NCBI GenBank assembly: GCA_937126915.1
Contig: CAKZLM010000115.1
Span: forward strand, 1 to 55,942
Length of the DNA: 55,942 nt
Source of the DNA: an uncultured Alphaproteobacteria bacterium
GTDB lineage: Bacteria > Pseudomonadota > Alphaproteobacteria > Sphingomonadales > SMXR01
Direction: 5' to 3'
Shown here: positions 1 through 55,942 of the stretch, piece by piece
Layout of the letters: every line of letters starts with the position of its first letter
How positions within the stretch are numbered: position 1 is the stretch's first letter
Notes under the pieces: generated by a model
Databases searched by the model: none
Seen by the model: the letters and a program-made list of their open reading frames with translations, nothing else
Told to the model about the DNA's origin: nothing
Program-made: the position numbers and the translations under genes

Positions 1-910
1 TGGTAATGCCAAGGGGAACCGCCAAAAATGGCAGCATTAAAAAGGTTAGAACGCTCATCACTCGCCAATGAAAAGCCCCGCGAATTTCATTATAATCGCG
101 GTTGTTGGGGTCCATGGTTTGCAGGGTGTTCCATAATTCATCTAAGGTTAGTTCTAATTGAACCTGACCACGGGCGCGAAATTCTGAAAAGGCCGGTAGG
201 TCAATAACAATGTCTTGGCTTTCAAAAGTTAACACCCTTGGCTTATTACTGTTTTCTTCAAAGTCGACCAATTTACCGTTTTGCAGGCGCAATACCACAT
301 TTTGGCGATCACTGGTGGCGAAGAAACCGCCACTTTCAGCCGTTACGGCAATTTTTTTGCCAGATTTTTGGGTGCGCTCTAAAAAGATGCCGTAAAGTTC
401 AGTGCCATTATCGCGGCTTTCATCAACCCGCAGAACCATATTATCACCCAGATCAACAAATTCGCCAACCTTCACACTGGCGCCCAAGGCGCCACTGCGT
501 AAGTCGAAAACCAAACTATAATAATTATAACGGCTGTGGGGTTGGATATAGCCAATAAGGATAATGTTCACCAACATTGCCACGAATGACAGCATTAATA
601 CCGGGCGCACCAACCGTGAAAGCCCCATGCCATTAGCCTGCATGGCGTCCAGCTCGCTGGACATGGATAATTTGCGATAAGCAACCAAAATTCCAATAAA
701 CAGGCCAATGGGTAAGGCTAATCCCATATAATGGGGGATGAGATTGAGTAATAATTGAAAAACAACCTCAACCGGGCCGCCTTGGTTTACCACAAAATCA
801 AACAGGCGCAACATGCGCTCCAACAGTAGCAAAAGCGCTGCAATACCCAATGTCATAAACAAAGGGGTCATGGTTTCGCGAATGATATAGCGGTCTAATC
901 GTCTAATCAT
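1..910 (-). CDS. lptF: LptF, LPS export ABC transporter permease (3' end cut by window)
   Basis: Inner-membrane permease of the LptB2FG complex that lifts lipopolysaccharide onto the LptC/LptA bridge. The start codon at 908-910 gives an N-terminus MIRRLDRYIIRE, typical of the YjgP/YjgQ family, followed by hydrophobic segments near residues 14-34, 55-80 and 98-120. A periplasmic domain starting near SRYNYYSLVFDLR follows, and the last visible residues begin another membrane helix. The short cytoplasmic SELDAMQANGM stretch after TM2 is the usual coupling region of LptF/LptG. The first 303 codons are present and the C-terminus lies outside the window. LptG is the alternative, but the N-terminus and the periplasmic domain resemble LptF more. 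Its usual partner lptG would lie to the left, off the window. Confidence 0.85.
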   Translation of the reverse strand, partial: MIRRLDRYIIRETMTPLFMTLGIAALLLLLERMLRLFDFVVNQGGPVEVVFQLLLNLIPHYMGLALPIGLFIGILVAYRKLSMSSELDAMQANGMGLSRLVRPVLMLSFVAMLVNIILIGYIQPHSRYNYYSLVFDLRSGALGASVKVGEFVDLGDNMVLRVDESRDNGTELYGIFLERTQKSGKKIAVTAESGGFFATSDRQNVVLRLQNGKLVDFEENSNKPRVLTFESQDIVIDLPAFSEFRARGQVQLELTLDELWNTLQTMDPNNRDYNEIRGAFHWRVMSVLTFLMLPFLAVPLGIT

Positions 911-1088
911 AGGGCCGTTTCATTAGTAAATTGTTCAGCATTCATTCATAGAATGTGATACATATTTTTATTATGGTTAAATCCTTTATCATTGCAATGG
1001 TAAAGAAAAAAGGCAAAATCATGAAAGACGTGATTTATTATGCTTTGGTTGTGGCTTTTTAAACAGGATACGCGAAAGGGTGCTGTTT

Positions 1089-1622
1089 ATGGTTTTCTCT
1101 CAGTTTAAAATTTTTGCGGGGCTTTTAGGGGCTGTTTCAATGGCTGGCGCATTGGCGGCGGCAGAGGTTGATGTCAGGCCAGAGCAAGAGCAAATAGCCC
1201 AATGTTTGACCAAAGACATGAAAACGGCCCGCGTTTTGGTAACGGTTGAGGACATAATGAGCGATGAAGGCAATCTTCGCCTGCAAGTTTATAGTGACAA
1301 TCCTGATGACTTTTTAGAAGGTGGCAAGAAATTGGTGCGGATTGATGTGCCCGCCAAGAAAGACAGCAAACAGGTTTGTGTAACCTTACCCAGAGCTGGC
1401 GACTATGCCTTAGTGGTTCTTCATGATCGAAATGGCAATGGTCGGGCAAACTTTTTTTCCGAGGGATTTGGCTTTTCCAACAATCCAGAATTAAATTTAG
1501 CACCGCCAGAGCATGAAGAGGCTGTTTTTTCTGCAGCAAACGGTGTAAAGAAGATGCAAATTTCGTTAAATTATGTTTTAGAAAGCTCTGACGATAAGAA
1601 AAAGCGCCGCCGCAGACGATAG
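1089..1622 (+). CDS. DUF2141 secreted protein with polybasic C-terminal tail
   Basis: Function unknown. The 177-aa product has a signal peptide (residues 1-25, hydrophobic core then AAAEV) followed by one DUF2141 domain: a beta-rich core with the typical stretch GDYALVVLHDRNGNGRANFF and the later GFGFSNNPE. I placed the start at the ATG at 1089 rather than the in-frame GTG at 1080, because AAAGG at 1075-1079 sits about 9 nt ahead of the ATG. The tail ends in KKKRRRRR, an unusual basic run for a periplasmic protein. The next gene follows after 70 nt on the same strand, so the two may be co-transcribed, but nothing in the sequence ties their functions together. Confidence 0.75.
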   Translation: MVFSQFKIFAGLLGAVSMAGALAAAEVDVRPEQEQIAQCLTKDMKTARVLVTVEDIMSDEGNLRLQVYSDNPDDFLEGGKKLVRIDVPAKKDSKQVCVTLPRAGDYALVVLHDRNGNGRANFFSEGFGFSNNPELNLAPPEHEEAVFSAANGVKKMQISLNYVLESSDDKKKRRRRR

Positions 1623-1692
1623 TGCGTCTTTGATAGATGCTGATATTGCTGCTAGGGGCCTTTAAGAGAGCAAGTATAAAGAAGGTAAATAT

Positions 1693-2694
1693 ATGGCCCC
1701 GCCGCGTATTGGGATTATTGTTAACCCGAAAAGTACACAAAATACGACAGGTGTTGATTCACTACTTGATACCGTTTCTCGGGTTGAGGGGGTGATACAC
1801 ATCACCATCGGGCATGATGTGGCAGGTGATATGGCTATGGCGCTTAAGAAAATGGCCCGTATTGAGCCAGAAGTGCTGATCATTTCTGGTGGTGATGGGA
1901 CTATTCAGGCATGCTTTACTGAATTGGAAAATGAAAAACCCTTTGGTGAGCGCGTGCCACCACTGGCCTTTTTACCCTCTGGCAAGACCAACATGATTGC
2001 AGAAGACCTGGGGGCCAAAGGGACACCAATTGAGGTTTTTAAAAGGTTGGTTGAGCTAACCACGGCAGGATATTTACAGCGCCATTTGATTAAACGCGCC
2101 TTTTTAGGTGTCGATTTTGGGCAAGGTCAACGCCCGCTATATGGCATGTTCTTTGGCGGTGCCGCTATCGTTAACGGCATTCAACATTGCCGAAAGAAAA
2201 TTTATCCAATGGGGTGGCCAAACTTTATTTCCCATCCCTTTGCCATCGTAACGCTTCTTTTATCAGCCATGATGGGCGGTAAGAAAAAGGGATCAGCCAT
2301 GTATGCCGACCATGCGGAAATTCATGTACGTGGTGGCGGCTTGTTCAGTGGCCGCTTTGTGGTCATTATTGCCACCACCATGGATCGGTTGCTTTTGGGA
2401 ATGCGTCCTTATGGCCGTGAGGGGTATGGCGACATAGGTTTTTCTTCCGTCGAACATCGCCCTGGTGCCATCTGGGGTGCCATCAAGGGGCTGGTGCGTG
2501 GGACTTTTGGTAAAGTGTTTATCAATGGCGTTCAAACACGCCGCACCCAAGAATTGATTATTCGTTCAAACGACAGTGTTACCCTTGATGGTGAACTGTA
2601 TGATGTGGCTGATGGTGGAACAGTTCGCTTGTTTGCTTCTCCACAATATTTGATGGTGGATCTGACCAAAAAGATTGAGGGCGTTTCATCATGA
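1693..2694 (+). CDS. Diacylglycerol/lipid kinase family protein
   Basis: Likely ATP-dependent lipid kinase that phosphorylates diacylglycerol or a related lipid at the inner membrane. The 333-aa length matches the LCB5/DAGK catalytic family. The NPKS motif at residues 11-14 and the nucleotide-binding GGDGT motif at 66-70 are clear. The third motif, normally P-x-GT-x-N, reads PSGKTN at 95-100, a mild departure. GAAGG at 1681-1685 precedes the ATG by 7 nt. The stop overlaps the start of the next gene by 4 nt (ATGA), so the two are translationally coupled. The downstream gene looks like a phosphatidate cytidylyltransferase, which suggests a two-step route diacylglycerol to phosphatidate to CDP-diacylglycerol (inference). 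The exact substrate cannot be read from sequence, and sphingosine- or ceramide-type lipids are also possible given the nearby sphingolipid genes. Confidence 0.8.
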   Translation: MAPPRIGIIVNPKSTQNTTGVDSLLDTVSRVEGVIHITIGHDVAGDMAMALKKMARIEPEVLIISGGDGTIQACFTELENEKPFGERVPPLAFLPSGKTNMIAEDLGAKGTPIEVFKRLVELTTAGYLQRHLIKRAFLGVDFGQGQRPLYGMFFGGAAIVNGIQHCRKKIYPMGWPNFISHPFAIVTLLLSAMMGGKKKGSAMYADHAEIHVRGGGLFSGRFVVIIATTMDRLLLGMRPYGREGYGDIGFSSVEHRPGAIWGAIKGLVRGTFGKVFINGVQTRRTQELIIRSNDSVTLDGELYDVADGGTVRLFASPQYLMVDLTKKIEGVSS

Positions 2695-3605
2695 CGCAAG
2701 TTCAAGACAAGGGATTGATAGATTATTTGGCGGCTGAAACAGCGCGCACTCAACCAGAGGCCATTGTTCATGCGGCATCCCTGATTAAAGAAAAATATGG
2801 TGATCATGCCTTGGCACTTTTGTTTTATGGCTCTTGCCTTAGAACGGGTGAGGTTGAGGATAAGATGCTCGATTTTTATGTCATCGTTGATGATTATAAA
2901 TCAGCCTATGGATCAAGCCTGCTAGCGGTTGGCAATAAAATGATCCCGCCCAATGTGTTTTATCATGAAGCCGAATGGGACGGCATGACCGTGCGCTCAA
3001 AATATGCCGTGGTGTCATTGGTTGATTTTCAGCGCCGGTGTAGTGATGAAAGTTTAAACATTTCCATATGGGCGCGCTTTTCGCAGCCATCGGTCATAAT
3101 GTTAGCAAAAGAAGACACTGTGGTCGATAAGCTTAACATGGCTCTGGCTGAGGCAGTAAAAACCATGTTGATAAACGCCTTGCCTTATTGTGAAGATAAA
3201 AGCAGCTCATACGAGGTTTGGACCACCGCCTTTGATTTAACCTATAGCGCAGAGTTGCGGTCAGAGAAAAAGGGTAAAGGCGAGGAATTATACGATCTTG
3301 ATAAGGCCCGTTATGACAACTTAACGCCGTTGGTATTGGCGGCATTAGATGATGATGTAAAAACCGCGCCAGAAAAGTCAGTGTCTGGTCGCTGGTTTTG
3401 GCGCCGACTGAATGGCAAGTTTGTTAGTGTGGCGCGTTTGATCAAGGCATCCTTTACCTTTACAGGCGGTATTGATTATTTGGCTTGGAAAATATCGCGC
3501 CATTCAGGGGTTGAGGTTGAGGTTAAGCCTTGGCACCGTAAATTCCCTATCATTGCGGGGCTTACCATGTTGTTAACCTTAAAAAAGAAAGGCGCCATCC
3601 GTTAA
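2691..3605 (+). CDS. Tam41/Mmp37-like putative CTP:phosphatidate cytidylyltransferase
   Basis: 304 aa, resembling the mitochondrial Tam41 (Mmp37) family, which makes CDP-diacylglycerol from phosphatidate and CTP with a nucleotidyltransferase fold. Visible signs: YGS at residues 46-48 followed by KMLDFYVIVDD (58-68), the expected GS...D-x-D arrangement; PPNVFYHE at 86-93; a KYAVVSL block at 104-110; then W...RFSQPSVIM (127-137), matching the family pattern KYGV(V/I)S...GRxxKPV; and an Ala/Leu-rich helical stretch after it. There is no signal peptide and no strong membrane segment, as in Tam41. It is coupled by a 4-nt overlap to the lipid kinase. The assignment is from remembered family patterns, not a search. 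The fallback is an uncharacterised nucleotidyltransferase-fold protein. Confidence 0.6.
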   Translation: MTQVQDKGLIDYLAAETARTQPEAIVHAASLIKEKYGDHALALLFYGSCLRTGEVEDKMLDFYVIVDDYKSAYGSSLLAVGNKMIPPNVFYHEAEWDGMTVRSKYAVVSLVDFQRRCSDESLNISIWARFSQPSVIMLAKEDTVVDKLNMALAEAVKTMLINALPYCEDKSSSYEVWTTAFDLTYSAELRSEKKGKGEELYDLDKARYDNLTPLVLAALDDDVKTAPEKSVSGRWFWRRLNGKFVSVARLIKASFTFTGGIDYLAWKISRHSGVEVEVKPWHRKFPIIAGLTMLLTLKKKGAIR

Positions 3606-3618
3606 GAGGCGCCTTTTA
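3588..3618 (+). terminator. Rho-independent terminator after the lipid kinase/Tam41-like pair
   Basis: A perfect 9-bp stem, AAAGGCGCC (3588-3596) and GGCGCCTTT (3608-3616), closes an 11-nt loop and ends in a short T run. The left arm lies inside the last codons of the upstream gene and the stop codon is in the loop. Confidence 0.8.
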
Positions 3619-3710
3619 TAATGTCTTTGATGTTAAGTGCTATCTTTGTGTTTTTGTGTCAGCAAATGTCGACAATGATGCAGATAGGGCGCTGACTGGT
3701 TTATTTAAAC

Positions 3711-4910
3711 CTAGATGACATCCAATTTTTTCCCAATTTCAATGAAAGTGGCAACCACGGTTTGGATTTGTTCTGGTGTGTGGCTGGCGCATACGCTGCA
3801 ACGCAAAAGATTTAAGCCTGATGGCGTGGCAGGTGGTAAGGCCATGTTAACATAAACACCACTGCGCAATAATTCCGACCAAAAGAAGGTGCAAACTTCG
3901 TCACTATCAATGCAGACGGCCGTAATAGGGCTTTCGGCCTTATCGGTACCTAATTTAAAGCCTGCATCTTTAAGCCCTTTATGAAGGGCACGTGAATTTT
4001 CCCATAAAACGGCGGCACGGTTGCCTGCATGCATCAATTGCTTAACCGATGTTTTGGCAGAGGCCACAACAGATGGCGGCAAAGATGCCGTAAACATATA
4101 GGGGCGACAAACAAGGCGTAAAACATCAAATTTTGGATGGTTTGAAACACAAAAACCACCGACAGTACCAACACTTTTTGAGAAGGTGCCAATGATGAAG
4201 TCAACGTCTTTTTCAACGCCTTGTGCTTGGGCAACACCACGTCCAGTTTCACCGCAAAAGCCCATTGAGTGAGCCTCATCGACAATGATGCTGGCGCCAA
4301 ACTTTTTCGAAACTGCCACCAATTCAGGAAGCGGGGCTTCATCACCCAACATGCTGTAAATGCCTTCAACAATGACCAGTTTACCAACATTTTCTGGCAG
4401 GCGTCTTAGGCGCTTTTCCAAATCTTCGGCACTGTTATGTTTAAAGCGCACAATGTTAGCTTGGCCCATCTGACAGGCATCATAAATTGAGGCATGGCTA
4501 TCAGCATCGATGATGATATAATCGTCGCGTCCTGCTAGTGTTGAGATAATGCCAAGATTGGCTAAGTAACCAGTTGAAAACACCATGGCATGCTCAGTGC
4601 CATAAAATTCTTTAAGGGCATCTTCCAGCTCAATATGGCTGTTATAAGTACCGTTTAAAACCCGTGAGCCAGTTGTTCCGGTGCCGAAATTATCAACGGC
4701 TTCCTTAGCGGCATCCATAGCTTCTTGGTCAAAGGTTTGGCCCATATAATTATTGGTACCACACAGAATAGTTTCGCGACCATTAATGATGGCAACGGTT
4801 TGTGATAGAACCTTTTCCATTTGAACAGCAAAGGGGTTTTCTGCTTCTTTTGGAAGTTGATCACGGCGTTGGATGATCGGGTCAAATTTATCGAAAAGAT
4901 CAATGCTCAT
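3711..4910 (-). CDS. spt: Serine palmitoyltransferase (alpha-oxoamine synthase)
   Basis: PLP enzyme condensing serine with a fatty acyl thioester to 3-ketosphinganine, the first committed step of sphingolipid synthesis. The 399-aa length fits soluble bacterial SPT. The PLP lysine is K245 in GTFSKS; DEAHSMGF (211-218) supplies the cofactor Asp and His; DADSHAS carries H139, which stacks on PLP. The block VCRPYMFTASLPPSV after the lysine is the SPT-type version rather than KBL or BioF. It is the last gene of the minus-strand set, 15 nt after the acyl carrier protein gene. The neighbouring dedicated ACP implies an acyl-ACP donor, as in the Caulobacter ceramide pathway (established for that system, inferred here). 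Confidence 0.9.
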   Translation of the reverse strand: MSIDLFDKFDPIIQRRDQLPKEAENPFAVQMEKVLSQTVAIINGRETILCGTNNYMGQTFDQEAMDAAKEAVDNFGTGTTGSRVLNGTYNSHIELEDALKEFYGTEHAMVFSTGYLANLGIISTLAGRDDYIIIDADSHASIYDACQMGQANIVRFKHNSAEDLEKRLRRLPENVGKLVIVEGIYSMLGDEAPLPELVAVSKKFGASIIVDEAHSMGFCGETGRGVAQAQGVEKDVDFIIGTFSKSVGTVGGFCVSNHPKFDVLRLVCRPYMFTASLPPSVVASAKTSVKQLMHAGNRAAVLWENSRALHKGLKDAGFKLGTDKAESPITAVCIDSDEVCTFFWSELLRSGVYVNMALPPATPSGLNLLRCSVCASHTPEQIQTVVATFIEIGKKLDVI

Positions 4911-4925
4911 ATCGGTGTTTCTTAA

Positions 4926-5183
4926 TTATTTTTCTTGGTTAATTTTATCAACAGCGTCAGCCACTTGTTGAACCGTTTCAAGGTCAGGCAACATGTTCAA
5001 TGGAATAAGAATGTCATATTCGTCTTCAATGGCCGCAACCAAATCCATCACTGTTAATGAATCCAAATCCAAATCACCTTGAAAAGTGGTGTCTGGTGTG
5101 ATGGTCACATTTTTGCGGTTAAAAGGTTCGATTAAACCAACAATGGTTTCAAAAGTGTTGGTGGCGTTTGCATCCGATGCCAT
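4926..5183 (-). CDS. acpR: Acyl carrier protein dedicated to sphingolipid synthesis
   Basis: Small acidic carrier protein whose phosphopantetheine arm would carry the fatty acyl group from the AasR-type ligase to serine palmitoyltransferase. The start was chosen at 5183, giving 85 aa, because AGGAGAGG lies 4 nt upstream of that ATG on the minus strand. The longer reading frame to 5213 has no such site and adds a 10-residue extension unlike ACPs. The attachment serine is S42 in LDLDSLTVMDL, and the helix-rich acidic remainder fits the family. The symbol follows the Caulobacter ceramide genes and rests on context. Confidence 0.85.
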   Translation of the reverse strand: MASDANATNTFETIVGLIEPFNRKNVTITPDTTFQGDLDLDSLTVMDLVAAIEDEYDILIPLNMLPDLETVQQVADAVDKINQEK

Positions 5184-5381
5184 GGGGCCTCTCCTGTAGT
5201 GCTCAATCATCATCCTTTGATGATCGCAAACATAATTACTCGTTATCTACCACTAACAAAGCCTTGTGATCAATAACATAATGATGCCTAAAAGGAATTT
5301 GTGGCGGGAATAGGGACAATCAACTGATTAATTCTTAAGATGTGTGGTGAGAATTATGGTCTTCTGTATATTTTTATATCT

Positions 5382-6431
5382 TTAGATATTGGATCGCTCA
5401 CCAAGTGTTTTTGCCAAGCCTTTTTCAAGTGTGGTTGATGGTGACCAACTGGTTTGGTCCATGAAAGATTGGAGACTTTGATGATTGACGACCCAATTGG
5501 GATGGCAAATTTCGGCCGCTTTTTTATGGGTTAGCATGGCGGGTTTGCGGGTTAATTGCGCCCATAGTGAACCTAAATAACCCAGAAGATAAATCAGTGT
5601 TTTTGGCATAGTGATTGTCATAACCGAACGCCCGCTAAAGCTTGTGACGATGTTTTTAAGCTGGCCCGTATTATAACCATGATGATGCTGATCGTGCCCA
5701 AAGTCATCTAATTCATAAATATCTGCCATGGGTGGTGCTTTTAAGGCTTTGATCAGGGCACGGGCTAAATCATCGACATAAATAAGAGAGAAACGGCTAT
5801 CACCAAATCCCGCTTTTGGTGCTAACCCAAGCTTAAGCATAGGGTCTAGAACCTTTTGAAATTCTTCGTCGCCAGGGCCATAAACGGCAGGCGGGCGAAT
5901 GATGCAATAGCCACCATCAGGCAAAGCATCTTTGACAGTTTGTTCTGATAAATGCTTTGAATAGGCATAATGAGATAGGCTTGGCTCACGCGCAGCAAGG
6001 CTTGAAACATGGATAAAAAAAGGCTTTTGGACACCATCAGTCTTCTTAACTGCGCTGCTCCCACGGCCTTCTTTCTTGCTTCCAGCATTTTCTTTAGCTT
6101 GTGTTTTAAGAGCCTTGATCAAATTTTCGGTGCCGCCATCATTTACACTGATAAAATCGGCACGTCTTAAGGCTTTAACTAGCCCTGCCATATGAATAAT
6201 AGCGTCCACATTTTTTGTGAGTGAGGTGAGGGCGGTGTCATTTTGCAGGTCGCCTTCTACCCATGTAAGATTTTTATGGTTTAGGGTTTGAGGGCGACGG
6301 GTTAACGCACGGACATTAAAACCAGCGTCTAATAATAGAGGGATTAGGCGTTTGCCAACAAAACCCGTTGCCCCAGTAAGGGCAACAGATTTAATGGAGT
6401 GTGATTGTGTTGAGGTGTCTTCAGCGCCCAT
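5382..6431 (-). CDS. cerR: NAD(P)-dependent epimerase/dehydratase family, ceramide reductase CerR-like
   Basis: Extended short-chain dehydrogenase that by context would reduce the 3-keto group of the oxidised ceramide intermediate. GATGFVG at residues 20-26 is the Rossmann dinucleotide loop and Y155-x3-K159 (YAYSK) the catalytic pair, with upstream HVSS at 141-144. The protein is 349 aa. A Lys/Gly/Ser-rich insertion at about residues 111-136 separates a core strand from the catalytic region and looks like a disordered surface loop. The gene starts 1 nt after the stop of the acyl ligase gene, so they form an operon. The reductase step is known for the Caulobacter homologue; here it is inferred from family plus neighbours. 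A 198-nt gap separates it from the ACP start. Confidence 0.75.
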   Translation of the reverse strand: MGAEDTSTQSHSIKSVALTGATGFVGKRLIPLLLDAGFNVRALTRRPQTLNHKNLTWVEGDLQNDTALTSLTKNVDAIIHMAGLVKALRRADFISVNDGGTENLIKALKTQAKENAGSKKEGRGSSAVKKTDGVQKPFFIHVSSLAAREPSLSHYAYSKHLSEQTVKDALPDGGYCIIRPPAVYGPGDEEFQKVLDPMLKLGLAPKAGFGDSRFSLIYVDDLARALIKALKAPPMADIYELDDFGHDQHHHGYNTGQLKNIVTSFSGRSVMTITMPKTLIYLLGYLGSLWAQLTRKPAMLTHKKAAEICHPNWVVNHQSLQSFMDQTSWSPSTTLEKGLAKTLGERSNI

Positions 6432-6432
6432 A

Positions 6433-8289
6433 CTAGACTGCCAATAATGACATCATCCCACCGTTAAGGAATTGTTGACGAGCCTTAGAACGGCTTAATT
6501 TACCTGACGATGTGCGTGGCAATGTTCTTGGGGGAACCAATTCAATACGCACTTGCACGCCCGTTTCTTGTTGGATTTTGGCTTTAATGTCGTCAGCAAA
6601 TTGTTTGCGCTCTTCCGGGTCACGTTGGCGGCAATGAACCAAAACCGCAGGAACTTCTTCTGCGCCTTCACCGGGCAGTGAAACTGCGGCAATATCACCA
6701 TTACGAAGGCCAGGAAGCTGTTCAGCGGCCCATTCAATGTCTTGTGGCCAGTGGTTGCGACCATTAACAATGATCATGTCTTTGATGCGACCAATGATAT
6801 AAAGGCTACCATCCAGCATATAACCCATGTCACCTGTGTCTAGCCAACCATCTTTGCTAAGAACAGCATCGGTGGTTTCAGGGTCATTATAATAGCCTGT
6901 CATCACGCTTTGACCACGCACAAAAACCTTACCAATGGCGCGATCTGGCAACAGTTGACCATCGTCGCTGCGAATTTCTAACTCAAATTCAGGCAAGGGA
7001 ACGCCACAGTTAACAACATCACGGTAACGCATGCCGTCTTCATCATTGGCAGCAGTGCTGAAAATGTGACCATTGGCAGCGCCGTTTGAGTGGCCATTGC
7101 TGTGGCCATTGGCATGACCATTAGCACCATTGCCATTAACACTATGGCTTTGATTGGCAATTTCAAGGGTTAGCTCGCCGTTTAAAATGCGCTCATCAAC
7201 CTTGTCGGTTACAATGCCTGTGCCCAGTGGCATAAAGCTTACAGCCAAGGTGGTTTCAGCTAAGCCATAGCTTGGTACAAACGCTTGTGGTTTAAAGCCA
7301 GCGTCTGCAAAAACCTCTTCAAAGTGATGCATCACATCAGGGCGGATCATATCACCACCAATACCAGCGACACGCCAAGAGCTAAGATCAAGTTTCGCAA
7401 GGGCGTCTTTACCCACACGGCGCGCGCAAATGTCATACCCAAAGGTTGGGCTGTAGCTAACAGTGCCTTTGTTACGGCTCATAAGGTTAAGCCACGTAAG
7501 AGGGCGGCGGGCAAAGTTTTCGGTCGCTAAATAATCAACCGTAACCTGACAGGTCAGTGGCGTTAAAAAGGTGCCGACAAGGCCCATGTCATGGTAAAAG
7601 GGCAGCCAAGATACGCAGCGGTCATCATCGCTTAGGTTCATGCCAATCTTACCAATACCACCACAGTTAGACAGCAATGATTTATGGGTAATGGCAATGC
7701 CATGTGGGAAGCGTGTGCTGCCCGATGAATATTGCAAGTAAGCGACATCATCTGTTTTTGGAAGAACAGGGACAGATAAATCAAGGTTCAAAGCATTAAA
7801 GTCAGCATCAGAACCAACGAATAAATAATTGCCAGATTTTGCGGCCTCAACAACCATTTCTTTCATGTTGTCAGGGGTGATAACCGCAGAAGCGCCACAG
7901 CTTAACAGTTGACGTTCAAGCTGCTGAATGTAGCTGTCACGACCACCAAAAGAGGTTGGTAATGGCATTGGTACAGGTAATACAGAGGCATATTGTGTCG
8001 CAAGGAAATAGCAAACAAAATCAAGACTGGTTTCTGCAATAAGGGCCATGCGGTCACCGGGCTTTAGACCCAAGGTTACCAATCGCTGGCCAATAGATTT
8101 GGCACGATCACGAATTTCTGTGTAGCTTGCGTGAACATCTAGCTCACCGCGCGCAGAATAAAAATTTAAACCACGACAACCTGATGCCGCATATTCCAGC
8201 GCATCAACAAGTGTTTCAAAGTCAGCATAACGACGAGTAAAATTCTCATCTTTTGTAGGTGCGCCTTCGATCATACTTTTCTTCACCAT
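6433..8289 (-). CDS. aasR: Fatty acyl-AMP ligase / acyl-ACP synthetase AasR-like
   Basis: Adenylate-forming enzyme that activates a fatty acid with ATP and probably loads the neighbouring acyl carrier protein. Motifs: YSSGSTRFP at residues 187-195 (P-loop), YGLAET at 341-346, the TGD of GWLDTGDMGY, and the C-terminal catalytic lysine K597 in SSGKLSRSK. Overall shape is that of fatty acyl-AMP ligases (618 aa). Residues 385-408 form an NGH/NGHS-rich low-complexity insert in the N-terminal domain, not part of the family core. The start could also be M6; neither has a strong ribosome site (GAAGAAA lies just before M6). It is the promoter-proximal gene of the sphingolipid set. No ceramide synthase (BCerS-like acyltransferase) gene occurs in the window. 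Confidence 0.85.
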   Translation of the reverse strand: MVKKSMIEGAPTKDENFTRRYADFETLVDALEYAASGCRGLNFYSARGELDVHASYTEIRDRAKSIGQRLVTLGLKPGDRMALIAETSLDFVCYFLATQYASVLPVPMPLPTSFGGRDSYIQQLERQLLSCGASAVITPDNMKEMVVEAAKSGNYLFVGSDADFNALNLDLSVPVLPKTDDVAYLQYSSGSTRFPHGIAITHKSLLSNCGGIGKIGMNLSDDDRCVSWLPFYHDMGLVGTFLTPLTCQVTVDYLATENFARRPLTWLNLMSRNKGTVSYSPTFGYDICARRVGKDALAKLDLSSWRVAGIGGDMIRPDVMHHFEEVFADAGFKPQAFVPSYGLAETTLAVSFMPLGTGIVTDKVDERILNGELTLEIANQSHSVNGNGANGHANGHSNGHSNGAANGHIFSTAANDEDGMRYRDVVNCGVPLPEFELEIRSDDGQLLPDRAIGKVFVRGQSVMTGYYNDPETTDAVLSKDGWLDTGDMGYMLDGSLYIIGRIKDMIIVNGRNHWPQDIEWAAEQLPGLRNGDIAAVSLPGEGAEEVPAVLVHCRQRDPEERKQFADDIKAKIQQETGVQVRIELVPPRTLPRTSSGKLSRSKARQQFLNGGMMSLLAV

Positions 8290-8583
8290 TTTAAATTAGC
8301 CTTGGTAGCATTACCAACAGGGTAATATGGGGCTAAATAATTTTGCACTATTTCAGCTGCATCGCGGAATGAATGACGTGATCATTGTGTACCTATAATC
8401 ATCACTAATCATTGTTTGCTACTGTCCGCGCAAGACACAGTCAGATACAGTTTTTTAAAGCCTATAGCAAGAACATAACCGTGTTTTGTTCTTCTCTTGC
8501 TTATAAACTCTATGATTTTAACATTATTGGCAAGTATTTTTTTGCCAAAATGAACATATATTCATCTTAGGTTAAGAAAAGGT
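8290..8583. other. Intergenic region upstream of the sphingolipid genes
   Basis: 294 bases without a gene. It holds the promoter region of the minus-strand sphingolipid genes and the 3' flank of the EamA gene. A 7-bp inverted repeat TTGGCAA (8527-8533) / TTGCCAA (8542-8548) with a T-rich loop is present. It lacks a trailing T run on either strand, so I do not call it a terminator. A second small dyad, TGAA-N6-TTCA, lies at about 8550-8563. No confident -35/-10 pair was found. Confidence 0.4.
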
Positions 8584-9522
8584 TTATTTTAAGTGATTCG
8601 TTTTAATTTTCATCCGGGGGTGTTTTTTTGACACAATCATGATGCCAAGCCCACTTAAAATGAGGGCTAGAGCGGTCCAAGAATTGGCATCTGCCACTTC
8701 ACCCAAAAGGTAATAGCCCCAAATTATGGCGAAAATAGGTAACATGAAGTTATTAAACGACATGAAGGTTACGCCCCGCCTGAATATTATCCATACCATA
8801 ATAAGCGCAGCTAATCCAGAGGTAACAATGCCGAGGTAAATAACGGCAAACCAACCACGAGGGGTAATGTCATAATGCCAGAAAGGATCAAAAATTAAAC
8901 TGATTGGTGTAATTAATATTGCCGCAGCCACCATAACCCCTGTGCCGCTAACCATCGGGTGCATATAATTGGTGCGTTTAATGAAGATATTAGACAGGGC
9001 ATAGCCAACAGTTGCCAGTAAAATCATGATCTGGCCCTGTAACGGCTTAGATTGGAGAGAAAAGTTGCCGCCATCAAACAACACATAAACCCCAGCAAAA
9101 CCAGCCAGCACTGCAATGATGATGGATGGGGTCATTTTTTCATCACTCGTTAAGGCATGAGCAAGAATGACGGTTGCGATGGGGGCAAAGGCCATCAAAA
9201 TTGCAGCAGTGCCAGAATCAACAAATTGTTGCCCCCAGCTGATCATCACAAAGGGGAGGGTGGTTGCTGTAAAGGCCGCGATGAACAATGTTTTCCATGA
9301 TTGTTTATCGCTGGGTAAACTATGGCCTTTAAGCTTAAGAAAAACCCACAAGAAAACGGCAGAAATGACGATGCGGGTGGCGGCGAGGGATAAGGGGCCA
9401 AAGCTATCAAGGCCAATTTTAATAAAGCTAAAACTGCTGGCCCATGTAGCACTTAAAAGAACAAGTGCAAGGATATCAATTGCTTTTAAAGACGAATTTT
9501 GCATAGTTAGACCCGTTATCAT
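8584..9522 (-). CDS. EamA/DMT-superfamily transporter
   Basis: Inner-membrane drug/metabolite transporter of 312 aa with about ten hydrophobic helices arranged as two EamA repeats, the usual size of this family. The first repeat begins at about residue 12 (LALVLLSATWASSFSFIKIGL, with the conserved W-x2-xFxxIK pattern) and the second at about residue 163. Substrate unknown. M7 (9504) is an alternative start and neither site has a good Shine-Dalgarno sequence. The gene is divergent from recX with only 80 nt between them; no functional link is evident. Confidence 0.8.
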   Translation of the reverse strand: MITGLTMQNSSLKAIDILALVLLSATWASSFSFIKIGLDSFGPLSLAATRIVISAVFLWVFLKLKGHSLPSDKQSWKTLFIAAFTATTLPFVMISWGQQFVDSGTAAILMAFAPIATVILAHALTSDEKMTPSIIIAVLAGFAGVYVLFDGGNFSLQSKPLQGQIMILLATVGYALSNIFIKRTNYMHPMVSGTGVMVAAAILITPISLIFDPFWHYDITPRGWFAVIYLGIVTSGLAALIMVWIIFRRGVTFMSFNNFMLPIFAIIWGYYLLGEVADANSWTALALILSGLGIMIVSKKHPRMKIKTNHLK

Positions 9523-9602
9523 TTGCTAGGGCAATTTGTTTTGAAGGGTATGACCTGATACCATTGTGATTGCAATGAGTTTTTTTAAGCAGGATTAGGT
9601 GA

Positions 9603-10139
9603 GTGCGTAAAATCACAGAAAAATCGTTAGAGAATGCGGCTTATTATTATCTTCAGCGCTTTTCAAGCAGTGAAGGAAACCTCCGTAGTGTTCTTAAGCG
9701 AAAGGTTTATAAGCATCATTTAAAAACTGGTGATTCTATTCCTGACCAGGTTGATACATGGATTGAGGAAGTTATTAGTAAATCAAAACGTCTAGGATAT
9801 GTTGATGACCAGTCTTATGCGGATGGCAAAATTCAAGGCTTGTTGGCGCGGGGTAAGTCATTAAAATATATTTATGATTATCTGTATTCTAAACATATTT
9901 CTGCTGATGTGATTGAGTCCTTATTAAACCAGCATTTTAAAGGCGAGGATATTGAAACTGGAGAGTATCAGCTTGAAGCTGCTATTAAGCATGCGCGTAA
10001 AAAACGTTTGGGTGACTACAGGATAAAGGCCTTACCAGAGGATTATCAGGAGCGACAAAAAATCTTACAAAAAGAGATAGGCTCATTGGCGCGGGCAGGA
10101 TTTCCTATTGATATTGCTCTAAAGGTCATTAATAATTGA
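9603..10139 (+). CDS. recX: RecX-family regulatory protein
   Basis: Likely modulator of RecA filaments. 178 aa, mostly helical and basic. The N-terminal block ENAAYYYLQRFSSSEGNLRSVL is characteristic of alphaproteobacterial RecX, followed by a segment with GYVDDQSYADGKI (about residues 60-72) that matches the family's LDD-x-x-F/YA repeat signature, and a third three-helix repeat. It starts at GTG (9603) with AGGA at 9591-9594. recA is not adjacent, which is common. Confidence 0.75.
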   Translation: MRKITEKSLENAAYYYLQRFSSSEGNLRSVLKRKVYKHHLKTGDSIPDQVDTWIEEVISKSKRLGYVDDQSYADGKIQGLLARGKSLKYIYDYLYSKHISADVIESLLNQHFKGEDIETGEYQLEAAIKHARKKRLGDYRIKALPEDYQERQKILQKEIGSLARAGFPIDIALKVINN

Positions 10140-10154
10140 GCTGTAATTGTTATT

Positions 10155-10179
10155 AATCGTAAACGAAATGTTAACGATT
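10155..10179. promoter_or_regulatory. Inverted repeat ahead of the small 67-aa gene
   Basis: AATCGTAAAC (10155-10164) and GTTAACGATT (10170-10179) are complementary at 9 of 10 positions around a 5-nt centre, 65 nt upstream of the small gene. It could be an operator or a leader hairpin. There is no T run, so it is not a standard terminator of recX. Confidence 0.35.
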
Positions 10180-10244
10180 TTGTGTTTAGTTTCACCGTAT
10201 ATAAAGACTATCTCGGGTACAATATAATTTTAGTGAGAATTAAC

Positions 10245-10448
10245 ATGCTATTTGAAGCGATGATTTATAATCGTGATGTTCGTAATTTGGTCGCCAAGAA
10301 ACAACGTCATGACATGTATACCAATGATTGGGCAGATCTACATTATATCGAAGTTGAGGCCCGTGATTTAAATGACGCGCGCCGCATCATGGAACGCAAA
10401 TATCCTCCGTCTCGGGGGTTTGTAATCGAGCAGATTATAGAATTATAA
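10245..10448 (+). CDS. Small hypothetical protein, 67 aa
   Basis: Not recognised. A longer frame opens at 10182, but I chose the ATG at 10245 because the preceding 21 codons look like untranslated sequence and a weak purine site (GAGAAT) lies just ahead. The product is charged, without signal peptide or membrane segment. A central stretch DWADLHYIEVEARDLNDARRI and the ending FVIEQIIEL suggest a compact alpha/beta domain. Codon use resembles its neighbours. It ends 2 nt before the convergent mocA-type gene, so the two 3' ends abut with no room for a separate terminator. Confidence 0.55.
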   Translation: MLFEAMIYNRDVRNLVAKKQRHDMYTNDWADLHYIEVEARDLNDARRIMERKYPPSRGFVIEQIIEL

Positions 10449-10450
10449 GC

Positions 10451-12079
10451 TTATTCATCTAAACGAAGATTATCGAAAGCATCTTGGGTATCAATATCAA
10501 CCAAGATGCTTTTTTTATCATTGGGCACCAACACAAGGCTTTCTGATAGCCTTGATAACAAATTCTTGGCCCCTGTATCGCCCTCTAGCGATAAAAGTTC
10601 AGAAAAATGGCAGTTATGCCACAGCACAGGATTTCCCCGTTTACCCTGCCATGTGGGGGCGGCGATTGTTTGACCATTGGCAATATCAATGGCTGCCGAT
10701 AAGCCTTGATAGACTTCAGGCCCAACTAGCGGCATATCTCCTAAGACAATAAAGCAAGTTTCAATATCTTTGGGTAGGTGTTTAATGCCAGCCTTGATGC
10801 TGCTGGCCTGTCCTGTTTCAAACAAGGAATTATGGATTAAGCTAACATCTTCATCAATTAGGGCATCCTTAATGGCATCTTCCTGGTGGCCAGTTACGAC
10901 CAAGATTGTTTCAATACCGGCCTCTTTCACATTGTTAACAGCATGCTTGATTAAGGCTTTCCCATGGTACGGTTTTAAGAGTTTATTTTCTTCCCCCATC
11001 CGTTTTGACTGGCCGGCCGCTAAAATAACGGCGGCTATTTTTCCTGTAGGTTTTGATGGGCGGGTAAAGTCTCTAAGTTCTGGCCTTTGATTGCTTTCCT
11101 TTAATAACCCACCAACTCCCAGAGATGCGATGAGAGAGGCGTCAATGGGTTGGTTGGCATAAATAAGCTTTAAAATCCAATCAAAGCCATTGATCTTTGG
11201 TGACCTAACACAGCCAGGCAAGCCGATAATCCATTTTTGTTGGTGACGTGCCAGCAACAATAAATTGCCGGGGTCAACGGGCATGCCAAATCGAATGATA
11301 GTGCCGCCTATACGCTCAATCGCTGAGGGGATGACGTCATGGCGATCTTGAATGGCGGATGCCCCTAAAATGAAGATGATATCACTGTCGCCTTGCACGG
11401 TGTTTTCTAAGGCTGCCTCAATATCTTCAACATGATGTTTAATAATCTGTGGTTGGCCTATTGCGGGTTGATCAAAAGGGGCAAGGTGTGAGGCAAGGCT
11501 TGTGGTGATTTTTTTTAAGCCCTTTGATGTTGTCGTGGCACCATCATAGTCATTCTGGGTCATAATTAGCTGGCTGTTATGCGCGCTGAAAGGGGCTGTT
11601 TCCATAGCCAGTTGTTCTGTGCATTGTTGATCAAGTTTGTTAATAGTTTTTTCGCTTACAAAGAAGGGTATAACCTTAATGGTTGCAAGCATTTGTCCTA
11701 CTTTCACAATGGTTTGATCTGCCAAGGTGGAAATGCCAATGTCTTCTGTTTGTTCATTAAGGCGGTTGATCAATGCTTCATTAACCCGAAACAGGCCGTT
11801 TTCTTCTGCATATATATTGACCCGCCCATGATGGGGGTGGCTAATGCGACAATTTTTTAGGTGTAGGCTTTGCGCCAAGGTTGTGGCAGCGAGGTTTTCG
11901 TTTAAATCATCCTTGTCAGGCAGTGCGATATACGCCTTTGAAACCTTATCATGTTTCATCTGCTTAAGGGTTTCATGATCAATGATGTGGCCTTTTTTAA
12001 GGCTCATATTGGGGGTTTTAAGCTTATGAGCAATTACGCCACCAAGTGATTGTGATATGTCAAATAAGCCAAAACGCAT
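10451..12079 (-). CDS. mocA: Molybdopterin-binding domain fused to MobA-like cytidylyltransferase (MocA-type)
   Basis: 542-aa fusion. The first half ends in a molybdopterin-binding (MoaB/Mog-like) segment with ILGASAIQDRHDVIPSAIE at residues 237-255. The second half is a MobA-like nucleotidyltransferase opening with LAAGQSKRMG at 353-362 and containing VLGDMPLV near residue 449. The C-terminal type in MocA attaches CMP to molybdopterin, giving the cytosine dinucleotide cofactor used by CO dehydrogenase-type and related hydroxylases (known for MocA). The same fusion architecture occurs in alphaproteobacterial accessory operons. The gene follows xdhC after 9 nt on the same strand, and coxG starts the set, so the three probably mature one molybdenum hydroxylase that lies elsewhere. 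Confidence 0.8.
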   Translation of the reverse strand: MRFGLFDISQSLGGVIAHKLKTPNMSLKKGHIIDHETLKQMKHDKVSKAYIALPDKDDLNENLAATTLAQSLHLKNCRISHPHHGRVNIYAEENGLFRVNEALINRLNEQTEDIGISTLADQTIVKVGQMLATIKVIPFFVSEKTINKLDQQCTEQLAMETAPFSAHNSQLIMTQNDYDGATTTSKGLKKITTSLASHLAPFDQPAIGQPQIIKHHVEDIEAALENTVQGDSDIIFILGASAIQDRHDVIPSAIERIGGTIIRFGMPVDPGNLLLLARHQQKWIIGLPGCVRSPKINGFDWILKLIYANQPIDASLIASLGVGGLLKESNQRPELRDFTRPSKPTGKIAAVILAAGQSKRMGEENKLLKPYHGKALIKHAVNNVKEAGIETILVVTGHQEDAIKDALIDEDVSLIHNSLFETGQASSIKAGIKHLPKDIETCFIVLGDMPLVGPEVYQGLSAAIDIANGQTIAAPTWQGKRGNPVLWHNCHFSELLSLEGDTGAKNLLSRLSESLVLVPNDKKSILVDIDTQDAFDNLRLDE

Positions 12080-12088
12080 AAATTATCC

Positions 12089-13066
12089 CTAAAAGCGCGG
12101 TTTTCTGTAATGGGCAATTGTTTGTGCCAATATTGACACAGCTATTTCTTCAGGCCCTTTTGCCCCAATGTCTATGCCGACAGGGCCATCAATTGTGTCG
12201 ATAATTTCTTTATCAATGCCAGCCGCGATTAAACGGTTAACTCTGGCAGCGTGGGTTTTTTGGCTACCCAAACAGCCAATATAATAAGGCAATGTATCAC
12301 CACCTAGCCATGTTAAAAGGGCCGCGTCATCCAATTTAGGGTCATGGGTTAGGGTAACTAAGGCGGTGTGTTGATCCGGGCTAATGTCACTTAAAACATC
12401 ATCGGGCCAATCAGTGATCATTGTGATGCCATCAAAGCCATCTTGGTCGGTAAAAGAACTTCTTGGGTCAATGATGGTAACATCAAAGCCAGTTTGTTTT
12501 GCCATCGGTGCCAGATGTTTGGCAATATGGACGGCCCCAATAACAAAAAGTCTTTTGGGGGGATGAATGATGTTAATGAAATGATTGTCATCATAAGGGA
12601 TCGTTTGGGCTGTTTGGTACTCTTCTAGCCCAATTGTCCCAATGTCGGGGTCTTGGATAAAAGCATAGGCGGTGCGTGATTGATCAAAATGGCTGGCTAG
12701 CTTTAGATAGGACATAAGGTCATTACCAACGGGTTCTATCAGCACGGTTATTTTACCACCACAGGCAAGCCCCAAAGACCACGCATCATCATTAGATACA
12801 CCGTATGTGAGTAATTTTGATTGGTTGTTTTCAATCACTTCTTGCGCGTTGGCAATGACATCGCCCTCAACACAGCCGCCACTGACAGAGCCCTCAAATT
12901 TACCATCATCGCGAATAACTAGAAAACTGCCTGCTGGGCGCGGTGCCGATCCCCATGTGTTAATAACAGTGGCAAGGGCAACACGGTGATCCTTTTGTGT
13001 CCACTCAAATATTTTGTTGAGCGGGGCGGTGGTGGTTGTGTGAAAGTGTAAGGGGGTCGCAGTCAT
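12089..13066 (-). CDS. xdhC: XdhC/CoxI family molybdenum cofactor chaperone
   Basis: Predicted chaperone that binds sulfurated molybdenum cofactor and inserts it into xanthine dehydrogenase-type enzymes. 325 aa in two domains. The N-terminal XdhC/CoxI part carries SGGCVEGDV at residues 62-70 and ACGGK at 101-105. The C-terminal Rossmann-like part starts at about residue 174 (LFVIGAVHIAKHLAP) and ends with the family block GAKGPEEIAVSILAQ. It sits between coxG and the mocA-type fusion. Which hydroxylase it serves cannot be read from the window. Confidence 0.85.
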   Translation of the reverse strand: MTATPLHFHTTTTAPLNKIFEWTQKDHRVALATVINTWGSAPRPAGSFLVIRDDGKFEGSVSGGCVEGDVIANAQEVIENNQSKLLTYGVSNDDAWSLGLACGGKITVLIEPVGNDLMSYLKLASHFDQSRTAYAFIQDPDIGTIGLEEYQTAQTIPYDDNHFINIIHPPKRLFVIGAVHIAKHLAPMAKQTGFDVTIIDPRSSFTDQDGFDGITMITDWPDDVLSDISPDQHTALVTLTHDPKLDDAALLTWLGGDTLPYYIGCLGSQKTHAARVNRLIAAGIDKEIIDTIDGPVGIDIGAKGPEEIAVSILAQTIAHYRKPRF

Positions 13067-13083
13067 GGGTGGGACAAATCCTT

Positions 13084-13536
13084 TTAGCCGTGTTTTTCAA
13101 TAGCAACGTCTTTAAATTTTTCAAAAAATTGATCGGCCAATTTTTGGGTGGAGCCTTTAATGAGACGGGCCCCTATTTGGGCCAGTTTGCCGCCAACGCT
13201 TGCATCAATCTCAAAGGTGAGGGTGGTCATGTCATCGCCAAGTTCTTCCAATGACACATGCGCTTTGCCTTTTGCAAACCCTGCGGCACCGCCTTTACCT
13301 TGTCCAAACAAGGTATAGCTTTTGGGTTCGTTAAGGTCCTCAAGGGTGATGCTTCCTTTAAATTTTGCTTTAACGGGACCAATTTTTGTGGTGATGGCGG
13401 CTTCTAATTCATGATCACCAACCCAGTCTAATTGCTCGCAACCGGGGATGCATTCTTTCAGAACAGCAATATCATTCAACGCATCCCAAACTTTTTGTCG
13501 GGCGAGAGGGATTTCAGTTTGACCATTAAATTCCAT
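13084..13536 (-). CDS. coxG: CoxG-like SRPBCC protein
   Basis: 150-aa START/SRPBCC-fold protein of the carbon monoxide dehydrogenase subunit G family, which is thought to help recruit or mature molybdenum hydroxylases at the membrane. The N-terminus MEFNGQTEIPLARQKVWDAL and the centre CIPGCEQL are typical of the family, as is the glycine-rich GQGKGGAAGFAKG. It lacks the long C-terminal membrane extension found in some CoxG proteins. It is first in the accessory set, 17 nt before xdhC. Confidence 0.85.
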   Translation of the reverse strand: MEFNGQTEIPLARQKVWDALNDIAVLKECIPGCEQLDWVGDHELEAAITTKIGPVKAKFKGSITLEDLNEPKSYTLFGQGKGGAAGFAKGKAHVSLEELGDDMTTLTFEIDASVGGKLAQIGARLIKGSTQKLADQFFEKFKDVAIEKHG

Positions 13537-13604
13537 AAATTTTTCTCATAATTTTTTAACAAATATTGAACTAGTTTCTCTCTATTTGGGTATGATATAA
13601 TAAG

Positions 13605-13639
13605 AAAATCAAGACGTTTGTTCGGTTTCTCTTGATTTT
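13605..13639 (+). promoter_or_regulatory. Perfect 10-bp hairpin in the nhaB upstream region
   Basis: AAAATCAAGA (13605-13614) and TCTTGATTTT (13630-13639) are perfectly complementary around a 15-nt loop, 80 nt ahead of nhaB. A perfect TATAAT lies just before it at 13596-13601, though I see no good -35 at normal spacing. If that -10 is used, the transcript would begin within the left arm. It may therefore be a DNA operator or a leader structure; I cannot match it to a known riboswitch. Confidence 0.4.
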
Positions 13640-13718
13640 ATGGTCGGGTCTCCTCTAAAACACAAGCGGTGATTCAAGAACTTAAAACTTATGATAAACA
13701 TATATAGAGAGTACAATC

Positions 13719-15305
13719 ATGCGAACATTAACTAATCCCTATGCTCGAATTTTTATGGGGAATTCTCCCGAATGGTATAAATTTACCATCATCGGGTTTT
13801 TGATTCTTAACCCTATTATTCTTGCCACTATGGGGCCTTATGTTGCTGGCTGGGCGTTAGTTGGTCAGTTTATTTTTACCCTAGCAATGGCATTGAAATG
13901 TTATCCCCTTCAACCGGGTGGTTTATTGGCCATTGAAGCTGTCTTCATGAAAATGACATCGCCAGAAATGGTATATCATGAAATTGAAATGAACCTTGAA
14001 GTGATCTTGCTATTGGTCTTCATGGTTGCTGGTATCTATTTCATGAAAGACATGTTGATGTATATCTTCACCAAGCTTTTGATTAAAGTTCGGTCTAAGA
14101 TTGCCTTGTCATTGATGTTCTCTGGTAGTGCTGCTGTAATGTCTGCCTTTTTGGACGCCTTAACAGTTACCGCCGTAATTATTACCATTGCCGTTGGTTT
14201 CTATGGTATTTACCACAAAGTGGCTTCTGGTAAAGAGTTTCACCATGATCATGATCACGGTGATGACGCTACCTTAACTTTTGGTCATGACGACCTTGAG
14301 ACATTCCGCGCTTTCTTACGCAGCCTTTTAATGCACGCCGCTGTTGGTACCGCCCTTGGTGGTGTTTGTACTTTGGTGGGGGAACCACAAAACATTATCA
14401 TTGGTAACCGTGCTGGTTGGGACTTTATCGAATTCTTCTTCCGCATGTCACCCGTAACGATCCCTGTTTTGATCTCAGGCCTTCTAACCGTTATTGTATT
14501 GGAAAAAGTGAAGTTCCTAGATTATGGAACCGAGCTTCCCGAGAACGTTTATAAAATTTTGGCTGAATATGAAGCTTATATGGACAGCAAGCGTACTCCA
14601 ATGGACAATGCTAAATTGGTTGTTCAAGGCATTGTCGCTGTTTGGTTGGTAATTGGTTTATTGTTCCACTTTGCAGCCGTTGGTATCATTGGTTTGTCTG
14701 TGATCGTTCTTGCCACAGCCTTTAGCGGTGTAACCGATGAACATGCCATTGGTAAGGCATTTGAAGAAGCGCTACCATTTACCTCGTTATTGGTGGTGTT
14801 CTTTGCTGTTGTTGCTGTGATTAATGACCAAAAATTGTTCCAGCCTGTAACAGATTGGGTATTAAGCCTTGAGGGCACGGGTCAAATCACATCACTGTAT
14901 CTAGCAAATGGCTTCTTATCAGCTATCTCTGATAACGTGTTTGTGGCAACTGTTTACGTGGGTGAAGTACAAAACGCTTTGTTAAATGGTGTTATCGATC
15001 GTGACACGTTTGATTTAATGTCTGTAGCTATTAACACAGGTACTAACATCCCATCAGTGGCAACTCCTAATGGTCAAGCTGCCTTCTTGTTCTTGCTAAC
15101 ATCGGCTATTGCACCGTTAATTCGTTTGTCTTATGGCCGCATGGTTATGCTTGCTTTGCCATACACCATTGTCATGACATTGGTTGGTTATTTAGCTGTA
15201 AGCAACTTGTTGGTGCCATATACTGATGTGTTATATGACAAGCATTTGATCAACCACCACACTGTGGAAGAAATGACATCAGATGCGGTGAAAAACTCAC
15301 ACTAA
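13719..15305 (+). CDS. nhaB: Na+/H+ antiporter NhaB
   Basis: Inner-membrane antiporter exporting sodium in exchange for protons, relevant for marine or alkaline life. 528 aa, close to the usual 510-530, with about ten to twelve membrane helices. Family blocks include the N-terminus [30 protein letters not shown] near residues 144-155, and [20 protein letters not shown] His/Asp-rich cytoplasmic or periplasmic loop (HHDHDHGDD at 175-183, then GHDD) is more pronounced than I expect for the family and might bind metal or sense pH (inference). AGAGAGT 8 nt before the ATG is the ribosome site. It is a single-gene unit with its own terminator. Confidence 0.9.
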
Positions 15306-15368
15306 TCTACGTGTTATGCTAGATTTGACATGCAAGTACACTAAAGAAATCACAAAATTGTGATAATT

Positions 15369-15403
15369 ATAGGCCGGATTGGAATTACACCAATCCGGCC
15401 TAT
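15369..15403 (+). terminator. Strong hairpin terminator after nhaB
   Basis: A perfect 14-bp stem, ATAGGCCGGATTGG (15369-15382) with CCAATCCGGCCTAT (15390-15403), and a 7-nt loop, followed by a weak TTTGTT tract. Confidence 0.8.
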
Positions 15404-15430
15404 TTGTTATAACGTAGACAATAAAAGGAA

Positions 15431-15495
15431 GCATAACTCCCTTAGTATATGCTCGAAACAACAATGACCGTAAGACGAAAGTTTGTCTTAGGAGT
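15431..15495 (+). promoter_or_regulatory. Structured leader of the double cold shock gene
   Basis: The 5' region carries two possible stems. TAAGAC (15471-15476) pairs with GTCTTA (15485-15490) directly against the AGGAG ribosome site. Upstream, GCATA (15431-15435) pairs with TATGC (15448-15452), with ACTCC in the loop (15436-15440) that can instead pair with GGAGT at 15491-15495. This is an arrangement where temperature could switch ribosome access; the role is inferred. Confidence 0.35.
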
Positions 15496-15501
15496 ATAAA
15501 A

Positions 15502-16053
15502 ATGAGTGAAAATAACACGAGTACTGTTAGCTCGATCCCAGTCGAAGCCGAGCAGTTAACAGGAAAAGTAAAGTGGTTTGATGGTATCAAAGGCTATGGC
15601 TTTATTGAATGCCCGAATGGTGGTACTGATATCTTAATCCATTTCTCAATTTTGCGCGAAATTGGTCGACGCTCTCTTCCTGAGGGGGCTACTGTTGATG
15701 TGCAGGTTGTTAAGGGGCCTAAAGGACGTCAAGCTATTCGAATTAGCGAGGTTGACCTTTCGACGGCTGTTGAAATGGATCAAGGGCAAGATGGTATTGG
15801 GCAGTTTGTCATGCCAGATGTGGTTGGTGACCCTGAGCCAGTTACCGTGAAATGGTTTAATCGTTTACGTGGGTATGGCTTTGTGTCTCGTGGTGAAGGC
15901 ACCAGAGACATTTTTGTACATATGGAAACATTGCGCAATGCGGGCATTGAAGAAATTTATCCCGGTCAAGAAATTACCGTTAGCATCGGTGAGGGTGAGC
16001 GTGGTCCTTTGGTTGCCAAGATAGCAACTTCAATTGAAGAGGCAAATTCCTAG
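15502..16053 (+). CDS. Double-domain cold shock protein
   Basis: 183-aa nucleic acid-binding protein with two CspA-type OB folds, a form common in Alphaproteobacteria. CSD1 spans about residues 20-82 ([16 protein letters not shown], then DILIHFS). CSD2 spans about 113-175 ([16 protein letters not shown], then DIFVHME). Both keep the RNP1-like aromatic residues and the RNP2-like segment, so both should bind single-stranded RNA or DNA. An acidic linker (EMDQGQDG) joins them. AGGAG at 15490-15494 precedes the ATG by 7 nt, and its leader can form competing stems. Confidence 0.9.
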
Positions 16054-16080
16054 CCAATACCAAAAACAGATTTTAAAGAG

Positions 16081-16114
16081 ACGCGCCATCGTCAAAGGTT
16101 GGCGCGTTTTTTTT
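16081..16114 (+). terminator. Rho-independent terminator after the cold shock gene
   Basis: ACGCGCCA (16081-16088) pairs with TGGCGCGT (16100-16107) over an 11-nt loop, followed by a run of eight T to 16114. Confidence 0.9.
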
Positions 16115-16181
16115 ATGGTAAATTGGTCATCATCGGTTACATTTATGTCGATTTCTCCTGCAAAATTCATAGGAAGTTTTT

Positions 16182-16589
16182 ATGAGTAACTTGATACCAA
16201 AAGGATTTCAGCCCATTCAGTCGTCTAACCCATTTGCTGGGCATTTGGGGCCGCTTTACGAAAAAAAAATCGATGACGGTTCGTGGGCGCGTGGTTTTTT
16301 GGTGGAAGAAAAACATTGTAACCAAGCAAAAGTGACACACGGTGGCATGGTGATGACTTTTGCGGATGTGTTGCTGGCCCGCGCGGTTATGTCTATGCAT
16401 GAACCGCCTTTTGTAACTGTTCGCTTAACCACTGACTTTATCGGCCCCGGTCTTTTAGGGCAGTGGGTGGAAGGGCGCGCCCGCATAACGGGTCGTGATA
16501 AAGCCTTAATCTTTGTTGAAGGGGAAATTGTTTCAAGACAAAAACCTGTCGCCAGCGTGCAGGGCAGCTTTAAACTATTACGCGCTTAA
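16182..16589 (+). CDS. PaaI-like hotdog-fold acyl-CoA thioesterase
   Basis: 135-aa single hotdog domain of the PaaI/YbgC-type thioesterase group, predicted to hydrolyse an acyl-CoA (substrate unknown). The signature HGGMVMTFADVLLARA (residues 53-68) is the active-site helix, and TVRLTTDFIGPGLLGQWVEGRA is the following conserved strand region. AGGAAG lies 6-7 nt before the ATG. It stands alone between a terminator and the efflux operon. Confidence 0.8.
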   Translation: MSNLIPKGFQPIQSSNPFAGHLGPLYEKKIDDGSWARGFLVEEKHCNQAKVTHGGMVMTFADVLLARAVMSMHEPPFVTVRLTTDFIGPGLLGQWVEGRARITGRDKALIFVEGEIVSRQKPVASVQGSFKLLRA

Positions 16590-16702
16590 TTAAATGAGAG
16601 AGACACTGATCTCATATTTTGTTGATCCATTCACCCGCTAAATCAGTAAGCAGAGAGAGTGTGTGAAATCTAAGAAATCAATTGGGCGTGGGGTTCTGAG
16701 CA

Positions 16703-17848
16703 ATGAAAGTTCGATTAAACACTGGTGTTTTGCAATTATTGTCGGTAATGGGAATTGTTGGATTTACCTTTTTTCTATCAGAAGCGTTAAAGCCAAATAA
16801 TCAGCAACAAACATCTGAAGGTCCAACGCTGAACAGAAACCAAGCCCCTGTTGTGAGCGTTGATTATTTCTCAAGCGAAAACTATCAACCTGTTATTGAG
16901 GTTAATGGCGAGATAGTCGCCCGCACAAAAATTGATGTTACAGCCCAGGTTACAGGTCGTGTTGCCAGCATATCTGATGCTTTTCGCCCAGGTGGCGAAT
17001 TTCGAAAGGGCAATGTACTATTTACCTTAGATAGTCAAGATTTCACCATTCGCCTTGAGCAGGCCAAGGCAGATGAGGCCATAGCAAACAGCAATTATAT
17101 TTTACAAAAATCAAAAGCTGACATTGCTGAAAGTGATTGGCGTAAAGTTTACCCGAATACAGAACCACCCGCACTAGCCATTTTAGAGCCGCAAATGATT
17201 GCCGCAAAAGCCAATTTAGACAAGGCCATTGCCGCCAGAAAAGCCGCAGAATTGGCACTTGAGCGTACCACCATTTTAGCGCCCTTTGATGGCAAGGTCT
17301 TATCAACCAACATTGGTGTAGGGCAATTGGTCGGCATTAATCAATCAGTTGGCATGGTTTATTCCAGCGATAGCGTTGAAATAGAAAGCCCCATTACGGC
17401 AGAAAATATCGCAACCATGGCCGATAAAGATCAGTATAGCGTATCTCTTTATCCAATCCATAATCCGAGCCAACGTCTTGCACTGGGTCGTCTTGTAGGG
17501 TTTGGCGCACAAATTGACCCTAAAAGCCGTATGGGCATGGCTTATATCAAGCCGACAAGCACAGATAAACTAGCCATTGGCACCTTCCTTAAAGCAGTTA
17601 TTATCAAAACGGACAGCCTTGAGGCGGTGCGTATCCCTTCAAAATTGGTGAGCATGTCGTCTGTTTGGGTTGTTTCTCAAAACAAGCTAAACAAGGTATC
17701 ATTATCTGTTTTGGGCTATGATGGGCAAGATGTGCTTGTAGCACCCTTTGATCAACACGGGGGCATAGCCCTAACCAAACCAGCCAATGCCTTTGTTGGG
17801 CAAACGGTGCGCGTTCAAAATGAAAACGAGGTGTCCAATGCTTACTGA
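16703..17848 (+). CDS. RND efflux periplasmic adaptor subunit (HlyD/AcrA family)
   Basis: Periplasmic adaptor bridging the RND pump to an outer-membrane channel. 381 aa with an N-terminal membrane anchor or signal (residues 9-26). A biotinyl-lipoyl half-motif at VNGEIVARTKIDVTAQVTGRV is followed by a helical hairpin rich in Ala/Lys, then the second half TTILAPFDGKVLSTNIGVGQLV, and beta-barrel domains to the C-terminus. No lipobox cysteine is evident at the end of the hydrophobic stretch. The gene overlaps the pump start by 11 nt. No outer-membrane factor is encoded nearby, so a shared TolC-type channel elsewhere is implied. Confidence 0.85.
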   Translation: MKVRLNTGVLQLLSVMGIVGFTFFLSEALKPNNQQQTSEGPTLNRNQAPVVSVDYFSSENYQPVIEVNGEIVARTKIDVTAQVTGRVASISDAFRPGGEFRKGNVLFTLDSQDFTIRLEQAKADEAIANSNYILQKSKADIAESDWRKVYPNTEPPALAILEPQMIAAKANLDKAIAARKAAELALERTTILAPFDGKVLSTNIGVGQLVGINQSVGMVYSSDSVEIESPITAENIATMADKDQYSVSLYPIHNPSQRLALGRLVGFGAQIDPKSRMGMAYIKPTSTDKLAIGTFLKAVIIKTDSLEAVRIPSKLVSMSSVWVVSQNKLNKVSLSVLGYDGQDVLVAPFDQHGGIALTKPANAFVGQTVRVQNENEVSNAY

Positions 17849-20800
17849 GGCAGACAAATCGTTTGAAGAACGTGGCCTAATCTATGGTTTTTTAAACAAC
17901 CCCATTGCGGCATCCTTGGCGACCTTTTTGATTTTGGTTGGCGGTTATTTATCGCTTACAGGTATTAGAACCGAGGCCTTTCCTGTGATCAACCCGAACA
18001 CGGTGACGGTTTCTGTATTATTCCCCGGTGCAACGCCAACCGAGGTGGAAGAGGGTATTACCAGGCGTGTTGAAGAATCTTTGGTTGGTCTTGATGGGGT
18101 CAAGAAAATCACCTCAACCGCCGCAGAAAGCCGTGGCTATGTCGTCGTTGAATTGGATGATTTTGCAGACCGTGATGACCTAAAAGATGACATTGAAACA
18201 GTAGTCAATGGCATTTCCAATTTCCCACCAGAAAATGCAGAAAAGCCTAAGGTAACCGCGCCCAAGCCAACAGGCAATGTGACCTCATTGGTGGTGACGG
18301 GGGAGATGGATGTTTATAATTTGCGCCAAGCTGCGCAAGACATCCAACGTGACCTTTTGACTGATCCGAATATCTCTCTGGTTGAACTGGCTGGCGCTCC
18401 CGACTATGAACTATCGATCGAAATAAGCGAACAGCAATTACAGCAATATGGCCTTAGTTTTGATGATGTGGCGCGGGCCATTCGCAGTGCGTCAATTGAT
18501 CTTGCCAGTGGTGAAATTATCAGCAGTTCTGGTAATATCCAGTTGCGGGTTAATGAATTGCGTAAAGAAGGCGTTGATTTTGAGAACATCGCCGTACGAA
18601 CAGATGAAAATGGCGGCGTATTGTATTTGCGTGACATTGCCCGTGTGGTGGATGGCTATGTGCCTAACATGGTTTATAACAGCTATAACGGCCATCCAGC
18701 GGTGTTTATCAATATTAACAAGCCTGTGGCAGAAGATATTCTGAAGGTTCGCTCTGCCGTGGATGAGTTTATGGCTGATTATACCCCACCAGCAGGCGTC
18801 GAGGTGACTGAATTTAGAGATCAAAGTAAAATAATCAGCGAGCGCATAAATTTACTATTACGCAATGCCTTGTTCGGTTTTGCTCTGGTCTTTAGCTTTA
18901 TGGTTTTGATGTTGGATCTGCGGTTGGCTTTTTGGGTGTGTGTGGGCATTACCACGGCCTTTACAGGCGGCTTTATCGTGTTGTCTTTGCTGGATGTGAC
19001 TCTAAACTTGGTGTCAATGTTTGCGCTGATCATTGTGCTGGGGCTGGTGGTGGATGATGCCGTTGTTATCGGTGAAAATATTGAGGCCAATAAAAAGCCC
19101 GGTCAAGACGCGAAATTAACCGCGCTAAAAGGCGTTATGGGGGTTCGGGCACCTGTGTTTGTCGGTGTTTTAACCACTATTGCTGCTTTCTCACCCTTGT
19201 TGTTTGCGGGTGGCACATTTGGTGAAATTTCACGCTCTATCCCCATTGTGGTAATTAGTATTTTAGTGGTTTCACTTTTTGAAGCTTTTTACCTTTTACC
19301 GTCACACTTAAGTAAGGGCGGTTCGTGGTCTAAGGGCGTGATGGCAGATTTGCAAGGCAAGGTTTCTGACGGCCTCAATAAGTTTACAGATAATTATTTA
19401 CGCCGTGCCGTAAGTTTTACAGGCCGCAATCGCTATGTCACTGTTTTTGCTGCCTTTTGCTTTTTTGTCTTATCCATTGTGATGGTGGCAAATGGCACAG
19501 TAGGTGTGCGCTTTTTCCCCTTTATTGAGGGCAATGATATTTCGGTGTCTATTGAATTGGAAAAAGGCGCACCGTTGGAGCAAACACAGCGCGTGGTCGG
19601 TCAAATTGAAGATGCGCTTTATGTAACCCTTGATCAAATTAACCAAGAAGAAAACCAAAATGTTGCCAAGTCTATATCTGTGACTGTTGGTGGGCGAACC
19701 TCTGGCGGCGGAGACCCTGCAAGGGGCAGCAGCTTTAATGCAGCCAATAACATTGGTCAGTTGCGGGTTGAATTGTTGCCTTATGGTGCCAGAACCCTAT
19801 CAGCTCGTGAGGTTGAACGACGCTGGCGTGAAAATGTTGGCACCGTGGAAGGTGTTGAGCGCCTGCGCTTTAACTCAGTCATTGGTGGCTTTGGGGCGGA
19901 CATTGATTATGAATTGTTTCATGAAGATGGTGAAAAACTGGCCGCTGCTGTAGGCTCCTTGAAAGCAAGTATTGAACAACAGGTTCCAGGATCATACGAA
20001 ATTGAAGACAGCTTTGACATTGGTAAGAAAGAATTGGTTTTTGCCCTAACCGATGCTGGACGTGCCGCAGGTCTTACCAATCGTGATTTAGCCCGCCAAG
20101 TGCGCCAAGCTTTCTTTGGTGAGGAAGTACAACGTATTCAACGGGGCCGTGATGAGGTAAAGGTTTATGTGCGCTATCCAGATCAAGAGCGCCGTTCAGA
20201 AGAGACCCTGAAAGATTTACGCATTCGTACCAATAATGGTGACTTGTTGCCCTTGTCTGTGGTTGCCACGTATCAAGAGGGTCAGGCCTTATCGTCTATT
20301 GAGCGTGTCGATGGCTTGCAGGTTATTCGCGTTACCGCACGCCTTGATGGTGGTGATGCCAGCATGCAGCCAACCGCGGCCAATGCCTTGCTGATGGATG
20401 AGGTTTTACCTGCTTTGTCGGCTGAGTATCCAAGATTGCGATATACCCAAGCAGGGGCGGCGCGTGAGCAGAATGAAGACTTTGCGTCCCTTGGTCGTGG
20501 GTTTTTATTAGTGATGCTGTTAATCTTTTCAATTTTAGCCATTCAGCTGCGCTCATACATTCAACCCTTTGCCATTATGGTATCCATTCCTTTGGGTATT
20601 GCAGGGGCCATTGTTGGGCATTTTGTTTTGGGCTTTGAGTTATCCTTCGTTTCCTTCTTTGGTATGGTCGCTTTATCGGGGGTTGCTGTAAATGCCTCGG
20701 TGGTGTTGGTTGATTATTATAATCGCCTGCGGTCAGAGCAGGGCATGGAACGCATCGCTGCCGCCGCAGAGGCCTCTGTCAGGCGCTTTAGACCGGTTTT

Positions 20801-21026
20801 GCTGACCTCGTTAACAACGGCTCTAGGCTTAGGTCCTTTGTTATTTGAAACCAGCACGCAAGCACAGTTTTTAATCCCCATGGCGGTAAGCTTAGGCTTT
20901 GGCATTTTAGTATCCAGTATCATGGTGCTTTTTGTGACGCCATCGGTATGTCTGGTGATAGATGACTTAAGACTGGGCAAGAAAAAAGCGGAAGACTTGG
21001 CGCCTTCTGCCACGGTTGTTGAGTAA
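17838..21026 (+). CDS. RND multidrug efflux pump, inner-membrane permease
   Basis: Proton-driven efflux transporter of the AcrB/HAE-1-like family, 1062 aa with twelve expected membrane helices and two large periplasmic domains. The start was set at ATG 17838, where GAGGTG lies 4 nt upstream; the frame extends back to 17787 inside the adaptor gene. The proton-relay acidic pair is D406-D407 in GLVVDDAVVIGENIE, and the FPVINPNTVTVSVLFPGATPTEVEE opening of the first periplasmic domain is typical of the family. The drug or lipid substrate cannot be predicted. The overlap with the adaptor implies co-translation. Confidence 0.9.
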   Translation: MLTEADKSFEERGLIYGFLNNPIAASLATFLILVGGYLSLTGIRTEAFPVINPNTVTVSVLFPGATPTEVEEGITRRVEESLVGLDGVKKITSTAAESRGYVVVELDDFADRDDLKDDIETVVNGISNFPPENAEKPKVTAPKPTGNVTSLVVTGEMDVYNLRQAAQDIQRDLLTDPNISLVELAGAPDYELSIEISEQQLQQYGLSFDDVARAIRSASIDLASGEIISSSGNIQLRVNELRKEGVDFENIAVRTDENGGVLYLRDIARVVDGYVPNMVYNSYNGHPAVFININKPVAEDILKVRSAVDEFMADYTPPAGVEVTEFRDQSKIISERINLLLRNALFGFALVFSFMVLMLDLRLAFWVCVGITTAFTGGFIVLSLLDVTLNLVSMFALIIVLGLVVDDAVVIGENIEANKKPGQDAKLTALKGVMGVRAPVFVGVLTTIAAFSPLLFAGGTFGEISRSIPIVVISILVVSLFEAFYLLPSHLSKGGSWSKGVMADLQGKVSDGLNKFTDNYLRRAVSFTGRNRYVTVFAAFCFFVLSIVMVANGTVGVRFFPFIEGNDISVSIELEKGAPLEQTQRVVGQIEDALYVTLDQINQEENQNVAKSISVTVGGRTSGGGDPARGSSFNAANNIGQLRVELLPYGARTLSAREVERRWRENVGTVEGVERLRFNSVIGGFGADIDYELFHEDGEKLAAAVGSLKASIEQQVPGSYEIEDSFDIGKKELVFALTDAGRAAGLTNRDLARQVRQAFFGEEVQRIQRGRDEVKVYVRYPDQERRSEETLKDLRIRTNNGDLLPLSVVATYQEGQALSSIERVDGLQVIRVTARLDGGDASMQPTAANALLMDEVLPALSAEYPRLRYTQAGAAREQNEDFASLGRGFLLVMLLIFSILAIQLRSYIQPFAIMVSIPLGIAGAIVGHFVLGFELSFVSFFGMVALSGVAVNASVVLVDYYNRLRSEQGMERIAAAAEASVRRFRPVLLTSLTTALGLGPLLFETSTQAQFLIPMAVSLGFGILVSSIMVLFVTPSVCLVIDDLRLGKKKAEDLAPSATVVE

Positions 21027-21184
21027 TTTCTGGTGGTTTTCTAAGTCAAGGATTTGAAAATTTAATCTGGATTAATGCGCGACAAAGTGCCGCAGTGTAA
21101 GTACTTGTTTTCTCAATGATTATTGTTAGAAGTTTTAACAATAAAAAATGACTTAAAATAACCTCTAGTTCAAATGATCTTAAA

Positions 21185-21625
21185 ATGGCTTATAAATCCT
21201 ATCTATTACAGGGCGGAGTCGTTCATAAAGTTTATGGCGACATAAATTATAATGAATGTCTAATGATGCTTCAAAATGGCTGGCTGAAGACTGAATGGAA
21301 TTCAGTTAAATTTGTCATTTATATAATTGATAAAAGTGCCAGAATGATTCTTAGCGACAAAGAGATTGATCTAATTAATCAGTTACAAAAAAGCGCAAAA
21401 TTAGATAAAGGCTATTTTCATCCAGCCGCTTTTTATTATACCAATCCAGATTCATATCAACGTCTAAGAAAACTTGAGGCTGGATCTCATCATATAGGTA
21501 ATAAAACGGTCAAGCTTATTGATAATATTAAAGAATTATGTCTTTACACAGGGGTTTCAGAGAGGGCGCTACAAGAGTTAATTACAAGCAAAGATTTTGG
21601 CGAGGATGAAGCTGTTCTTCTTTAG
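21185..21625 (+). CDS. Hypothetical protein, first of a tandem paralogue pair (146 aa)
   Basis: Not recognised. No signal peptide or membrane helix; mixed alpha/beta with aromatic-rich beta segments. By gapless hand alignment it is about 58% identical to the next gene and of identical length. The best conserved blocks are KSY-x-L-x-GGVVHKV at the start, ECLMMLQNGWLKT (residues 24-36) and IDLIN-x-LQK (62-71), then HP-x-AFY (79-84) and GSH (97-99) followed by a variable tail. GWLKT-x-W and the hydrophobic strand IYIID suggest a compact ligand- or protein-binding domain. Each gene has its own 5' region, so they may be expressed separately. Confidence 0.65.
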   Translation: MAYKSYLLQGGVVHKVYGDINYNECLMMLQNGWLKTEWNSVKFVIYIIDKSARMILSDKEIDLINQLQKSAKLDKGYFHPAAFYYTNPDSYQRLRKLEAGSHHIGNKTVKLIDNIKELCLYTGVSERALQELITSKDFGEDEAVLL

Positions 21626-21752
21626 CTAGATGTTCTATTAATGTGTCTTAAGTTCACGATTTTGTGATCATTTCATTTGTTAACCTAATTATAACTATTA
21701 GGCGATAATTGGCTGCCATCCCTAGCTATTAACTAAAAAAAAGGTATAGAAT

Positions 21753-22193
21753 ATGCCATTTAAATCTTATGCGCTAAAAGGCGGTGTTGTTCATAAAGTT
21801 TTTGGTAAGTTTAATAATGATGAATGCTTAATGATGCTTCAAAATGGATGGTTAAAAACCAATTGGAAAAACATAAAATTTGCCATTTATATCATTGATA
21901 ATGAAGCCCAAATTGAGCTTACAGACGAACAAATTGATCTCATAAATACGCTGCAAAAAAATGCCAAAGTTGATAAAGGTCATAATCACCCATCAGCCTT
22001 TTATTGCGATAATCCTAAGTCATTTGATAGAATTTATAGACTCGTTTCAGGGTCGCATCAGTTGGGAAATACCAAGGTGAAAATCTTTGATCGTATTGAA
22101 GAGTTAAGCTTATTCACAGGTGCACCTAGAAAAGCGCTACAAGATTTGATTACCCCGGATGATCAAACAGAACATTTTGCCATTCCTCTTTAG
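21753..22193 (+). CDS. Hypothetical protein, second of a tandem paralogue pair (146 aa)
   Basis: Not recognised; paralogue of the preceding gene with the same length and no alignment gaps, so it arose by tandem duplication. The most divergent parts are residues 48-60 and the last 12. The conserved pattern GGVVHKV, ECLMMLQNGWLKT, IDLIN-x-LQK, HP-x-AFY and GSH is intact, arguing that both copies are functional. AAAAGG at 21739-21745 precedes the ATG by about 8 nt. The intergenic 127 nt is AT-rich with no obvious hairpin. Confidence 0.65.
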   Translation: MPFKSYALKGGVVHKVFGKFNNDECLMMLQNGWLKTNWKNIKFAIYIIDNEAQIELTDEQIDLINTLQKNAKVDKGHNHPSAFYCDNPKSFDRIYRLVSGSHQLGNTKVKIFDRIEELSLFTGAPRKALQDLITPDDQTEHFAIPL

Positions 22194-22267
22194 TAAAATG
22201 ACATAAAAATTTAATTTTACTTTGCGTATAAAAGCCCTAAATACTCTTATGGCTACTAAGGATTAAA

Positions 22268-23035
22268 ATGACGCAAAAATTATGCAGAAAATTGTTGAAA
22301 AACCTAACGTTAGGGTTGGCTTTATTTGGCCAGCCGTTGCTGGCTGTTGAAGACGATCAAGTGAACATGCTGTATGATTTAAATCCGCCTTATTTTTATG
22401 TCCAAGAAGATGGTCAATTAACAGGCTTAAGTTATCGCCATGTTATGTCTGTGATGGAAAAAGCTTCTTTAAAAGTAAATTGGACACAGTCTAATTATCT
22501 ACGATTATTCAGAACCATAAAAAATAGTGCTAAGCCCTATTGCGCCGCGGGCTATTCTCAAAGACCTGAACGCTTGGAAAGCGCTCAAATAGTGGCGCCC
22601 TTTAGGACGTCTTCTGCGCTATATATTGCCACCAAAGCGTCAAAAAAAGGCTTGTTTCAAAGTTATGATACGGTCGAACAGGTGGTTGCTGCTCAAAATT
22701 TGACAGGGGGGTTTATCTCCGGGGCAACTTATGGCGGTTTAATTCCAGATAATCATCAGGCGGTTACTCATAATAAAATATTCGTCAGTGGCTCTGACCT
22801 TGATATGGCGCGTCTGGTCATTTATGATCGCGTTGATTATGTCTTATTGTTCAAAGAACAGGCCGATTATTTCCGCGACACCTTGAAAAAAGGCAGCGAT
22901 TTAATCATTGTTGAAGCGCTTTCAAAAGACCTAGAGAGACAAACATATTTTTATTGTTCAAAAAATCTTGATCCTATGACTGTTAAAAAGCTAAAGGATG
23001 CTTTTGCTGTAAAAGATAGTGGTAAAGGTTTTTAA
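22268..23035 (+). CDS. Periplasmic substrate-binding (SBP_bac_3-like) protein
   Basis: 255-aa secreted protein with a signal peptide (residues 1-26, ending LLAVE) and the two-lobe topology of family 3 solute-binding proteins. It opens with DLNPPYFYVQEDGQLTGLSYRHV and later has AAGYSQRPERLESAQIVAPF, the usual lobe-crossing region. No ABC permease is adjacent, so it may be a stand-alone sensor-type binding protein rather than part of a transporter. Its last 4 nt overlap the 3' end of the convergent copD-like gene. Confidence 0.65.
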   Translation: MTQKLCRKLLKNLTLGLALFGQPLLAVEDDQVNMLYDLNPPYFYVQEDGQLTGLSYRHVMSVMEKASLKVNWTQSNYLRLFRTIKNSAKPYCAAGYSQRPERLESAQIVAPFRTSSALYIATKASKKGLFQSYDTVEQVVAAQNLTGGFISGATYGGLIPDNHQAVTHNKIFVSGSDLDMARLVIYDRVDYVLLFKEQADYFRDTLKKGSDLIIVEALSKDLERQTYFYCSKNLDPMTVKKLKDAFAVKDSGKGF

Positions 23036-23889
23036 TTCGGTGAAAAATTACTGGTTAAAATTGCTGTGGCAATAATCATCAAAACAATGAGAACAAATTC
23101 TAGCAATATGGACCTTTGCAGTTTTAGTGAGGCATCTCTTGCGTTACTCTCTAAGGCAGGCCCTAAACGCCATTTGTTGATTGTTGCCAACAACATTAAA
23201 ACCCCAAAAATAACAGCCTTAAACAATAAAATATTTCCATAGATATGATCTGTGAAAGCAAAGCCATCCATAATGGTCAAGGCCAGATATATCCCGCTGA
23301 TAAAAATAACAGGAACCAGCCAACTGGCGATGCGTGAATAACTGGTTATAAGGCGATGAAGGGTAGCTTTTTCTTCCAGTCGTAATGACAAGATCAATGG
23401 CAATAAAGAGCCGAACCAAAAGAAGATAATCATGATATGGCTGAAAAGGGCAGGCGCTAAAAACACTCTTTCCGTATGGTCACTTGTATGGCCTGTATAG
23501 GTGAAGGAGAGGGCTATCAAGACAATGCCAATGGTCGCCGTGATGGTCTTTGCCTGTTGTTTTATTTTGATAGAGGACATAATGAAGGCAAGGCCCAAAA
23601 GAGTCATTGTTTTTGACAGACCCAAACTAGACTGCAAAATCATCTTTTGTAATGCTAGATCGGCAATTGCATCATAACTGCCCATAAATTTAACAGCATC
23701 AAACCATTGAAAAACAAGTGCATAGAAAAAGCTGATATAGCTTAGTTTGATCAGCGCTTGTTTTAAACCTTCCTCAGAATTATGAAGTTGGCTGGCAAAC
23801 AGGTGATAATAAAGCCAGCCGCCAGCCGTTTGTAGAACCAAAAGAAAGTATATGGCTTTAGTGATCGAATATAATGTTTCGATGCTCAT
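23032..23889 (-). CDS. copD: CopD-family copper transport/resistance membrane protein
   Basis: 285-aa integral membrane protein with about eight hydrophobic helices. The C-terminal CopD domain begins at about residue 190 (SYSRIASWLVPVIFISGIYLA), and TYTGHTSDH at residues 131-139 contributes histidines that could bind copper. The gene follows copC after 11 nt on the same strand; CopC/CopD pairs handle periplasmic copper (known for the family). CopD direction of transport is debated, so import and resistance are both possible. Confidence 0.8.
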   Translation of the reverse strand: MSIETLYSITKAIYFLLVLQTAGGWLYYHLFASQLHNSEEGLKQALIKLSYISFFYALVFQWFDAVKFMGSYDAIADLALQKMILQSSLGLSKTMTLLGLAFIMSSIKIKQQAKTITATIGIVLIALSFTYTGHTSDHTERVFLAPALFSHIMIIFFWFGSLLPLILSLRLEEKATLHRLITSYSRIASWLVPVIFISGIYLALTIMDGFAFTDHIYGNILLFKAVIFGVLMLLATINKWRLGPALESNARDASLKLQRSILLEFVLIVLMIIATAILTSNFSPN

Positions 23890-23900
23890 CCGGGAGATAC

Positions 23901-24251
23901 TTATTCTTCAATGATAAAGGTGATTTTGCCTGCAATTGGATGCATGTCCTTAGACACCGCGCGCCATTCAATTACATAACTGCCTGTGGTTAGATCGGGA
24001 AGGCTAGCCTCAAGCTTATTCACCATCCCACTTGGAAGGTCGCTAATCTCATGATTTATGCCATTGTCACCAGTGAGAGTGATTTTCATGATTTTTGCGA
24101 CTTGGGTTAATTCTAACGAGAGTTTTTGCGGAGCGCTTTTTAAGACCGTTTCATTTTCTGGGTTTGATTTTAACAGTTTCACATGGGCGTTGGCGTTAAA
24201 AGACAATCCCACTGCACATAACACCATTAAGGCAAAAACTTTTCTCATCAA
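23901..24251 (-). CDS. copC: CopC-family periplasmic copper-binding protein
   Basis: 116-aa secreted beta-sandwich protein. The signal peptide ends after NANA at about residue 22, leaving His as mature residue 1 (AHVKLLKSNP), which is the copper(II) ligand position in CopC. The C-terminal MHPIAG near residue 105 supplies the other conserved His. The spacing of the two His motifs matches CopC/YobA. AGAGGG lies upstream of the ATG at 24249-24251. It leads the copC-copD pair. Confidence 0.85.
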   Translation of the reverse strand: MMRKVFALMVLCAVGLSFNANAHVKLLKSNPENETVLKSAPQKLSLELTQVAKIMKITLTGDNGINHEISDLPSGMVNKLEASLPDLTTGSYVIEWRAVSKDMHPIAGKITFIIEE

Positions 24252-24381
24252 TAAACCCTCTTTATTTAAATATTAGAGTTGTTGTTACTTATATAGGAAA
24301 TATGGTCAAGCCGTTTTTTTTGCCTGCCATGCCGGAACATGTATAGTGTCTATGCGACTATTTTTTTACGGGGAGAGAGTT

Positions 24382-24843
24382 ATGAAAATAATGAATGTTT
24401 TAGCCATTATTGCGGTCTTTGCTATGACCACGGCCTTTAACAACAAAAAAGATGAAGCGCAGATTATGGAAATTTTGCAGGGTGTGAAGCATGGCTGGGA
24501 AAATGGCGATGGCGCACCATTTCGCAAACATTTCTTAGACTTTGATGGTGCTCGATTTGTTGAAACAGGTGGTCAGAACGATAGTTTAACCGACCTGATT
24601 GAGCATCATGTTGAGCCTGAAAAAGACGCCATGGAATATTTAACCATCGATTTTGGTGAGGTAGAGATGCATTTTGAAGGAAACATGGCATGGGCCGTGG
24701 CTGATATTGCCGTTAAGGGTAAGGTGAAAAAGTCTGGCTTTGAATTTGATAAAACAGGGTATGAGACATTTATATTTCGGCGTGTAGAAGGGGATTGGAA
24801 AGTGGTTCACACCCATTCATCCACCCGTGACCGCAGAAAATAA
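24382..24843 (+). CDS. Secreted NTF2-like (SnoaL/DUF4440) protein
   Basis: 153 aa. The start was placed at ATG 24382 because GGGGAGAGAG sits just upstream; the open frame from 24346 has no ribosome site. A short hydrophobic N-terminus ([16 protein letters not shown]) acts as signal peptide or anchor. The rest fits an NTF2-like fold: an N-terminal helix [19 protein letters not shown], then strands, with [13 protein letters not shown] and the ending [18 protein letters not shown], a standard SnoaL-like strand pair. Function unknown. Confidence 0.7.
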
Positions 24844-24879
24844 TGATGATGGTTAATTGAGCACTTTAAAAAGAGCAGG

Positions 24880-24907
24880 AAAATGGGCGTAATTGCCCAT
24901 TTTTTTG
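24880..24907 (+). terminator. Rho-independent terminator after the NTF2-like gene
   Basis: AAAATGGGC (24880-24888) pairs with GCCCATTTT (24895-24903) over a 6-nt loop, running into seven or more T. Confidence 0.85.
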
Positions 24908-25022
24908 TTTCAAAATGACTTTTTTTCATTTTGTGCAATTTAACTATTGTCAAAGCCGATCTTTTGTCCTAAAACGCGCCTCGTTCCAGATGGTCATGGA
25001 ATTATCCTTGATCAAATTATCT

Positions 25023-25100
<78 letters not shown>

Positions 25101-25130
25101 CTCTTTCTTTAGAGATGTTCTTGATAAGAA

Positions 25131-25166
25131 GAAAAAGCCTCTCAACTGCGAGAGGCTTTTTTCTTT
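25131..25166 (+). terminator. Terminator after tRNA-Pro
   Basis: A perfect 12-bp stem, AAAAAGCCTCTC (25132-25143) and GAGAGGCTTTTT (25150-25161), with a 6-nt loop and a T-rich tail. Confidence 0.9.
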
Positions 25167-25305
25167 TGTTCTAACAGCCTGAAAGCATGCAATTTTTTAT
25201 CAAAGCAATGATTGTTTTCTTGACCAGCGCGCGATTGTTGGTCATTGTACCGCCGATTATGGAATGTGAGTCGTAAGACCCTTGTTGATCAAGAGAGTGA
25301 AAGCC

Positions 25306-25587
25306 ATGACTTTAGCACGTATTTATTCACCCGCTAGAAACGCTATGCAATCTGGTAAGGCAAAAGTTGGTAAATGGATTCTTGAATTTGAGCCAACCGC
25401 GGCCAAAACCCCTGATAATTTGATGGGATGGTCTGGTTCTGACGATATGCACAGCCAAATCAAATTGAAATTTGCCACCCAAGAAGATGCTGAGGCCTAT
25501 GCCAAGCGTGAACATATCGAGTATGTGGTTGTGCCGCCCAAACAGCCAAAAACCATCATCAAATCTTACGCCAGCAATTTCAAATAA
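25306..25587 (+). CDS. ETC complex I subunit (NDUFS4-like) family protein
   Basis: 93-aa accessory subunit of the alphaproteobacterial/mitochondrial type NADH:quinone oxidoreductase, peripheral on the cytoplasmic arm. The N-terminal ARIYSPARNAMQSG and the central WILEFEP followed by LMGWSGSDDMHSQIKLKF are the family signature. The start was set at 25306, downstream of GAGAG; the frame extends to 25282. Found in Alphaproteobacteria and mitochondria, it is one of the best taxonomic markers in the window. It lies between two tRNA genes and far from any nuo operon. Confidence 0.9.
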   Translation: MTLARIYSPARNAMQSGKAKVGKWILEFEPTAAKTPDNLMGWSGSDDMHSQIKLKFATQEDAEAYAKREHIEYVVVPPKQPKTIIKSYASNFK

Positions 25588-25600
25588 TTCTTTTTCTTGC

Positions 25601-25677
25601 GGCCCCATAGCTCAACTGGATAGAGCATCTGCCTTCTAAGCAGAGGGTTTCAGGTTCGAGTCCTGATGGGGTCGCCA
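25601..25677 (+). tRNA. tRNA-Arg(TCT)
   Basis: 77 nt cloverleaf. Acceptor GGCCCCA pairs with TGGGGTC (one G-T), discriminator G, encoded CCA at 25675-25677. Anticodon stem TCTGC / GCAGA closes CTTCTAA, giving anticodon TCT. T arm GGTTCGAGTCC. Confidence 0.97.
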
Positions 25678-25785
25678 CTTTCCCTATATCCCCTTTTCCT
25701 ATTGCATTTTTAAATCTTTTCTTGTGCTTTTGCTGAAAGGCTTTAGTCTTTTCGTCAGTTAAGATTCATGTGTGGAGGGGAAACA

Positions 25786-27378
25786 ATGTTTCATAAAAAA
25801 TTATTAACCTGTGCGGCGGCGTTGGGCCTTGCTTGGGGCGCGTTGGCGTCATTTGATCAGGGGGTTGTGGCTGCTGAAGACGGTGCCTTACCTGAAAGCG
25901 TGCGCGCTGGTGCAGACCGTACCATTGGCGAGGGTCCGTTTAAGCGTATGGTTATTCGTGGTGCCACGGTAATTGATGGCACAGGGGCTCCACCCATTGG
26001 CCCGATGGACATTGTGATTGAAAACAACCGCATTGTTAGTATGCAGGTTGTTGGGGCACCTGGTGTGCCCATTAATTCTAAAAACCGCCCCGCTAAAGGC
26101 GATTATGAAATTGATGCAGAAGGCATGTTTGTGATGCCGGGCTTTGTGAATGCCCATGCTCATATTTCCAACCCATCACAACATGAATTTGGCGAAGCAG
26201 CCCCTGCAGATTATGCTTATCGTTTATGGTTAGGCCATGGTGTAACTACGATACGTGAAGTGGGATCAGGTAATGGTCGTGAGTGGACGATTAATGAGCG
26301 TGATCGCAGTGCCAAAAACCAAATTGTGGCGCCACGCATTGCCGCCCACGATTGGTTCCCTAGTGAGTTAAACCCTAAAGAAGCCGTTGAGTGGGTTAAA
26401 GAGCTTAAACGCGATGGCGGCAATGGCATTAAGTTTGGCGGTGCCGCCCCTGAAACCATGCGTGCCGCATTGGCTGAGGCTAAAAAACAGGGCCTTAAAA
26501 CTGCCATGCACCACGCACAAATGTCGGTTACCCGATGGCATGTAATGGACAGTGTTCGTGCAGGGCTAGACTCGATGGAGCATTGGTATGGGTTGCCAGA
26601 AGCCATGTTTGAAGGCCAAACCGTGCAAAACTATCCATACACATACAATTATATGAATGAGCAAGATCGTTTTGGTCAGGCAGGGCGTTTATGGATGCAG
26701 GCCGCGGATCGTGGGTCTGAAACCTGGCAGAAGACGCTAGGAGAGATGAAAAGCCATGACTTTACCCTTGTGCCCACTTTCACCATTTATGAGGCCACAC
26801 GCGACCATATGGCGGCCAGAACACAAGAGTGGCTTAAGGATTATACTTGGCCAGCTTTAGAGGGGTTTTTTGCGCCATCCAAAACATCACACGGGTCTTT
26901 TTTCTTTGATTGGACCACAGGAGATGAAATTGCGTGGAAAAATAATTTCCGCAAATGGATGACCTTTGTGAATGATTATAAAAACGCTGGTGGCCGCGTT
27001 GCCATGGGCGATGATGCGGGCTTTATTTATAAGCTTTATGGTTTTGGCTATATCCGTGAGTTTGAATTGCTGCAAGAGGCAGGTTTTCACCCATTGGAAG
27101 TGATGCGTTCAGCAACCCTTCATGGGGCACAATTACTGGGAATGGATCAAGACATTGGCACCATCCAGCGTGGTAAATTGGCAGACCTTGTGATCATTGA
27201 TCAAAACCCGTTACAAAACTTTAAGGTTCTTTACGGTACCGGCACGCCGCGCTTAAATCTTGAAACCAATCAACTAGAGCAAGTCGGCGGTGTTAATTAT
27301 ACCATAAAAGATGGTGTTATTTATAATGCCAAAGAACTGATTAAAAGTGTGCGCGATATGGTAAGTGCAAGTAAATAA
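25786..27378 (+). CDS. Exported metal-dependent amidohydrolase
   Basis: 530-aa protein with a signal peptide (residues 1-30, GLAWGALA then VVAAED) and an amidohydrolase (imidazolonepropionase/dipeptidase-like) domain. The metal-binding H-x-H is H124/H126 in NAHAHIS, a later His cluster MHHAQ is at 241-245, and the conserved Asp is in GDDAGF at 408-413. The C-terminal DIGTIQRGKLADLVIIDQNPL is the standard closing beta-sandwich. The substrate may be a peptide, lactam or prolyl compound; sequence does not tell. The start at 25786 follows GGAGGGG. Confidence 0.85.
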   Translation: MFHKKLLTCAAALGLAWGALASFDQGVVAAEDGALPESVRAGADRTIGEGPFKRMVIRGATVIDGTGAPPIGPMDIVIENNRIVSMQVVGAPGVPINSKNRPAKGDYEIDAEGMFVMPGFVNAHAHISNPSQHEFGEAAPADYAYRLWLGHGVTTIREVGSGNGREWTINERDRSAKNQIVAPRIAAHDWFPSELNPKEAVEWVKELKRDGGNGIKFGGAAPETMRAALAEAKKQGLKTAMHHAQMSVTRWHVMDSVRAGLDSMEHWYGLPEAMFEGQTVQNYPYTYNYMNEQDRFGQAGRLWMQAADRGSETWQKTLGEMKSHDFTLVPTFTIYEATRDHMAARTQEWLKDYTWPALEGFFAPSKTSHGSFFFDWTTGDEIAWKNNFRKWMTFVNDYKNAGGRVAMGDDAGFIYKLYGFGYIREFELLQEAGFHPLEVMRSATLHGAQLLGMDQDIGTIQRGKLADLVIIDQNPLQNFKVLYGTGTPRLNLETNQLEQVGGVNYTIKDGVIYNAKELIKSVRDMVSASK

Positions 27379-27402
27379 ATAGCTTTTTGGTAAATTTGTC
27401 AT

Positions 27403-27432
27403 AAGCCCAGTTTGTGATTGCAAGCTGGGCTT
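27403..27432 (+). terminator. Hairpin after the amidohydrolase gene
   Basis: AAGCCCAG (27403-27410) and CTGGGCTT (27425-27432) pair, extended inside by TTTG/CAAG with one G-T. No real T tract follows, so it may be a weak or factor-aided terminator. Confidence 0.5.
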
Positions 27433-27480
27433 AACCATTTGTTAACTCTTTCTTAAGTCTTTTTTAGTAGAATATTACTT

Positions 27481-27548
27481 GCACGAAGGGAAGCGTGCCT
27501 AAAAATCGCAGTATATGCGAAAAATCGGACATAAAGTGCGTTATGTCC
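27481..27548 (+). promoter_or_regulatory. Three tandem hairpins in the leader of the PAS-like gene
   Basis: In 68 nt there are three successive perfect small stems: GCACG (27481-27485) / CGTGC (27494-27498); TCGCA (27506-27510) / TGCGA (27516-27520); and GGACATAA (27527-27534) / TTATGTCC (27541-27548). They end 28 nt before the chosen start codon. The arrangement resembles a structured leader, reminiscent of the hairpin stacks before the flagellin genes. No known riboswitch is recognised. Confidence 0.4.
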
Positions 27549-27576
27549 TTTGCTTTATGGGGAAGCTCTACTGGGA

Positions 27577-28155
27577 ATGACAAAGTCCGCTTGTGATAAG
27601 ATTTATCACTATTGGCAAAAATTATGCGACAACGATATGGTACCGTGTAAGTCGGTAATCAGTCCTGAATTATTTGCTGATGGTGATTTTTACACAGCCT
27701 TTCTGGTTTGTAATGCTGAGCTTAGAACTGTTGAAGATACGGTTTTCTCGCAGCCAAAAGACCTGCCTTCTAAGTTTCATTTGATGATGGGTAGTCCTAA
27801 GATTAATAGCTTAAAAGCAATGAAAGAATTAACCGATACTTTTTTAACCGCCCTGACAATCCCTTCCGGTGTTGTGATCCTTTATGCCGCGTTAAATGAG
27901 GTTGGTGAAGAAATTGGTCGGTTAGAGCTGATTTATTTGCCTGTTAAAGGTAAAACCCATTTGCTGGATACCTTATTTGCGGTGGGAAGCTTGGTGCGCC
28001 ACAAAAATGGACAGGTTAAAGGGTCAAGTGAGGTGATGGACCTTCTTTTAGAGGATATTCATTTCTTTGAATTAAGCACCAAAGGCAAGGCTGTTTCCTA
28101 TCGTGATAAAACACCAACAGTTGAACGTCTTCTCAGTGATTTAGCCAAGAACTGA
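27577..28155 (+). CDS. PAS_5-like hypothetical protein
   Basis: 192 aa, cytoplasmic. The beginning IYHYWQKLCDNDMVPCKSVISPELF resembles the PAS_5 domain family of Alphaproteobacteria (pattern YW-x-L-x5-P-x4-I-P-x2-L), and the strand pair IGRLELIYLPVKG then LLDTLFAVGSLV would fit the back of a PAS-like fold. Similarity in the middle is weak. I set the start at ATG 27577 with CTGGGA ahead; a TTG frame reaches 27550. It ends convergently with modC, overlapping it by 15 nt. Alternative: an uncharacterised protein unrelated to PAS. Confidence 0.5.
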   Translation: MTKSACDKIYHYWQKLCDNDMVPCKSVISPELFADGDFYTAFLVCNAELRTVEDTVFSQPKDLPSKFHLMMGSPKINSLKAMKELTDTFLTALTIPSGVVILYAALNEVGEEIGRLELIYLPVKGKTHLLDTLFAVGSLVRHKNGQVKGSSEVMDLLLEDIHFFELSTKGKAVSYRDKTPTVERLLSDLAKN

Positions 28156-29241
28156 TAAGGCCTTTATCAGGGCAAAAACGTCTTGTCCTTTTTGTAGATT
28201 AAGATGGGTCAAGCTTTGTCGCGTTATGGCGGCGTTTAGGGTAAGCGGAATAGTATCTTCATTGTCAGCTTCAAAGCTTAACGTGACATACGCAATACCG
28301 CTTTCATTTTGGCTTATTGATTGAACCTTGGCAGCCACAATATTTAAGATGCTGGTATCTGTCGGTGGGCTAAGGGCAATGCTAATATCTTTGGGTTCTA
28401 TATAAAGTCTGACAGTTTGACCTTTTTCAGCATTTTTTTGATAGCTTTTAAAACTGTGTCCGGCAATGCTGATATGGCAAATGCCGTCATCACTTTTCTC
28501 TGAAATTTTGCCGTGTAAAAAGTTGATGTTATCATTTAGCTGAAAGTGATTTTTAAAATCTTTGTCATGGATGATATGGTCAATGGGTTGCGGCGGTTTG
28601 ATGCCATCTTGATCAATGATTGAAACCATATCAGCAAGTTTGAAAACATCTTCAATTTGATGGGTCATCATTAAGATAGGCCCGTCAAAATGCTGTTTTA
28701 AAAGCTTCAAATAATCAATAAGTACGTTTTTTTTGGCTTTGTCTAAGCCTGTTAAGGCCTCATCTAAAATAAGGATTTCTGGCTCGGCAGCAAGGGCCCT
28801 GACAATGGCTGTGCGTTTTGCTTCGCCGCCAGAAATGGTCTGAGGAAAGCGATCAAGAAGGTGATCAATTTCAAACGCTTTTATAATAGGTAAAAAGACA
28901 TTTATTGTTTGAGCGGGATCAGAAAAAAGAATGTTTTCTCTAACTGTTAAATGCGGAAAAAGCGCATTGTCTTGAAAAACATATCCAATGGCCCTTGTTT
29001 GTGGGGGGCGGTTAATCTTTTTAGCATGGTCAAAATAAGCCTTATCATTATAAGTGATAGTGCCTGCGGTGGGCGTTAACAGGCCCGCTAGCAAATGAGC
29101 AAAGGTTGATTTACCGCTGCCTGATGGACCCACAATGGCAGTTATGCCAACATCAAATTCACACTTAGCCTTGATGGGACGAGGGTGAGCCTTACTTTGT
29201 GCTTTCAAAAAGCCATATCTGATGTTGACTGATAAACTCAT
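28141..29241 (-). CDS. modC: Molybdate ABC transporter ATPase ModC
   Basis: 366-aa ATPase powering molybdate uptake. Walker A GPSGSGKST at residues 38-46, signature ISGGEAKR at 135-142 and Walker B ILILDE at 155-160. A C-terminal Mop/TOBE domain from about 300 (VAAKVQSISQNESGIAYVTL) identifies molybdate rather than generic transporters. The start overlaps the modB stop by 4 nt. No modA follows or precedes. The 3' end overlaps the convergent PAS-like gene by 15 nt. Confidence 0.88.
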   Translation of the reverse strand: MSLSVNIRYGFLKAQSKAHPRPIKAKCEFDVGITAIVGPSGSGKSTFAHLLAGLLTPTAGTITYNDKAYFDHAKKINRPPQTRAIGYVFQDNALFPHLTVRENILFSDPAQTINVFLPIIKAFEIDHLLDRFPQTISGGEAKRTAIVRALAAEPEILILDEALTGLDKAKKNVLIDYLKLLKQHFDGPILMMTHQIEDVFKLADMVSIIDQDGIKPPQPIDHIIHDKDFKNHFQLNDNINFLHGKISEKSDDGICHISIAGHSFKSYQKNAEKGQTVRLYIEPKDISIALSPPTDTSILNIVAAKVQSISQNESGIAYVTLSFEADNEDTIPLTLNAAITRQSLTHLNLQKGQDVFALIKALSVLG

Positions 29242-29939
29242 AAGCGTTGCCCCGATAGGTCTTTTTGGGAGGATTTGTTAAGCCATATCTGACTGATATA
29301 AATGACGCCAAAAGATAAGACGATCGAAATGACCATTAATCTAAAGGCTTGCTCTTCCATGTTGGGGGCTTGTGCCGCTTGGTAAAGCGCAAGGGGCAAG
29401 GTTTGGGTTAGACTTGGTATGTTTGAGACAAAGGTGATTGTTGCACCAAACTCGCCAATGGCGCGGGCAAAGGCCAATATGCCGCCTGCCATAATAGCTG
29501 GTAGTGACAGGGGTAAATAAATTCGGGTAAATATTCTAACGTTACTAGCACCTAGGGTTTGTGCCGATTTTGCCAGATGTGGGTTAACCATATCAAAGCC
29601 AGCCTTTGCTGATCGAATGAACAACGGCAAGGCAATAATGGTAGAGGCAAGCGCTGCCCCCAACCAATTAAAGGCAAAAGATAAACCAAAAACATCTTCT
29701 AAAAACTGACCCAATGGCGCCTGTCGATTAAAAGCCATCAGCAACAAATAGCCAATCACGACAGGTGGCAAAACCAAGGGTAAATTAATGATGGTTTCAA
29801 TCAAAGCTTTGCCTTTGAAATTATGTCTTGATAAGCCATAGGCAATGGCAAGCCCTAAGGGGATAATCACCATCATAGAAATGGCAGCTACCTTTAGCGA
29901 TAACCCAATAGCGGCCATTTCATAAGAAGATAGGATCAT
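29238..29939 (-). CDS. modB: Molybdate ABC transporter permease ModB
   Basis: 233-aa inner-membrane permease with five to six helices. The permease-ATPase coupling loop appears as SAQTLGASNVRIFTRIYLPLSLP at about residues 125-147, and PPVVIGYLLLMAFNRQAPLG is characteristic of ModB. It overlaps modC by 4 nt. Instead of modA, a sulfurtransferase gene lies 11 nt upstream. The periplasmic molybdate-binding protein must be encoded elsewhere. Confidence 0.88.
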   Translation of the reverse strand: MILSSYEMAAIGLSLKVAAISMMVIIPLGLAIAYGLSRHNFKGKALIETIINLPLVLPPVVIGYLLLMAFNRQAPLGQFLEDVFGLSFAFNWLGAALASTIIALPLFIRSAKAGFDMVNPHLAKSAQTLGASNVRIFTRIYLPLSLPAIMAGGILAFARAIGEFGATITFVSNIPSLTQTLPLALYQAAQAPNMEEQAFRLMVISIVLSFGVIYISQIWLNKSSQKDLSGQRL

Positions 29940-29950
29940 CTTAATTCCTT

Positions 29951-30826
29951 TTACGCCATGGTTTGGGCAATGGGCAGGTCATGACGCGCACCCCATTCGG
30001 CCCATGATCCATCATAAATTTTGACATGCTTTGCCCCAACACATTCAAGCGCAAATGCTACTATAGAGGCTGTTACCCCAGACCCGCACGTTGTGGTAAT
30101 TTGACCAGAAAGATCAATATTTTTTTGATCAAAAAGTGATTTTAGGGCTTGGTCATTCTTTAGACAGCCATCGTCCTTAAAAAGGCTGAGATAGGGAATG
30201 TTTTTAGCCCCTGGCATATGCCCAGGCCTAACCCCAGGGCGGGGTTCAGCCACCTGGCCTAAAAAACGAGGCTCAGCGCGGGCATCAATGATTTGCAGGT
30301 GGGGGTTATCCAACAAATGAGCGGTAAAGCAAAAATGCTCATGCTGAGAGTCATTTTCTTGGGTCTTTATCTGACTGTCCTGTAAGTTGCTAGGCAGTTG
30401 GTTTTGTTTGGGTGCTGTGGTCTCAAGGGGCAAACCTAGGTCCACCCAAAAACGCAGTCCACCATCCAAAAGATGAACGTCTTTAAAGCCAAATTCACGC
30501 AACATGTACCACACCCGAAAGGCGCAGATGACACCGCCCTTATCATATAGCAAAATAGGGCTTTCAGGTGATAATCCAAGGGACTGACAATAGTTTAAAA
30601 AATAATCCTTAGCAGGCAGTGTGTGGGGGTAGGGGGCGTTGGGTGCGCTGGCAAGATCAATATCAAAGAAGCGGGCTTTGGGTAGCCTGCTATGCATAAA
30701 ACTGTCCTTGCCGTTGGTGGTGTCATTGGGTAAATGCCAAGAACAATCAATGGCTTGATAATGGTTTAGCAGGATAGCGCCGTTTTTTTTGGTTGGTGTG
30801 ATCAGATGTTGTCTGATGTTTTGCAT
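29951..30826 (-). CDS. sseA: 3-mercaptopyruvate/thiosulfate sulfurtransferase (two rhodanese domains)
   Basis: 291 aa in two rhodanese repeats, the second catalytic. The active site loop is C247 in TCGSGVTAS, the mercaptopyruvate sulfurtransferase version. Supporting blocks are GVICAFRVWYMLREFGF (residues 98-114), DGGLRFW (121-127) and DARAEPRFLG (181-190). It transfers sulfur from 3-mercaptopyruvate to an acceptor. Its position directly upstream of modB-modC is unusual and may link it to molybdenum cofactor sulfuration (inference). Confidence 0.85.
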   Translation of the reverse strand: MQNIRQHLITPTKKNGAILLNHYQAIDCSWHLPNDTTNGKDSFMHSRLPKARFFDIDLASAPNAPYPHTLPAKDYFLNYCQSLGLSPESPILLYDKGGVICAFRVWYMLREFGFKDVHLLDGGLRFWVDLGLPLETTAPKQNQLPSNLQDSQIKTQENDSQHEHFCFTAHLLDNPHLQIIDARAEPRFLGQVAEPRPGVRPGHMPGAKNIPYLSLFKDDGCLKNDQALKSLFDQKNIDLSGQITTTCGSGVTASIVAFALECVGAKHVKIYDGSWAEWGARHDLPIAQTMA

Positions 30827-31096
30827 GGTAAATCCCCCAATTCGAAAGTCATGCTAACATTAGGGCCGATCAGACAACAAGCAAAAGATATCAATAAAAT
30901 GTAATATGGAGGAAAAGGATCGGGCAGAAAGTTAGCATAGGGGAGATTGAGGAAAATCGAATGCTAAAAGGGTATCTTTCTGCCCATAAGTTAGTGCTGT
31001 TTTAAGGTTGTTACGCCTATGAGCAGAATATGCTTTGTTTTAGCCGTTGTTGCTAGTTGACATATTGTCGCATCATATGACCTACTGTATTATAAT
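30827..31096. other. Intergenic region between the sulfurtransferase and chemoreceptor genes
   Basis: Together with the adjoining terminator this makes 328 bases without a gene. It holds the promoter region of the minus-strand sseA-modBC unit and the 3' flank of the chemoreceptor gene. I see no tRNA, hairpin of note or plausible small gene here apart from the terminator at 31097-31134. Confidence 0.4.
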
Positions 31097-31134
31097 AAAA
31101 ACCCTCTATAGCCTTGTGAGGCTGGCGGGTTTTT
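31097..31134 (-). terminator. Terminator of the chemoreceptor gene
   Basis: On the minus strand AAAAACCC (plus 31127-31134) pairs with GGGTTTTT (plus 31097-31104), with a second stem GCC/GGC inside, and the T run continues into TATTATAA. It lies about 20 nt beyond the stop. Confidence 0.7.
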
Positions 31135-31154
31135 AGGTTGATTATTAATGCTGA

Positions 31155-32519
31155 TTAAGCACGAATGTTTTTCAAGAAGCCTTCAACCTCTTCGTTCAAT
31201 TCATCAATGCGAGAGAACACTTCTTGCGTAGAGCTGTTCATGTCAGAGATTGAATTGTTGGTCTCAGTGCTAACATTAGCAATTTCACTCATGTTAAGAG
31301 ATACCTCGGCAGACCCTTTGCTTGCTTCTTGAACGCTTTGGCTAATTTCATTCACCGCGCTACTTTGTTGCTGCATGGTCGCTGCGATTGAGTTTGATAT
31401 CTCTTGAATTTTACTAATGATGTCATCAATGCGTTGATTAACGTCAGCGGATAATTGAGTCGCTTCTTGAATTTCTGCAATTTGGTCAGAAATTTTTGAT
31501 GTTGCTTCAGCGGTTTGACCAGCCAAGCTCTTTACCTCAGATGCCACAACCGCAAAGCCACGACCAGCTTCGCCAGCGCGGGCTGCCTCAATAGTGGCAT
31601 TTAGGGCAAGAAGATTGGTTTGCCCGGCAATATCACTAATCAATTTAACCACACTACCAATTTGCTCACTGGCCTCTACAAGGCCACTCATTGATTCTTT
31701 TGCTTGGCGGGCCTCTAACGCGGCAGAGTTTGAAATTTCGGCTGATTCCGTTACTTGACGAACAATTTCTTCAATCGACGCTGACATTTCTTCAGCTGCT
31801 GCAGCGGCCATTTCAATGTTATTATTGCTTAATTCTGTTGCCATGCTGGCATTGCTAGTGGTTTTTTCTAGGGTGCTAGACAAAGATTCTAGAATAGTCA
31901 CTTTGTCGCGCAGCTGACCAGCAGCAATAGTAACGCCATCAATGGTGCCAATAACATCTTTTTCAAAATTGTTTCCATGCTGATCTAATTCAGACTGGGC
32001 GGCCATGTTGGTTAATTGATGATGACATGAAATCATGATGTCATTTTTCATAAAAGCCAGCATATTTAGCGCACGTACTGCTTTGGCAAGGGGTTCTGGT
32101 TGGTCGCTAAGGTTTTCAAGGATGATGCGTTGACAGCGGTCAAAAATGAGAGAGAAACCAGCCAAATACCAGCGTGGGTCAACGCCAAGGTGGAAATAAT
32201 ATTCCCCCCGAACGGCCATTGCTTTGCCGTATTCTTGATCAACAGGATTGGTAAACAAAAAACGCCAATAGTCTTTTTGGCGTTGTTGATAGTCAGCTAT
32301 ATCAACATTTTTTAATTCTTTAGCAACCTGTTCGATGGTTAAGAGATATTGGTAAAATTCTTCCAAAATATCTGAAAGATTGTCTTCAATATATTCCCAC
32401 GCAAGATTAAGCCCCTTTGTTAATTCCCCATTTAGACCGTAATGAATAACGCGGTCACCCATTTCAACTTGATCTGCAATCGACGCAATTTTTTTATTAT
32501 TATGTTCACTAACTGACAT
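31155..32519 (-). CDS. Soluble globin-coupled methyl-accepting chemotaxis protein
   Basis: 454 aa without membrane segments. The N-terminal protoglobin-type sensor spans about residues 1-180 (helix-rich, ending in the [17 protein letters not shown] region at 106-122). The C-terminal signalling hairpin contains the MCP core [28 protein letters not shown]. The start at 32519 follows GGAGAAG; the longer frame to 32561 lacks a site. In canonical globin sensors the heme His lies four residues before the Gly of IGL-x-PRW; here that position is Tyr108 and a His sits two residues on (H110), so heme binding is uncertain. Probably an aerotaxis or redox receptor for CheA. Confidence 0.85.
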
Positions 32520-32699
32520 TTTTATTCTTCTCCGTAATATAAAGCTTGGGTGGTAATACAAGATTTAGGCGTAAATTCAAAAAGTTTTTTTCAAGAATTG
32601 GATGTTTGGATCAATAAAATTTGTAAAATGTTTTAATTGCTTCATTTTTTGTTCAATTTATCGTAAGGGACAATGATAAAAGTTACAAAAGGACGGGTT

Positions 32700-33164
32700 A
32701 TGACTGAATCAATATATGAAAATTTGTCACAATTAGGCAAAACGACATCTGCGGCAGACAGCCCTGAAAAGGCTGAGTTGGATTATGTCAAAAACCCTCG
32801 TCCTAATGTGGATTATATGGTTCGGTTTAGTTGCCCAGAATTTACCAGCCTTTGTCCTGTTACCGGTCAACCTGATTTTGCACATTTGGTGTTGGATTAT
32901 GTGCCGGGTGAGCATTTGGTTGAAAGCAAGGCCTTAAAGCTGTTTTTGCAATCTTTCCGTAATCATGCCGCTTTTCATGAAGATTGTACCGTTGGCATTG
33001 GTGAGCGCTTGGTCAATGAAATGAAACCGAAATGGCTGCGTCTGGGAGGGTATTGGTATCCTCGTGGTGGTATCCCTATTGATGTGTTTTTCCAATGGGG
33101 CAAGGTACCAGAGGGGGTTTGGATCCCTGAGCAAGACGTACAAAACTATCGCGGCCGTGGCTAA
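32700..33164 (+). CDS. queF: QueF, NADPH-dependent preQ0 reductase
   Basis: Reduces 7-cyano-7-deazaguanine to preQ1 in queuosine synthesis. 154 aa, the short unimodular form. The catalytic Cys is C52 in [12 protein letters not shown], with D59 as its partner; the ESKALK motif at 75-80 binds NADPH, and FHED (92-95) is the usual substrate loop. The start at 32700 was chosen because AAGGA lies 6 nt upstream; the frame extends to 32673. It faces the queE-queC pair convergently, 12 nt apart. Confidence 0.92.
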
Positions 33165-33176
33165 GTCTCTTAAGAA

Positions 33177-33818
33177 CTAAGGAATGTTCAAAATTTTATG
33201 GGTTTGGACGCTTAGGTTCCAATTGGGGTTCTTAAGACAATAATCAATCGCGGCTTTGGTATTGATTGCTGTTTGATCGCCATCCATTGGTTGAAGGTAG
33301 TAATGATCAAAGGATGTTTCAGGTAACATCTCAGGCATCAAAGAGGGCTGAGGATATACAAGTTTTAGCTCGTTGCCAGAGGTTTGAACAAAATCAGCAC
33401 CTGCTTTCGGGCTAATACATACCCAATCAATACCTTGATGAACGGGGAGGGTGCCGTTGCTTTCAATGGCAATCATAAAGCCTTCATCATGCAGAGCATC
33501 AACTAAAGCATCATCGATTTGTAGGCTGGGTTCTCCACCAGTTAACACAATATATTTTTGTGAGGCACTGGTTGCCGTGTCACACCAAATACTGCTTGCC
33601 TTTTGGGCTAATGTTTTGGCAGTTTTAAATTTGCCACCATTCACGCCATCGGTGCCGATAAAGTCAGTGTCGCAAAATTGACAAATGGCTTTTGCACGGT
33701 CTTGTTCGCGGCCCGTCCACAAATTACAGCCTGAAAAGCGCATAAAGACTGCGGGTCGGCCAGCATGGTGGCCTTCGCCCTGTAAGGTTAGAAAAATTTC
33801 TTTTACGCTATAAGTCAT
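33177..33818 (-). CDS. queE: QueE, 7-carboxy-7-deazaguanine synthase (radical SAM)
   Basis: Converts 6-carboxy-tetrahydropterin to 7-carboxy-7-deazaguanine. 213 aa. The iron-sulfur cysteines are C31, C46 and C49, a long-loop C-x14-C-x2-C variant typical of a QueE subgroup. FLTLQGEG (residues 9-16) is the family N-terminus and TGGEPSLQ the SAM-binding GGE motif. It overlaps queC by 4 nt. QueD is not in the window. Confidence 0.9.
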
Positions 33819-34507
33819 GACTGGGCCATATAATGGGTTGTATCTTTAACGCCTGCATCATCAAAGCCTTTTTTGCGCAGCAAGCAGCTATCGCATTCAC
33901 CGCAGGCCAATCCATCAGCAGAAGGGTCATAACACGAGATTGTTAAGCTGTAATCAACATCCAAAGCCGTACCTGCTTTGATAATTTCTGCTTTGGTCAT
34001 ATCAATTAGTGGGGTGTGAAGGGTGATTTTGTCACCTTCAACGCCAATTTTGGTGGCTAAATTAGCCATGGTTTCAAAAGACTTAATATATTCAGGGCGG
34101 CAGTCAGGATAGCCGGAATAGTCAACAGCATTAACGCCTAGAAAGATATCTTTGGCACCTACTACCTCAAGATAGGCAAGGGCATAGGATAAGAAAATGG
34201 TGTTTCTGGCTGGAACATATGTAACCGGTATAGTGCCTTCTGAGGCCGCAATTTCGTCACCTTTAGGGACATCAATATCCGCGGTTAGGGCGCTACCGCC
34301 AAATTGCTTTAAATCGATATCGACAATGCGGTGTTCTTCAATGCCCATGGCTGTTACAAGTCTTTTTGCTGCTTCCAATTCAACAGCCAGGCGTTGGCCA
34401 TATTGGAAGGAGATGGCATAAAGCTCATACCCTTGATTTTTTGCCATTGCTGCAACTGTTGCTGAATCTAAGCCACCACTTAAAAGAAGAATTGCTTTTT
34501 TTGTCAC
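33815..34507 (-). CDS. queC: QueC, 7-cyano-7-deazaguanine synthase
   Basis: ATP-dependent amidation and dehydration of the carboxylate to preQ0. 230 aa with the PP-loop SGGLDS at residues 10-15 and four C-terminal zinc cysteines in [17 protein letters not shown] (about residues 191-207). First gene of queC-queE on the minus strand. Together with queF three of the four de novo steps after GTP cyclohydrolase are here. Confidence 0.93.
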
Positions 34508-34610
34508 GACACTATCCTTTGCATTGATAGCATGCTCATAACGGATAACAGATTAAAATGAAAGGTTTTAATGGGGGACTATTGGCCTTTAAACCATAGC
34601 GGAGCTTGCT

Positions 34611-34925
34611 TTAATGCATTTGTCGTTGTTGAAGGTGCTGCTCAAACGCTACAGCGTCGGTTAGATTTTGTTTTGAAACGGCACAGAGGCCATTCGTAAG
34701 TTTATTAAAGGCAATATTATAAAATCGGGCAAGAACAACCAATTCTGACGCTTTTAGGCTGTGTAACCCACTTTCGACCTTAATAACATGCTGTTCGCTC
34801 ACTTTAAAGTGAAAGGCGACATGCTGAATGGTCATTCGTCTGGCAAGACGAACGGCCTTTAATCGTGCACCTAATTTTTTACGGACTGCTGGGTCTTCTT
34901 TATTAAGAATATTAATATTTGCCAT
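34611..34925 (-). CDS. XRE-family HTH transcriptional regulator
   Basis: 104-aa DNA-binding protein with one Cro/C1-type helix-turn-helix at about residues 17-72: LGARLKAVRLARRMTIQHVAFHFKVSEQHVIKVESG followed by LVVLARFYNI. There is no ligand or multimerisation domain beyond a short tail. Target unknown; it is an isolated gene between queC and the VWA gene. Confidence 0.75.
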   Translation of the reverse strand: MANINILNKEDPAVRKKLGARLKAVRLARRMTIQHVAFHFKVSEQHVIKVESGLHSLKASELVVLARFYNIAFNKLTNGLCAVSKQNLTDAVAFEQHLQQRQMH

Positions 34926-35116
34926 AGCTTAACTTTCAAAAACACAAAACGCAGACAAATTTTATACTATAAAATATGTTAATTTGCTAAGATAATTTTT
35001 AAAGGTTAAGAAATAGTTAACAAGTGCTATTCTGTATTAGGTTTTATGCGTCTAAAAAAGGATAACCCTAGGGGCTTAAAAGGCAGACAGTGTTGATTGC
35101 TAATTCAGCAGGCTAT

Positions 35117-36289
35117 TTACTTCAAGTCTTTCATCGCGCGGTCTAGTCCTTCAAGGGTAAGGGGGTACATGCGATCATCCATCATTTGTTGGATCATCTC
35201 AATCGATTGTGTCCAGCGCCAATGTTTTTCATCAACAGGGTTCAACCACACGGCTTTTGGGTAGGTCGATAAAATGCGTTGCATCCACACTTGCCCGGCT
35301 TCTTCATTCCAATGTTCTACACTGCCACCAGGATAAGCAATTTCATAAGGTGACATGCTGGCATCACCAACGAAAATAAGCTTATAATCATGACCATAGG
35401 TGTGAAGTATATCCATTAAGGGGATGCGATCATCCCAACGGCGGCTGTTATCTTTCCAAACGCTTTCATAAAGACAGTTATGAAAATAGAAAAATTCTAA
35501 ATGTTTAAATTCTGATCGGGCGGCAGAAAATAACTCTTGGCACATTTGTATATGTGGATCCATCGAGCCACCTACATCAAGAAACAAGAGAACCTTCACT
35601 GCATTATGCTTTTCTGGCACCATTTTGATGTCCAAATACCCCTTGTGGGCGGTGGAACGAATAGTGTCATCAAGGTCTAGAATTTCGGGATTGCCAGTAC
35701 GGGCAAATTGACGAAGCTTTCTTAATGCAACTTTGATGTTACGGGTGCCTAGTTCAACCTGATCATCAAGGTTTTTAAAATCACGCTTGTCCCAAACTTT
35801 GATGGCGCGACCATGGCGACCTTCTTTTTGTCCAATACGCACACCTTCTGGATTATAGCCATAGGCGCCAAAGGGCGAGGTTCCAGCTGTACCGATCCAT
35901 TTGCTACCGCCTTGGTGACGCTCTTTTTGCTCTTCAAGGCGCTTTTTCAGGGTGTCCATAATGTCATCCCAAGAACCTAACTTCTTTATCTTATCCATTT
36001 CTTCTTTCGATAGATAAAGTTCGGCCAGCTTTTCGAGCCATTCCTCAGGAATGTCGGCTGTATCATCAGGGACAGAAAATTCAATGCCTTTAAAAGCGTG
36101 ACCAAAAACGCGGTCAAATTTATCAAGGTTTTTTTCATCTTTAACAAAGGTAGAGCGGGCTAAATAATAAAAGCCATCAATGTCAAAGCGTACCACGCCA
36201 GCTTTCAACGCTTCCATCAAGGTTAAATATTCCTTGATGGTTACGGGGATGCCAGCATCGCGCATTTGATAGAAAAAATTGATGAACAT
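35117..36289 (-). CDS. VWA (CoxE-like) protein partnered with a MoxR ATPase
   Basis: 390 aa. The von Willebrand A region at about 225-390 has a MIDAS-like D238-V-G-G-S242 motif, so metal-dependent protein binding is expected. The N-terminal half is helical and charged, resembling the CoxE-like VWA proteins. It follows the AAA ATPase gene by 24 nt. MoxR/VWA pairs act as chaperones for assembling or metal-loading enzymes (known for some pairs); the client here is unknown. A link to the molybdenum hydroxylase accessory genes 22 kb away is possible but not shown. Confidence 0.8.
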   Translation of the reverse strand: MFINFFYQMRDAGIPVTIKEYLTLMEALKAGVVRFDIDGFYYLARSTFVKDEKNLDKFDRVFGHAFKGIEFSVPDDTADIPEEWLEKLAELYLSKEEMDKIKKLGSWDDIMDTLKKRLEEQKERHQGGSKWIGTAGTSPFGAYGYNPEGVRIGQKEGRHGRAIKVWDKRDFKNLDDQVELGTRNIKVALRKLRQFARTGNPEILDLDDTIRSTAHKGYLDIKMVPEKHNAVKVLLFLDVGGSMDPHIQMCQELFSAARSEFKHLEFFYFHNCLYESVWKDNSRRWDDRIPLMDILHTYGHDYKLIFVGDASMSPYEIAYPGGSVEHWNEEAGQVWMQRILSTYPKAVWLNPVDEKHWRWTQSIEMIQQMMDDRMYPLTLEGLDRAMKDLK

Positions 36290-36313
36290 AAAGGCTGCCT
36301 TTTGCTCGCTAAT

Positions 36314-37156
36314 TTATCGGCCTTGCTTATTTAAAAAGGCTAAACGCTCCAGCATGTGAACATCTTGTTCGTTTTTTAATAAGGCACCATGAAGCGGCGG
36401 GATTAAAGAGCGAGTATCGCGTGACTTTAAAACATCCATTGGTAAGTCTTCGGCCATTAACAGTTTTAACCAATCCAACAATTCTGAGGTCGATGGCTTT
36501 TTCTTTAGGCCTGTTACCTCACGAATTTCATAGAAAATGCCTAAGGCTTCGTTGACCAAGTTTTTTTGAATGTCTGGATAATGCACATTGATAATGTCGC
36601 GCATTGTATCAGCGTCAGGAAAGCGAATATAATGGAAAAAACAACGACGCAAAAAAGCATCGGGTAATTCTTTTTCATTATTTGAGGTGATAATCACAAT
36701 AGGGCGATTGGTTGCTTTGATGGTTTCGCCGGTTTCATAAACATGAAATTCCATGCGATCAAGCTCTTGTAGAAGGTCGTTGGGGAACTCAATATCGGCT
36801 TTGTCAATCTCATCAATCAAAAGAATAGGTGGGGTATCTGCCTCAAACGCTTCCCAAAGCTTGCCCTTTTTGATGTAGTTGGCAATATCTTTAACTTTTT
36901 CATCGCCTAATTGGCTGTCACGCAGGCGAGACACCGCATCATATTCATAAAGGCCTTGCTGGGCTTTGGTGGTTGATTTTATGTGCCATTCGATGAGGTC
37001 TTTGCCCATGGCTTTTGCCACTTCGGCAGCAAGAACGGTTTTACCCGTTCCGGGTTCGCCTTTGATCAAAAGGGGGCGCCCCACTGTGGCTGCAGCGTTG
37101 ACAGCTACTTTCAAGTCGTCGGTGGCTACATATTGGTCCGTACCTTCAAAGCGCAT
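36314..37156 (-). CDS. MoxR-family AAA+ ATPase
   Basis: 280-aa AAA+ protein. Walker A GEPGTGKT at residues 33-40 and Walker B LLIDEIDKA at 112-120, followed by the sensor-1 strand PIVIITSNNEKELPDAFLRR with an arginine finger pair. It probably works with the adjacent VWA protein to remodel a client complex. Similar to CoxD/CbbQ/NorQ-type ATPases. Confidence 0.85.
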   Translation of the reverse strand: MRFEGTDQYVATDDLKVAVNAAATVGRPLLIKGEPGTGKTVLAAEVAKAMGKDLIEWHIKSTTKAQQGLYEYDAVSRLRDSQLGDEKVKDIANYIKKGKLWEAFEADTPPILLIDEIDKADIEFPNDLLQELDRMEFHVYETGETIKATNRPIVIITSNNEKELPDAFLRRCFFHYIRFPDADTMRDIINVHYPDIQKNLVNEALGIFYEIREVTGLKKKPSTSELLDWLKLLMAEDLPMDVLKSRDTRSLIPPLHGALLKNEQDVHMLERLAFLNKQGR

Positions 37157-37260
37157 AAAGCTTCCTCCAGATTTTTTCTCATCACTTTAAATTGTTTGGC
37201 CATTTTATAAGGCGTTATACGACAAATTTCTAGATCAGACTATGAAAATAAAACGGCTTA

Positions 37261-38943
37261 TCAATCCATTGGAACGCTATGATGACCAATTTTAGCATCA
37301 CCGGTTTCAAGGAATTTTTCTAGGCGCTTGGCTGTTTCATTCATGACGTCACCCCATGGCGTGCCAAAGTCATAGCCAGTGTAGATGGCATTAGGCACCA
37401 TAGGTGGGCCATATTTCGATCCAAAGTTCCACCAAACACGGTCAAAGCACAGCCACCAAGTGGGGATGCCGGTAGAAGCTGCAAACATGGTGGTACTAAT
37501 GCCTGCTCCAATCATGATATCAAGGTTTTGCATGATGGCAAATTGTTCTTCCAAATTGTTTCGTAGATCAATATCTGGCTTATAAATCTGGATGCCGTGC
37601 TTTTTCTCAAATGCCGCAATTTCTTCGTCGCAATCTGTATATTGTAGCGCAATTACCTTAACGCCTTTAGTTTTAATAATCGGCAGCATTGTTTCGAGGT
37701 TAAAATAGACAGTATCACGATAGGCATCGCTTTTAGAGCTGGTCCAAGCAACACCAACTTTCTTTTCAGGCCCCATGTCGTTAAAGATTTTGCGCCATTT
37801 TGCGACATCATCATCATTACCCTTAAAAAAGCCATTTTCAAAAATTGGGAAGTCTTCGGTTTTACGGGCATAAATTTTACCCGCAACCCCAGCTTCAAGG
37901 GCATAATCAATATTGGCCTCTCCATCCCTAATTTTATATTCCAGTTCAGTGTAGCTTCTATAGAGATAACCTGAGCCAAGCCCTGTGTTATGAGCATAAA
38001 TTTCACAGTTGGGGAACGCGCGCTGAAAAGCTGGGACAAGTCGTCGATCACAGCCAATGTATGTTTTTTGAGCTCGCTCTACCAATGGGGCGTAGATCAT
38101 GGCAAATAAAATTTCATCACCAACCCCTTGCTCAGCATGGATAAAAAGTGTTTTTTTACTGATGTCTTGACCGCGCCATGGCTTGGCTTTTAGTGTATAT
38201 ATCAAGGCATTGTTATCCTTGACTAGGCGGCTTTCGTAGAGTTTCCAAGCCTTTTTAATGTCACCTATTCGAAAATAATCAAAGGCTAAAGATGTGCGAA
38301 TTTCATGATTTTTCGGGTTGATTTTATGGGCCTTTTCCATCAAGGCCATTTTTTCATCTGGTCTACCCATTAAATTGAGGGCAATGGCTTTGTTATTGAT
38401 AGCGCTCACGGCTTTAGGGTTTAGTCTTAAGGCTTCATCATAGAAAACCATGGCTTCTTCATAGCGCCGTGTGTGAGCTAATTGTGTGCCAAGAATATTC
38501 CATAATTCTGGTCTGTCAGCAAATCTTGGTATGGCTGCTTGAAGAAATTCTATAGCTTCTTCATTTCGACGTAACAGGCCAAGAATGTTGGAATAGCCGG
38601 CATAAGCTTCATAATCGTCGGGAAAAGCTTCAATGAAGATTCTATAGAGTTTTTCGGCTTGTTCAAGCATGCCTAGTTTTTGGCACATGTCACCCATGAC
38701 CGAGAGAACATCCCGCGTAGGCCCTAATTTTTCAAAGGCCTTTTCTAGTACTAAGACGGCCTTATCACGTACACCTAACTGAACCATTAAGTGCGAAATA
38801 ATGACAAGAAGGTCGCTATCTTCTGGCACAATATCCCAAGCTTTTACATAATATTTTGCCGATTGTTCCCATTCACCTGCTTGATGGTGTTTGGCGCCCA
38901 ATTGAACATATTTTGCTAACTTATCCTGCGTTGCGGCATCCAT
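37261..38943 (-). CDS. TPR protein with C-terminal glycosyltransferase-like domain
   Basis: 560 aa from the ATG at 38943 (a GTG start lies two codons upstream; GAGGA precedes both). About residues 8-250 hold TPR repeats (for example RYEEAMVFYDEALRLNPKAVSAINNKAIALNLMG). From about 260 a GT9-like/ADP-heptose-transferase-type domain follows, with HAEQGVGDEILFAMIYAPL and later GVAWTSSKSDAYRDTVYF. TPR fused to such a domain occurs in proteins that glycosylate flagellin in motile Alphaproteobacteria. A sigma-54 promoter back-to-back with that of flbT supports a flagellar role. Glycosyl donor unknown. Confidence 0.7.
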   Translation of the reverse strand: MDAATQDKLAKYVQLGAKHHQAGEWEQSAKYYVKAWDIVPEDSDLLVIISHLMVQLGVRDKAVLVLEKAFEKLGPTRDVLSVMGDMCQKLGMLEQAEKLYRIFIEAFPDDYEAYAGYSNILGLLRRNEEAIEFLQAAIPRFADRPELWNILGTQLAHTRRYEEAMVFYDEALRLNPKAVSAINNKAIALNLMGRPDEKMALMEKAHKINPKNHEIRTSLAFDYFRIGDIKKAWKLYESRLVKDNNALIYTLKAKPWRGQDISKKTLFIHAEQGVGDEILFAMIYAPLVERAQKTYIGCDRRLVPAFQRAFPNCEIYAHNTGLGSGYLYRSYTELEYKIRDGEANIDYALEAGVAGKIYARKTEDFPIFENGFFKGNDDDVAKWRKIFNDMGPEKKVGVAWTSSKSDAYRDTVYFNLETMLPIIKTKGVKVIALQYTDCDEEIAAFEKKHGIQIYKPDIDLRNNLEEQFAIMQNLDIMIGAGISTTMFAASTGIPTWWLCFDRVWWNFGSKYGPPMVPNAIYTGYDFGTPWGDVMNETAKRLEKFLETGDAKIGHHSVPMD

Positions 38944-39075
38944 AATCACTGGTCCTCAATATAAGTCATTAACGTAGGTGTTTTACAACATTAATGAGCG
39001 ATAGAACTGAATGCAATCATTGAAATATCTTATCGCAGCAATAATTTGCTAAACAGTATCATTTGTTTTTTGTGA

Positions 39076-39091
39076 TGCAAGGATGTTGCCA
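39076..39091 (-). promoter_or_regulatory. Sigma-54 promoter of the TPR/glycosyltransferase gene
   Basis: On the minus strand TGGCAA (plus 39086-39091) is followed by five bases and TTGCA, so GG and GC have the required 10-nt spacing. The -24 element is separated by only 2 nt from that of the divergent flbT promoter. It gives a leader of about 120 nt. Confidence 0.65.
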
Positions 39092-39093
39092 GT

Positions 39094-39109
39094 TGGCACA
39101 GTGATTGCT
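39094..39109 (+). promoter_or_regulatory. Sigma-54 promoter of flbT-flaF
   Basis: TGGCAC (39094-39099), five bases, TTGCT (39105-39109): a perfect match to the sigma-54 consensus TGGCAC-N5-TTGCW. It is flanked by an inverted repeat GTTGCCA (39085-39091) and TGGCAAC (39110-39116). Confidence 0.8.
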
Positions 39110-39241
39110 TGGCAACCATAGCCCTATTTTTTGGTACAGAGTTATTATGCTTTTTAGGAAGGCTATGATAGGCTATACTTAATAAAAGGACAGACATTAA
39201 GCTGCTTTTAAAGGTAGCGCTATATAAAAGGGGATAGGTTT

Positions 39242-39658
39242 ATGGCTTTGAAGTTATCACTAAAGCCGGGAGAGAAATTTGTATTGAATGGCGCCGTGGT
39301 TGCGAATGGCGACAGGAGAGCGAGTTTAATAGTTCATAATAAAGCGTCAATTTTGCGAGAGCGCGACATTATGAAAGAAGAGGATGTGAATACACCAGCC
39401 AAGCGGATCTATTTCCCGATTATGCTGATGTATTTGGATGATACGGAGTTTGATAAATATTATGACGAATTTATCCTGCGTATGACCGAGTTTTTGAGCG
39501 TTGTAGAAACGCCAGAAGTTATTGAGATATGTGTCTCGATTAGTAAAGATGTAATGTCACGAAACTATTATAAAGCTTTGGTAAGCTGTAAAAAGGTTGT
39601 GGCATTTGAAGAGGAGAGACTAAGCAATGTCAATGCAAGCTTATCAGCAGGCGGCTAA
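39242..39658 (+). CDS. flbT: FlbT, post-transcriptional regulator of flagellin
   Basis: 138 aa. FlbT in Caulobacter binds the 5' untranslated region of flagellin mRNA and limits its translation and stability (known). The family block MALKLSLKPGEKFVLNGAVVANGDRRASLIVHNKASILRERDIM is intact over the first 44 residues, and ALVSCKKVVAFEEERL closes the conserved core. Start at ATG 39242 with GGGGATAGG ahead. It overlaps flaF by 32 nt. The four flagellin leaders downstream are its likely RNA targets (inference). Confidence 0.92.
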   Translation: MALKLSLKPGEKFVLNGAVVANGDRRASLIVHNKASILRERDIMKEEDVNTPAKRIYFPIMLMYLDDTEFDKYYDEFILRMTEFLSVVETPEVIEICVSISKDVMSRNYYKALVSCKKVVAFEEERLSNVNASLSAGG

Positions 39659-40073
39659 GGTATCAGAAACACCGTCTCAGACTGAATATCGGCTCTTTAC
39701 AGAAGTGACGCGTTCTTTGATTAAGGCAAAAGAATCTGGTGAACGTGACCAAGGCTTTTTCAAGGCGTTGGACTGGAACCGTCGTATGTGGTCTGTGCTC
39801 TCAACGGATTGCGGCGCAGAAGGCAATCAACTGCCGAAAGAATTGCGCGCTGGAATTATCTCTTTGGCCATTTGGGTATCCAAATATAGCTCTGAGGTTG
39901 CACGAGGTGATCAAGACATTGATGCTTTGATTGATGTTAACCGTAATGTGATGGAAGGGTTGGCCATGCAAATGCGCCCGAAAGAGCAACCTTCTCAGGC
40001 TCAGCAACCTCAAAATCAAGCTGAACTTGATGCAGCACGTCAAAAATTAGCTGCCTTTTCAGCTGAAGTGTAA
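39627..40073 (+). CDS. flaF: FlaF, flagellin synthesis regulator
   Basis: 148 aa. FlaF is a partner of FlbT needed for flagellin secretion or translation in Alphaproteobacteria. The conserved YQQAAKVSETPSQTEYRLFTEVTRSL at the N-terminus and FFKALDWNRRMWSVLSTDC in the middle are family hallmarks. The last 30 residues are a Gln/Pro-rich disordered tail (EQPSQAQQPQNQAEL) not part of the core. It overlaps flbT by 32 nt, so the two are translationally coupled. Confidence 0.9.
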   Translation: MSMQAYQQAAKVSETPSQTEYRLFTEVTRSLIKAKESGERDQGFFKALDWNRRMWSVLSTDCGAEGNQLPKELRAGIISLAIWVSKYSSEVARGDQDIDALIDVNRNVMEGLAMQMRPKEQPSQAQQPQNQAELDAARQKLAAFSAEV

Positions 40074-40572
40074 GGCTTGTGTTGCGGGTTATTGCTTTTG
40101 CGGTCCTTCTTCTTAGGATCCCAGTTGATTATAATAACATAGTATTCTCGTTGTTAGAATGAGCGCTGTTTTTTAATAAGTGCTGACCTTCACCCTCTTA
40201 AATTTTTTTGAATCTAATCGGCCAGGCTTTTTATGTCAATTCTGTGCCGATGCCTTGTGTTGTGCCAGCTTTATGTTGGCGCTTGTTTAGTTATTTCGCT
40301 TTTCACAATGATTATAATATCTCAAAATATCGCCACCATTTTTTTAGGGTGGTGTTCTCGTCATTAATCATGCTCATAGATTATAGTATAGCTCGTTGAT
40401 CATTTTGTGTTTAGCTGGGTAATATTTTCCTACCAGTAACATCAATCTGGCCGATTTTTCCTGGTTAGGTAAAAAGTTCCTATACGAATTGGAGCTTTTT
40501 TCCGCCCTGTAGGCAGATAATTCCCTATACTTATCAATAGGTTGAAAATTTTTCCTAGTGTGTAGGTAAAAT
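40074..40572. other. Long intergenic region with clustered repeats upstream of the first flagellin
   Basis: Repeated half-sites of the form TTCCTA and TAGG-x-AAA: TTTTCCTA at 40425-40432, TTTTTCCT-GGTT-AGGTAAAAA at 40455-40475, GTTCCTATA at 40476-40484, TTCCCTATA at 40521-40529, and a near-perfect dyad AATTTTTCCTA (40547-40557) / TAGGTAAAATT (40563-40573) that touches the sigma-54 promoter. This looks like an activator array, by position perhaps for FlbD-type NtrC-family regulators. No gene is supported here. Confidence 0.5.
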
Positions 40573-40588
40573 TGGCCTAGTCATTGCA
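40573..40588 (+). promoter_or_regulatory. Sigma-54 promoter of the first flagellin gene
   Basis: TGGCCT (40573-40578), five bases, TTGCA (40584-40588), with GG at 40574-40575 and GC at 40586-40587, 10 nt apart. The predicted +1 is about 40599, at the edge of the first leader hairpin. Confidence 0.75.
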
Positions 40589-40600
40589 TGTTCCATCACG

Positions 40601-40656
40601 AGGCAAAATGCCTTGCAGACAAAATGTCTGTATTTTTAACTTCAAAATGAAGGAGG
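40601..40656 (+). promoter_or_regulatory. Leader of flagellin 1: three A-loop hairpins reaching into the ribosome site
   Basis: AGGCA-AAA-TGCCT (40601-40613), CAGACA-AAA-TGTCTG (40616-40630) and CTTCA-AAA-TGAAG (40640-40652). All share the centre CAAAATG while the flanks differ and remain complementary. The right arm of the third overlaps the AAGGAGG ribosome site (40650-40656). Confidence 0.75.
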
Positions 40657-40662
40657 CCTATA

Positions 40663-41481
40663 ATGGGTTTTTCTGTAAATACTAATGGCGGCGCTCTTGT
40701 CGCTCTACAAAACTTGAACAAAACAGCTAACTCGCTAAATACTGTTCAATCTCGCATTAACACTGGTTTGAAAGTTTCTTCAGCCAAAGATAATGCTGCC
40801 GTTTTCAACATTGCTCAGGGCCTACGTGCTGATTTGGGTGGTTTGAACTCTGCTAAATCTTCTATTGACCGCGCGATTTCTACAATCGACGTTGGCATTG
40901 CTGCTGGTGAGGCAGTTAGTGACTTGTTGATTGAGATGAAAGAGAAAGCTATTGCAGCAAAAGACACGGGTCTTGACGCGGATAGCCGTACTGCTTTGAA
41001 CGATGAGTTTAAAGAGCTTCGTGATCAGATTACAACTATTGTCGACAATGCTGAGTTTAACGGTGTGAACGCTGTTAAGTCTAACGCCGTTGTTGCTTTG
41101 TTGAACTCTGACGGTTCAAACAGCTTAACTGTTGCTGCTCAAAACATGTCTTTGGGTGGGTCAATTGTTACTGTTGCGGCTGCTGCGACTATTGGTGGTT
41201 CTACCGCTGCTGGTACTGTTGCTACTGCGATCGATACTTCAATTAAGAATGTTGGTACAGCCTTGTCTAAACTAGGTTCTGGTTCAAAACGTCTTGAGCT
41301 ACAAAAAACCTTCGTTAACAAGCTTTCTGACAGCATCGAAGTTGGTATTGGTAACTTGGTTGACGCTGACTTGGCTCGTGAGAGTGCTCAGTTGCAGTCA
41401 TTGCAGGTGCGTCAACAGCTTGGTTTGCAAGCGTTGTCTATCGCCAATCAGGCTCCAAGTTCAGTGCTATCACTGTTCTAG
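40663..41481 (+). CDS. Flagellin 1
   Basis: 272 aa, a short flagellin made of the D0/D1 core with a small central domain. N-terminal MGFSVNTNGGALVALQNLNKTANSL and SRINTGLKVSSAKDNAAVFNIAQGLRADLGGLN are flagellin helices; the C-terminal SIEVGIGNLVDADLARESAQLQSLQVRQQLGLQALSIANQAPSSVLSLF forms the matching half. The centre (about 135-195, Ala/Ser/Thr-rich) is variable among copies. It exits through the flagellar secretion system and polymerises into the filament. Sigma-54 promoter and hairpin leader directly upstream. Confidence 0.95.
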   Translation: MGFSVNTNGGALVALQNLNKTANSLNTVQSRINTGLKVSSAKDNAAVFNIAQGLRADLGGLNSAKSSIDRAISTIDVGIAAGEAVSDLLIEMKEKAIAAKDTGLDADSRTALNDEFKELRDQITTIVDNAEFNGVNAVKSNAVVALLNSDGSNSLTVAAQNMSLGGSIVTVAAAATIGGSTAAGTVATAIDTSIKNVGTALSKLGSGSKRLELQKTFVNKLSDSIEVGIGNLVDADLARESAQLQSLQVRQQLGLQALSIANQAPSSVLSLF

Positions 41482-41500
41482 GATAACTTTCTCCAGGAAT

Positions 41501-41522
41501 TATGGGGTCTTAGGGCCCCATA
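41501..41522 (+). terminator. Hairpin after flagellin 1
   Basis: TATGGGG (41501-41507) and CCCCATA (41516-41522) pair over an 8-nt loop. There is no T tract, so read-through into flaG is likely; it may instead stabilise the flagellin mRNA 3' end. Confidence 0.4.
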
Positions 41523-41623
41523 TCTTCCGCTTAGGGTCCTTGTAGAATAGAAAAATATCACAAGGATGGATGGAAAACAGACGTGGTGACAGACACTGCG
41601 CCATAGATCGAAGGATCGGTACA

Positions 41624-42073
41624 ATGAGCGATATTACATTCAATATCAAAGCTCTCGGTGGTGCAGCTAGCTATGGCAGTGAACCCCCAAATACAAAAAG
41701 AACTGCCAATGAGAGCGGCACTAAAGTAAATGCGGCTAAAACAGAAACCCTTGATGTAAAAATTGATGGTCAACAAAGCTTATCGCTTTCTGAGCGTATG
41801 GCAGCTGAAACAGAAGAGAAGAAAGGCTTTGGCTTTGATGCCGTTGCTGACCCTCTTGAGGAAGCTGCGAAAATTTTGGATAGTTTTATTCCAAAACAAA
41901 CGCCAGAAACACGCTTGCAGATTGATCATGATGAAGAAACAGGGCGTTTCATTTATAAAAGTGTGGATAAAATTTCAGGAGAGACTGTCCGTCAATTCCC
42001 GCCAGAATATATGCTGAAGGTGCTTGAATTGCATCGCAATGCAGCAGGCCTGGTGATGGATGACGAGGTATAG
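41624..42073 (+). CDS. flaG: FlaG-family flagellar protein
   Basis: 149 aa from ATG 41624 (AAGGAT upstream; a frame from 41570 exists). The C-terminal 60 residues carry the FlaG pattern LQIDHDEETGRFIYKSVDKISGETVRQFPPEYMLKVLEL. The N-terminal 90 are low-complexity and polar. FlaG affects filament length or cap in several bacteria, but is less usual beside FlbT/FlaF. It sits between flagellin 1 and 2 and probably shares transcripts with them. Confidence 0.8.
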   Translation: MSDITFNIKALGGAASYGSEPPNTKRTANESGTKVNAAKTETLDVKIDGQQSLSLSERMAAETEEKKGFGFDAVADPLEEAAKILDSFIPKQTPETRLQIDHDEETGRFIYKSVDKISGETVRQFPPEYMLKVLELHRNAAGLVMDDEV

Positions 42074-42329
42074 TTTAAACCTTAAGTCTACACAAACACA
42101 TGACGAGACATATACAAGAAGCTTAAGATTCTTGTAAGGGTACATATTTGTCTTCTAATTCTTTTAACTGACCCCAAATTCTGTGGTGTGTCAGCCTTCC
42201 TTGATTCTGAAAATGAAATAATATTTCAAAAATGTGATTTTTGCCTTTAGTGTTCGGAAAAAAATGCATGCTAATAATTCTGTCATTATATCAGTATGTT
42301 AAAGGAATATTTATCTCCAGTTGAAGCAG
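42074..42329. other. Intergenic region between flaG and flagellin 2
   Basis: With the adjoining leader this makes 366 bases without a gene. A 7-bp hairpin, ACAAGAA (42114-42120) / TTCTTGT (42129-42135), lies 40 nt past flaG, without a T tract. The rest is AT-rich up to the operator-like dyad at 42330. Confidence 0.4.
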
Positions 42330-42353
42330 GTTTTGCCGAGCTCTAGGCAAAAC
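42330..42353 (+). promoter_or_regulatory. Operator-like dyad before the flagellin 2 sigma-54 promoter
   Basis: GTTTTGCC (42330-42337) and GGCAAAAC (42346-42353) form a perfect inverted repeat with 8 nt between, ending one base before the -24 element. Its TTGCC/GGCAA half-sites resemble the pair flanking the flbT promoter, so the same regulator may bind both. Confidence 0.5.
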
Positions 42354-42369
42354 TGGCACGGTAATTGAA
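42354..42369 (+). promoter_or_regulatory. Sigma-54 promoter of flagellin 2
   Basis: TGGCAC (42354-42359), five bases, TTGAA (42365-42369). The -24 part is perfect, the -12 part has GA in place of GC. Predicted +1 near 42380 coincides with the first base of the first leader hairpin. Confidence 0.65.
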
Positions 42370-42379
42370 ATGTGGTTTT

Positions 42380-42432
42380 CGTGGCAAAAAGTGTCACGGA
42401 GGCAAAAGGCCTCAATTTGATCCAGAATGGAG
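42380..42432 (+). promoter_or_regulatory. Leader of flagellin 2: three hairpins, last one covering the ribosome site
   Basis: CGTGGCA-AAAAG-TGTCACG (42380-42398, one G-T pair), GAGGC-AAAAG-GCCTC (42399-42413) and TCCA-GAA-TGGA (42421-42431). The last contains most of the GGAG ribosome site. Confidence 0.7.
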
Positions 42433-42439
42433 ATATACA

Positions 42440-43261
42440 ATGGGTTTTTCTGTAAACACTAATGCAGGTGCGCTTACTGCTCTGCAAAATTTGAATAAAA
42501 CTGACAGCTTGATGCAAAAAGTACAGTCTCGTATTAACACAGGCTTGAAAGTTGCGTCTGCTAAAGATAACGCTGCTGTGTTTAACATTGCTCAGGGCCT
42601 TCGTGCTGACTTGGGCGGTTTGAACTCGGCAAAAGCGTCCATAGACCGTGCGATTTCGACCATCGACGTAGCAATTTCTGCTGGCGAAGCCATCAGTGAC
42701 TTGTTGATCGAGATGAAAGAAAAAGCGGTTGCTGCAAAAGATTCTGGTTTGGATAGCGATAGCCGTACTGCGCTCAATGACGAGTACAAAGAGCTTCGCA
42801 GTCAGATTCAAACAATTGTTGATAATGCGGAATTTAATGGTGTTAACGCGGTTAAAGATAACGATATAGTTGCGATCTTAAACCCCAATGCGACGAACAC
42901 GTTAACTATTGGTGCTCAAAACCTATCTTTGAGTGGCAGCATCGTATCATTGACAACAACTTCTAGTATTTCGACATCGACAGCTGCTACGGCTGTGGCT
43001 ACGGCGATTGATAACTCAATTAAAGCTGTAGGTGCAAGTCTATCTAAGCTGGGTTCAGGTGCGAAACGCTTAGAATTGCAAAAAACTTTCGTCAACAAAT
43101 TATCAGATAGCATTGAAGTAGGTATTGGAAACCTTGTTGATGCAGATCTGGCTCGAGAGAGTGCGAACTTGCAGTCAATGCAGGTAAGACAGCAACTTGG
43201 CCTACAAGCCTTAGGTATTGCTAACCAGGCCCCAAGTGCGATTATCTCACTCTTCGGATAA
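42440..43261 (+). CDS. Flagellin 2
   Basis: 273 aa, same architecture as flagellin 1 with conserved D0/D1 halves and a variable Ser/Thr/Ala-rich centre (about 140-195). The start was set at ATG 42440 by homology to the other copies (MGFSVNTNAGALTALQNLN); an upstream frame to 42365 is untranslated leader. It has its own sigma-54 promoter and ends IISLFG where the others read VLSLF(G). It is among the more diverged copies. Confidence 0.95.
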   Translation: MGFSVNTNAGALTALQNLNKTDSLMQKVQSRINTGLKVASAKDNAAVFNIAQGLRADLGGLNSAKASIDRAISTIDVAISAGEAISDLLIEMKEKAVAAKDSGLDSDSRTALNDEYKELRSQIQTIVDNAEFNGVNAVKDNDIVAILNPNATNTLTIGAQNLSLSGSIVSLTTTSSISTSTAATAVATAIDNSIKAVGASLSKLGSGAKRLELQKTFVNKLSDSIEVGIGNLVDADLARESANLQSMQVRQQLGLQALGIANQAPSAIISLFG

Positions 43262-43324
43262 AGATAGAATTCACAGGATTTTTGAATAAAAAACCAGCTT
43301 AAAACCGCCCTGAATAGGGGTCAC

Positions 43325-43397
43325 GATACAAATGTATCAAAATGAAAATGGCCAGAAGGCCGTCTAGCAAAATGCTAGATAAAATCCAGAATGGAGA
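43325..43397 (+). promoter_or_regulatory. Leader of flagellin 3: four hairpins, last one covering the ribosome site
   Basis: GATAC-AAAT-GTATC (43325-43338), GGCC-AGAA-GGCC (43350-43361), TCTAGCA-AAA-TGCTAGA (43363-43379) and TCCA-GAA-TGGA (43385-43395). GGAGAAG overlaps the last stem. No sigma-54 sequence was found upstream, so read-through from flagellin 2 or another promoter type is likely. Confidence 0.7.
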
Positions 43398-43403
43398 AGA
43401 AAA

Positions 43404-44225
43404 ATGGGTTTTTCAGTAAATACAAATGCAGGTGCTTTGGTTGCCCTTCAAAACTTAAACAAAACCAATAACTTAATGAATCAAGTTCAAACTCGTATTA
43501 ACACAGGTTTGAAAGTGTCTTCGGCAAAAGATAACGCTGCGGTTTTCAACATCGCACAGGGTTTACGGGCTGACTTAGGTGGTTTAAATTCTGCCAAGTC
43601 ATCAATTGACCGCGCCATCTCTACCATCGATGTTGCCATTTCTGCTGGCGAAGCAGTGAGTGACTTGTTGATCGAGATGAAAGAGAAGGCGGTTGCTTCT
43701 AAAGACACTGGTCTTGATGCAGACAGCCGGACTGCTTTGAACGATGAGTTCAAAGAGCTGCGTAATCAAATTACCACTATTGTTGACAATGCCGAGTTTA
43801 ATGGTGTTAACGCGGTTAAAACCAATGCGGTTGTGGCTTTGCTAAACTCTGACGGTTCAAATAGCTTAACAATTGCTGCACAGAATCTTTCTTTAGGTGG
43901 TGGTGTTGTTACTGTAACAGCTGGTTCATCAATCAGCAGCTCAACACTTGCTAGCAGCGTGTCAACTGCTATCGACAACTCAATTAAGGCTGTTGGAACA
44001 TCACTCTCAAAACTAGGGTCAGGTGCCAAGCGTCTTGAGTTGCAAAAAACTTTCGTCAACAAACTAGCTGACAGTATCGAGGTTGGTATTGGTAACTTGG
44101 TTGATGCCGACTTGGCCCGGGAAAGTGCAAATTTACAGTCAATGCAGGTTAGACAGCAGCTAGGGCGCCAAGCGTTGGGCATTGCCAACCAGGCTCCAAG
44201 TTCTGTGTTGTCACTATTCGGTTAA
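43404..44225 (+). CDS. Flagellin 3
   Basis: 273-aa flagellin of the same short type. It differs from the others near the C-terminus by RQQLGRQALG where they have RQQLGLQAL. 59 nt including its ribosome site and first codons (43383-43441) are identical to the same part of flagellin 4, pointing to recent duplication or gene conversion. Confidence 0.95.
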   Translation: MGFSVNTNAGALVALQNLNKTNNLMNQVQTRINTGLKVSSAKDNAAVFNIAQGLRADLGGLNSAKSSIDRAISTIDVAISAGEAVSDLLIEMKEKAVASKDTGLDADSRTALNDEFKELRNQITTIVDNAEFNGVNAVKTNAVVALLNSDGSNSLTIAAQNLSLGGGVVTVTAGSSISSSTLASSVSTAIDNSIKAVGTSLSKLGSGAKRLELQKTFVNKLADSIEVGIGNLVDADLARESANLQSMQVRQQLGRQALGIANQAPSSVLSLFG

Positions 44226-44239
44226 TAAACTTTTATGGG

Positions 44240-44258
44240 TGGCCCTGAATAAGGGCCA
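44240..44258 (+). terminator. Hairpin after flagellin 3
   Basis: TGGCCCT (44240-44246) and AGGGCCA (44252-44258) pair over GAATA. A similar CCCT-GAAT-AGGG stem follows flagellin 2 at 43308-43319. Neither has a T tract, so they are more likely 3' mRNA structures than full terminators. Confidence 0.4.
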
Positions 44259-44289
44259 TCTATCCCACCCCTTAGAAACAAGGGATAAC

Positions 44290-44364
44290 GGTATAAAACA
44301 TACCAAACTTTAACAGGCTATAAGGGCCACCCGACAAAATGTCGGACCTAATCCAGAATGGAGA
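44290..44364 (+). promoter_or_regulatory. Leader of flagellin 4: three hairpins, last one covering the ribosome site
   Basis: GGTAT-AAAAC-ATACC (44290-44304), CCGACA-AAA-TGTCGG (44331-44345) and TCCA-GAA-TGGA (44352-44362), the last again including the GGAGAAG ribosome site. No sigma-54 promoter recognised. Confidence 0.7.
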
Positions 44365-44370
44365 AGAAAA

Positions 44371-45192
44371 ATGGGTTTTTCAGTAAATACAAATGCAGGT
44401 GCTTTGGTAGCTCTTCAAAACTTGAACAAAACCAATACCATGATGAACAAAACGCAAAGTGCTATTAACACAGGTTTGAAAGTGGCCTCAGCAAAAGACA
44501 ATGCAGCTGTTTTCAACATCGCACAGGGTTTGCGCGCTGACTTGGGCGGTTTAAATTCTGCTAAGTCATCCATCGACCGCGCTATCTCAACCATCGACGT
44601 TGCTATTTCTGCTGGTGAAGCGGTTAGTGACTTGTTGATTGAGATGAAAGAAAAAGCGGTTGCTTCTAAAGACACTGGTCTTGATGCTGATAGCCGTACT
44701 GCGTTGAATGACGAGTATAAAGAGCTTCGTAATCAGATTACCACTATTGTCGACAATGCTGAATTTAACGGTGTAAACGCGGTTAAAACCAATGCTATTG
44801 TGGCTCTATTGAATTCTGACGGTTCAAACAGCTTAACCGTTGCTGCTCAAAACATGTCTTTGGGAGGATCGATCGTAACTGTAGCAGCTGCCTCTTCTAT
44901 CGGCGACTCTGCTACTGCCTCTACTCAGGCTGCTGCGATTGACGCTTCAATTAAGAATGTTGGAACAGCTCTATCTAAACTAGGTTCGGGCTCAAAACGT
45001 CTTGAGCTACAAAAAACCTTCGTTAATAAGCTATCTGACAGCATCGAAGTCGGTATCGGTAACTTGGTTGACGCTGACTTGGCTCGTGAAAGTGCAAACT
45101 TGCAGTCCTTGCAGGTACGTCAACAGCTTGGTCTACAAGCGTTGGGTATTGCCAATCAGGCTCCAAGTTCTGTGTTGTCACTATTCGGTTAA
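44371..45192 (+). CDS. Flagellin 4
   Basis: 273-aa short flagellin. The N-terminal part differs from copy 3 at NTMMNKTQSAINTGLKVASAKDN, while the rest is close to copies 1 and 3. The central variable part (VAAASSIGDSATASTQAAAI) is its most distinct region. Last of the array and followed by a strong terminator. Confidence 0.95.
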   Translation: MGFSVNTNAGALVALQNLNKTNTMMNKTQSAINTGLKVASAKDNAAVFNIAQGLRADLGGLNSAKSSIDRAISTIDVAISAGEAVSDLLIEMKEKAVASKDTGLDADSRTALNDEYKELRNQITTIVDNAEFNGVNAVKTNAIVALLNSDGSNSLTVAAQNMSLGGSIVTVAAASSIGDSATASTQAAAIDASIKNVGTALSKLGSGSKRLELQKTFVNKLSDSIEVGIGNLVDADLARESANLQSLQVRQQLGLQALGIANQAPSSVLSLFG

Positions 45193-45220
45193 TAAAAGCC
45201 AATATAATGTAAAAGGTGAG

Positions 45221-45252
45221 GGCGGGGCCAAGGGGTTCCGCCTTTATTTTTT
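45221..45252 (+). terminator. Terminator after the flagellin array
   Basis: GGCGGGGCC (45221-45229) pairs with GGTTCCGCC (45234-45242, two G-T) and runs into TTTATTTTTT (45243-45252). The T tract overlaps the 3' end of the convergent GH57-like gene. Confidence 0.8.
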
Positions 45253-47217
45253 GATTAAGTCAACTGAATAGCTGAAGATAAGAGGCATCTCTTCAAGTGG
45301 GTCAATTTTCTCTGACTTTCTGGTGTCATCAATTTCAGAGGCAGATAAAAGCAACCGTGCGAAATATCCGTCTTTAACCGTGTCATAGTGAATCATTGCC
45401 ATTAAAGCTGCATCGGCTTTTTGGAAGCTAAGGGCAATTTGTCGTTTTTCATCACCAATCAGAATGCACTGGTTGGTGGCTGCCATTGCTGTGTTGGCTG
45501 AAACAAGTAGCGATAAGCGGCCAGCATGGCTAATGGTTTCTTTACCTTCTAGATAATGGGTGTCTTCGTTTTTATGACCATTGGCACAGCTAAAGAAAAG
45601 AGTGTCTTTGTTAAAAACCAGGGGGTTAAGGGTGGTTTGACCCAAATGGCAGATGCATTGTTGATTAAGTAATTTTTTAAGGCCTTCATACCCGATGGTT
45701 AATTTGCCGTCTTCAAAAAGTTGTACATGCTTGACGATTGGACCGGCGTTGGTTTCAATTGTCGAGGTGACCACCAAACATTGCTGGTCTTGATCAAAAT
45801 AAATCTGAGGTTTTGTGGGGCCTAGGTCGGTAATTTTATGTTGGCCGGGGCGATCAATCGTTAAGTGCCCAGAATAAAAATCAGCGCCCCAAGCAATGTC
45901 ATCATAAAACCCATGCGGAATTGTGCCCATCCAAGGGTGAGGCTGGGAATCATCATTTCGCTTAAAGGCATCAATTGCGAGGCCGCGTTTGGGAGACAGG
46001 GTTAGGGTTACTGCTTGGTTTTTTATGGTTATGGCATAATTATCTTGATGAATAACAAAACCATCAGGAATACCTTCAGATATATTAATGGTTTTTTGAC
46101 GGGGCAGACTAGGTGTTAGTGCACCCAATTTTTTGCGGTAAGACTGCCAACGCGCATCGGTGATGTGGGTGCGAAAATCACTGCTCCAAAGATAACAAAG
46201 GGTTTTCCATTGGCCCAGATCGGCTTCATTTGTCTCAATAAGGTTTTGGTATATACGCCAACAACCCGTATTAATGGCGAGGTCATTACGACCAGTTAAT
46301 GACCATCGGTTTACATTGTATTTACGTTGTTTTTTAACGGTTATTGGACTGCTGTTACTTTCCAGTTTTAGATGATGTTTAGGTAAGTTCTTTGTCGCAC
46401 TTAGAGCATCGCTAGGCAAGACAAGCTTGAAGCGGTCGTCATTGTTTAAAACATCAAAAATTGCTTCAATACGGGCCCATTCCGATTGGCTGGATAAAAG
46501 CGCTTCATTTGAAAAACGGCCCGGGCGATAGTCAAAAATTTCTGCGTCACTGGTATAGAGGGGAATAGCGCGCGCCCCTTGGGCCAATAGTTTTTCTAGA
46601 TAATGGAAATAAGCGTCTGGAGTGATTTGGTCATGGGCAATGCGTTGAAACTGTTGAAAAATAAGGGCATTGCTCCAAAGAATATTTATTTCGTTACCGT
46701 CATGACCGCGCACGATTTGTGGTGCAAGGCCAATGTCGGGTGTCCAGTGGGGGTGATGGCTGGCAGGTTCGGCCCAGTCCATAATGATGGTGTCATAGCC
46801 GTGTTGTATGTAATGGTCCACCATGCCGGGGCTGAAGGCTTGCTCATTGACCAAGGCGATGGTGGGTTTAATGCCCAGCATTGATTGATAAATCATGTCA
46901 CCAATGGTTAAATTATAACTGTTAACCTTTGGCGGCACAGTTGGCCCAATCAATTGACTATATCCACTTCCTATAAATTCAACTTTTCCTGCTTTGATTA
47001 AATCAGCCAGTTTTTTGATCCATTGCGGGGATATTCTCTCAATTTCTTCAAGGGTAAAGCCCGTGGCTTCAAGGCCAATAGGAAGGTTATTATTATTGGC
47101 AAGGTCAAGCAGGGGCCAATAACATTTTTCAACCACATCTTTCCTAGCGTCTTCTTCGATGGAAGAGAAGGCAAGGTTCAGATGAAAAACATTATATAAA
47201 TAAGTCACTTGCGACAT
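45244..47217 (-). CDS. GH57-like polysaccharide-modifying protein
   Basis: 657 aa from ATG 47217 (GGGGA just upstream; a TTG frame reaches 47238). The N-terminal third resembles GH57/polysaccharide-deacetylase-type barrels: YNVFHLNLAF at residues 8-17 takes the place of the first His motif, and E125 in ALVNEQAFSP is a candidate for the GH57 nucleophile position. The C-terminal half is beta-rich, with ISLLV-type strands suggesting a substrate-binding or galactose-mutarotase-like domain. Possibly an alpha-amylase-like or glycan-trimming enzyme. It is the last gene of the glycan operon, 53 nt after its upstream neighbour. Confidence 0.6.
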   Translation of the reverse strand: MSQVTYLYNVFHLNLAFSSIEEDARKDVVEKCYWPLLDLANNNNLPIGLEATGFTLEEIERISPQWIKKLADLIKAGKVEFIGSGYSQLIGPTVPPKVNSYNLTIGDMIYQSMLGIKPTIALVNEQAFSPGMVDHYIQHGYDTIIMDWAEPASHHPHWTPDIGLAPQIVRGHDGNEINILWSNALIFQQFQRIAHDQITPDAYFHYLEKLLAQGARAIPLYTSDAEIFDYRPGRFSNEALLSSQSEWARIEAIFDVLNNDDRFKLVLPSDALSATKNLPKHHLKLESNSSPITVKKQRKYNVNRWSLTGRNDLAINTGCWRIYQNLIETNEADLGQWKTLCYLWSSDFRTHITDARWQSYRKKLGALTPSLPRQKTINISEGIPDGFVIHQDNYAITIKNQAVTLTLSPKRGLAIDAFKRNDDSQPHPWMGTIPHGFYDDIAWGADFYSGHLTIDRPGQHKITDLGPTKPQIYFDQDQQCLVVTSTIETNAGPIVKHVQLFEDGKLTIGYEGLKKLLNQQCICHLGQTTLNPLVFNKDTLFFSCANGHKNEDTHYLEGKETISHAGRLSLLVSANTAMAATNQCILIGDEKRQIALSFQKADAALMAMIHYDTVKDGYFARLLLSASEIDDTRKSEKIDPLEEMPLIFSYSVDLIKK

Positions 47218-47269
47218 AGGGTCCCCAATCTGAGACAAGTTTATCGACAGATTGATGTTCTGACAAGCT

Positions 47270-49009
47270 TCACTTTTTAACTGTTGTCATGATCAGATTT
47301 GCAATACGGGAAATATTGTTGGCTAAAGAATACTTTTTGGCACTTTCTTGCCAAGTTCCTAGTTGATCAGCATTGCTTTTAAGGTTGGAAAGAGACGTCT
47401 TTATGTCATTAAGGGCTAAAGACACTGCTTGCCCTAAAACAAGGCCTAAATCAAGACGTTCAAACATTTTGGCATTGGCCATGTCACCTAAATGATGACA
47501 TATCATCAAAGGTGGTCGCCTCATCATGATAGCCTCATAAGCCGTGATGCCATAACCACATATAATAGCTGAACAATCACCTACAACCTCGGTAATATCA
47601 TGTATGTTTTGATGGAGATTAACCAAGTTCTGTAATGCCTTAAGCGAGCTGGTCAGTGCCTCTTGGTCACTAAAGTTAGGGCCTATGATAACGTCAAACG
47701 GAATTGAAAGCTCATTGCATATAGTTGCCAGTGGAAGAGTAACGTTTTTTGGGTCGCTGCCACCCATTGTTATCAAAATCTTTAGGGTGTTTGCAGTCGG
47801 TTGAGCTATTTCTTTTAAAGGCGGAATGAGGGCAAAATCAAGACCGTGATAGGTATCGCCCTTAATATCTGTGGTCTCTAGGTCAGCTACCAACGGATAA
47901 AAGGCAAGATCAGCCGCTTTTTTGCGTTCAGAGCCATCGTCAATTAAAATAAGTGGTAAGTTAGGTAAGTCGGCCTTAATGGTTTTAAGGTCAGCGAAAC
48001 TTGTATCGTCGCGAATATCAAGGATTGCGGCATCAAACTCTCTCGATTGTAAAATGGAGCATAATTCAGGGCCCTTATGAGCAGGGTTTTCAAGGAAGAT
48101 TGTGCTGAACCCATCAGCTTGATAAGCATCGAGTTTTTCTTTAGGTACGGCATAGGTAATGCCCACTGAATGATGGGTTTTAAGGTAGTTTGCTAATGGT
48201 TTTAAGCGTTTTTCATGACCAAGCCCCATACCATGTCGTATTTCAGGGCACATCAGTATTTTAATGGTTTTTTCATCGGCCCGTTTTTGTCGCACAAAAT
48301 TATTAATCTTAACCAGCTCTGGCTTGGCTTTTAAAATGCTTACGGCATCTTCAATCTCTAAATCCCCTACAGGGGCACCAGTTTCGGCATAAAGGGCTTC
48401 GATAAAGGTTTTGTCTTCTGGTGTGTCGATGGATATGCGGGCGCCCGCAAATATATGGCTTTTAGGCAACGTCATTTTTGCCACATTGCCGTAATCTGGA
48501 TGAAGGGTTAAATAACCGCTAACATGTTCTTTTGCTGCCGGATCATCAGATTTTTCACGCAACAACCGCTCTAAAAAAGCGGATTTCATTATATCGGACC
48601 CCTCATGCAAATAATCATGGCGATCACCAGTGATGATATCGGCCTCACACAGTGATAATTGTTCTAACCCATAATCCAAAAGCCACGGGTCAATGAGGGG
48701 ACTATCACCTGTTATTCTGACAATATAATCACTGGGGAAGGCCTCATGGGCGATGCGAAAGCGCATCAAAACATTATCCAGTGGGCCACGCACAAATTTG
48801 AGTTTGTGACGTTGGCAATAATCAACCAAGGCATCATCAGACGGTTGATCCGAGGTGGCTACCACAATGGTTTTAATATGCTTAGTTTTTTTGAGACGAT
48901 GAATGATGTGCCAAATAAGAGGCTTACCCGCAATGTCGCGCAAAATCTTGCCCGGAAAGCGAGTGGAGCTAAGGCGCGCTTGAATGATGGCAGTGGCATT
49001 TATCATCAT
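47270..49009 (-). CDS. Fusion of SpsF-like cytidylyltransferase and PseG-like glycosyl hydrolase
   Basis: 579 aa, two domains. Residues 1-245: an SpsF/CMP-sugar synthetase-type nucleotidyltransferase with the P-loop-like QARLSSTRFPGK (10-21) and ITGDSPLIDP (99-108). Residues 250-579: a PseG-like domain (HGMGLGHEKRLKPLA from 259 and LITMGGSDPKN later), the family that removes UDP from 2,4-diacetamido-trideoxy sugars in pseudaminic acid synthesis. Activation and UDP-removal are normally separate proteins at different steps, so the fused order suggests a variant nonulosonic or other CMP-sugar route (inference). It lies 15 nt after the ATP-grasp gene in the operon. Confidence 0.75.
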   Translation of the reverse strand: MMINATAIIQARLSSTRFPGKILRDIAGKPLIWHIIHRLKKTKHIKTIVVATSDQPSDDALVDYCQRHKLKFVRGPLDNVLMRFRIAHEAFPSDYIVRITGDSPLIDPWLLDYGLEQLSLCEADIITGDRHDYLHEGSDIMKSAFLERLLREKSDDPAAKEHVSGYLTLHPDYGNVAKMTLPKSHIFAGARISIDTPEDKTFIEALYAETGAPVGDLEIEDAVSILKAKPELVKINNFVRQKRADEKTIKILMCPEIRHGMGLGHEKRLKPLANYLKTHHSVGITYAVPKEKLDAYQADGFSTIFLENPAHKGPELCSILQSREFDAAILDIRDDTSFADLKTIKADLPNLPLILIDDGSERKKAADLAFYPLVADLETTDIKGDTYHGLDFALIPPLKEIAQPTANTLKILITMGGSDPKNVTLPLATICNELSIPFDVIIGPNFSDQEALTSSLKALQNLVNLHQNIHDITEVVGDCSAIICGYGITAYEAIMMRRPPLMICHHLGDMANAKMFERLDLGLVLGQAVSLALNDIKTSLSNLKSNADQLGTWQESAKKYSLANNISRIANLIMTTVKK

Positions 49010-49024
49010 GGTACCCGTTTTTAA

Positions 49025-50266
49025 TTAATCAGTGTTCACGTAGGTAAAGTGAATATTGGCAATGGCTTTTTCTGCATTTTTGATGGCGTCTTCATGGCTC
49101 TGGCCTTTGGCGATGACCATGCCTACACGGCAAGTGTGATCGGTGGTTGCCTTAATGATATCACCTTCCTTAACACGCAATTCATGGTGGATTAGGCTTG
49201 GGTTCTCTTGCCAACTTTCATGGCCTGAAATGGTTTTGATAATTCCCGGTTTGGTAAATAAATAGCGCTGGCAAAGGTGCTTTTCATTCTCGTAAGGGGT
49301 CAGGTCATCGGTTGTCAGTTTTTCGCTTAAGGCTAATTTGATGGCATTTTCAACGAAGGGAATGCCGGTTGAATAAGGAATTTCCATGGTACAAAAATGA
49401 CCACCGCTTAATCGTGTTGCCATTTCTATGATCATCGGCTTACCTTGATGTATGACAATGTCACCCTTAACGACGCCTGTTCTGGCGCCTAAGCTGGTTG
49501 CAGCTTGTTGTACTAGGTCACAGATGTCTTGCCTTAAAATAGGAGAAATGTTGGCGGGCAGTTCACCGCCATCTTCGATCATAAAGGGGGCGTATTCTTT
49601 AATGCGTTGATAATTACGGTCTGAAAAACCAAACGTATGGCAGATGCCGTCAATGACCAAGCTTTCGGTACTTATTTGTGGACCTTCGATAAACTCTTCT
49701 AAAATCAAACGCTTGGTTGGTGAGTGGGAAAGCGCTTCATCAAAGGCCCAGTTGATATCGACATCAGGTAAAAGACGAATAACACCACGCGCACCACGGC
49801 TATCAGCAGGTTTAAGGATATGGGCTGTTGTTGGCTTTGCAGATAAAACCTCTTCCAATTGGGGCAGGGTGGTTAACTCGTAATATTGCGGAATGGCGAC
49901 CTTGTCTTTTTGAAACGCCTGCTTCATATGCACTTTGTCGATAGATGTAAGGGCTGTCTCAAGGCTATTTCCAGCCAGTCCAAGCTTATTGGCAACGGCT
50001 GCCACTGTATGGGGTATGTCAGACGCAACCGCAATAACACCATCAATAGGGCGAACATTAGTATGATAATCACAGGCCTTTTCAGCAGTGCCCTTGAGGT
50101 CATAAGTGCTGGATAGAATGAAATCATCAGCTACATTAGCCCCAGCTGCATCAACAGCACCATCTGTAGCGACCACAAAAAGACCCATGGATTGGGCTAT
50201 TTTGATGCCGGGCAGGGCTTCAATTCCAGCACCAACAACCAATAATGTTTTTTTGTGATCAGCCAT
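49025..50266 (-). CDS. ATP-grasp family ligase
   Basis: 413 aa of the carbamoyl-phosphate/D-Ala ligase type. The N-terminal pre-ATP-grasp Rossmann part VVGAGIEALPGIKIAQSMGLFVVATD is followed by the ATP-grasp core with ILKPADSRGARGV at about residues 150-162 and GDIVIHQGKPMIIEMATRLSGG at the metal site. Such enzymes join a carboxylate to an amine or thiol through an acyl phosphate. In this operon it may attach an amino acid to a sugar (inference). Neighbours are the SDR gene and the SpsF-PseG gene. Confidence 0.75.
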   Translation of the reverse strand: MADHKKTLLVVGAGIEALPGIKIAQSMGLFVVATDGAVDAAGANVADDFILSSTYDLKGTAEKACDYHTNVRPIDGVIAVASDIPHTVAAVANKLGLAGNSLETALTSIDKVHMKQAFQKDKVAIPQYYELTTLPQLEEVLSAKPTTAHILKPADSRGARGVIRLLPDVDINWAFDEALSHSPTKRLILEEFIEGPQISTESLVIDGICHTFGFSDRNYQRIKEYAPFMIEDGGELPANISPILRQDICDLVQQAATSLGARTGVVKGDIVIHQGKPMIIEMATRLSGGHFCTMEIPYSTGIPFVENAIKLALSEKLTTDDLTPYENEKHLCQRYLFTKPGIIKTISGHESWQENPSLIHHELRVKEGDIIKATTDHTCRVGMVIAKGQSHEDAIKNAEKAIANIHFTYVNTD

Positions 50267-50278
50267 TTTTGTGCTGCC

Positions 50279-51007
50279 CTATACCCACGCGCCGCCATTA
50301 ATGCTCATGGTTTGTGCGGTCATATAGCTCGATTCATCCGAGGCTAAGAAAACAGCGGCACCCGTCATGTCTTCAACCGTGCCTAAATGTTTTAAAAGCA
50401 ACAAGTTATCAACCAATTTGCGCACATCTGGAGCCATAGATTTAGCTGTGAATTCATTGCCAATAACACCAGGTGATAGGCAGTTTACGCGAATTTTACG
50501 ATCTCCCACAAAACGTGCTAAACAATGGGTTAAAGACATAACACCAGCCTTTGCCGCGGCATAAGATGGGGTGCGTGGCCCGCCATATTCACCCGAAAGT
50601 GAACCGATATTAATGATAGAACCACCCTCATTCATATGCGGCAATATTTTTTGACAGCATAAAAACACACCTTTAAGGTTTACGTCTAAAACAAAGTCCC
50701 AATCTTCTTCACTTAATTTGTCAAAGTCGTTGGTTTTGTTAACGCCAGCATTGTTGACTAACACATCCACGCCGCCGGTTTTTTGGGCAACATCAGCAAA
50801 CACATCGACAATTTGTTGGCTGTCACGAACATCTAAGTGATAAACCAAATCAGTGTTGCAGTTTTTAGCGGTTTCAACGGCACCATCTTTATTATTATTA
50901 TAGGTGACAACTACAGTGGCACCTTCGCGGGCATAGCTTTCAGCAATTGCTTTGCCAATGCCGCTGCTTGATCCGGTAACAATACAAACTTTATTTTCTA
51001 AACGCAT
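50279..51007 (-). CDS. SDR-family oxidoreductase
   Basis: 242 aa classical short-chain dehydrogenase. TGSSSGIGKA at residues 11-20 binds NAD(P), NNAG at 85-88, and the catalytic S136, Y149 and K153 (SYAAAKAG) are in place. Probably reduces or oxidises a sugar hydroxyl in the operon pathway. A FabG-type role is a weaker alternative given its neighbours. It is 12 nt from the ATP-grasp gene. Confidence 0.85.
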   Translation of the reverse strand: MRLENKVCIVTGSSSGIGKAIAESYAREGATVVVTYNNNKDGAVETAKNCNTDLVYHLDVRDSQQIVDVFADVAQKTGGVDVLVNNAGVNKTNDFDKLSEEDWDFVLDVNLKGVFLCCQKILPHMNEGGSIINIGSLSGEYGGPRTPSYAAAKAGVMSLTHCLARFVGDRKIRVNCLSPGVIGNEFTAKSMAPDVRKLVDNLLLLKHLGTVEDMTGAAVFLASDESSYMTAQTMSINGGAWV

Positions 51008-51015
51008 ATGGGGTC

Positions 51016-51684
51016 CTAACCTTCGTATTCTTTTCGTTGGTCATCAGACAAGGTGTTCCAAGCTGATAAAAAGTCATTTTCACCCTGTAATACCAATGGG
51101 TTGGTATAAACATTTTTCCAAGTGGTTGGGGGAACAGTTACAGCATCCGCACCGCTTGAGGCCGATTCCATCAGTTCGTGGCTGTTGCGAATGCTGGCCA
51201 GTAAAATTTGGGTTTTGCTGCCCATCACATTACGTAGTTTTTCTAGGGCGCTGGTGTTGCCTGATCCATCCAAGTAAAAATCCCGCAAACGCCCCAAAAT
51301 TAGGCTCACATAATCAGCATTAAGCATTAAAAATGGAATGGTTTGAGTGGGGTCAAAATTAAGAGTGATATTTAAGGGAATACCCATTTCTTTAAGTTCC
51401 TTAGCCGCTTTATAGCCCTCCAAGGTTGATGGGATTTTCACCACGATATTATCGGCGATTTTAGCGAGACGATGGCCTTGCTCGATCATTTCATTGCTGG
51501 TGCGATAGGTTACTTGTGCAGAGACAGGCCCATTAACCATATTGGCCACTGTACGAACATGGTCTAGGGCTTTACCGGTTTCTTTGGACAGAATGGCAGG
51601 GTTGGTGGTTACCCCATGAACCAAGCCAAATTGTTGCCAATATTCAATATCTTCAATTGAAGCAGTATCCAAAAAATATCTCAT
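51016..51684 (-). CDS. Transaldolase / fructose-6-phosphate aldolase-like protein
   Basis: 222-aa TIM-barrel of the short transaldolase family. The Schiff-base lysine is K83 in NIVVKIPSTLEG; the opening MRYFLDTASIEDIEYW and GVTTNPAIL (24-32) are typical. Its place inside a glycan operon suggests it builds or splits a sugar carbon skeleton for the dedicated pathway instead of serving central metabolism. 8 nt from the SDR gene. Confidence 0.8.
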   Translation of the reverse strand: MRYFLDTASIEDIEYWQQFGLVHGVTTNPAILSKETGKALDHVRTVANMVNGPVSAQVTYRTSNEMIEQGHRLAKIADNIVVKIPSTLEGYKAAKELKEMGIPLNITLNFDPTQTIPFLMLNADYVSLILGRLRDFYLDGSGNTSALEKLRNVMGSKTQILLASIRNSHELMESASSGADAVTVPPTTWKNVYTNPLVLQGENDFLSAWNTLSDDQRKEYEG

Positions 51685-51708
51685 TGTCTGAAGTCCTTTT
51701 GTCTTTAT

Positions 51709-53088
51709 TTATGCGCTGGCTTTTCTGGCGTTTTGATCAAAACCATAGAAGCCAATTTTATAATCATGGTATGGATAATTTAATTGATCAAGCATTTGTG
51801 TAATAGGCGCTTTGTAACGTTTTCCTTTAAGTTCAGGTGTTAGGTTCAAAAAGGCTTGAATAAGATCACGGTCAAGGAAGGGATAGCGTGATTCAACCCC
51901 AAAATGCCCATTCATGCGTTCATTGCCTCCTAATAACACTTGGTTCCAGCCAGCATTAAAATTGACCCATGGTTTGTTGGCTTTAGTCCAATCACCTTTA
52001 AGGCACGAACGGCGTGAATTAGAAAATTCGTTATAATAATCAGAAATAATTTCATCAGCACCCTGACCAGACATTAAAATCAACTGCCCGTTGGATTTAG
52101 CCAGCTTTGAGATATAGGCAGAGCCTAAAAAGCCACCAATAGTGCGAACATCAGGATCTGGATATTTCACATCGGGTGTGCCAGCATATTCAATGGCATA
52201 ATAAGGCGCGTCTTGTTTTACTTCTGCTTCAAAGGCATCCCACTCAGCAGGGCTTGGGTCTAATTCGACAAAATCTAGTCCTTGTTCTGCCATGAGGGCT
52301 TTACGAGCGGCTAAAATTTCGGCTTTTTCGCCATATGGCATGGCATAGCTGGCAAATTTAACACCTTGGTGCATCAATTCAGCCGCAATTAAGCCACTGT
52401 CATGACCACTGCTTAAGGGTACGAAAATAGGGTGTTGTGCGGTTTTGCTACGCTTTTGAATGGCTTTTTGAAAGGCTTTTGTAAAATCATCATAATGGTC
52501 GGTGTTTGCATTTTCAAAATCAAAATGATGCAGTGTTTCTTCTGATATAATGCTGTAATCAACCAAACTGATCGTCAATATGGTGTTTGCATTTAACTGA
52601 AGAGGTTTAGCTGATGGTAAGGCAGCTGTGCAGGTAACATCATAGCTGCCTGCTACAAGGGCACCATCATGAATGGCATAATAAAGTGGCTTGGTGGTGA
52701 AATAGTCGGTGACAAAAGTAACCGTGTTGCGGGCTTGATTGTATAGAATGATAGCAAATTCACCATCAAGACCGTGCAAGCAATCCATGCCGTCTTCTTT
52801 TAAGCGGCGCTGTAAATAGTCGCTGTCGCTGTAAGAAGGCGAATAATTCTGCCAATCATTATAAATTTCACCATTATAAAGGCCATAACCATCAGGCAGC
52901 GCAAAGGGTTGCTTGCCATCGCCTGTGATGCTTAAGATGGTGTGCATGGCAATCGTATGATCCATCTCGAAGACATTTGTTGCATCAGGTCCACGAAAAC
53001 GCAAGGTGTACTCAACCGCAGTAAGGTTATCCTTGATTGCAGCTAAGGTGTTTTGATTATTACTATGGGCGAAAAATATACCGCACAT
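51709..53088 (-). CDS. Class II glutamine amidotransferase / asparagine synthase-like protein
   Basis: 459 aa, shorter than AsnB (about 550-630). The nucleophile is C2 (MCGIFF), with RFRGPD (30-35) and YNGEIYN (71-77) of the glutaminase domain. The synthase half has the PPi loop as SSGHDS (226-231), in place of the usual SGGxDS. The PPi-loop change and reduced length suggest an amide-forming enzyme on a sugar acid or other carboxylate and not on aspartate (inference). It is followed by the transaldolase after 24 nt. Confidence 0.8.
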   Translation of the reverse strand: MCGIFFAHSNNQNTLAAIKDNLTAVEYTLRFRGPDATNVFEMDHTIAMHTILSITGDGKQPFALPDGYGLYNGEIYNDWQNYSPSYSDSDYLQRRLKEDGMDCLHGLDGEFAIILYNQARNTVTFVTDYFTTKPLYYAIHDGALVAGSYDVTCTAALPSAKPLQLNANTILTISLVDYSIISEETLHHFDFENANTDHYDDFTKAFQKAIQKRSKTAQHPIFVPLSSGHDSGLIAAELMHQGVKFASYAMPYGEKAEILAARKALMAEQGLDFVELDPSPAEWDAFEAEVKQDAPYYAIEYAGTPDVKYPDPDVRTIGGFLGSAYISKLAKSNGQLILMSGQGADEIISDYYNEFSNSRRSCLKGDWTKANKPWVNFNAGWNQVLLGGNERMNGHFGVESRYPFLDRDLIQAFLNLTPELKGKRYKAPITQMLDQLNYPYHDYKIGFYGFDQNARKASA

Positions 53089-53163
53089 GGTTTGATGACC
53101 CTTATTAAAAAGCTTTCAACTGGAATTGCAATTATGATGCCGAACTTCTGTTGTACGTGAAAA

Positions 53164-54201
53164 TTAGTCTTTTAAATCATAGGCTTCTTTCATGGTGACA
53201 ATGGCTTTTATCTTGTCACCAGCAATGGAACGTGCTTCTGGTCTTATTTCATGTTCATACAAAAGGGAATTGATATATAGTGTAAAGCTATCAAAATTAG
53301 CCATATGTTCAGGGGCGAAGACATCAACGCCATAACAATTTTTGCCCTGCTTTTTGGGATCTTTATCAACATAACATAAGATATCATCAATGTTCATTTG
53401 ATAATGTAAGTCATCAACGGCTAATTGGCTACCTACACCCCAAACAACAACGGGGCCCTCAATTTTTAGTGGTGGGAGTTTATAATTAGGCTGCTTTTCA
53501 ACTAAATCACGTGCTCGCATAGCAAGTAACTGCATGCCAAGAGGACATCGCTGGTTATGAAAAATAGATGTTCTTAGGTCAATGATTACATAACCTAATC
53601 TTTCTAAAAAACGACCGATTGAGGTCACGCTGAAAAAATGCAAATGGGATGTGTTTTCATCATAATAAAAGCGTGGATGACCGCTTCTGTTGGGTACTTC
53701 TAAATAGATCATTCCCCCTTTAGATAATAAACAGTCAAAGGCCTTGATAAAGTCTCCAATATCCCAAATGTGTTCTAGGGTGTGATTGCAAATCATTAGG
53801 TCAAATTGGTGAGTGCCTCTATTAGCTAGTTCCTGAATTGTCATATTGTGGACGACATCAACTTTTGTTTCTGCCTCTTTGTAGCGGGGCGAAATTTCTA
53901 CCCCTTCATATGATTTAAAAGGAACATTTTGGCGCAGTAATTGTGCGTAATTTCCATCAGAGACACCCACTTCAAGCGCTCTCATGTTTTGAGTGTGAAA
54001 TAATGATAATAAGTCATAAGCGGGCTGCATACGGGCATCAGACGTTTCGGAAAACATTGGGTTATTATCATAGTCATAAATAATATTTTCTGTGCGCCAC
54101 ATATGACAACATTGGTCGCAAATGTAACAATCACCTGATACGAGTGAAATGGTTTGATTAGGTTTTTCCCCACAGCACGGACAATGGTTAGAGTTGCTCA
54201 T
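53164..54201 (-). CDS. Class I SAM methyltransferase with N-terminal zinc ribbon (C-methyltransferase-like)
   Basis: 345 aa. The first 35 residues have two C-x2-C pairs (C7/C10 and C28/C31), a small zinc ribbon. The SAM core includes ALEVGVSDGNYAQLL (about residues 75-89) and FDLMICNHTLEHIWD. The C-terminal part has a Rossmann-like VVWGVGSQLAVDDL at about 264-277, as in sugar C-methyltransferases. Likely methylates a nucleotide sugar. A 75-nt gap separates it from the amidotransferase gene downstream. Confidence 0.75.
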   Translation of the reverse strand: MSNSNHCPCCGEKPNQTISLVSGDCYICDQCCHMWRTENIIYDYDNNPMFSETSDARMQPAYDLLSLFHTQNMRALEVGVSDGNYAQLLRQNVPFKSYEGVEISPRYKEAETKVDVVHNMTIQELANRGTHQFDLMICNHTLEHIWDIGDFIKAFDCLLSKGGMIYLEVPNRSGHPRFYYDENTSHLHFFSVTSIGRFLERLGYVIIDLRTSIFHNQRCPLGMQLLAMRARDLVEKQPNYKLPPLKIEGPVVVWGVGSQLAVDDLHYQMNIDDILCYVDKDPKKQGKNCYGVDVFAPEHMANFDSFTLYINSLLYEHEIRPEARSIAGDKIKAIVTMKEAYDLKD

Positions 54202-54214
54202 AGAAACCTTCTTT

Positions 54215-55459
54215 TCAAATGTCGACTAAACTATTCACCAAATGCTTCAAATAGCTTCTGGCAGATTGTTGCAGGTATGCAATATTCTTGGATAGAGTAT
54301 CTTTGATGCTGTCTCTGTTATTCCAAGTGTTTAGCACTTTTTTTCTAATGAGATCAGTATCTTCACTCATATAAGCCATTTGATCTTCAAGCCCCAAATC
54401 GTGAAGGAATGGCGACATATGTCCTTTAAAGATGCTACCAAAAGATAAAAACGGTACATTATTCAAGGCCGCAAAAATGGATGAATGGCGGCGGTTGGAT
54501 AAATGCATATCCACAAGCTGGAATAGGGAATAGGTCTCAAACAGACTAAGATCCTGCTTAATCTGCTTAATCATGTTGGTATGTTTCATGCGTTTGATCA
54601 CCTCGTCGTGTACAACACGATCATCTTGCCATTTGTTGGCATTGGTATAGGTGCAGTTTGGAATAAGCAGAACAGGGTGTCCTAAATCCTCAATCATATT
54701 ATCAAGGATGTTGGCCATTTTTTCAGCCTCAGCAAAAAACTCCTCATCACTGCGCACCCAATATTCATGGCGATAATTGGCACCAATGATAGGTCCATTG
54801 GGCAGGGTTATGTTTTCGCGTGCCAACACTGATCGGGCATAGTCAGCATCATATTCTGGCCAAATACCAAAGGCGGGATCTCCTAAGATCATTACGTTGT
54901 TCATATCAACGCCGGTGGCCTCTAGGTTGTTATAGGCGCTTTGCTCTCTAACGGTTACAACAGTGGCATTTTCACATAAAAACTTAGCGTGGGCTAAGGT
55001 GGTTTCATTTTCAATGGGATCAACCACGTTTAGGCCATAAAGGGCAAACGGGGTGCCTAAGAACTTTGCTAACAGACCAAGGGTGGCAGAATAGGACGAG
55101 ACACCGCGTAAAAATTCGTTGTTGGAAACTTCCATAAAACTGTTCCCGCCCAGAACAAGCAGGTCAGCCTCTTCAATTTCTTGTTTGATACGCTTAAGGT
55201 TGGCGGTGTCATCACCTTTGTTCAGCCCCATGAAAAAACGGCCAAGGCTGGCCTCGCGGCTGTCATGGTCAAGATTTTTGATGGAGGTAAAACCAAAGGC
55301 CTTGTCATAATCAAGGTTAGGATGGCGAGCGATGAAAATAATCTCACAATCAGGGTAATCACGCTGAATGCTTTGGGTAAGCGTGGCGAGCATGGCATCA
55401 TCACCCATGTTTTTAACGCCATATGTGCTGGCCCCAGTGATGACAACTTTCTTCATCAC
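54215..55459 (-). CDS. Polysaccharide pyruvyl transferase family protein
   Basis: 414 aa. The opening VVITGASTYGVKNMGDDAMLATL and the later RRHSSIFAALNNVPFLSFG (about 323-341) are typical of the CsaB/WcaK pyruvyl transferase family, which uses phosphoenolpyruvate to add a ketal pyruvate to a saccharide (known for members). It overlaps the upstream methyltransferase by 4 nt and sits 13 nt before the next. Confidence 0.8.
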   Translation of the reverse strand: MMKKVVITGASTYGVKNMGDDAMLATLTQSIQRDYPDCEIIFIARHPNLDYDKAFGFTSIKNLDHDSREASLGRFFMGLNKGDDTANLKRIKQEIEEADLLVLGGNSFMEVSNNEFLRGVSSYSATLGLLAKFLGTPFALYGLNVVDPIENETTLAHAKFLCENATVVTVREQSAYNNLEATGVDMNNVMILGDPAFGIWPEYDADYARSVLARENITLPNGPIIGANYRHEYWVRSDEEFFAEAEKMANILDNMIEDLGHPVLLIPNCTYTNANKWQDDRVVHDEVIKRMKHTNMIKQIKQDLSLFETYSLFQLVDMHLSNRRHSSIFAALNNVPFLSFGSIFKGHMSPFLHDLGLEDQMAYMSEDTDLIRKKVLNTWNNRDSIKDTLSKNIAYLQQSARSYLKHLVNSLVDI

Positions 55460-55942
55460 GCCTTCCTTCCTAATATATCAACCTGACGGCCTAGTCCCAA
55501 ATCGGCAAAGGCTTGATATAGGCTGTCTTTAAGGTCTTTTCGGCCCGCGTTTTCAAGAGCGGCTTCAAAGTTTTTGCGCCGTCCATGGCTGGCGGCACCT
55601 AGTTCATTATTTCCAATATAATTGTCACCCATAAGCAAGAATATATCAATCGGAAAGCTGGTGGTGCAAGATAGCACATCAAATTGGTTTGTTTGATAAA
55701 CCCGCTTAATGCTTTCAACATTGAAATAATTTAAATGCTCAGGGGGCACCAACCACCATGGTTCATGCCCTTTTGAGGTTCGTAAAATCTCTTGAAAAGG
55801 GTTAAAGTCATTGGCGACCGATGTGAAAAGAAGGCCGCTATCTTTGAGTAATTCTTGTGTCTTGGCGAAAAATTGCTGGGGGTGACGTACATGCTCTAAA
55901 ACGCCGTGGCTGTATATGACATCAAATTGGCCAATGCTCGCC
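55456..55942 (-). CDS. Class I SAM methyltransferase (5' end cut by window)
   Basis: The visible frame enters from beyond the right edge; 161 codons before the stop are present, ending GRQVDILGRKA. The first visible stretch FDVIYSHGVLEHVRHPQQFF is the motif after the SAM-binding loop of class I methyltransferases, and LLFTSVANDF the next strand. The glycine-rich motif I would lie off the window. It is the first visible gene of the glycan operon and overlaps the pyruvyl transferase gene by 4 nt. Confidence 0.75.
   Translation of the reverse strand, partial: ASIGQFDVIYSHGVLEHVRHPQQFFAKTQELLKDSGLLFTSVANDFNPFQEILRTSKGHEPWWLVPPEHLNYFNVESIKRVYQTNQFDVLSCTTSFPIDIFLLMGDNYIGNNELGAASHGRRKNFEAALENAGRKDLKDSLYQAFADLGLGRQVDILGRKA

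Follow-up and report, generated by a model that had tools for sequence, protein, structure and literature searches.

Two adjacent genes at positions 1693 to 3605 of a 55,942-nucleotide stretch of DNA from an uncultured alphaproteobacterium (hereafter the window) are probably cpgB and cpgC of the ceramide phosphoglycerate pathway, and would convert ceramide to ceramide-1-phosphate and, in a predicted CpgC step, to CDP-ceramide. The original prediction had read the same genes as a two-gene route from diacylglycerol through phosphatidate to CDP-diacylglycerol (CDP-DAG). Its coordinates, protein lengths and 4-nt overlap are exact on re-reading of the sequence: the TGA stop of the kinase gene sits inside an ATGA, and the ATG of the same ATGA, at position 2691, is the start of the cpgC-like gene. 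The pair and its neighbors are arranged as follows.

1080 to 1622, plus strand: DUF2141 protein, upstream of the kinase (PF09912, E 2.7e-23)
1693 to 2694, plus strand: cpgB-like gene for a 333-aa lipid kinase predicted to act on ceramide (DAGK_cat PF00781, E 1e-12; GGDG motif)
2691 to 2694, plus strand: ATGA shared by the end of the kinase gene and the beginning of the cpgC-like gene (read from the sequence)
2691 to 3605, plus strand: cpgC-like gene for a 304-aa nucleotidyltransferase of Tam41 fold, predicted to be a CTP:ceramide-1-phosphate cytidylyltransferase (AlphaFold2 model, PDB matches, invariant residues)
3446 to 3605, plus strand: C-terminal part of the CpgC-like protein, residues ~252-304, mostly past the stretch matched to Tam41 structures
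3711 to 4910, minus strand: serine palmitoyltransferase, for the initial step in making ceramide (NF047603, 650.8 bits against a cut-off of 670; NF047599, 621 bits, exceeding its cut-off of 500)
4926 to 5213, minus strand: dedicated acyl carrier protein, acpR-like (PP-binding PF00550, E 2.9e-11)
5382 to 6431, minus strand: NAD-dependent reductase, cerR-like (Epimerase PF01370, E 8.2e-28; syntenic in relatives)
6433 to 8289, minus strand: fatty acyl-AMP ligase, aasR-like (NCBIfam NF006624, 823 bits, above cut-off)

The ceramide cluster lies directly downstream of the cpgBC-like pair on the opposite strand, such that the cpgC-like gene stands beside both cpgB and spt-acp-cerR-aasR. The kinase gene is directly upstream of the cpgC-like gene in 62 of 80 named relatives, a serine palmitoyltransferase gene is within the fetched flank in 64 of the 80, and the acpR-like gene is syntenic in 57 of the 80 loci. 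In the remaining 18 of the 80 the kinase gene is not adjacent; eight of them, all Sphingobium, were searched, and each has it elsewhere in the genome. A 4-nt overlap of cpgB and cpgC is possible in 14 of 62 relatives, most of the others having short gaps. Neighbors that cluster in the relatives, with names assigned by eye and not via family search, include LptF/LptG-like proteins, a ceramide-synthase-like GNAT protein, a flippase, a hydroxylase/desaturase, a CofC-like nucleotidyltransferase, a metallophosphoesterase and CpgA-like CDP-alcohol transferases, a set of genes of the type reported for Caulobacter CC_1152-CC_1168 (PMC11324152). Intrinsic terminators and promoters were not found above chance in the region. 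The DUF2141 protein (1080 to 1622), encoded directly upstream of the kinase, likely carries a signal peptide and is kept in 39 of the 80 relatives' loci; the sections of PMC11324152 consulted do not list it with the Caulobacter sphingolipid genes, and it is possibly an unrecognized partner.

The pair is also tied to ceramide synthesis by its distribution. A cpgC-like gene was found in 21 of 190 alphaproteobacterial genomes and a kinase gene (E ≤ 1e-12) in exactly those 21, all of which are among the 25 with a serine palmitoyltransferase (E ≤ 1e-100). Fisher values for co-occurrence across the 190 genomes are 2e-28 and 3e-24, computed on counts that are not independent because the genomes share ancestry. 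A relative counted early (L022, in genome G029) was a glyoxalase-type false positive and was dropped, leaving the 21 genomes. A scan of 398 genomes of the phylum with PF09139 gave one sub-threshold match, a cpgC-like gene with a cpgB-like neighbor, that family search being too insensitive for claims of presence or absence. Two genomes of the same order as the source (G012 and G145) have serine palmitoyltransferase and lack both the kinase and the Tam41-like gene, so their ceramide is probably decorated in another way. A CpgA-like CDP-alcohol transferase is present in 13 genomes, all within the 21, and the same search found none in the other 8. One or two additional CpgA-like transferases lie near the sphingolipid cluster in G037, G165, G163 and G186 (L141-L144, L146, L147), and G093 (L145) has one or two on another contig; these are candidates for enzymes that use CDP-ceramide.

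The first gene had been assigned to the diacylglycerol kinase family of lipid kinases, and PF00781 (DAGK_cat, E 1e-12) bears this out, as does ISGGDGT in its sequence, the GGDG motif of DAGK_cat kinases; of the 21 genomes with this kinase, 21 also encode serine palmitoyltransferase. The match to YegS structures (2jgr, 2bon) is weak. In Caulobacter, the purified CpgB protein phosphorylates ceramide, and deletion of cpgB leaves phosphatidic acid levels unchanged (PMC10331486). Like the Caulobacter enzyme, for which the reaction has been demonstrated, the window kinase is predicted to make ceramide-1-phosphate from ceramide and ATP.

By itself, the 304-aa protein has no Pfam match, no notable match to NCBIfam or to PDB sequences, no match to CTP_transf_1 (PF01148; integral membrane CdsA/CDS) and no match to the Tam41/Mmp37 family (PF09139), whose gathering cut-off it does not reach. 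The profile comparison with Tam41 thus failed for the window protein and succeeded for its relative L018, which exceeds the PF09139 gathering score (28.8 versus 24 bits); at E ≤ 1, 8 of 63 sequences in the set of relatives match. When the window protein, A1, A3 and L018 were used in single-sequence and profile searches of the PDB, no Tam41 match was returned; the case for Tam41 is thus built on structure and on the relatives' Pfam matches. An AlphaFold2 model computed from a 19-sequence alignment (mean pLDDT 90.6, pTM 0.88) has a nucleotidyltransferase fold, and its best PDB matches are the three solved Tam41/CDP-DAG synthases (Foldseek E 2e-8, for 6ig4, to 5e-8), in agreement with the Tam41-type likeness first proposed. 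VIA-align gave Z 18.7 against 7ecd (rmsd 3.0, 221 residues) and Z 14.1 against 6ig4 (rmsd 4.6, 216 residues), with aminoglycoside nucleotidyltransferases as the next family (Z 8.3).

The motifs originally quoted as a Tam41 layout are all present and are conserved among the 62 relatives: YGS (residues 46-48), DFYVIVDD (61-68), PPNVFYHE (86-93), KYAVVSL (104-110) and W127 followed by RFSQPSVI (129-136). Residues Y46, G47, S48, D61, K104, W127, R129, Q132, E188, R190 and E192 are invariant in this family of 62. At the first two acidic positions, which were those compared, D61 is present in 62 of 62, and position 63, the second acidic site of the usual DxD, is nearly always Tyr and never acidic. 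Of the three acidic residues typical of the nucleotidyltransferase fold, Tam41 has been reported to keep just one (PMC11646218), and the D61 and Tyr pattern, as judged from aligned sequences, appears to be in line with that single-Asp site. Invariance of the catalytic pattern argues against CpgC being a regulatory or adaptor protein, and the role of phosphoglycerate cytidylyltransferase belongs to CpgD, which is dispensable for CPG (PMC12275187); although a single protein without a family match would suit either, we consider it improbable that CpgC is an adaptor or a nucleotidyltransferase acting on another substrate of the cluster, such as phosphoglycerate.

The modeled nucleotidyltransferase fold would not by itself fix which nucleotide or which lipid is used. 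A route from diacylglycerol to CDP-DAG, as first proposed, would account for Tam41 structures being the closest fold of the CpgC model and for the DAGK_cat domain of the kinase, and a bacterial Tam41 from a Firmicute makes CDP-DAG (PMC11646218). However, the source genome already encodes a strong, ordinary CdsA as a separate gene on contig C64 (PF01148, 192 bits), the pair is confined to serine palmitoyltransferase genomes among the 190, a serine palmitoyltransferase cluster adjoins it, it matches CpgB and CpgC, and the Caulobacter findings on CpgB point to ceramide. Diacylglycerol and phosphatidate are therefore not supported as substrates and the CDP-DAG route is highly improbable; ceramide-1-phosphate, rather than phosphatidate, is most likely the substrate of the Tam41-like enzyme. 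The tight coupling of the genes, and the kinase product as the likely substrate of the second enzyme, are retained from the original prediction. That prediction had also pointed to the kinship of this lineage with mitochondria; an origin tied to mitochondria is not supported. Relatives of CpgC turn up in phyla such as Nitrospirota and Calditrichota, and also on Pseudomonas and Diaphorobacter plasmids, a spread that would speak against a specific tie to the mitochondrial ancestor, and nothing indicated that eukaryotic Tam41 is especially close.

With genome location, family, fold and co-occurrence as observed, and substrate and product as we infer them, we favor CpgC as a Tam41-fold CTP:ceramide-1-phosphate cytidylyltransferase, and CDP-ceramide as the bacterial sphingolipid counterpart of CDP-diacylglycerol, with moderate confidence. 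CpgC would most likely transfer CMP from CTP onto ceramide-1-phosphate, yielding CDP-ceramide and pyrophosphate; in a later step, another enzyme would displace CMP with glycerate or phosphoglycerate to give ceramide phosphoglycerate. In Caulobacter, loss of cpgC by mutation abolishes both CPG and CPG2 (PMC11324152). Alternatively, CpgC might itself join (phospho)glycerate to ceramide-1-phosphate with no free CDP-ceramide, for example through a bound nucleotidyl-activated intermediate or another nucleotide. By genetics, CpgC acts between ceramide-1-phosphate and CPG, and no other gene is known for this interval (PMC11324152; PMC13228409). The family also has a strongly conserved C-terminal motif, KxxxTFxGGxDYxxWKIxRHSGV, with conserved columns K252, T256, Y263, K267, H271 and P286 in the 62 relatives; the best reported VIA alignment to Tam41 stops at model residue 257, and this conserved part outside the matched region would suit a joining activity. 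The fold, in contrast, is that of a CMP-transferring enzyme, and the active-site pattern appears to be so as well. We know of no single Tam41-like protein that performs both activation and joining, and we regard direct joining by CpgC as unlikely.

Genes for other predicted steps are found elsewhere in the source genome. A ceramide-synthase homolog is on a different contig, and contig C151 (L121 4712-9529, in the source genome G000) has a CDP-alcohol transferase, one of three in the genome, close to a MobA/CMP-transferase-like protein, a HAD phosphatase and an NTP-transferase. These resemble CpgA, CC_1153, a phosphatase and CpgD, and this cpgA/cpgD-type cluster is probably the branch that would add a second phosphoglycerate. 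The window itself also encodes a protein that joins a protoglobin domain to a methyl-accepting chemotaxis signaling domain (31155 to 32561) and a surface polysaccharide-like region (45244 to 55459) with cytidylyltransferase, asparagine-synthase-like, pyruvyl transferase and GH57 genes.

The mechanism of CpgC was called "unidentified" in 2025 (PMC12275187) and 2026 (PMC13228409), and the Tam41-fold match narrows this gap to one reaction, that of CTP with ceramide-1-phosphate. Ceramide phosphoglycerates allow Caulobacter to survive without lipopolysaccharide and render it polymyxin-sensitive (PMC12275187, PMC13228409). Olea-Ozuna and colleagues noted in 2024 an InterPro hint of a CDP-DAG synthase in CC_1161 and suggested an NDP-activated ceramide (PMC11324152); the term "CDP-ceramide" occurs in none of the papers searched. 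The genes studied here are new members of that known pair, and our reading agrees with the 2024 idea, adding a confident Tam41 fold, the active-site pattern, the strict co-occurrence and a structural case for CDP-ceramide. If true, the reaction would parallel glycerophospholipid activation, with a mitochondrial-type enzyme fold acting on bacterial sphingolipids.

The window pair matches CpgB (CCNA_01218/CC_1160) and CpgC (CCNA_01219/CC_1161) of Caulobacter crescentus, described as the same kinase and CDP-DAG-synthase-like protein beside serine palmitoyltransferase and ceramide genes, because the ceramide cluster adjoins it, it occurs among the 190 genomes only in those with serine palmitoyltransferase, and the source genome separately encodes CdsA, a ceramide-synthase homolog and a cpgA/cpgD-type cluster; orthology is drawn from synteny and description. 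Unlike in Caulobacter, cpgA of the source genome is not beside cpgB but on another contig. The kinase shares its domain (PF00781) with YegS and other DAGK_cat bacterial lipid kinases, yet it scores far under every NCBIfam YegS cut-off and groups with ceramide genes. Similarly, CpgC has in common with Tam41/Mmp37 (PF09139; 6ig2, 6ig4) and the Firmicutes Tam41 (7ecd) a fold over residues ~2-257, the YGS motif and, as it appears from aligned sequences, a single catalytic-type Asp, and differs from them in its ~16% identity, its score under the Pfam cut-off, its additional conserved C-terminal part and its sphingolipid gene surroundings.

Follow-up and report, generated by a model that had tools for sequence, protein, structure and literature searches.

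We consider it likely that the window, i.e. the stretch of 55,942 nucleotides analysed here from a Kordiimonadales-type alphaproteobacterium, carries a divergent pair of RpoN-dependent flagellar promoters, one serving the gene of an FlmG-type glycosyltransferase and the other serving the flbT-flaF operon, and that the pair is opened most likely by FlbD/FliX. The evidence comes from the geometry and the rarity of the two sites, from the genes and regulators that accompany them, and from the comparison of the same intergenic region in related genomes.

Sequence and geometry of the putative promoter pair

The 41 bases at positions 39076-39116, read directly from the window sequence, are TGCAAGGATGTTGCCA-GT-TGGCACAGTGATTGCT-TGGCAAC. 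The putative sigma-54 promoter of flbT-flaF, located on the plus strand at 39094-39109 (TGGCACAGTGATTGCT), is a perfect consensus, i.e. every scored position matches, with GG at 39095-39096, N10, and GC at 39107-39108; the putative sigma-54 promoter of the flmG homologue, located on the minus strand at 39076-39091 (TGGCAACATCCTTGCA), has a single mismatch, in its -24 hexamer, and retains GG-N10-GC, with the GC at 39078-39077. Both sites carry a TGGCAC/TTGC-type context, with exactly N10 between the -24 GG and the -12 GC, and their -24 elements, TTGCCA of the minus-strand site (39086-39091) and TGGCAC of the plus-strand site (39094-39099), are separated by the 2-nt spacer GT (39092-39093). An earlier, sequence-only reading had described TTGCCA-GT-TGGCAC at 39086-39099 as two divergent -24 elements that lie 2 nt apart, each with a correctly spaced -12 element (GG-N10-GC) on its own strand, and our re-reading agrees on both points. 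When the starts are placed approximately 12 nt past each -12 element, they are predicted near 39120 for flbT-flaF and near 39065 for the flmG homologue, approximately 55 bp apart, and the predicted leaders up to the flbT ATG (39242) and the flmG-homologue ATG (38943) are each approximately 122 nt long.

The third TGGCAAC (39110-39116, plus strand), also pointed out in that reading, does form a real 7-bp inverted repeat with GTTGCCA at 39085-39091, but we have rejected this repeat as a meaningful element, because 7-bp inverted repeats with a spacer of up to 30 occur once per 277 bp of the window and because a search for its conservation in relatives found none; frequency and relatives leave a function of this arm unsupported. 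The dyad TGCCA-GT-TGGCA, which is perfect and is followed by the further TGGCAAC, might alternatively be the binding site of another dimeric regulator, with the promoter matches being secondary; we regard this as very improbable, since in relatives the -12 spacing is fixed on each side, while the dyad spacing varies or one side only is present.

The exact pattern TGGCAC-N5-TTGCW has three occurrences in the 2.79-Mb genome, as counted by pattern searches, on which our genome-wide statistics rest: the plus-strand site at 39094-39109 is one of them, and one of the other two perfect matches adjoins a pspA-like gene and the gene of a pspF-like activator. In dinucleotide shuffles of the window sequence, 0.1 perfect plus-strand sites arose, and divergent pairs within 35 bp whose scores reached 27 or more numbered 0.0. 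Any window of 56 kb holds several moderate matches, and approximately five of score 27 or higher occur in the shuffles, but the reading of both sites as chance resemblances is contradicted by the perfect score, the position, the pairing and the conservation of the sites; we have rejected it, as hardly credible, on the grounds of genome rarity, shuffles and conservation.

The genes on both sides of the pair

The minus-strand gene (37261-38943) encodes TPR repeats, recognised by Pfam, followed by a GT-B-like glycosyltransferase domain at the C-terminus, which neither Pfam nor NCBIfam recognised; it has an ATG at 38943, an alternative GTG start at 38949, and a GAGG ribosome-binding site. The predicted model of its product has a mean pLDDT of 89, and its best matches are plant SPINDLY and O-GlcNAc transferase, with low full-length TM-scores; homologues at the same locus position in Caulobacteraceae are approximately 26-34% identical to it. 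Judged by synteny, domain order and predicted fold, the gene is a homologue of FlmG, the likeness to the Caulobacter protein being one of architecture. Caulobacter FlmG is a flagellin glycosyltransferase that binds flagellin by its TPR part (PMC7591256).

On the plus strand, flbT (39242-39658; Pfam FlbT, E 1.7e-44) and flaF (39627-40073; Pfam FlaF, E 1.8e-33) are followed by four flagellin genes between 40663 and 45192 (ATG at 40663, 42440, 43404 and 44371; sequence reading and Pfam), with a flaG gene located within 41570-42073, after the first flagellin. Homologues of flmG are divergent beside flbT throughout the Kordiimonadales and Caulobacterales loci. A cytidylyltransferase/PseG-like fusion on the minus strand (47270-49009; NCBIfam PseG, E 1.7e-17, below the cut-off) is a probable nonulosonic-acid (pseudaminic-type) sugar gene, and NeuB is encoded beside PseB-like and PseC-like genes, named by sequence reading, on a contig with two more flagellins. 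Flagellin glycosylation is the likely function, because the FlmG architecture and synteny coincide with these NeuB, PseB/PseC-like and PseG-like genes. The sequence-only reading had proposed that the TPR/glycosyltransferase gene is flagellar, perhaps for flagellin glycosylation, and this proposal gains from the FlmG architecture, the fold, the synteny with flbT-flaF and the sugar genes: the gene is probably a flagellar gene for an FlmG-type flagellin glycosyltransferase.

As a separate observation, a run of sugar-type genes follows the flagellins on the minus strand (45244-55459), comprising cytidylyltransferase/PseG-like, ATP-grasp, SDR, transaldolase-like, asparagine-synthase-like, methyltransferase and pyruvyl-transferase-like genes; by its gene content, the run is possibly an unusual nonulosonic-acid or surface-glycan pathway.

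Regulators and the late flagellar genes

The genome encodes RpoN (E 1.4e-70), FliX (E 6e-35) and at least five sigma-54 AAA+ activators, including an FlbD-like activator, named by gene order, that lies inside a fliF-fliG-fliH-fliN-motA-flbD-flhA run. Sigma-54-type sites are found upstream of the fliK-flgD-flgE hook operon, of two flagellins on contig 69 and of two of the four window flagellins; by site scoring, the latter are located on the plus strand at 40573-40588, before flagellin 1, and at 42354-42369, before flagellin 2, with an imperfect -12 element. Upstream of flagellins 3 and 4 (43262-43403 and 44226-44370), no sigma-54-like site above background was found, so these two genes may be co-transcribed with flagellin 2, while retaining hairpin leaders of their own.

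Since rpoN, flbD and fliX are present and sigma-54 sites occur at the hook operon and the flagellins, the flmG/flbT pair fits a sigma-54 late flagellar regulon. The two sigma-54 promoters that had been read from the letters, one for flbT-flaF and one for the TPR/glycosyltransferase gene, are in line with their rarity, their conservation, these regulators and the sites at hook operon and flagellins, and both are very probably genuine. FlbD, under the control of FliX, would open both promoters at the time when the hook operon and the flagellins are expressed, so that flagellin glycosylation, translational control and export would be switched on together. Motif searches for an FlbD (ftr) or other activator site near the promoters gave nothing convincing, and expectation-maximisation on flagellar upstream regions returned weak motifs only, from which we claim no activator site. 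Three further facts count against our preferred reading: the 2-nt spacing is confined to this genome, two of the four flagellated members of the window's family have no flmG-side site, and several other sigma-54 activators are encoded in the genome.

Conservation of the two promoters among relatives

The flmG-flbT intergenic regions were scored at 84 non-redundant loci, 39 of Kordiimonadales type and 45 of Caulobacterales type; the two groups were separated by FlmG protein similarity and by the flmG site itself, which makes the grouping partly dependent on the trait, and the loci in either group are related to one another. On the flmG side, 26 of the 39 Kordiimonadales-type regions have a strong sigma-54 site, versus 0.43 expected from shuffles; on the flbT side, nine of them have a site, versus 1.2 expected. 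Sigma-54 sites were found on neither side in the 45 Caulobacterales-type regions, 40 of which have a CtrA-type box (TTAA-N7-TTAA, one mismatch allowed; 2.3 expected). It is the flmG promoter and not that of flbT which is widely conserved, and, on this distribution, the promoter of the enzyme is old as well as conserved. From the CtrA boxes of the Caulobacterales and the sigma-54 sites of the Kordiimonadales, the flmG/flbT module appears to have changed between the two controls; for Caulobacter flmG, control by CtrA has been established by experiment (PMC7591256).

On the FlmG tree, the four promoter states require eight changes versus 21.5 in shuffles, and thus cluster by lineage, while the state with both promoters arose or was lost repeatedly, as it accounts for five changes. 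Within the family of the window, the flbT-side site is present in four of the four flagellated genomes, and the flmG-side site in two of the four. Of the culturable relatives, Pseudokordiimonas caeni carries both sites and Kordiimonas gwangyangensis only that of flmG.

An arrangement in which the flmG-side promoter alone depends on sigma-54, with flbT being read mainly from a nearer sigma-70-type or CtrA-dependent promoter, would agree with the conserved TRGC-N19-TTATRRT block that most Kordiimonadaceae have in place of the flbT sigma-54 site, and with a CtrA-like box, TTAA-N7-TTAA, in the flbT leader (39197-39211). For the window we find this arrangement improbable, as the flbT site is a perfect consensus and is shared by all four flagellated family members, the block is absent, and the box is no more frequent in this group than expected by chance; for the last reason, CtrA control in the window has been rejected.

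Spacing of the pair and possible competition for polymerase

In relatives, the flmG/flbT pairing and the flmG promoter are conserved, but not the 2-nt spacing, which is unique to this genome: the gap between the -24 elements is 10 nt in four Kordiimonas-type genomes (three close ones and L045, whose flbT site is weaker) and widens to 34 nt in L010 and to 54 nt in L003, and in L038 the sites are interleaved. A strict back-to-back TGGC-N7-TTGC search of 196 genomes of the order gave matches in 32 genomes, which is an undercount, because the pattern skips sites with CTGC at -12. Thirty of these loci were inspected: 28 lie inside ORFs and one at the end of a contig; the window pair alone is clearly intergenic. 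We have also rejected a general use of the back-to-back layout in the order, as its strict form was not seen and the other examined loci lie in ORFs or at the contig end.

Other elements recur near the flmG promoter of relatives: most Kordiimonadaceae have, 8-13 nt from the flmG -24, a TRGC element (16 of 26 regions; approximately 1.4 expected) and, 32-34 nt from that -24, a TTATRRT block (13 of the 26), perhaps an flbT promoter that is not of the sigma-54 type. Because of these elements, close divergent promoters may be ancestral, with the polymerase class of the flbT side changing. Motif discovery in the intergenic regions of the relatives also returned a block, CTTAT-N3-ATAAG, that goes with the flmG promoter and is absent from the window. 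This block is palindromic, keeps a constant distance of 32-34 nt from the flmG -24 with TRGC in between, lies approximately 70-130 bp before flbT, and is carried by L009, L011, L012, L034, L037, L044, L047, L055, L059, L086 and others; it would be either a non-sigma-54 flbT promoter or the site of a regulator.

Sigma-54 closed complexes extend to roughly -35. With predicted starts approximately 55 bp apart, two such complexes in the window would therefore overlap upstream by several bases, and simultaneous occupancy is unlikely; competition for polymerase at the pair is a sound deduction from this geometry, and closed complexes whose -24 elements lie 2 nt apart would seldom be present at the same time. 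It is an even question whether the pair consists of two ordinary, independent sigma-54 promoters that lie close by chance, with a neutral spacing and an overlap made inconsequential by fast turnover or low occupancy: the spacing ranges from 2 nt to more than 50 nt among relatives and L038 has interleaved sites, but stability is a known property of sigma-54 closed complexes (PMC7057263), and closeness itself may be kept, given that 16 of the 26 regions have an element at 8-13 nt from the flmG -24. A regulatory use of the exclusion, i.e. a one-polymerase, two-way switch in which a stable closed complex at either promoter shuts out its neighbour, seems doubtful to us, because the spacing is not conserved; if it were true, each activation event would serve either the glycosyltransferase or FlbT/FlaF, and the level of flagellin modification would be tied to the control of translation and export. 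The 2-nt spacing also offers a compact natural template on which mutual exclusion of adjacent sigma-54 closed complexes could be studied.

Hairpins in the flagellin leaders

Apart from the promoters, the flagellin leaders contain tandem hairpins with a CAAAANG loop, located in the window at 40599-40615, 40614-40632, 40640-40652, 42399-42413, 43362-43380 and 44331-44345. Counting stems of at least 5 bp, 105 such hairpins are present in 76 of 172 flagellin leaders, versus 0.05 in mononucleotide shuffles, and they occur in the flagellin leaders of 58 of 86 related loci, mainly near -40 and between -55 and -60 relative to the ATG; their stems show 74 different pairings. An unbiased loop count over the flagellin leaders returns the same CAAAANG loop, which is invariant, while the stems vary freely; an Rfam search of 38900-45400 gave no credible known RNA family. 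The hairpin is a candidate target of FlbT, a protein whose sequence selectivity is left blank and whose mechanism is listed as unresolved in a review (PMC4347634). Just before the ATG, flagellins 42440, 43404 and 44371 have TCCAGAATGGAG and flagellin 40663 has CTTCAAAATGAAGGAG; another small hairpin, whose loop is similar (CAGAATG or CAAAATG), contains or adjoins the ribosome-binding site, as though that site were within reach of the same reader. With the conserved leader hairpin, the question of which feature of flagellin mRNA FlbT recognises becomes open to direct test, and the hairpin is possibly more important than the promoter pair.

Relation to known systems and significance

In Caulobacter crescentus, flmG (CCNA_01524, formerly flbA) likewise encodes a TPR and glycosyltransferase protein for flagellin and neighbours flbT-flaF (PMC7591256), and in Caulobacteraceae loci other than Caulobacter flmG and flbT-flaF are divergent; however, Caulobacter flmG is CtrA-dependent and Caulobacterales loci have CtrA-type boxes, whereas the window genome has sigma-54 sites on both sides. 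The flaN/flbG units of Caulobacter (Mullin and Newton 1993, as cited in PMC3096577) are also divergent flagellar units with a sigma-54 promoter and FlbD-type ftr elements, but, as far as the citing account describes them, they concern other genes (the hook region) and use ftr elements, while no ftr site was identified in the window. The flgB2p-fliI2p and fliL2p-fliF2p pairs of the Rhodobacter sphaeroides fla2 system are divergent flagellar promoters a few bp apart, whose architecture varies among relatives; unlike the sigma-54 pair of the window, they are CtrA-dependent (PMC6180460). In Helicobacter and Campylobacter, the enzymes of flagellin glycosylation likewise belong to the RpoN-dependent flagellar class, but under FlgR/FlgS control, with different enzymes and with no back-to-back pair with flbT (PMC3930126). 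Our literature searches found no clear precedent for back-to-back sigma-54 promoters and no flagellar study of Kordiimonas. Divergent sigma-54 flagellar promoters are already known; what sets the present case apart is the gene pair, the contrast between CtrA and sigma-54, and the 2-nt spacing.

With boxes of the CtrA type in Caulobacterales and promoters of the sigma-54 type in Kordiimonadales, this divergent gene pair provides a clean example of how comparison can reveal regulatory rewiring; the change from CtrA to sigma-54 would shift flagellin glycosylation from an early step, timed by the cell cycle, to the late flagellar class.

Follow-up and report, generated by a model that had tools for sequence, protein, structure and literature searches.

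The closest described counterpart is the 5' leader of fljK in Caulobacter crescentus, whose control by FlbT was reportedly studied by Anderson and Gober in 2000; FlbT and FljJ are said to act in co-repression, according to Ardissone in 2020. The fljK leader is an experimentally reported FlbT target in Caulobacter (PMC3930126, PMC4347634), and FlbT-FljJ co-repression is reported for the same organism (PMC7591256). A 2015 review regarded the FlbT recognition motif and mechanism as unresolved (PMC4347634). For FlbT of Brucella, an activating role has been reported (PMC8781033), and repression may therefore not be general. Another comparison is offered by the CsrA/RsmA-bound leaders of Bacillus hag and Campylobacter flaA. 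These also carry flagellin-leader hairpins, one of them at the Shine-Dalgarno sequence, bind a small regulator and are relieved via flagellin homeostasis, as in the control proposed below. The targets of ANTAR proteins likewise present two tandem stem-loops for recognition in leaders (PMC4347634), and flg-Rhizobiales (RF01736) is a conserved structured alphaproteobacterial RNA, with a flagellar link judged from its name alone. Relative to the Caulobacter accounts, known to us via citing papers, the cross-order consensus, the array geometry, the Shine-Dalgarno member and the genome-wide specificity of the leader element are worked out here.

The locus was analyzed within a 55,942-nucleotide stretch of DNA from an uncultured alphaproteobacterium (the window). 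All features lie on the forward strand. The gene flbT (39242..39658; PF07378, E 1.7e-44), encoding the proposed trans-acting RNA-binding repressor, is followed by flaF (39627..40073; PF07309, E 1.8e-33), the product of which is reported as a flagellin secretion chaperone (PMC7591256). Four flagellin genes follow: fla1 (40663..41481; PF00669 and PF00700), fla2 (42440..43261), fla3 (43404..44225) and fla4 (44371..45192). The fla4 flagellin was the query in the flagellin comparisons and shares 82% identity with fla2 and 89% with fla3. In this FlbT-encoding genome, as in Caulobacter fljK, an array of C-AAAAN-G tandem hairpins lies directly 5' of the flagellin start codon; gene family, position and candidate regulator also agree.

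The preliminary description had placed three or four hairpins between the transcript start and the start codon of each flagellin gene. By coordinates, the number is three for fla1 and fla2 and four for fla3 and fla4. Transcript starts could be deduced for fla1 and fla2 only, from TTGGCCTAGTCATTGCA (40572..40588) and CTGGCACGGTAATTGAA (42353..42369), which, from their sequence and the consensus, we take to be sigma54-like promoters. No such site was seen upstream of fla3 and fla4, which may be transcribed by read-through from fla2.

The fla1 leader contains GAGGC-AAAAT-GCCTT (40600..40614), CAGAC-AAAAT-GTCTG (40616..40630) and CTTC-AAAAT-GAAG (40640..40652), the 3' arm of the latter entering the Shine-Dalgarno sequence AAGGAGG. 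In the fla2 leader, CGTGGC-(A-rich loop)-GTCACG (42380..42398; pairing and folding) precedes GAGGC-AAAAG-GCCTC (42399..42413) and TCC-AGAAT-GGA (42421..42431), both recognized by pairing. The same TCC-AGAAT-GGA hairpin ends the arrays of fla3 (43385..43395) and fla4 (44352..44362). Upstream of it, fla3 has GATAC-AAAT-GTATC (43325..43338) and GGCC-AGAA-GGCC (43350..43361), both from pairing and folding, as well as TCTAGC-AAAAT-GCTAGA (43363..43379; pairing). The fla4 leader has CCCTT-AGAAAC-AAGGG far upstream (44269..44284; pairing and folding), GGTAT-AAAAC-ATACC (44290..44304) and CCGAC-AAAAT-GTCGG (44331..44345), the last two from pairing. The final hairpin of each leader is itself one of these elements and is in contact with the Shine-Dalgarno sequence. 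No intrinsic terminator was seen between the hairpin array and the start codon; ANTAR targets differ in this respect, as they exert termination control, whereas the third hairpin here embraces the Shine-Dalgarno sequence.

The element follows the consensus stem-C-[ARAAN]-G-stem, in which the loop and the closing pair are fixed and the stems covary. A CAAAATG centre had been proposed for five of the hairpins. CAAAATG occurs 28 times in the window, counting both strands, and exactly five copies have at least three further Watson-Crick pairs. All five belong to flagellin leaders, which hold six copies in total, and none of the 22 copies elsewhere in the window qualifies (hypergeometric p = 6e-5); the sixth leader copy, at 43338, is without a real stem. 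The five stemmed copies were thus recovered, but the invariant core is C-AAAAN-G, with any base at N and AGAA permitted, instead of CAAAATG.

Covariation was assessed in windows picked by CAAAANG only and hence blind to the stems, which makes the test non-circular; covariation on alignment A2 is partly circular because its windows were chosen for pairing. Pairing at pairs 2-5 amounted to 98, 88, 93, and 77%, compared to 70, 60, 53, and 39% after shuffling. Selection on RNA structure in the flagellin leaders, earlier read from differing stems with preserved pairing, is supported by these values. Among 99 flagellin leaders of the host's order, 28.5% of the ARAAN pentamers were found within stems of at least four Watson-Crick pairs. 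For comparison, pentamers farther upstream gave 4.5%, those of the reverse strand 3.2% and those of the window as a whole 0.9%; the A-rich loop is confined to the sense strand. Short inverted repeats near sigma54-like promoters might also be bound as DNA by a transcription factor, FlbD for instance, and not act as RNA structures. This reading appears very improbable, given an asymmetric loop whose sense strand is rich in A, half-sites that are free to differ as long as pairing is kept, hairpins of fla3 and fla4 without a visible promoter, and one array member overlapping the Shine-Dalgarno sequence.

The arrays have a regular geometry, with hairpins near -60, -42, and -20 and adjacent upstream loops 14-18 nt apart. 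Upstream hairpins have a mean folding energy of -5.5 kcal/mol, and the Shine-Dalgarno hairpins are weaker (mean -2.0 kcal/mol); in 35 of 36 of the latter, the Shine-Dalgarno motif lies within the 3' arm. Folding-energy z-scores were -1.75 for fla1, -2.27 for fla2, -5.22 for fla3, and -3.71 for fla4, so the fla1 and fla2 leaders are merely modestly unusual on energy alone. Flagellin messages are abundant, and mRNAs can gain stability from hairpins at the 5' end. The mean energy of the upstream hairpins would suit passive structures that stabilize the message or tune basal translation and have no specific ligand. Passive stability, however, needs no fixed A-R-A-A-N loop with C-G closure (the loop is AAAAN within a C-G pair in 106 of 117 hairpins), no regular spacing and no loss together with FlbT, and the combination of freely varying stems with a fixed loop also speaks against it. 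We consider this explanation improbable.

A covariance-model search of alphaproteobacterial genomes, suggested with the preliminary description, was carried out with a tandem-hairpin model (R1), for which only the fla1 leader was taken from this window as a training sequence. The four flagellin leaders are the top four matches in the window. The best one, at fla1 (40598-40632, E 2.7e-7), belongs to the training set, and its first half is hairpin 1; the fla2 leader (42379-42415, E 5.9e-4) is outside the training set. The third-best and fourth-best matches are at fla3 (43347-43380) and fla4 (44313-44347), respectively. Across approximately 300 genomes, all confident matches are at flagellins. 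This applies to every match of E 8.1e-4 or better in relatives, and, class-wide, to all 11 matches with an E value of at most 3.1e-4. Matches outside flagellins appear in relatives at E 0.002 to 0.02, where a few are expected by chance. Non-flagellin targets are beyond the reach of the tandem model.

Rfam, including RF01736, gave no gathering-score match in the window and eight other loci, and nothing in the leaders even at E up to 5. The hairpin array had been put forward as lacking a known description. In agreement with this, none was found in Rfam 15 or the searchable literature, the original fljK study of 2000 apart.

Several orders of the Alphaproteobacteria carry the element, which is present at Caulobacter fljK/fljL-type genes too, and thus at a known FlbT target. 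In C. vibrioides (L242, L243, L260), hairpin 1 is GAGC-AAAAC-GCTC or GAGC-AAAAT-GCTC, and hairpin 2, with an AAAAT loop, is GCC-AAAAT-GGC or GTC-AAAAT-GAC. Absence from the flagellin leaders of close relatives, which would have spoken against the element, was looked for and is not the case: among flagellated genomes of the host's order, the element is present in 29 of 43 with FlbT and in 0 of 11 without. Class-wide, confident model matches were obtained in 9 of 81 FlbT-encoding and 0 of 159 FlbT-less genomes, the host's own genome excluded. Many FlbT-encoding genomes elsewhere in the class are without the tandem AAAA form, and several of these keep an AGAA-loop hairpin at the Shine-Dalgarno sequence. 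In the FlbT-less family, flagellin leaders are devoid of the element, and the sole genome of this family with FlbT (G052) carries it. As the FlbT-less control is essentially this one family, it possibly reflects one evolutionary event.

Hfq binds A-rich RNA and is encoded in the host genome. An RNA-binding protein of this kind could occupy the A-rich loops, with the co-occurrence of FlbT due to shared ancestry only, and the restriction of the FlbT-less control to one family leaves room for this view. ARN motifs for Hfq are given in PMC4347634. Hfq is, however, also encoded in the FlbT-less genome G011, whose flagellin leader is without the element. Moreover, the element sits in leaders reported as FlbT-responsive, and model matches are restricted to flagellins, whereas an Hfq regulon would be global. 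We assign this alternative a low probability.

The similarity to the hag and flaA leaders raises the question of CsrA/RsmA as ligand. The logic of hairpins plus a Shine-Dalgarno hairpin is the same, and GGA is present at the Shine-Dalgarno sequence. CsrA would, however, be expected to find GGA in a loop, with the Shine-Dalgarno sequence in the loop as well; here the loops are A-R-A-A-N without GGA, and the GGA of the Shine-Dalgarno sequence is located in the stem. The CsrA gene is missing from the host genome as assembled; of 60 relatives, 59 have none either, and most Alphaproteobacteria appear to be without it. CsrA was rejected as a ligand, being extremely unlikely.

We propose that the hairpins are quite probably a translational operator for FlbT, the putative ligand, probably together with an FljJ-like flagellin as co-repressor. 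The hairpins, a row with a common A-rich loop whose last member hides the ribosome-binding site, would probably be what FlbT grips to hold flagellin off as long as it is not required. A single recognition site would be a stem of 4-6 bp and free sequence, closed by C-G and carrying an A-R-A-A-N pentaloop. The two strong sites, spaced by about 16 nt, would serve as anchors, and the weak third site, whose 3' arm holds the Shine-Dalgarno sequence, as the switch. FlbT, probably with the flagellin paralogue, would contact the A-rich loops, and the several sites presumably cooperate: once the anchors were occupied, closure of the Shine-Dalgarno hairpin would be favored and ribosome start blocked. Upon completion of hook and basal body, the co-repressor would be secreted, FlbT released and flagellin made. 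An FlbT or FlbT/FlaF recognition element had been suggested before. The link to FlbT has indirect support from the Caulobacter fljK/fljL-type leaders, FlbT co-occurrence and the absence of CsrA; the involvement of FlaF is unsupported.

A compact modular translational operator is thereby proposed, and its explicit short consensus (fixed loop, free stems, spacing and Shine-Dalgarno switch) makes FlbT recognition directly testable. In coupling organelle assembly to expression, it would provide Alphaproteobacteria with a CsrA counterpart of different RNA grammar. The tandem array is missing from one flagellin paralogue clade of the host's order and from the Caulobacter FljJ clade, as predicted by the account of FlbT-FljJ co-repression, and the array-free clade comprises the predicted co-repressor paralogues. 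Array-less paralogues often retain a single AGAAT-type hairpin and may therefore be partly under control.

A broader reading is that the arrays represent an ancient, so far unclassified alphaproteobacterial leader-RNA family, in which modular C-ARAAN-G arrays are read by FlbT and a dedicated flagellin co-repressor, and array-bearing structural and array-free regulatory flagellins form the two halves of a switch in most FlbT genomes. FlbT would then be a remote CsrA-like protein that has replaced CsrA in its role and adopted its hairpin grammar, the GGA loop being exchanged for an A-rich one. This extension is doubtful.

An AlphaFold2 model of FlbT (pLDDT 91) consists of a five-strand N-terminal domain and four helices. 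A sequence search of the PDB revealed no solved relative of FlbT or FlaF, and Foldseek with whole FlbT returned nothing below E 1. VIA-align placed just the helical half of FlbT, on many unrelated bundles that include FliS (3iqc, Z 8.1), and this was discarded as uninformative. The N-terminal domain alone reached just Z 2.0-2.5 in VIA-align, with unrelated chains. Foldseek and VIA-align with the 51-residue N-terminal model, a monomer, had no CsrA chain among the matches listed; CsrA is a strand-swapped dimer, and a monomer model may therefore miss a likeness. Profile comparison of the N-terminal domain with CsrA by hhalign was no more than suggestive, with E 0.001-0.003 at a probability of 10-18%. 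With a five-sequence CsrA set (three of its sequences approximate), none of 60 shuffled profiles reached this score, and with a 28-sequence set 1-2 of 60 did.

The window carries the genes flbT (39242-39658), flaF (39627-40073), fla1, flaG (41624-42073), fla2, fla3 and fla4 in this order. The hairpins ascribed to the mRNA leaders of the four flagellin genes fla1 to fla4 in the preliminary description were present in all four. The word CAAAATG occurred 28 times on both strands of the window and was flanked by at least three further Watson-Crick pairs in five cases; these represent five of the six words within flagellin leaders, and none elsewhere reached three such pairs (p = 6e-5).

An ARAAN pentamer scan with unconstrained flanks was performed on 99 flagellin leaders of this genome and its relatives. 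Within the last 120 nt of the leaders, 28.5% of the pentamers were enclosed by a stem of at least four Watson-Crick pairs. The corresponding shares were 4.5% for the preceding 140 nt, 3.2% for the opposite strand and 0.9% for the window as a whole. The core C-AAAAN-G (N being T, G, A or C) was found in 106 of the 117 hairpins. Typically, the hairpins start near -60, -42 and -20 relative to the start codon, with loop-to-loop distances in tandems of mostly 14-18 nt. The Shine-Dalgarno (SD) sequence was located within the 3' arm of the third hairpin in 35 of 36 cases, in forms such as CTCC-AAAAA-GGAG, CTC-AAAAG-GAG and TCC-AGAAT-GGA. This third hairpin is weak (mean energy -2.0 kcal/mol), whereas the upstream hairpins are strong (-5.5), and we infer that it serves as a switch and they as anchors. 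Relatives belonging to family f8 (leaders L027, L030, L061, L064, L065 and L067) had an extra hairpin of the GTC-AGAAT-GAC type farther out than the usual array, some 100 nt before the flagellin start.

Pairing was assessed in 43 windows picked solely for the presence of CAAAANG between -66 and -28 in flagellin leaders, after removal of near-copies. Positions 2 to 5 were paired in 98, 88, 93 and 77% of the windows, compared to means of 70, 60, 53 and 39% (maxima 79, 70, 65 and 58%) with shuffled 3' letters. The same tendency was observed for 16 windows of other orders and for 20 of Caulobacterales, and was missing from the small number of CAAAANG words located at greater distances upstream. 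When 35 tandem windows, themselves selected for pairing, were aligned, 96.3% of the cells were paired (covariation score 0.642 vs. 0.258).

R1, a covariance model of the two upstream hairpins trained with fla1 as the sole sequence from the window, returned the four flagellin leaders as its best four matches in the window (E 2.7e-7, 5.9e-4, 0.018 and 0.074; the fifth match 0.26). Across 60 relatives, matches of E ≤8.1e-4 lay directly upstream of flagellin starts, as judged by flagellin coordinates and inspection of downstream genes. Among 240 genomes of the class, all 11 matches of E ≤3.1e-4, including that of the own genome, were located at flagellins and in FlbT-bearing genomes. FlbT-less genomes gave only weaker matches (E 3.4e-4 and up) at unrelated sites, which look like chance. 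R1 covers the tandem; because a single hairpin is too short as a search query, further one-hairpin targets may exist.

Within the order, R1 matches of E ≤2e-3 were obtained in 29 of 43 FlbT-bearing genomes (own included) and in none of 11 flagellated FlbT-less genomes; since the latter belong to one family, the co-occurrence may reflect a single evolutionary loss. The sole FlbT-bearing genome of that family (G052) has hairpins in a leader (L118). CsrA was absent from the own genome and 59 of 60 relatives. The strongest link to FlbT is the element shared with Caulobacter fljK/fljL-type leaders, the fljK leader being the reported FlbT target (PMC3930126, PMC4347634). In Caulobacter vibrioides (L242, L243 and L260), the first hairpin before these genes is GAGC-AAAAC-GCTC or GAGC-AAAAT-GCTC and the second, with an AAAAT loop, GCC-AAAAT-GGC or GTC-AAAAT-GAC, followed by a sequence similar to CCTTGAAAAGG close to the start codon. 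In leaders of more distant FlbT genomes (L150, L152, L155 and L157), the tandem form is missing and a hairpin-like stretch, CC-(U)AGGAAA-GG or CC-AGAA-GG, is kept at the Shine-Dalgarno sequence. An effect of FlbT on the fljK leader is already known. None of the Rfam families matched the leaders, and no description of the hairpin consensus was found in the literature searched, the decisive 2000 paper lying outside that scope.

The flagellin FljJ is reportedly bound by FlbT and turns it into a repressor, a state that lasts up to the secretion of FljJ (PMC7591256). When 169 flagellins were arranged in a tree and scored by a strict C-ARAAN-G criterion, no hairpin was found in a clade of 25 flagellins of the order, which includes two paralogues of the own genome; its sister clade had the hairpin in 60 of 69 members. 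All 12 members of the Caulobacter clade with FljJ lacked it as well, the third Caulobacter flagellin gene being our putative fljJ by gene order and sequence. Absence of the array from both clades fits a co-repressor role, because a co-repressor must precede the flagellins it represses. These flagellins should not be regarded as exempt from control, since a single AGAAT-loop hairpin, in some cases bulged, is retained in part of the array-free leaders. Three more flagellin genes of the own genome lie outside the window, two on contig C69 (L005) and one on C18 (L007). The two C69 flagellins, which are the array-free paralogues, are candidate FljJ-type co-repressors. The C18 leader contains CGGTC-AAAAG-GACCG and an AGAAT-loop hairpin.

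Based on these data, FlbT together with an FljJ-like flagellin would most likely recognize the two strong hairpins by their A-rich loops, and these two sites would act in cooperation. The bound complex would stabilize the weak SD hairpin in its closed form and block initiation; upon completion of the hook, export of the co-repressor would allow the SD hairpin to open. In the present organism, control is presumed to act by repression; FlbT of Brucella was described as an activator (PMC8781033).

In the AlphaFold2 model of FlbT (pLDDT 91), five strands form the N-terminal domain (residues 3-39), alongside four helices; E11 and L38-R39 are near-invariant. The strand order resembles that of CsrA, and the N-terminal domain (39242-39394) gave a weak in-register hhalign profile match to CsrA (E 0.001-0.003; GE after strand 1, LREkDI against HREEIY). 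Column-shuffled profiles scored as well in 0 of 60 cases with a five-sequence CsrA set and in 1-2 of 60 with a larger set. CsrA was not among the matches listed by structure searches with FlbT, and we regard a CsrA-like FlbT as a lead, not a result. In one relative (G002:C46:1194-1567), FlbT was matched as two overlapping pieces in different frames, which may indicate a frame-shifted gene or an assembly error.

A 562-residue TPR-repeat protein is encoded on the minus strand (37261-38949) adjoining flbT. The match covers the TPR part only, and the layout recalls that of FlmG, a TPR protein that acts as flagellin glycosyltransferase in Caulobacter (PMC7591256). G+C-rich inverted repeats without a subsequent T run lie 3' of the stop codons of fla1 (41503-41524), fla2 (43308-43320) and fla3 (44241-44257; GGCCCT-GAATA-AGGGCC), and are possible 3' ends or processing sites separating the flagellin genes.

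Follow-up and report, generated by a model that had tools for sequence, protein, structure and literature searches.

A flagellin-associated operon with a divergent transaldolase, and a possible exchangeable carboligase slot in a flagellin-glycan cassette

The window, which is the whole stretch of DNA analysed (55,942 nucleotides), carries a group of flagellin genes followed by a compact operon on the opposite strand. Four flagellin genes on the plus strand (40663-41481, 42440-43261, 43404-44225 and 44371-45192), confirmed by Flagellin_N/C matches as the operon's neighbours, encode the likely acceptors of a glycan. A FlaG-like gene with a FlaG domain (41570-42073, plus strand) lies within this group (40663..45192). 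An FlmG-like protein with TPR repeats, a candidate flagellin glycosyltransferase, is encoded on the minus strand at 37261..38949. Its C-terminal half has no Pfam match, and its likeness to Caulobacter FlmG was judged from the description of that protein. ORFs related to it adjoin the fusion gene described below in other genomes.

The operon consists of nine minus-strand ORFs in the ORF list of the window, spanning 45244-55941 and separated by -4 to 75 bp. It is real, as a reading made from the sequence only had proposed, and Pfam and NCBIfam return the same domains as the functions named there. The ninth gene of that reading is present, but it is cut by the contig end at 55456-55941 and is therefore incomplete. 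From the flagellin side, the first gene (45244..47238) encodes a GH57-like glycoside hydrolase (PF03065; 50.4 bits against a threshold of 21.2). Its AF2 model (pLDDT 90.7) has a catalytic barrel at about 8-381 and a mutarotase-like beta-sandwich at about 385-664; the fold matches GH57/GH38, and alignment with 9ihu by VIA-align gives Z 32.8 with an rmsd of 2.7 over 333 aligned positions. H19, E132 and D231 are invariant in 33 aligned copies, which comprise 32 of the 59 ORFs found and the window copy. The second gene (47270..49009) fuses an SpsF-type cytidylyltransferase (CTP_transf_3, 1.9e-28) to a PseG-like hydrolase, which scores 63.9 bits with the PseG model TIGR03590, under its cut-off of 153.55. 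The protein carries the motifs RLSSTRFPGK and GLGHEKR. The third gene (49025..50266) encodes an ATP-grasp ligase with a LAL_C2 domain, which served as the anchor for the cassette search. Its best solved relative is the L-amino acid ligase BL00235 (3vot, E 2e-29), and its solved relatives are amide-forming ligases. An SDR oxidoreductase (50279..51007, Pfam) and a transaldolase (51016..51684) follow. The remaining genes encode an AsnB-like glutamine amidotransferase with GATase and Asn_synthase domains, which starts with MCG and contains LSSGHDS (51709..53088); a SAM methyltransferase (Methyltransf_23, 53164..54201); a polysaccharide pyruvyl transferase family protein (PF04230, 54215..55459); and the truncated SAM methyltransferase (Methyltransf_23, 55456..55941), which lacks its 5' end and is matched by tblastn in 41 of 80 loci.

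The transaldolase is a divergent member of the TalC/FSA family, and no second TAL_FSA gene was found in the genome. Pfam TAL_FSA matches it at 136.3 bits (1.8e-39), the Schiff-base K83 is kept together with D6 and N28, and TIGR00875 scores 173.6, below 245.95. The catalytic Glu, conserved in the transaldolases of 29/29 relatives and in 7/7 cluster transaldolases, is Q57 in the window. The window copy has changed all three of the Glu, Pro and Phe found in the 29 relatives; its best identity to their copies is 38%, and it sits on a very long branch. As a result of the missing Glu, its reaction may differ. In FSA, Tyr131 acts as a proton shuttle with Gln59 (sections consulted of PMC13259622). Position 129, equated with Tyr131 by motif reading, is Ile in the window and Phe in relatives, so that the Tyr131 shuttle is lacking although Gln57 is present.

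Further pathway genes are found elsewhere in the genome. One NeuB of 296 aa is encoded on contig C69 (C69:223-1113). It matches Pfam NeuB only, has no SAF domain, and is adjoined by PseB, PseC and two flagellins, so that flagellins border the cassette on both contigs. PseB (483.9 against 407.75 bits) and PseC (477.1 against 423.5 bits) exceed their NCBIfam cut-offs in the genome, which supports the earlier proposal of a nonulosonic acid pathway. PseI (140.5 of 340.25 bits) and PseF (24.8 of 205.7 bits), like PseG, fall below their equivalog cut-offs. No PseH over its cut-off was found in this genome, whose fragmentation could hide one (best 35.8 bits against 93.1). Among 99 related genomes, 49 bear PseB, and of these 19 have the ATP-grasp, 11 have a PseH match, none has both and 19 have neither (Fisher p 0.0034, uncorrected for relatedness). 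Direct abutment of C69 on the right end of the window would fit the gene order; the two contig ends share no overlap, and abutment is unproved.

A search for the same gene set in other genomes, using the ATP-grasp as anchor, recovered a conserved flagellin-glycan cassette. Among the related loci that could be scored, the SDR lies immediately upstream of the ATP-grasp in 55/75 and a GH57 gene immediately downstream in 55/77, so the grouping of these genes is not due to chance. In related loci NeuB is the immediate neighbour of the SpsF-PseG fusion; in 7 of 9 class relatives this NeuB is 55-60% identical to the C69 protein, and most cassette NeuBs have 284-304 aa. Flagellin, FlmG-like or Maf genes occur near the cassette in 55 of 80 related loci (the contig scan of relatives took in 80 of 93). 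Together with the FlmG-like TPR protein of the window, this makes a role of the operon in flagellin glycosylation well supported, as the sequence-only reading had hinted.

A carbon-carbon-forming enzyme accompanies the SDR and ATP-grasp genes, and its type varies among loci. A census of 107 loci placed a split transketolase in this slot in 73, a transaldolase in eight (the window included), an acetolactate-synthase (ALS) type in eight, a DXS-like enzyme in one and an SAF-bearing NeuB in three, one of which (L209) has a divergent ATP-grasp of 31% identity and may be a false member. No locus of the 107 carried two types, and a transketolase half was present in at least two copies on one strand in seven. 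Slot calls used tblastn at E 1e-8 within 6.5 kb upstream on one strand and can therefore miss remote enzymes; the 14 loci in which none was found include nine away from a contig edge. Locus L086 starts near a contig edge. In L183 and L192 the order is AsnB-TKn-TKc-SDR, and L184 matches this contiguous arrangement except that its AsnB is cut off. These three genomes, which belong to the same order as the window, thus have a transketolase pair at the place next to AsnB that the transaldolase holds in the window (AsnB-TAL-SDR). L079 has the order TAL-SDR-ATP-grasp-NeuB. On a quick ATP-grasp tree of 99 loci (eight of the 107, with ATP-grasp identity below 35%, were left out), the five slot types need eight label changes. 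The clearest swap sets L177 (SAF-bearing NeuB) beside L174 (transketolase) with a support of 100. The eight transaldolase rows need three changes, but a single clade is not rejected (p-AU 0.467), which leaves repeated entry of a transaldolase into the slot unproved. Both the transaldolase and the ATP-grasp of the window form long branches, and their placement is consequently unsure. The changing enzyme type at one position suggests a slot whose occupant can be exchanged, giving different sugar decorations.

We infer that the carboligase, SDR and ATP-grasp make a side chain and attach it to a pseudaminic-type sugar. In the reading we favour, with somewhat better than even confidence, the operon encodes most of a cassette for flagellin glycosylation, and the product of this cassette is a pseudaminic-type nonulosonic acid (NulO) that is CMP-activated and bears a custom side chain. 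PseB and PseC would produce a 4-amino sugar nucleotide. The slot enzyme would form the carbon backbone of a polyhydroxy acid, in the window through transfer of a three-carbon dihydroxyacetone unit by the transaldolase and elsewhere through a transketolase, an ALS-type or DXS-type enzyme or a second NeuB. The SDR and methyltransferases would finish this acid, and the ATP-grasp ligase would join it to the amine that PseH otherwise acetylates. PseG-like, NeuB and SpsF steps would then lead to the CMP-sugar, which the FlmG-like transferase would put onto flagellin, and the AsnB-like protein may amidate the side chain. The broader proposal is more tentative, and we rate it at slightly less than an even chance: a widespread flagellin-glycan cassette in which split transketolase, ALS-type, DXS-type, transaldolase and second NeuB enzymes interchange and so alter the flagellar NulO side chain, the window transaldolase without its usual catalytic Glu perhaps performing a new aldol reaction.

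Several observations count for the pathway. They are the PseB/PseC equivalogs, the SAF-less NeuB, the PseG-like/cytidylyltransferase fusion, the FlmG-like protein and flagellins on both contigs; the missing PseH and the lack of relatives with both PseH and the ATP-grasp; the conserved cassette, with NeuB adjoining the fusion in class relatives; the amide-forming relatives of the ATP-grasp; and the slot census with the order matches in L183, L192, L184 and L079. Shewanella oneidensis also counts for it: deletions of sfmABCDE (SO_3261-SO_3265: NeuB, ThDP enzyme, SDR, methyltransferase and ATP-grasp) abolish or lower flagellin modification, and the glycan combines a mono-N-acetyl NulO with a nitrogen-free methylatable moiety of 236/250/264 Da (sections consulted of PMC3765264). 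Counting against it, in the same sections, the ATP-grasp (sfmE) mutant has a weaker phenotype than those lacking the ThDP enzyme, SDR or methyltransferase, which a simple order of making the chain and then attaching it does not predict. The outer moiety also detaches readily in the source, and a basic group seemed to be present on the 274-Da part (PMC3765264), observations that a glycosidic or another labile bond may explain better than an amide does. The PseB-bearing relatives with neither PseH nor ATP-grasp, the loci without a slot enzyme and the location of NeuB on a separate contig without end overlap also count against it.

The slot enzyme and SDR could instead build a separate higher-carbon or branched, methylated sugar joined to the NulO by a glycosidic bond, or they could modify the chain of the NulO itself, with the ATP-grasp doing another job. 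The 236-Da outer moiety of Shewanella, a nitrogen-free and easily cleaved C9H16O7, and the mild sfmE phenotype (sections consulted of PMC3765264) speak for such a sugar, as does the frequent GH57-type neighbour. The window operon, however, has no conventional glycosyltransferase, the ATP-grasp is a constant part of the cassette with amide-forming solved relatives, and the two unsaturations of the formula could also reflect lactone loss from a polyhydroxy amide. We consider this alternative unlikely, while leaving it appreciable weight. Delivery of the product to a surface polysaccharide is highly improbable. It would suit the 25 of 80 ATP-grasp loci that have no flagellin, FlmG-like or Maf gene, and L079, which carries a Bac_transf initiating transferase; flagellins nevertheless border the cassette in the window, on C69 and in most alphaproteobacterial loci, and the window operon shows no polymerase, flippase or initiating transferase.

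The transaldolase itself could be the displaced pentose-phosphate enzyme of the genome, present in the operon by accident, and its status as the sole TAL_FSA gene, in a set where 93/99 genomes, counting this one, give a match at 1e-20, lends that idea some basis. We regard it as improbable given the divergence of the protein, the occurrence of transaldolases beside the same ATP-grasp in seven other loci, and the six of 99 genomes that have no match at 1e-20; the genome is also fragmented, so a housekeeping transaldolase may be missing from it. The sequence-only reading suggested that the transaldolase could replace NeuB in making the nonulosonic backbone, as no NeuB-type synthase was seen. That holds for the window and fails for the genome, where NeuB lies beside PseB and PseC; that reading had named a separate NeuB with pathway genes, together with unchanged glycans on deletion, as what would overturn it, and the genomic half of this is what we find. 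Because the same genome has a NeuB, and because relatives carry NeuB together with a transketolase, transaldolase or ALS-type slot enzyme (L079 has NeuB in a locus with a transaldolase, and NeuBs of 55-60% identity adjoin the fusion in class relatives), we reject the replacement role, which is now scarcely credible.

If the exchangeable-slot proposal is true, flagellar sugars would diversify through a fixed sialic-acid-like backbone and a replaceable enzyme determining the side chain, and a testable enzyme sequence would be at hand for the outer part of the flagellin glycan in Shewanella. The cassette offers a family of small-acid-building enzymes of transketolase, ALS and transaldolase types. 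It also allows unrelated enzymes to be compared at a single genetic position.

Compared with the pseudaminic acid pathway, the genome shares PseB and PseC over their cut-offs and PseG-like and NeuB-family steps. It differs in having no PseH over the cut-off, in PseG-like, NeuB and cytidylyltransferase proteins far under the equivalog cut-offs, and in its extra ligase and carboligase genes. The sps genes of Bacillus subtilis include an SpsF-type cytidylyltransferase and the PseG-like SpsG, and are not known to have a carboligase slot; here the two parts are fused and tied to flagellins. The flagellin glycan of Treponema denticola is a nonulosonic acid of 450 Da that bears a 2-methoxy-trihydroxyhexanoyl group; adding C7H12O5 to 274.12 gives 450.18. 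Our literature search found no paper on that glycan structure, and, with subscription journals mostly outside its reach, none combining transaldolase, flagellin and nonulosonic acid or transketolase, ATP-grasp and pseudaminic acid. A transaldolase in the flagellin-glycan literature was absent among the matches listed. Among the matches listed for transketolase, two papers mention one: PMC12342839, where it is a housekeeping gene, and the proteomics paper PMC8549738.

Caulobacter, another alphaproteobacterium, glycosylates flagellin with pseudaminic acid in a NeuB-dependent manner through FlmG, a protein with TPR and a C-terminal transferase part (excerpts of PMC7591256). A TPR protein that is a candidate for such a transferase, a NeuB and flagellins occur here too, but the cassette NeuBs lack the C-terminal domain holding R322, which Caulobacter NeuB needs (PMC7591256). 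As judged by described domains and lengths, Shewanella sfmABCDE is the closest experimental match. The sections consulted of PMC3765264 show a short NeuB without SAF (290 aa there, 296 here), an SDR, a SAM methyltransferase and an ATP-grasp ligase encoded together, PseB/PseC with no clear PseH, and a location beside a Maf gene with a requirement for flagellin modification. Unlike sfm, the window has the SpsF-PseG fusion, GH57, AsnB-like and pyruvyl-transferase genes in addition, and a transaldolase in place of the ilvB-type ThDP enzyme (PMC3765264). The operon therefore appears to work like sfm, as a variant rather than a strict member of that system.

Nine minus-strand genes fill positions 45244-55941 of the window, with intergenic gaps of -4 to 75 bp. 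They encode, in order, a GH57-like protein, an SpsF-PseG fusion (cytidylyltransferase plus PseG-like hydrolase), an ATP-grasp protein with LAL_C2, an SDR, a TalC/FSA-type transaldolase, an AsnB-like amidotransferase, a methyltransferase, a member of the pyruvyl-transferase family and a second methyltransferase, truncated at the contig end. The sequence-only reading had described a nine-gene sugar-activation operon here, and its genes and domains were recovered. The operon is flanked on its left by four flagellins, a FlaG-like gene, FlbT, FlaF and an FlmG-type TPR protein. Elsewhere in the window, two neighbouring similar 146-aa ORFs (21185-21625 and 21753-22193) have no assigned function.

The proposal that the transaldolase replaces NeuB was wrong. 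The window contains no NeuB-type synthase, as had been stated, but the genome (176 contigs, fragmented, 99% complete) has a single one, on contig C69 beside PseB and PseC. This NeuB is divergent from the PseB-PseC pair, which is followed by two flagellins and FlgI; PseB scored 483.9 bits (cut-off 407.75) and PseC 477.1 bits (cut-off 423.5). Nine class relatives, chosen via the fusion protein, were examined over larger stretches. A NeuB 55-60% identical to that of C69 directly adjoins the fusion in seven of them, and the other two (L069 and L070) have no such NeuB beside it. Their cassette runs GH57, ATP-grasp, SDR, other genes and methyltransferase, then divergent NeuB and fusion. At 296 residues, the C69 NeuB lacks a SAF domain. 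Most cassette NeuBs, this one (L062:223-1113) included, likewise have 284-304 aa without SAF, and Shewanella SfmA is also short, at 290 aa (PMC3765264). Since Caulobacter NeuB needs its C-terminal arginine R322 (PMC7591256), the active site of SAF-less cassette NeuBs must, by analogy, be capped by something else.

A search for the gene set in other genomes, as the sequence-only reading had suggested, found a related cassette. An alignment of seven ATP-grasp proteins as query gave 80 loci in named genomes, the best 80 of 93. Among these best 80, tblastn found GH57 in 72, SDR in 68, the fusion or a part of it in 55, NeuB in 49, flagellin in 47, FlmG-like proteins in 38, PseB in 33 and a DegT/PseC aminotransferase in 31. 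With flagellins also beside the operon and on C69, the proposed flagellin glycosylation is in all likelihood right. Alphaproteobacterial loci usually run FlmG, fusion with NeuB, methyltransferase, a sulfotransferase or FkbM gene, the two genes of a split transketolase, SDR, ATP-grasp, GH57, PseB, PseC and flagellins. The same gene set lies on plasmid pDCAR1 of Solidesulfovibrio carbinolicus (L194), publicly annotated as pseF, NeuB family, transketolase halves, ATP-grasp, glycoside hydrolase, pseB and pseC; there, an entire pseudaminic-type cassette, transketolase and ATP-grasp genes included, is plasmid-borne. A further cassette variant is found at L185, L187, L189 and L190, from the window's taxonomic order, where a flagellin island holds a divergent ATP-grasp (27-31%) and FkbM but no carboligase; in L185 a GFO/IDH/MocA oxidoreductase follows the ATP-grasp.

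The place adjoining the SDR and ATP-grasp genes, the carboligase slot, is occupied by differing carbon-carbon-forming enzymes (Pfam). In a census of 107 loci including the window, it held a split transketolase in 73, a transaldolase in 8, an acetolactate-synthase type in 8, a SAF-bearing NeuB in 3 (L086 and L177 among them) and a DXS-like enzyme in 1 (L202). No slot enzyme was found in 9 of the 107, nor in 5 more that had less than 3 kb of upstream sequence, and two types occurred together in none. The window has the order AsnB, transaldolase, SDR. In L183 and L192, from the same taxonomic order, AsnB is followed directly by a transketolase pair and SDR, an arrangement shared by L184, where AsnB is cut off. 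The acidimicrobial locus L079 runs transaldolase, SDR, ATP-grasp, NeuB and GH57, and a transaldolase lies near ATP-grasp in six deltaproteobacterial loci. L112, a transaldolase-bearing deltaproteobacterial cassette, has a zinc alcohol dehydrogenase at the SDR place, with a Maf-type (MptE-like) transferase and flagellin next; it also encodes a B12-binding radical SAM protein and a class-III aminotransferase of glutamate-semialdehyde aminomutase type (11238-12761 and 1655-2968). On the ATP-grasp tree, covering 99 of the 107 census rows, slot types require 8 changes. L177 (SAF-NeuB) and L174 (transketolase) form a sister pair, supported at 100, within a transketolase group, which reads as a clear slot swap. 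A single origin of the transaldolase form was not rejected on this tree (p-AU 0.467). At L177:10750-13939, from the window's order, a SAF-bearing NeuB, two small ORFs, one matching TPP_enzyme_C, and an Fe-ADH stand in place of the transketolase pair. L151, L181, L183, L184, L192 and L194 each carry two same-strand transketolase pairs within one cluster, several with Fe-ADH; the doubled pairs could allow two successive two-carbon extensions. As far as searches of the open-access literature show, the exchangeable slot and its transaldolase form are new.

The best solved relative of the ATP-grasp protein is the L-amino acid ligase BL00235, with BacD more distant. The fusion retains the motifs GxGHxxR and RxxSxRxPxK, which occur in 56/56 and 55/56 fusion ORFs of at least 450 aa, respectively. 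The predicted GH57 structure (pLDDT 90.7) has a barrel matching GH57 and GH38 enzymes and a C-terminus matching mutarotase-like sandwiches. No TAL_FSA gene other than the operon transaldolase was found in the genome, and the nearest solved relatives of this enzyme are bacterial transaldolases. Set against the relatives' 29 housekeeping copies and 7 further copies from clusters, it retains Asp6, Asn28, Lys83, Ser164 and Arg166 and changes Glu57 to Gln, Pro128 to Leu, Phe129 to Ile and Asp/Glu134 to Arg; the Glu, Pro and Phe are kept in all 36 other copies. E. coli FSA uses Tyr131 as a proton shuttle alongside Gln59 (PMC13259622), whereas in the window enzyme the Gln is present but the Tyr is missing, provided that Ile129 is the equivalent site. 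Because of these substitutions, it may catalyze an altered aldol reaction or be weakly active.

The sequences show the genes themselves, how they are conserved and the slot exchanges at gene level. Every side-chain reaction, its acceptor and the sequence in which the steps occur are our inference, as follows. The slot enzyme, SDR and methyltransferases would produce a polyhydroxy acid, which the ATP-grasp protein would couple to the second amine of the nonulosonic acid (NulO), substituting for PseH. Among 99 relatives, 49 genomes bear PseB; 19 of these have the ATP-grasp, 11 have PseH, none has both and 19 have neither, relatedness being ignored. One genome without PseB (G002) has the ATP-grasp, and one without PseB (G094) has a PseH match.

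The Shewanella oneidensis genes sfmABCDE (PMC3765264) combine NeuB and a ThDP enzyme with an SDR, a methyltransferase and an ATP-grasp protein. There, loss of any of sfmA-D leaves flagellin at its unmodified size, and loss of sfmE only slightly reduces the shift. The glycan is given as a 274-Da mono-N-acetyl NulO plus C9H16O7, C10H18O7 or C11H20O7. Each formula has, by our computation, two unsaturations, compatible either with an acyclic polyhydroxy acid in lactone form or with a sugar residue. The simplest order would be to make the side chain and then attach it, but the milder effect of losing sfmE and the lability of the Shewanella glycan's outer moiety speak against it, and mainly for these reasons our confidence in the polyhydroxy-acid side chain is kept down. 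The Shewanella authors identified PseB and PseC but no clear PseH (PMC3765264), and the window's genome shows the same pattern.
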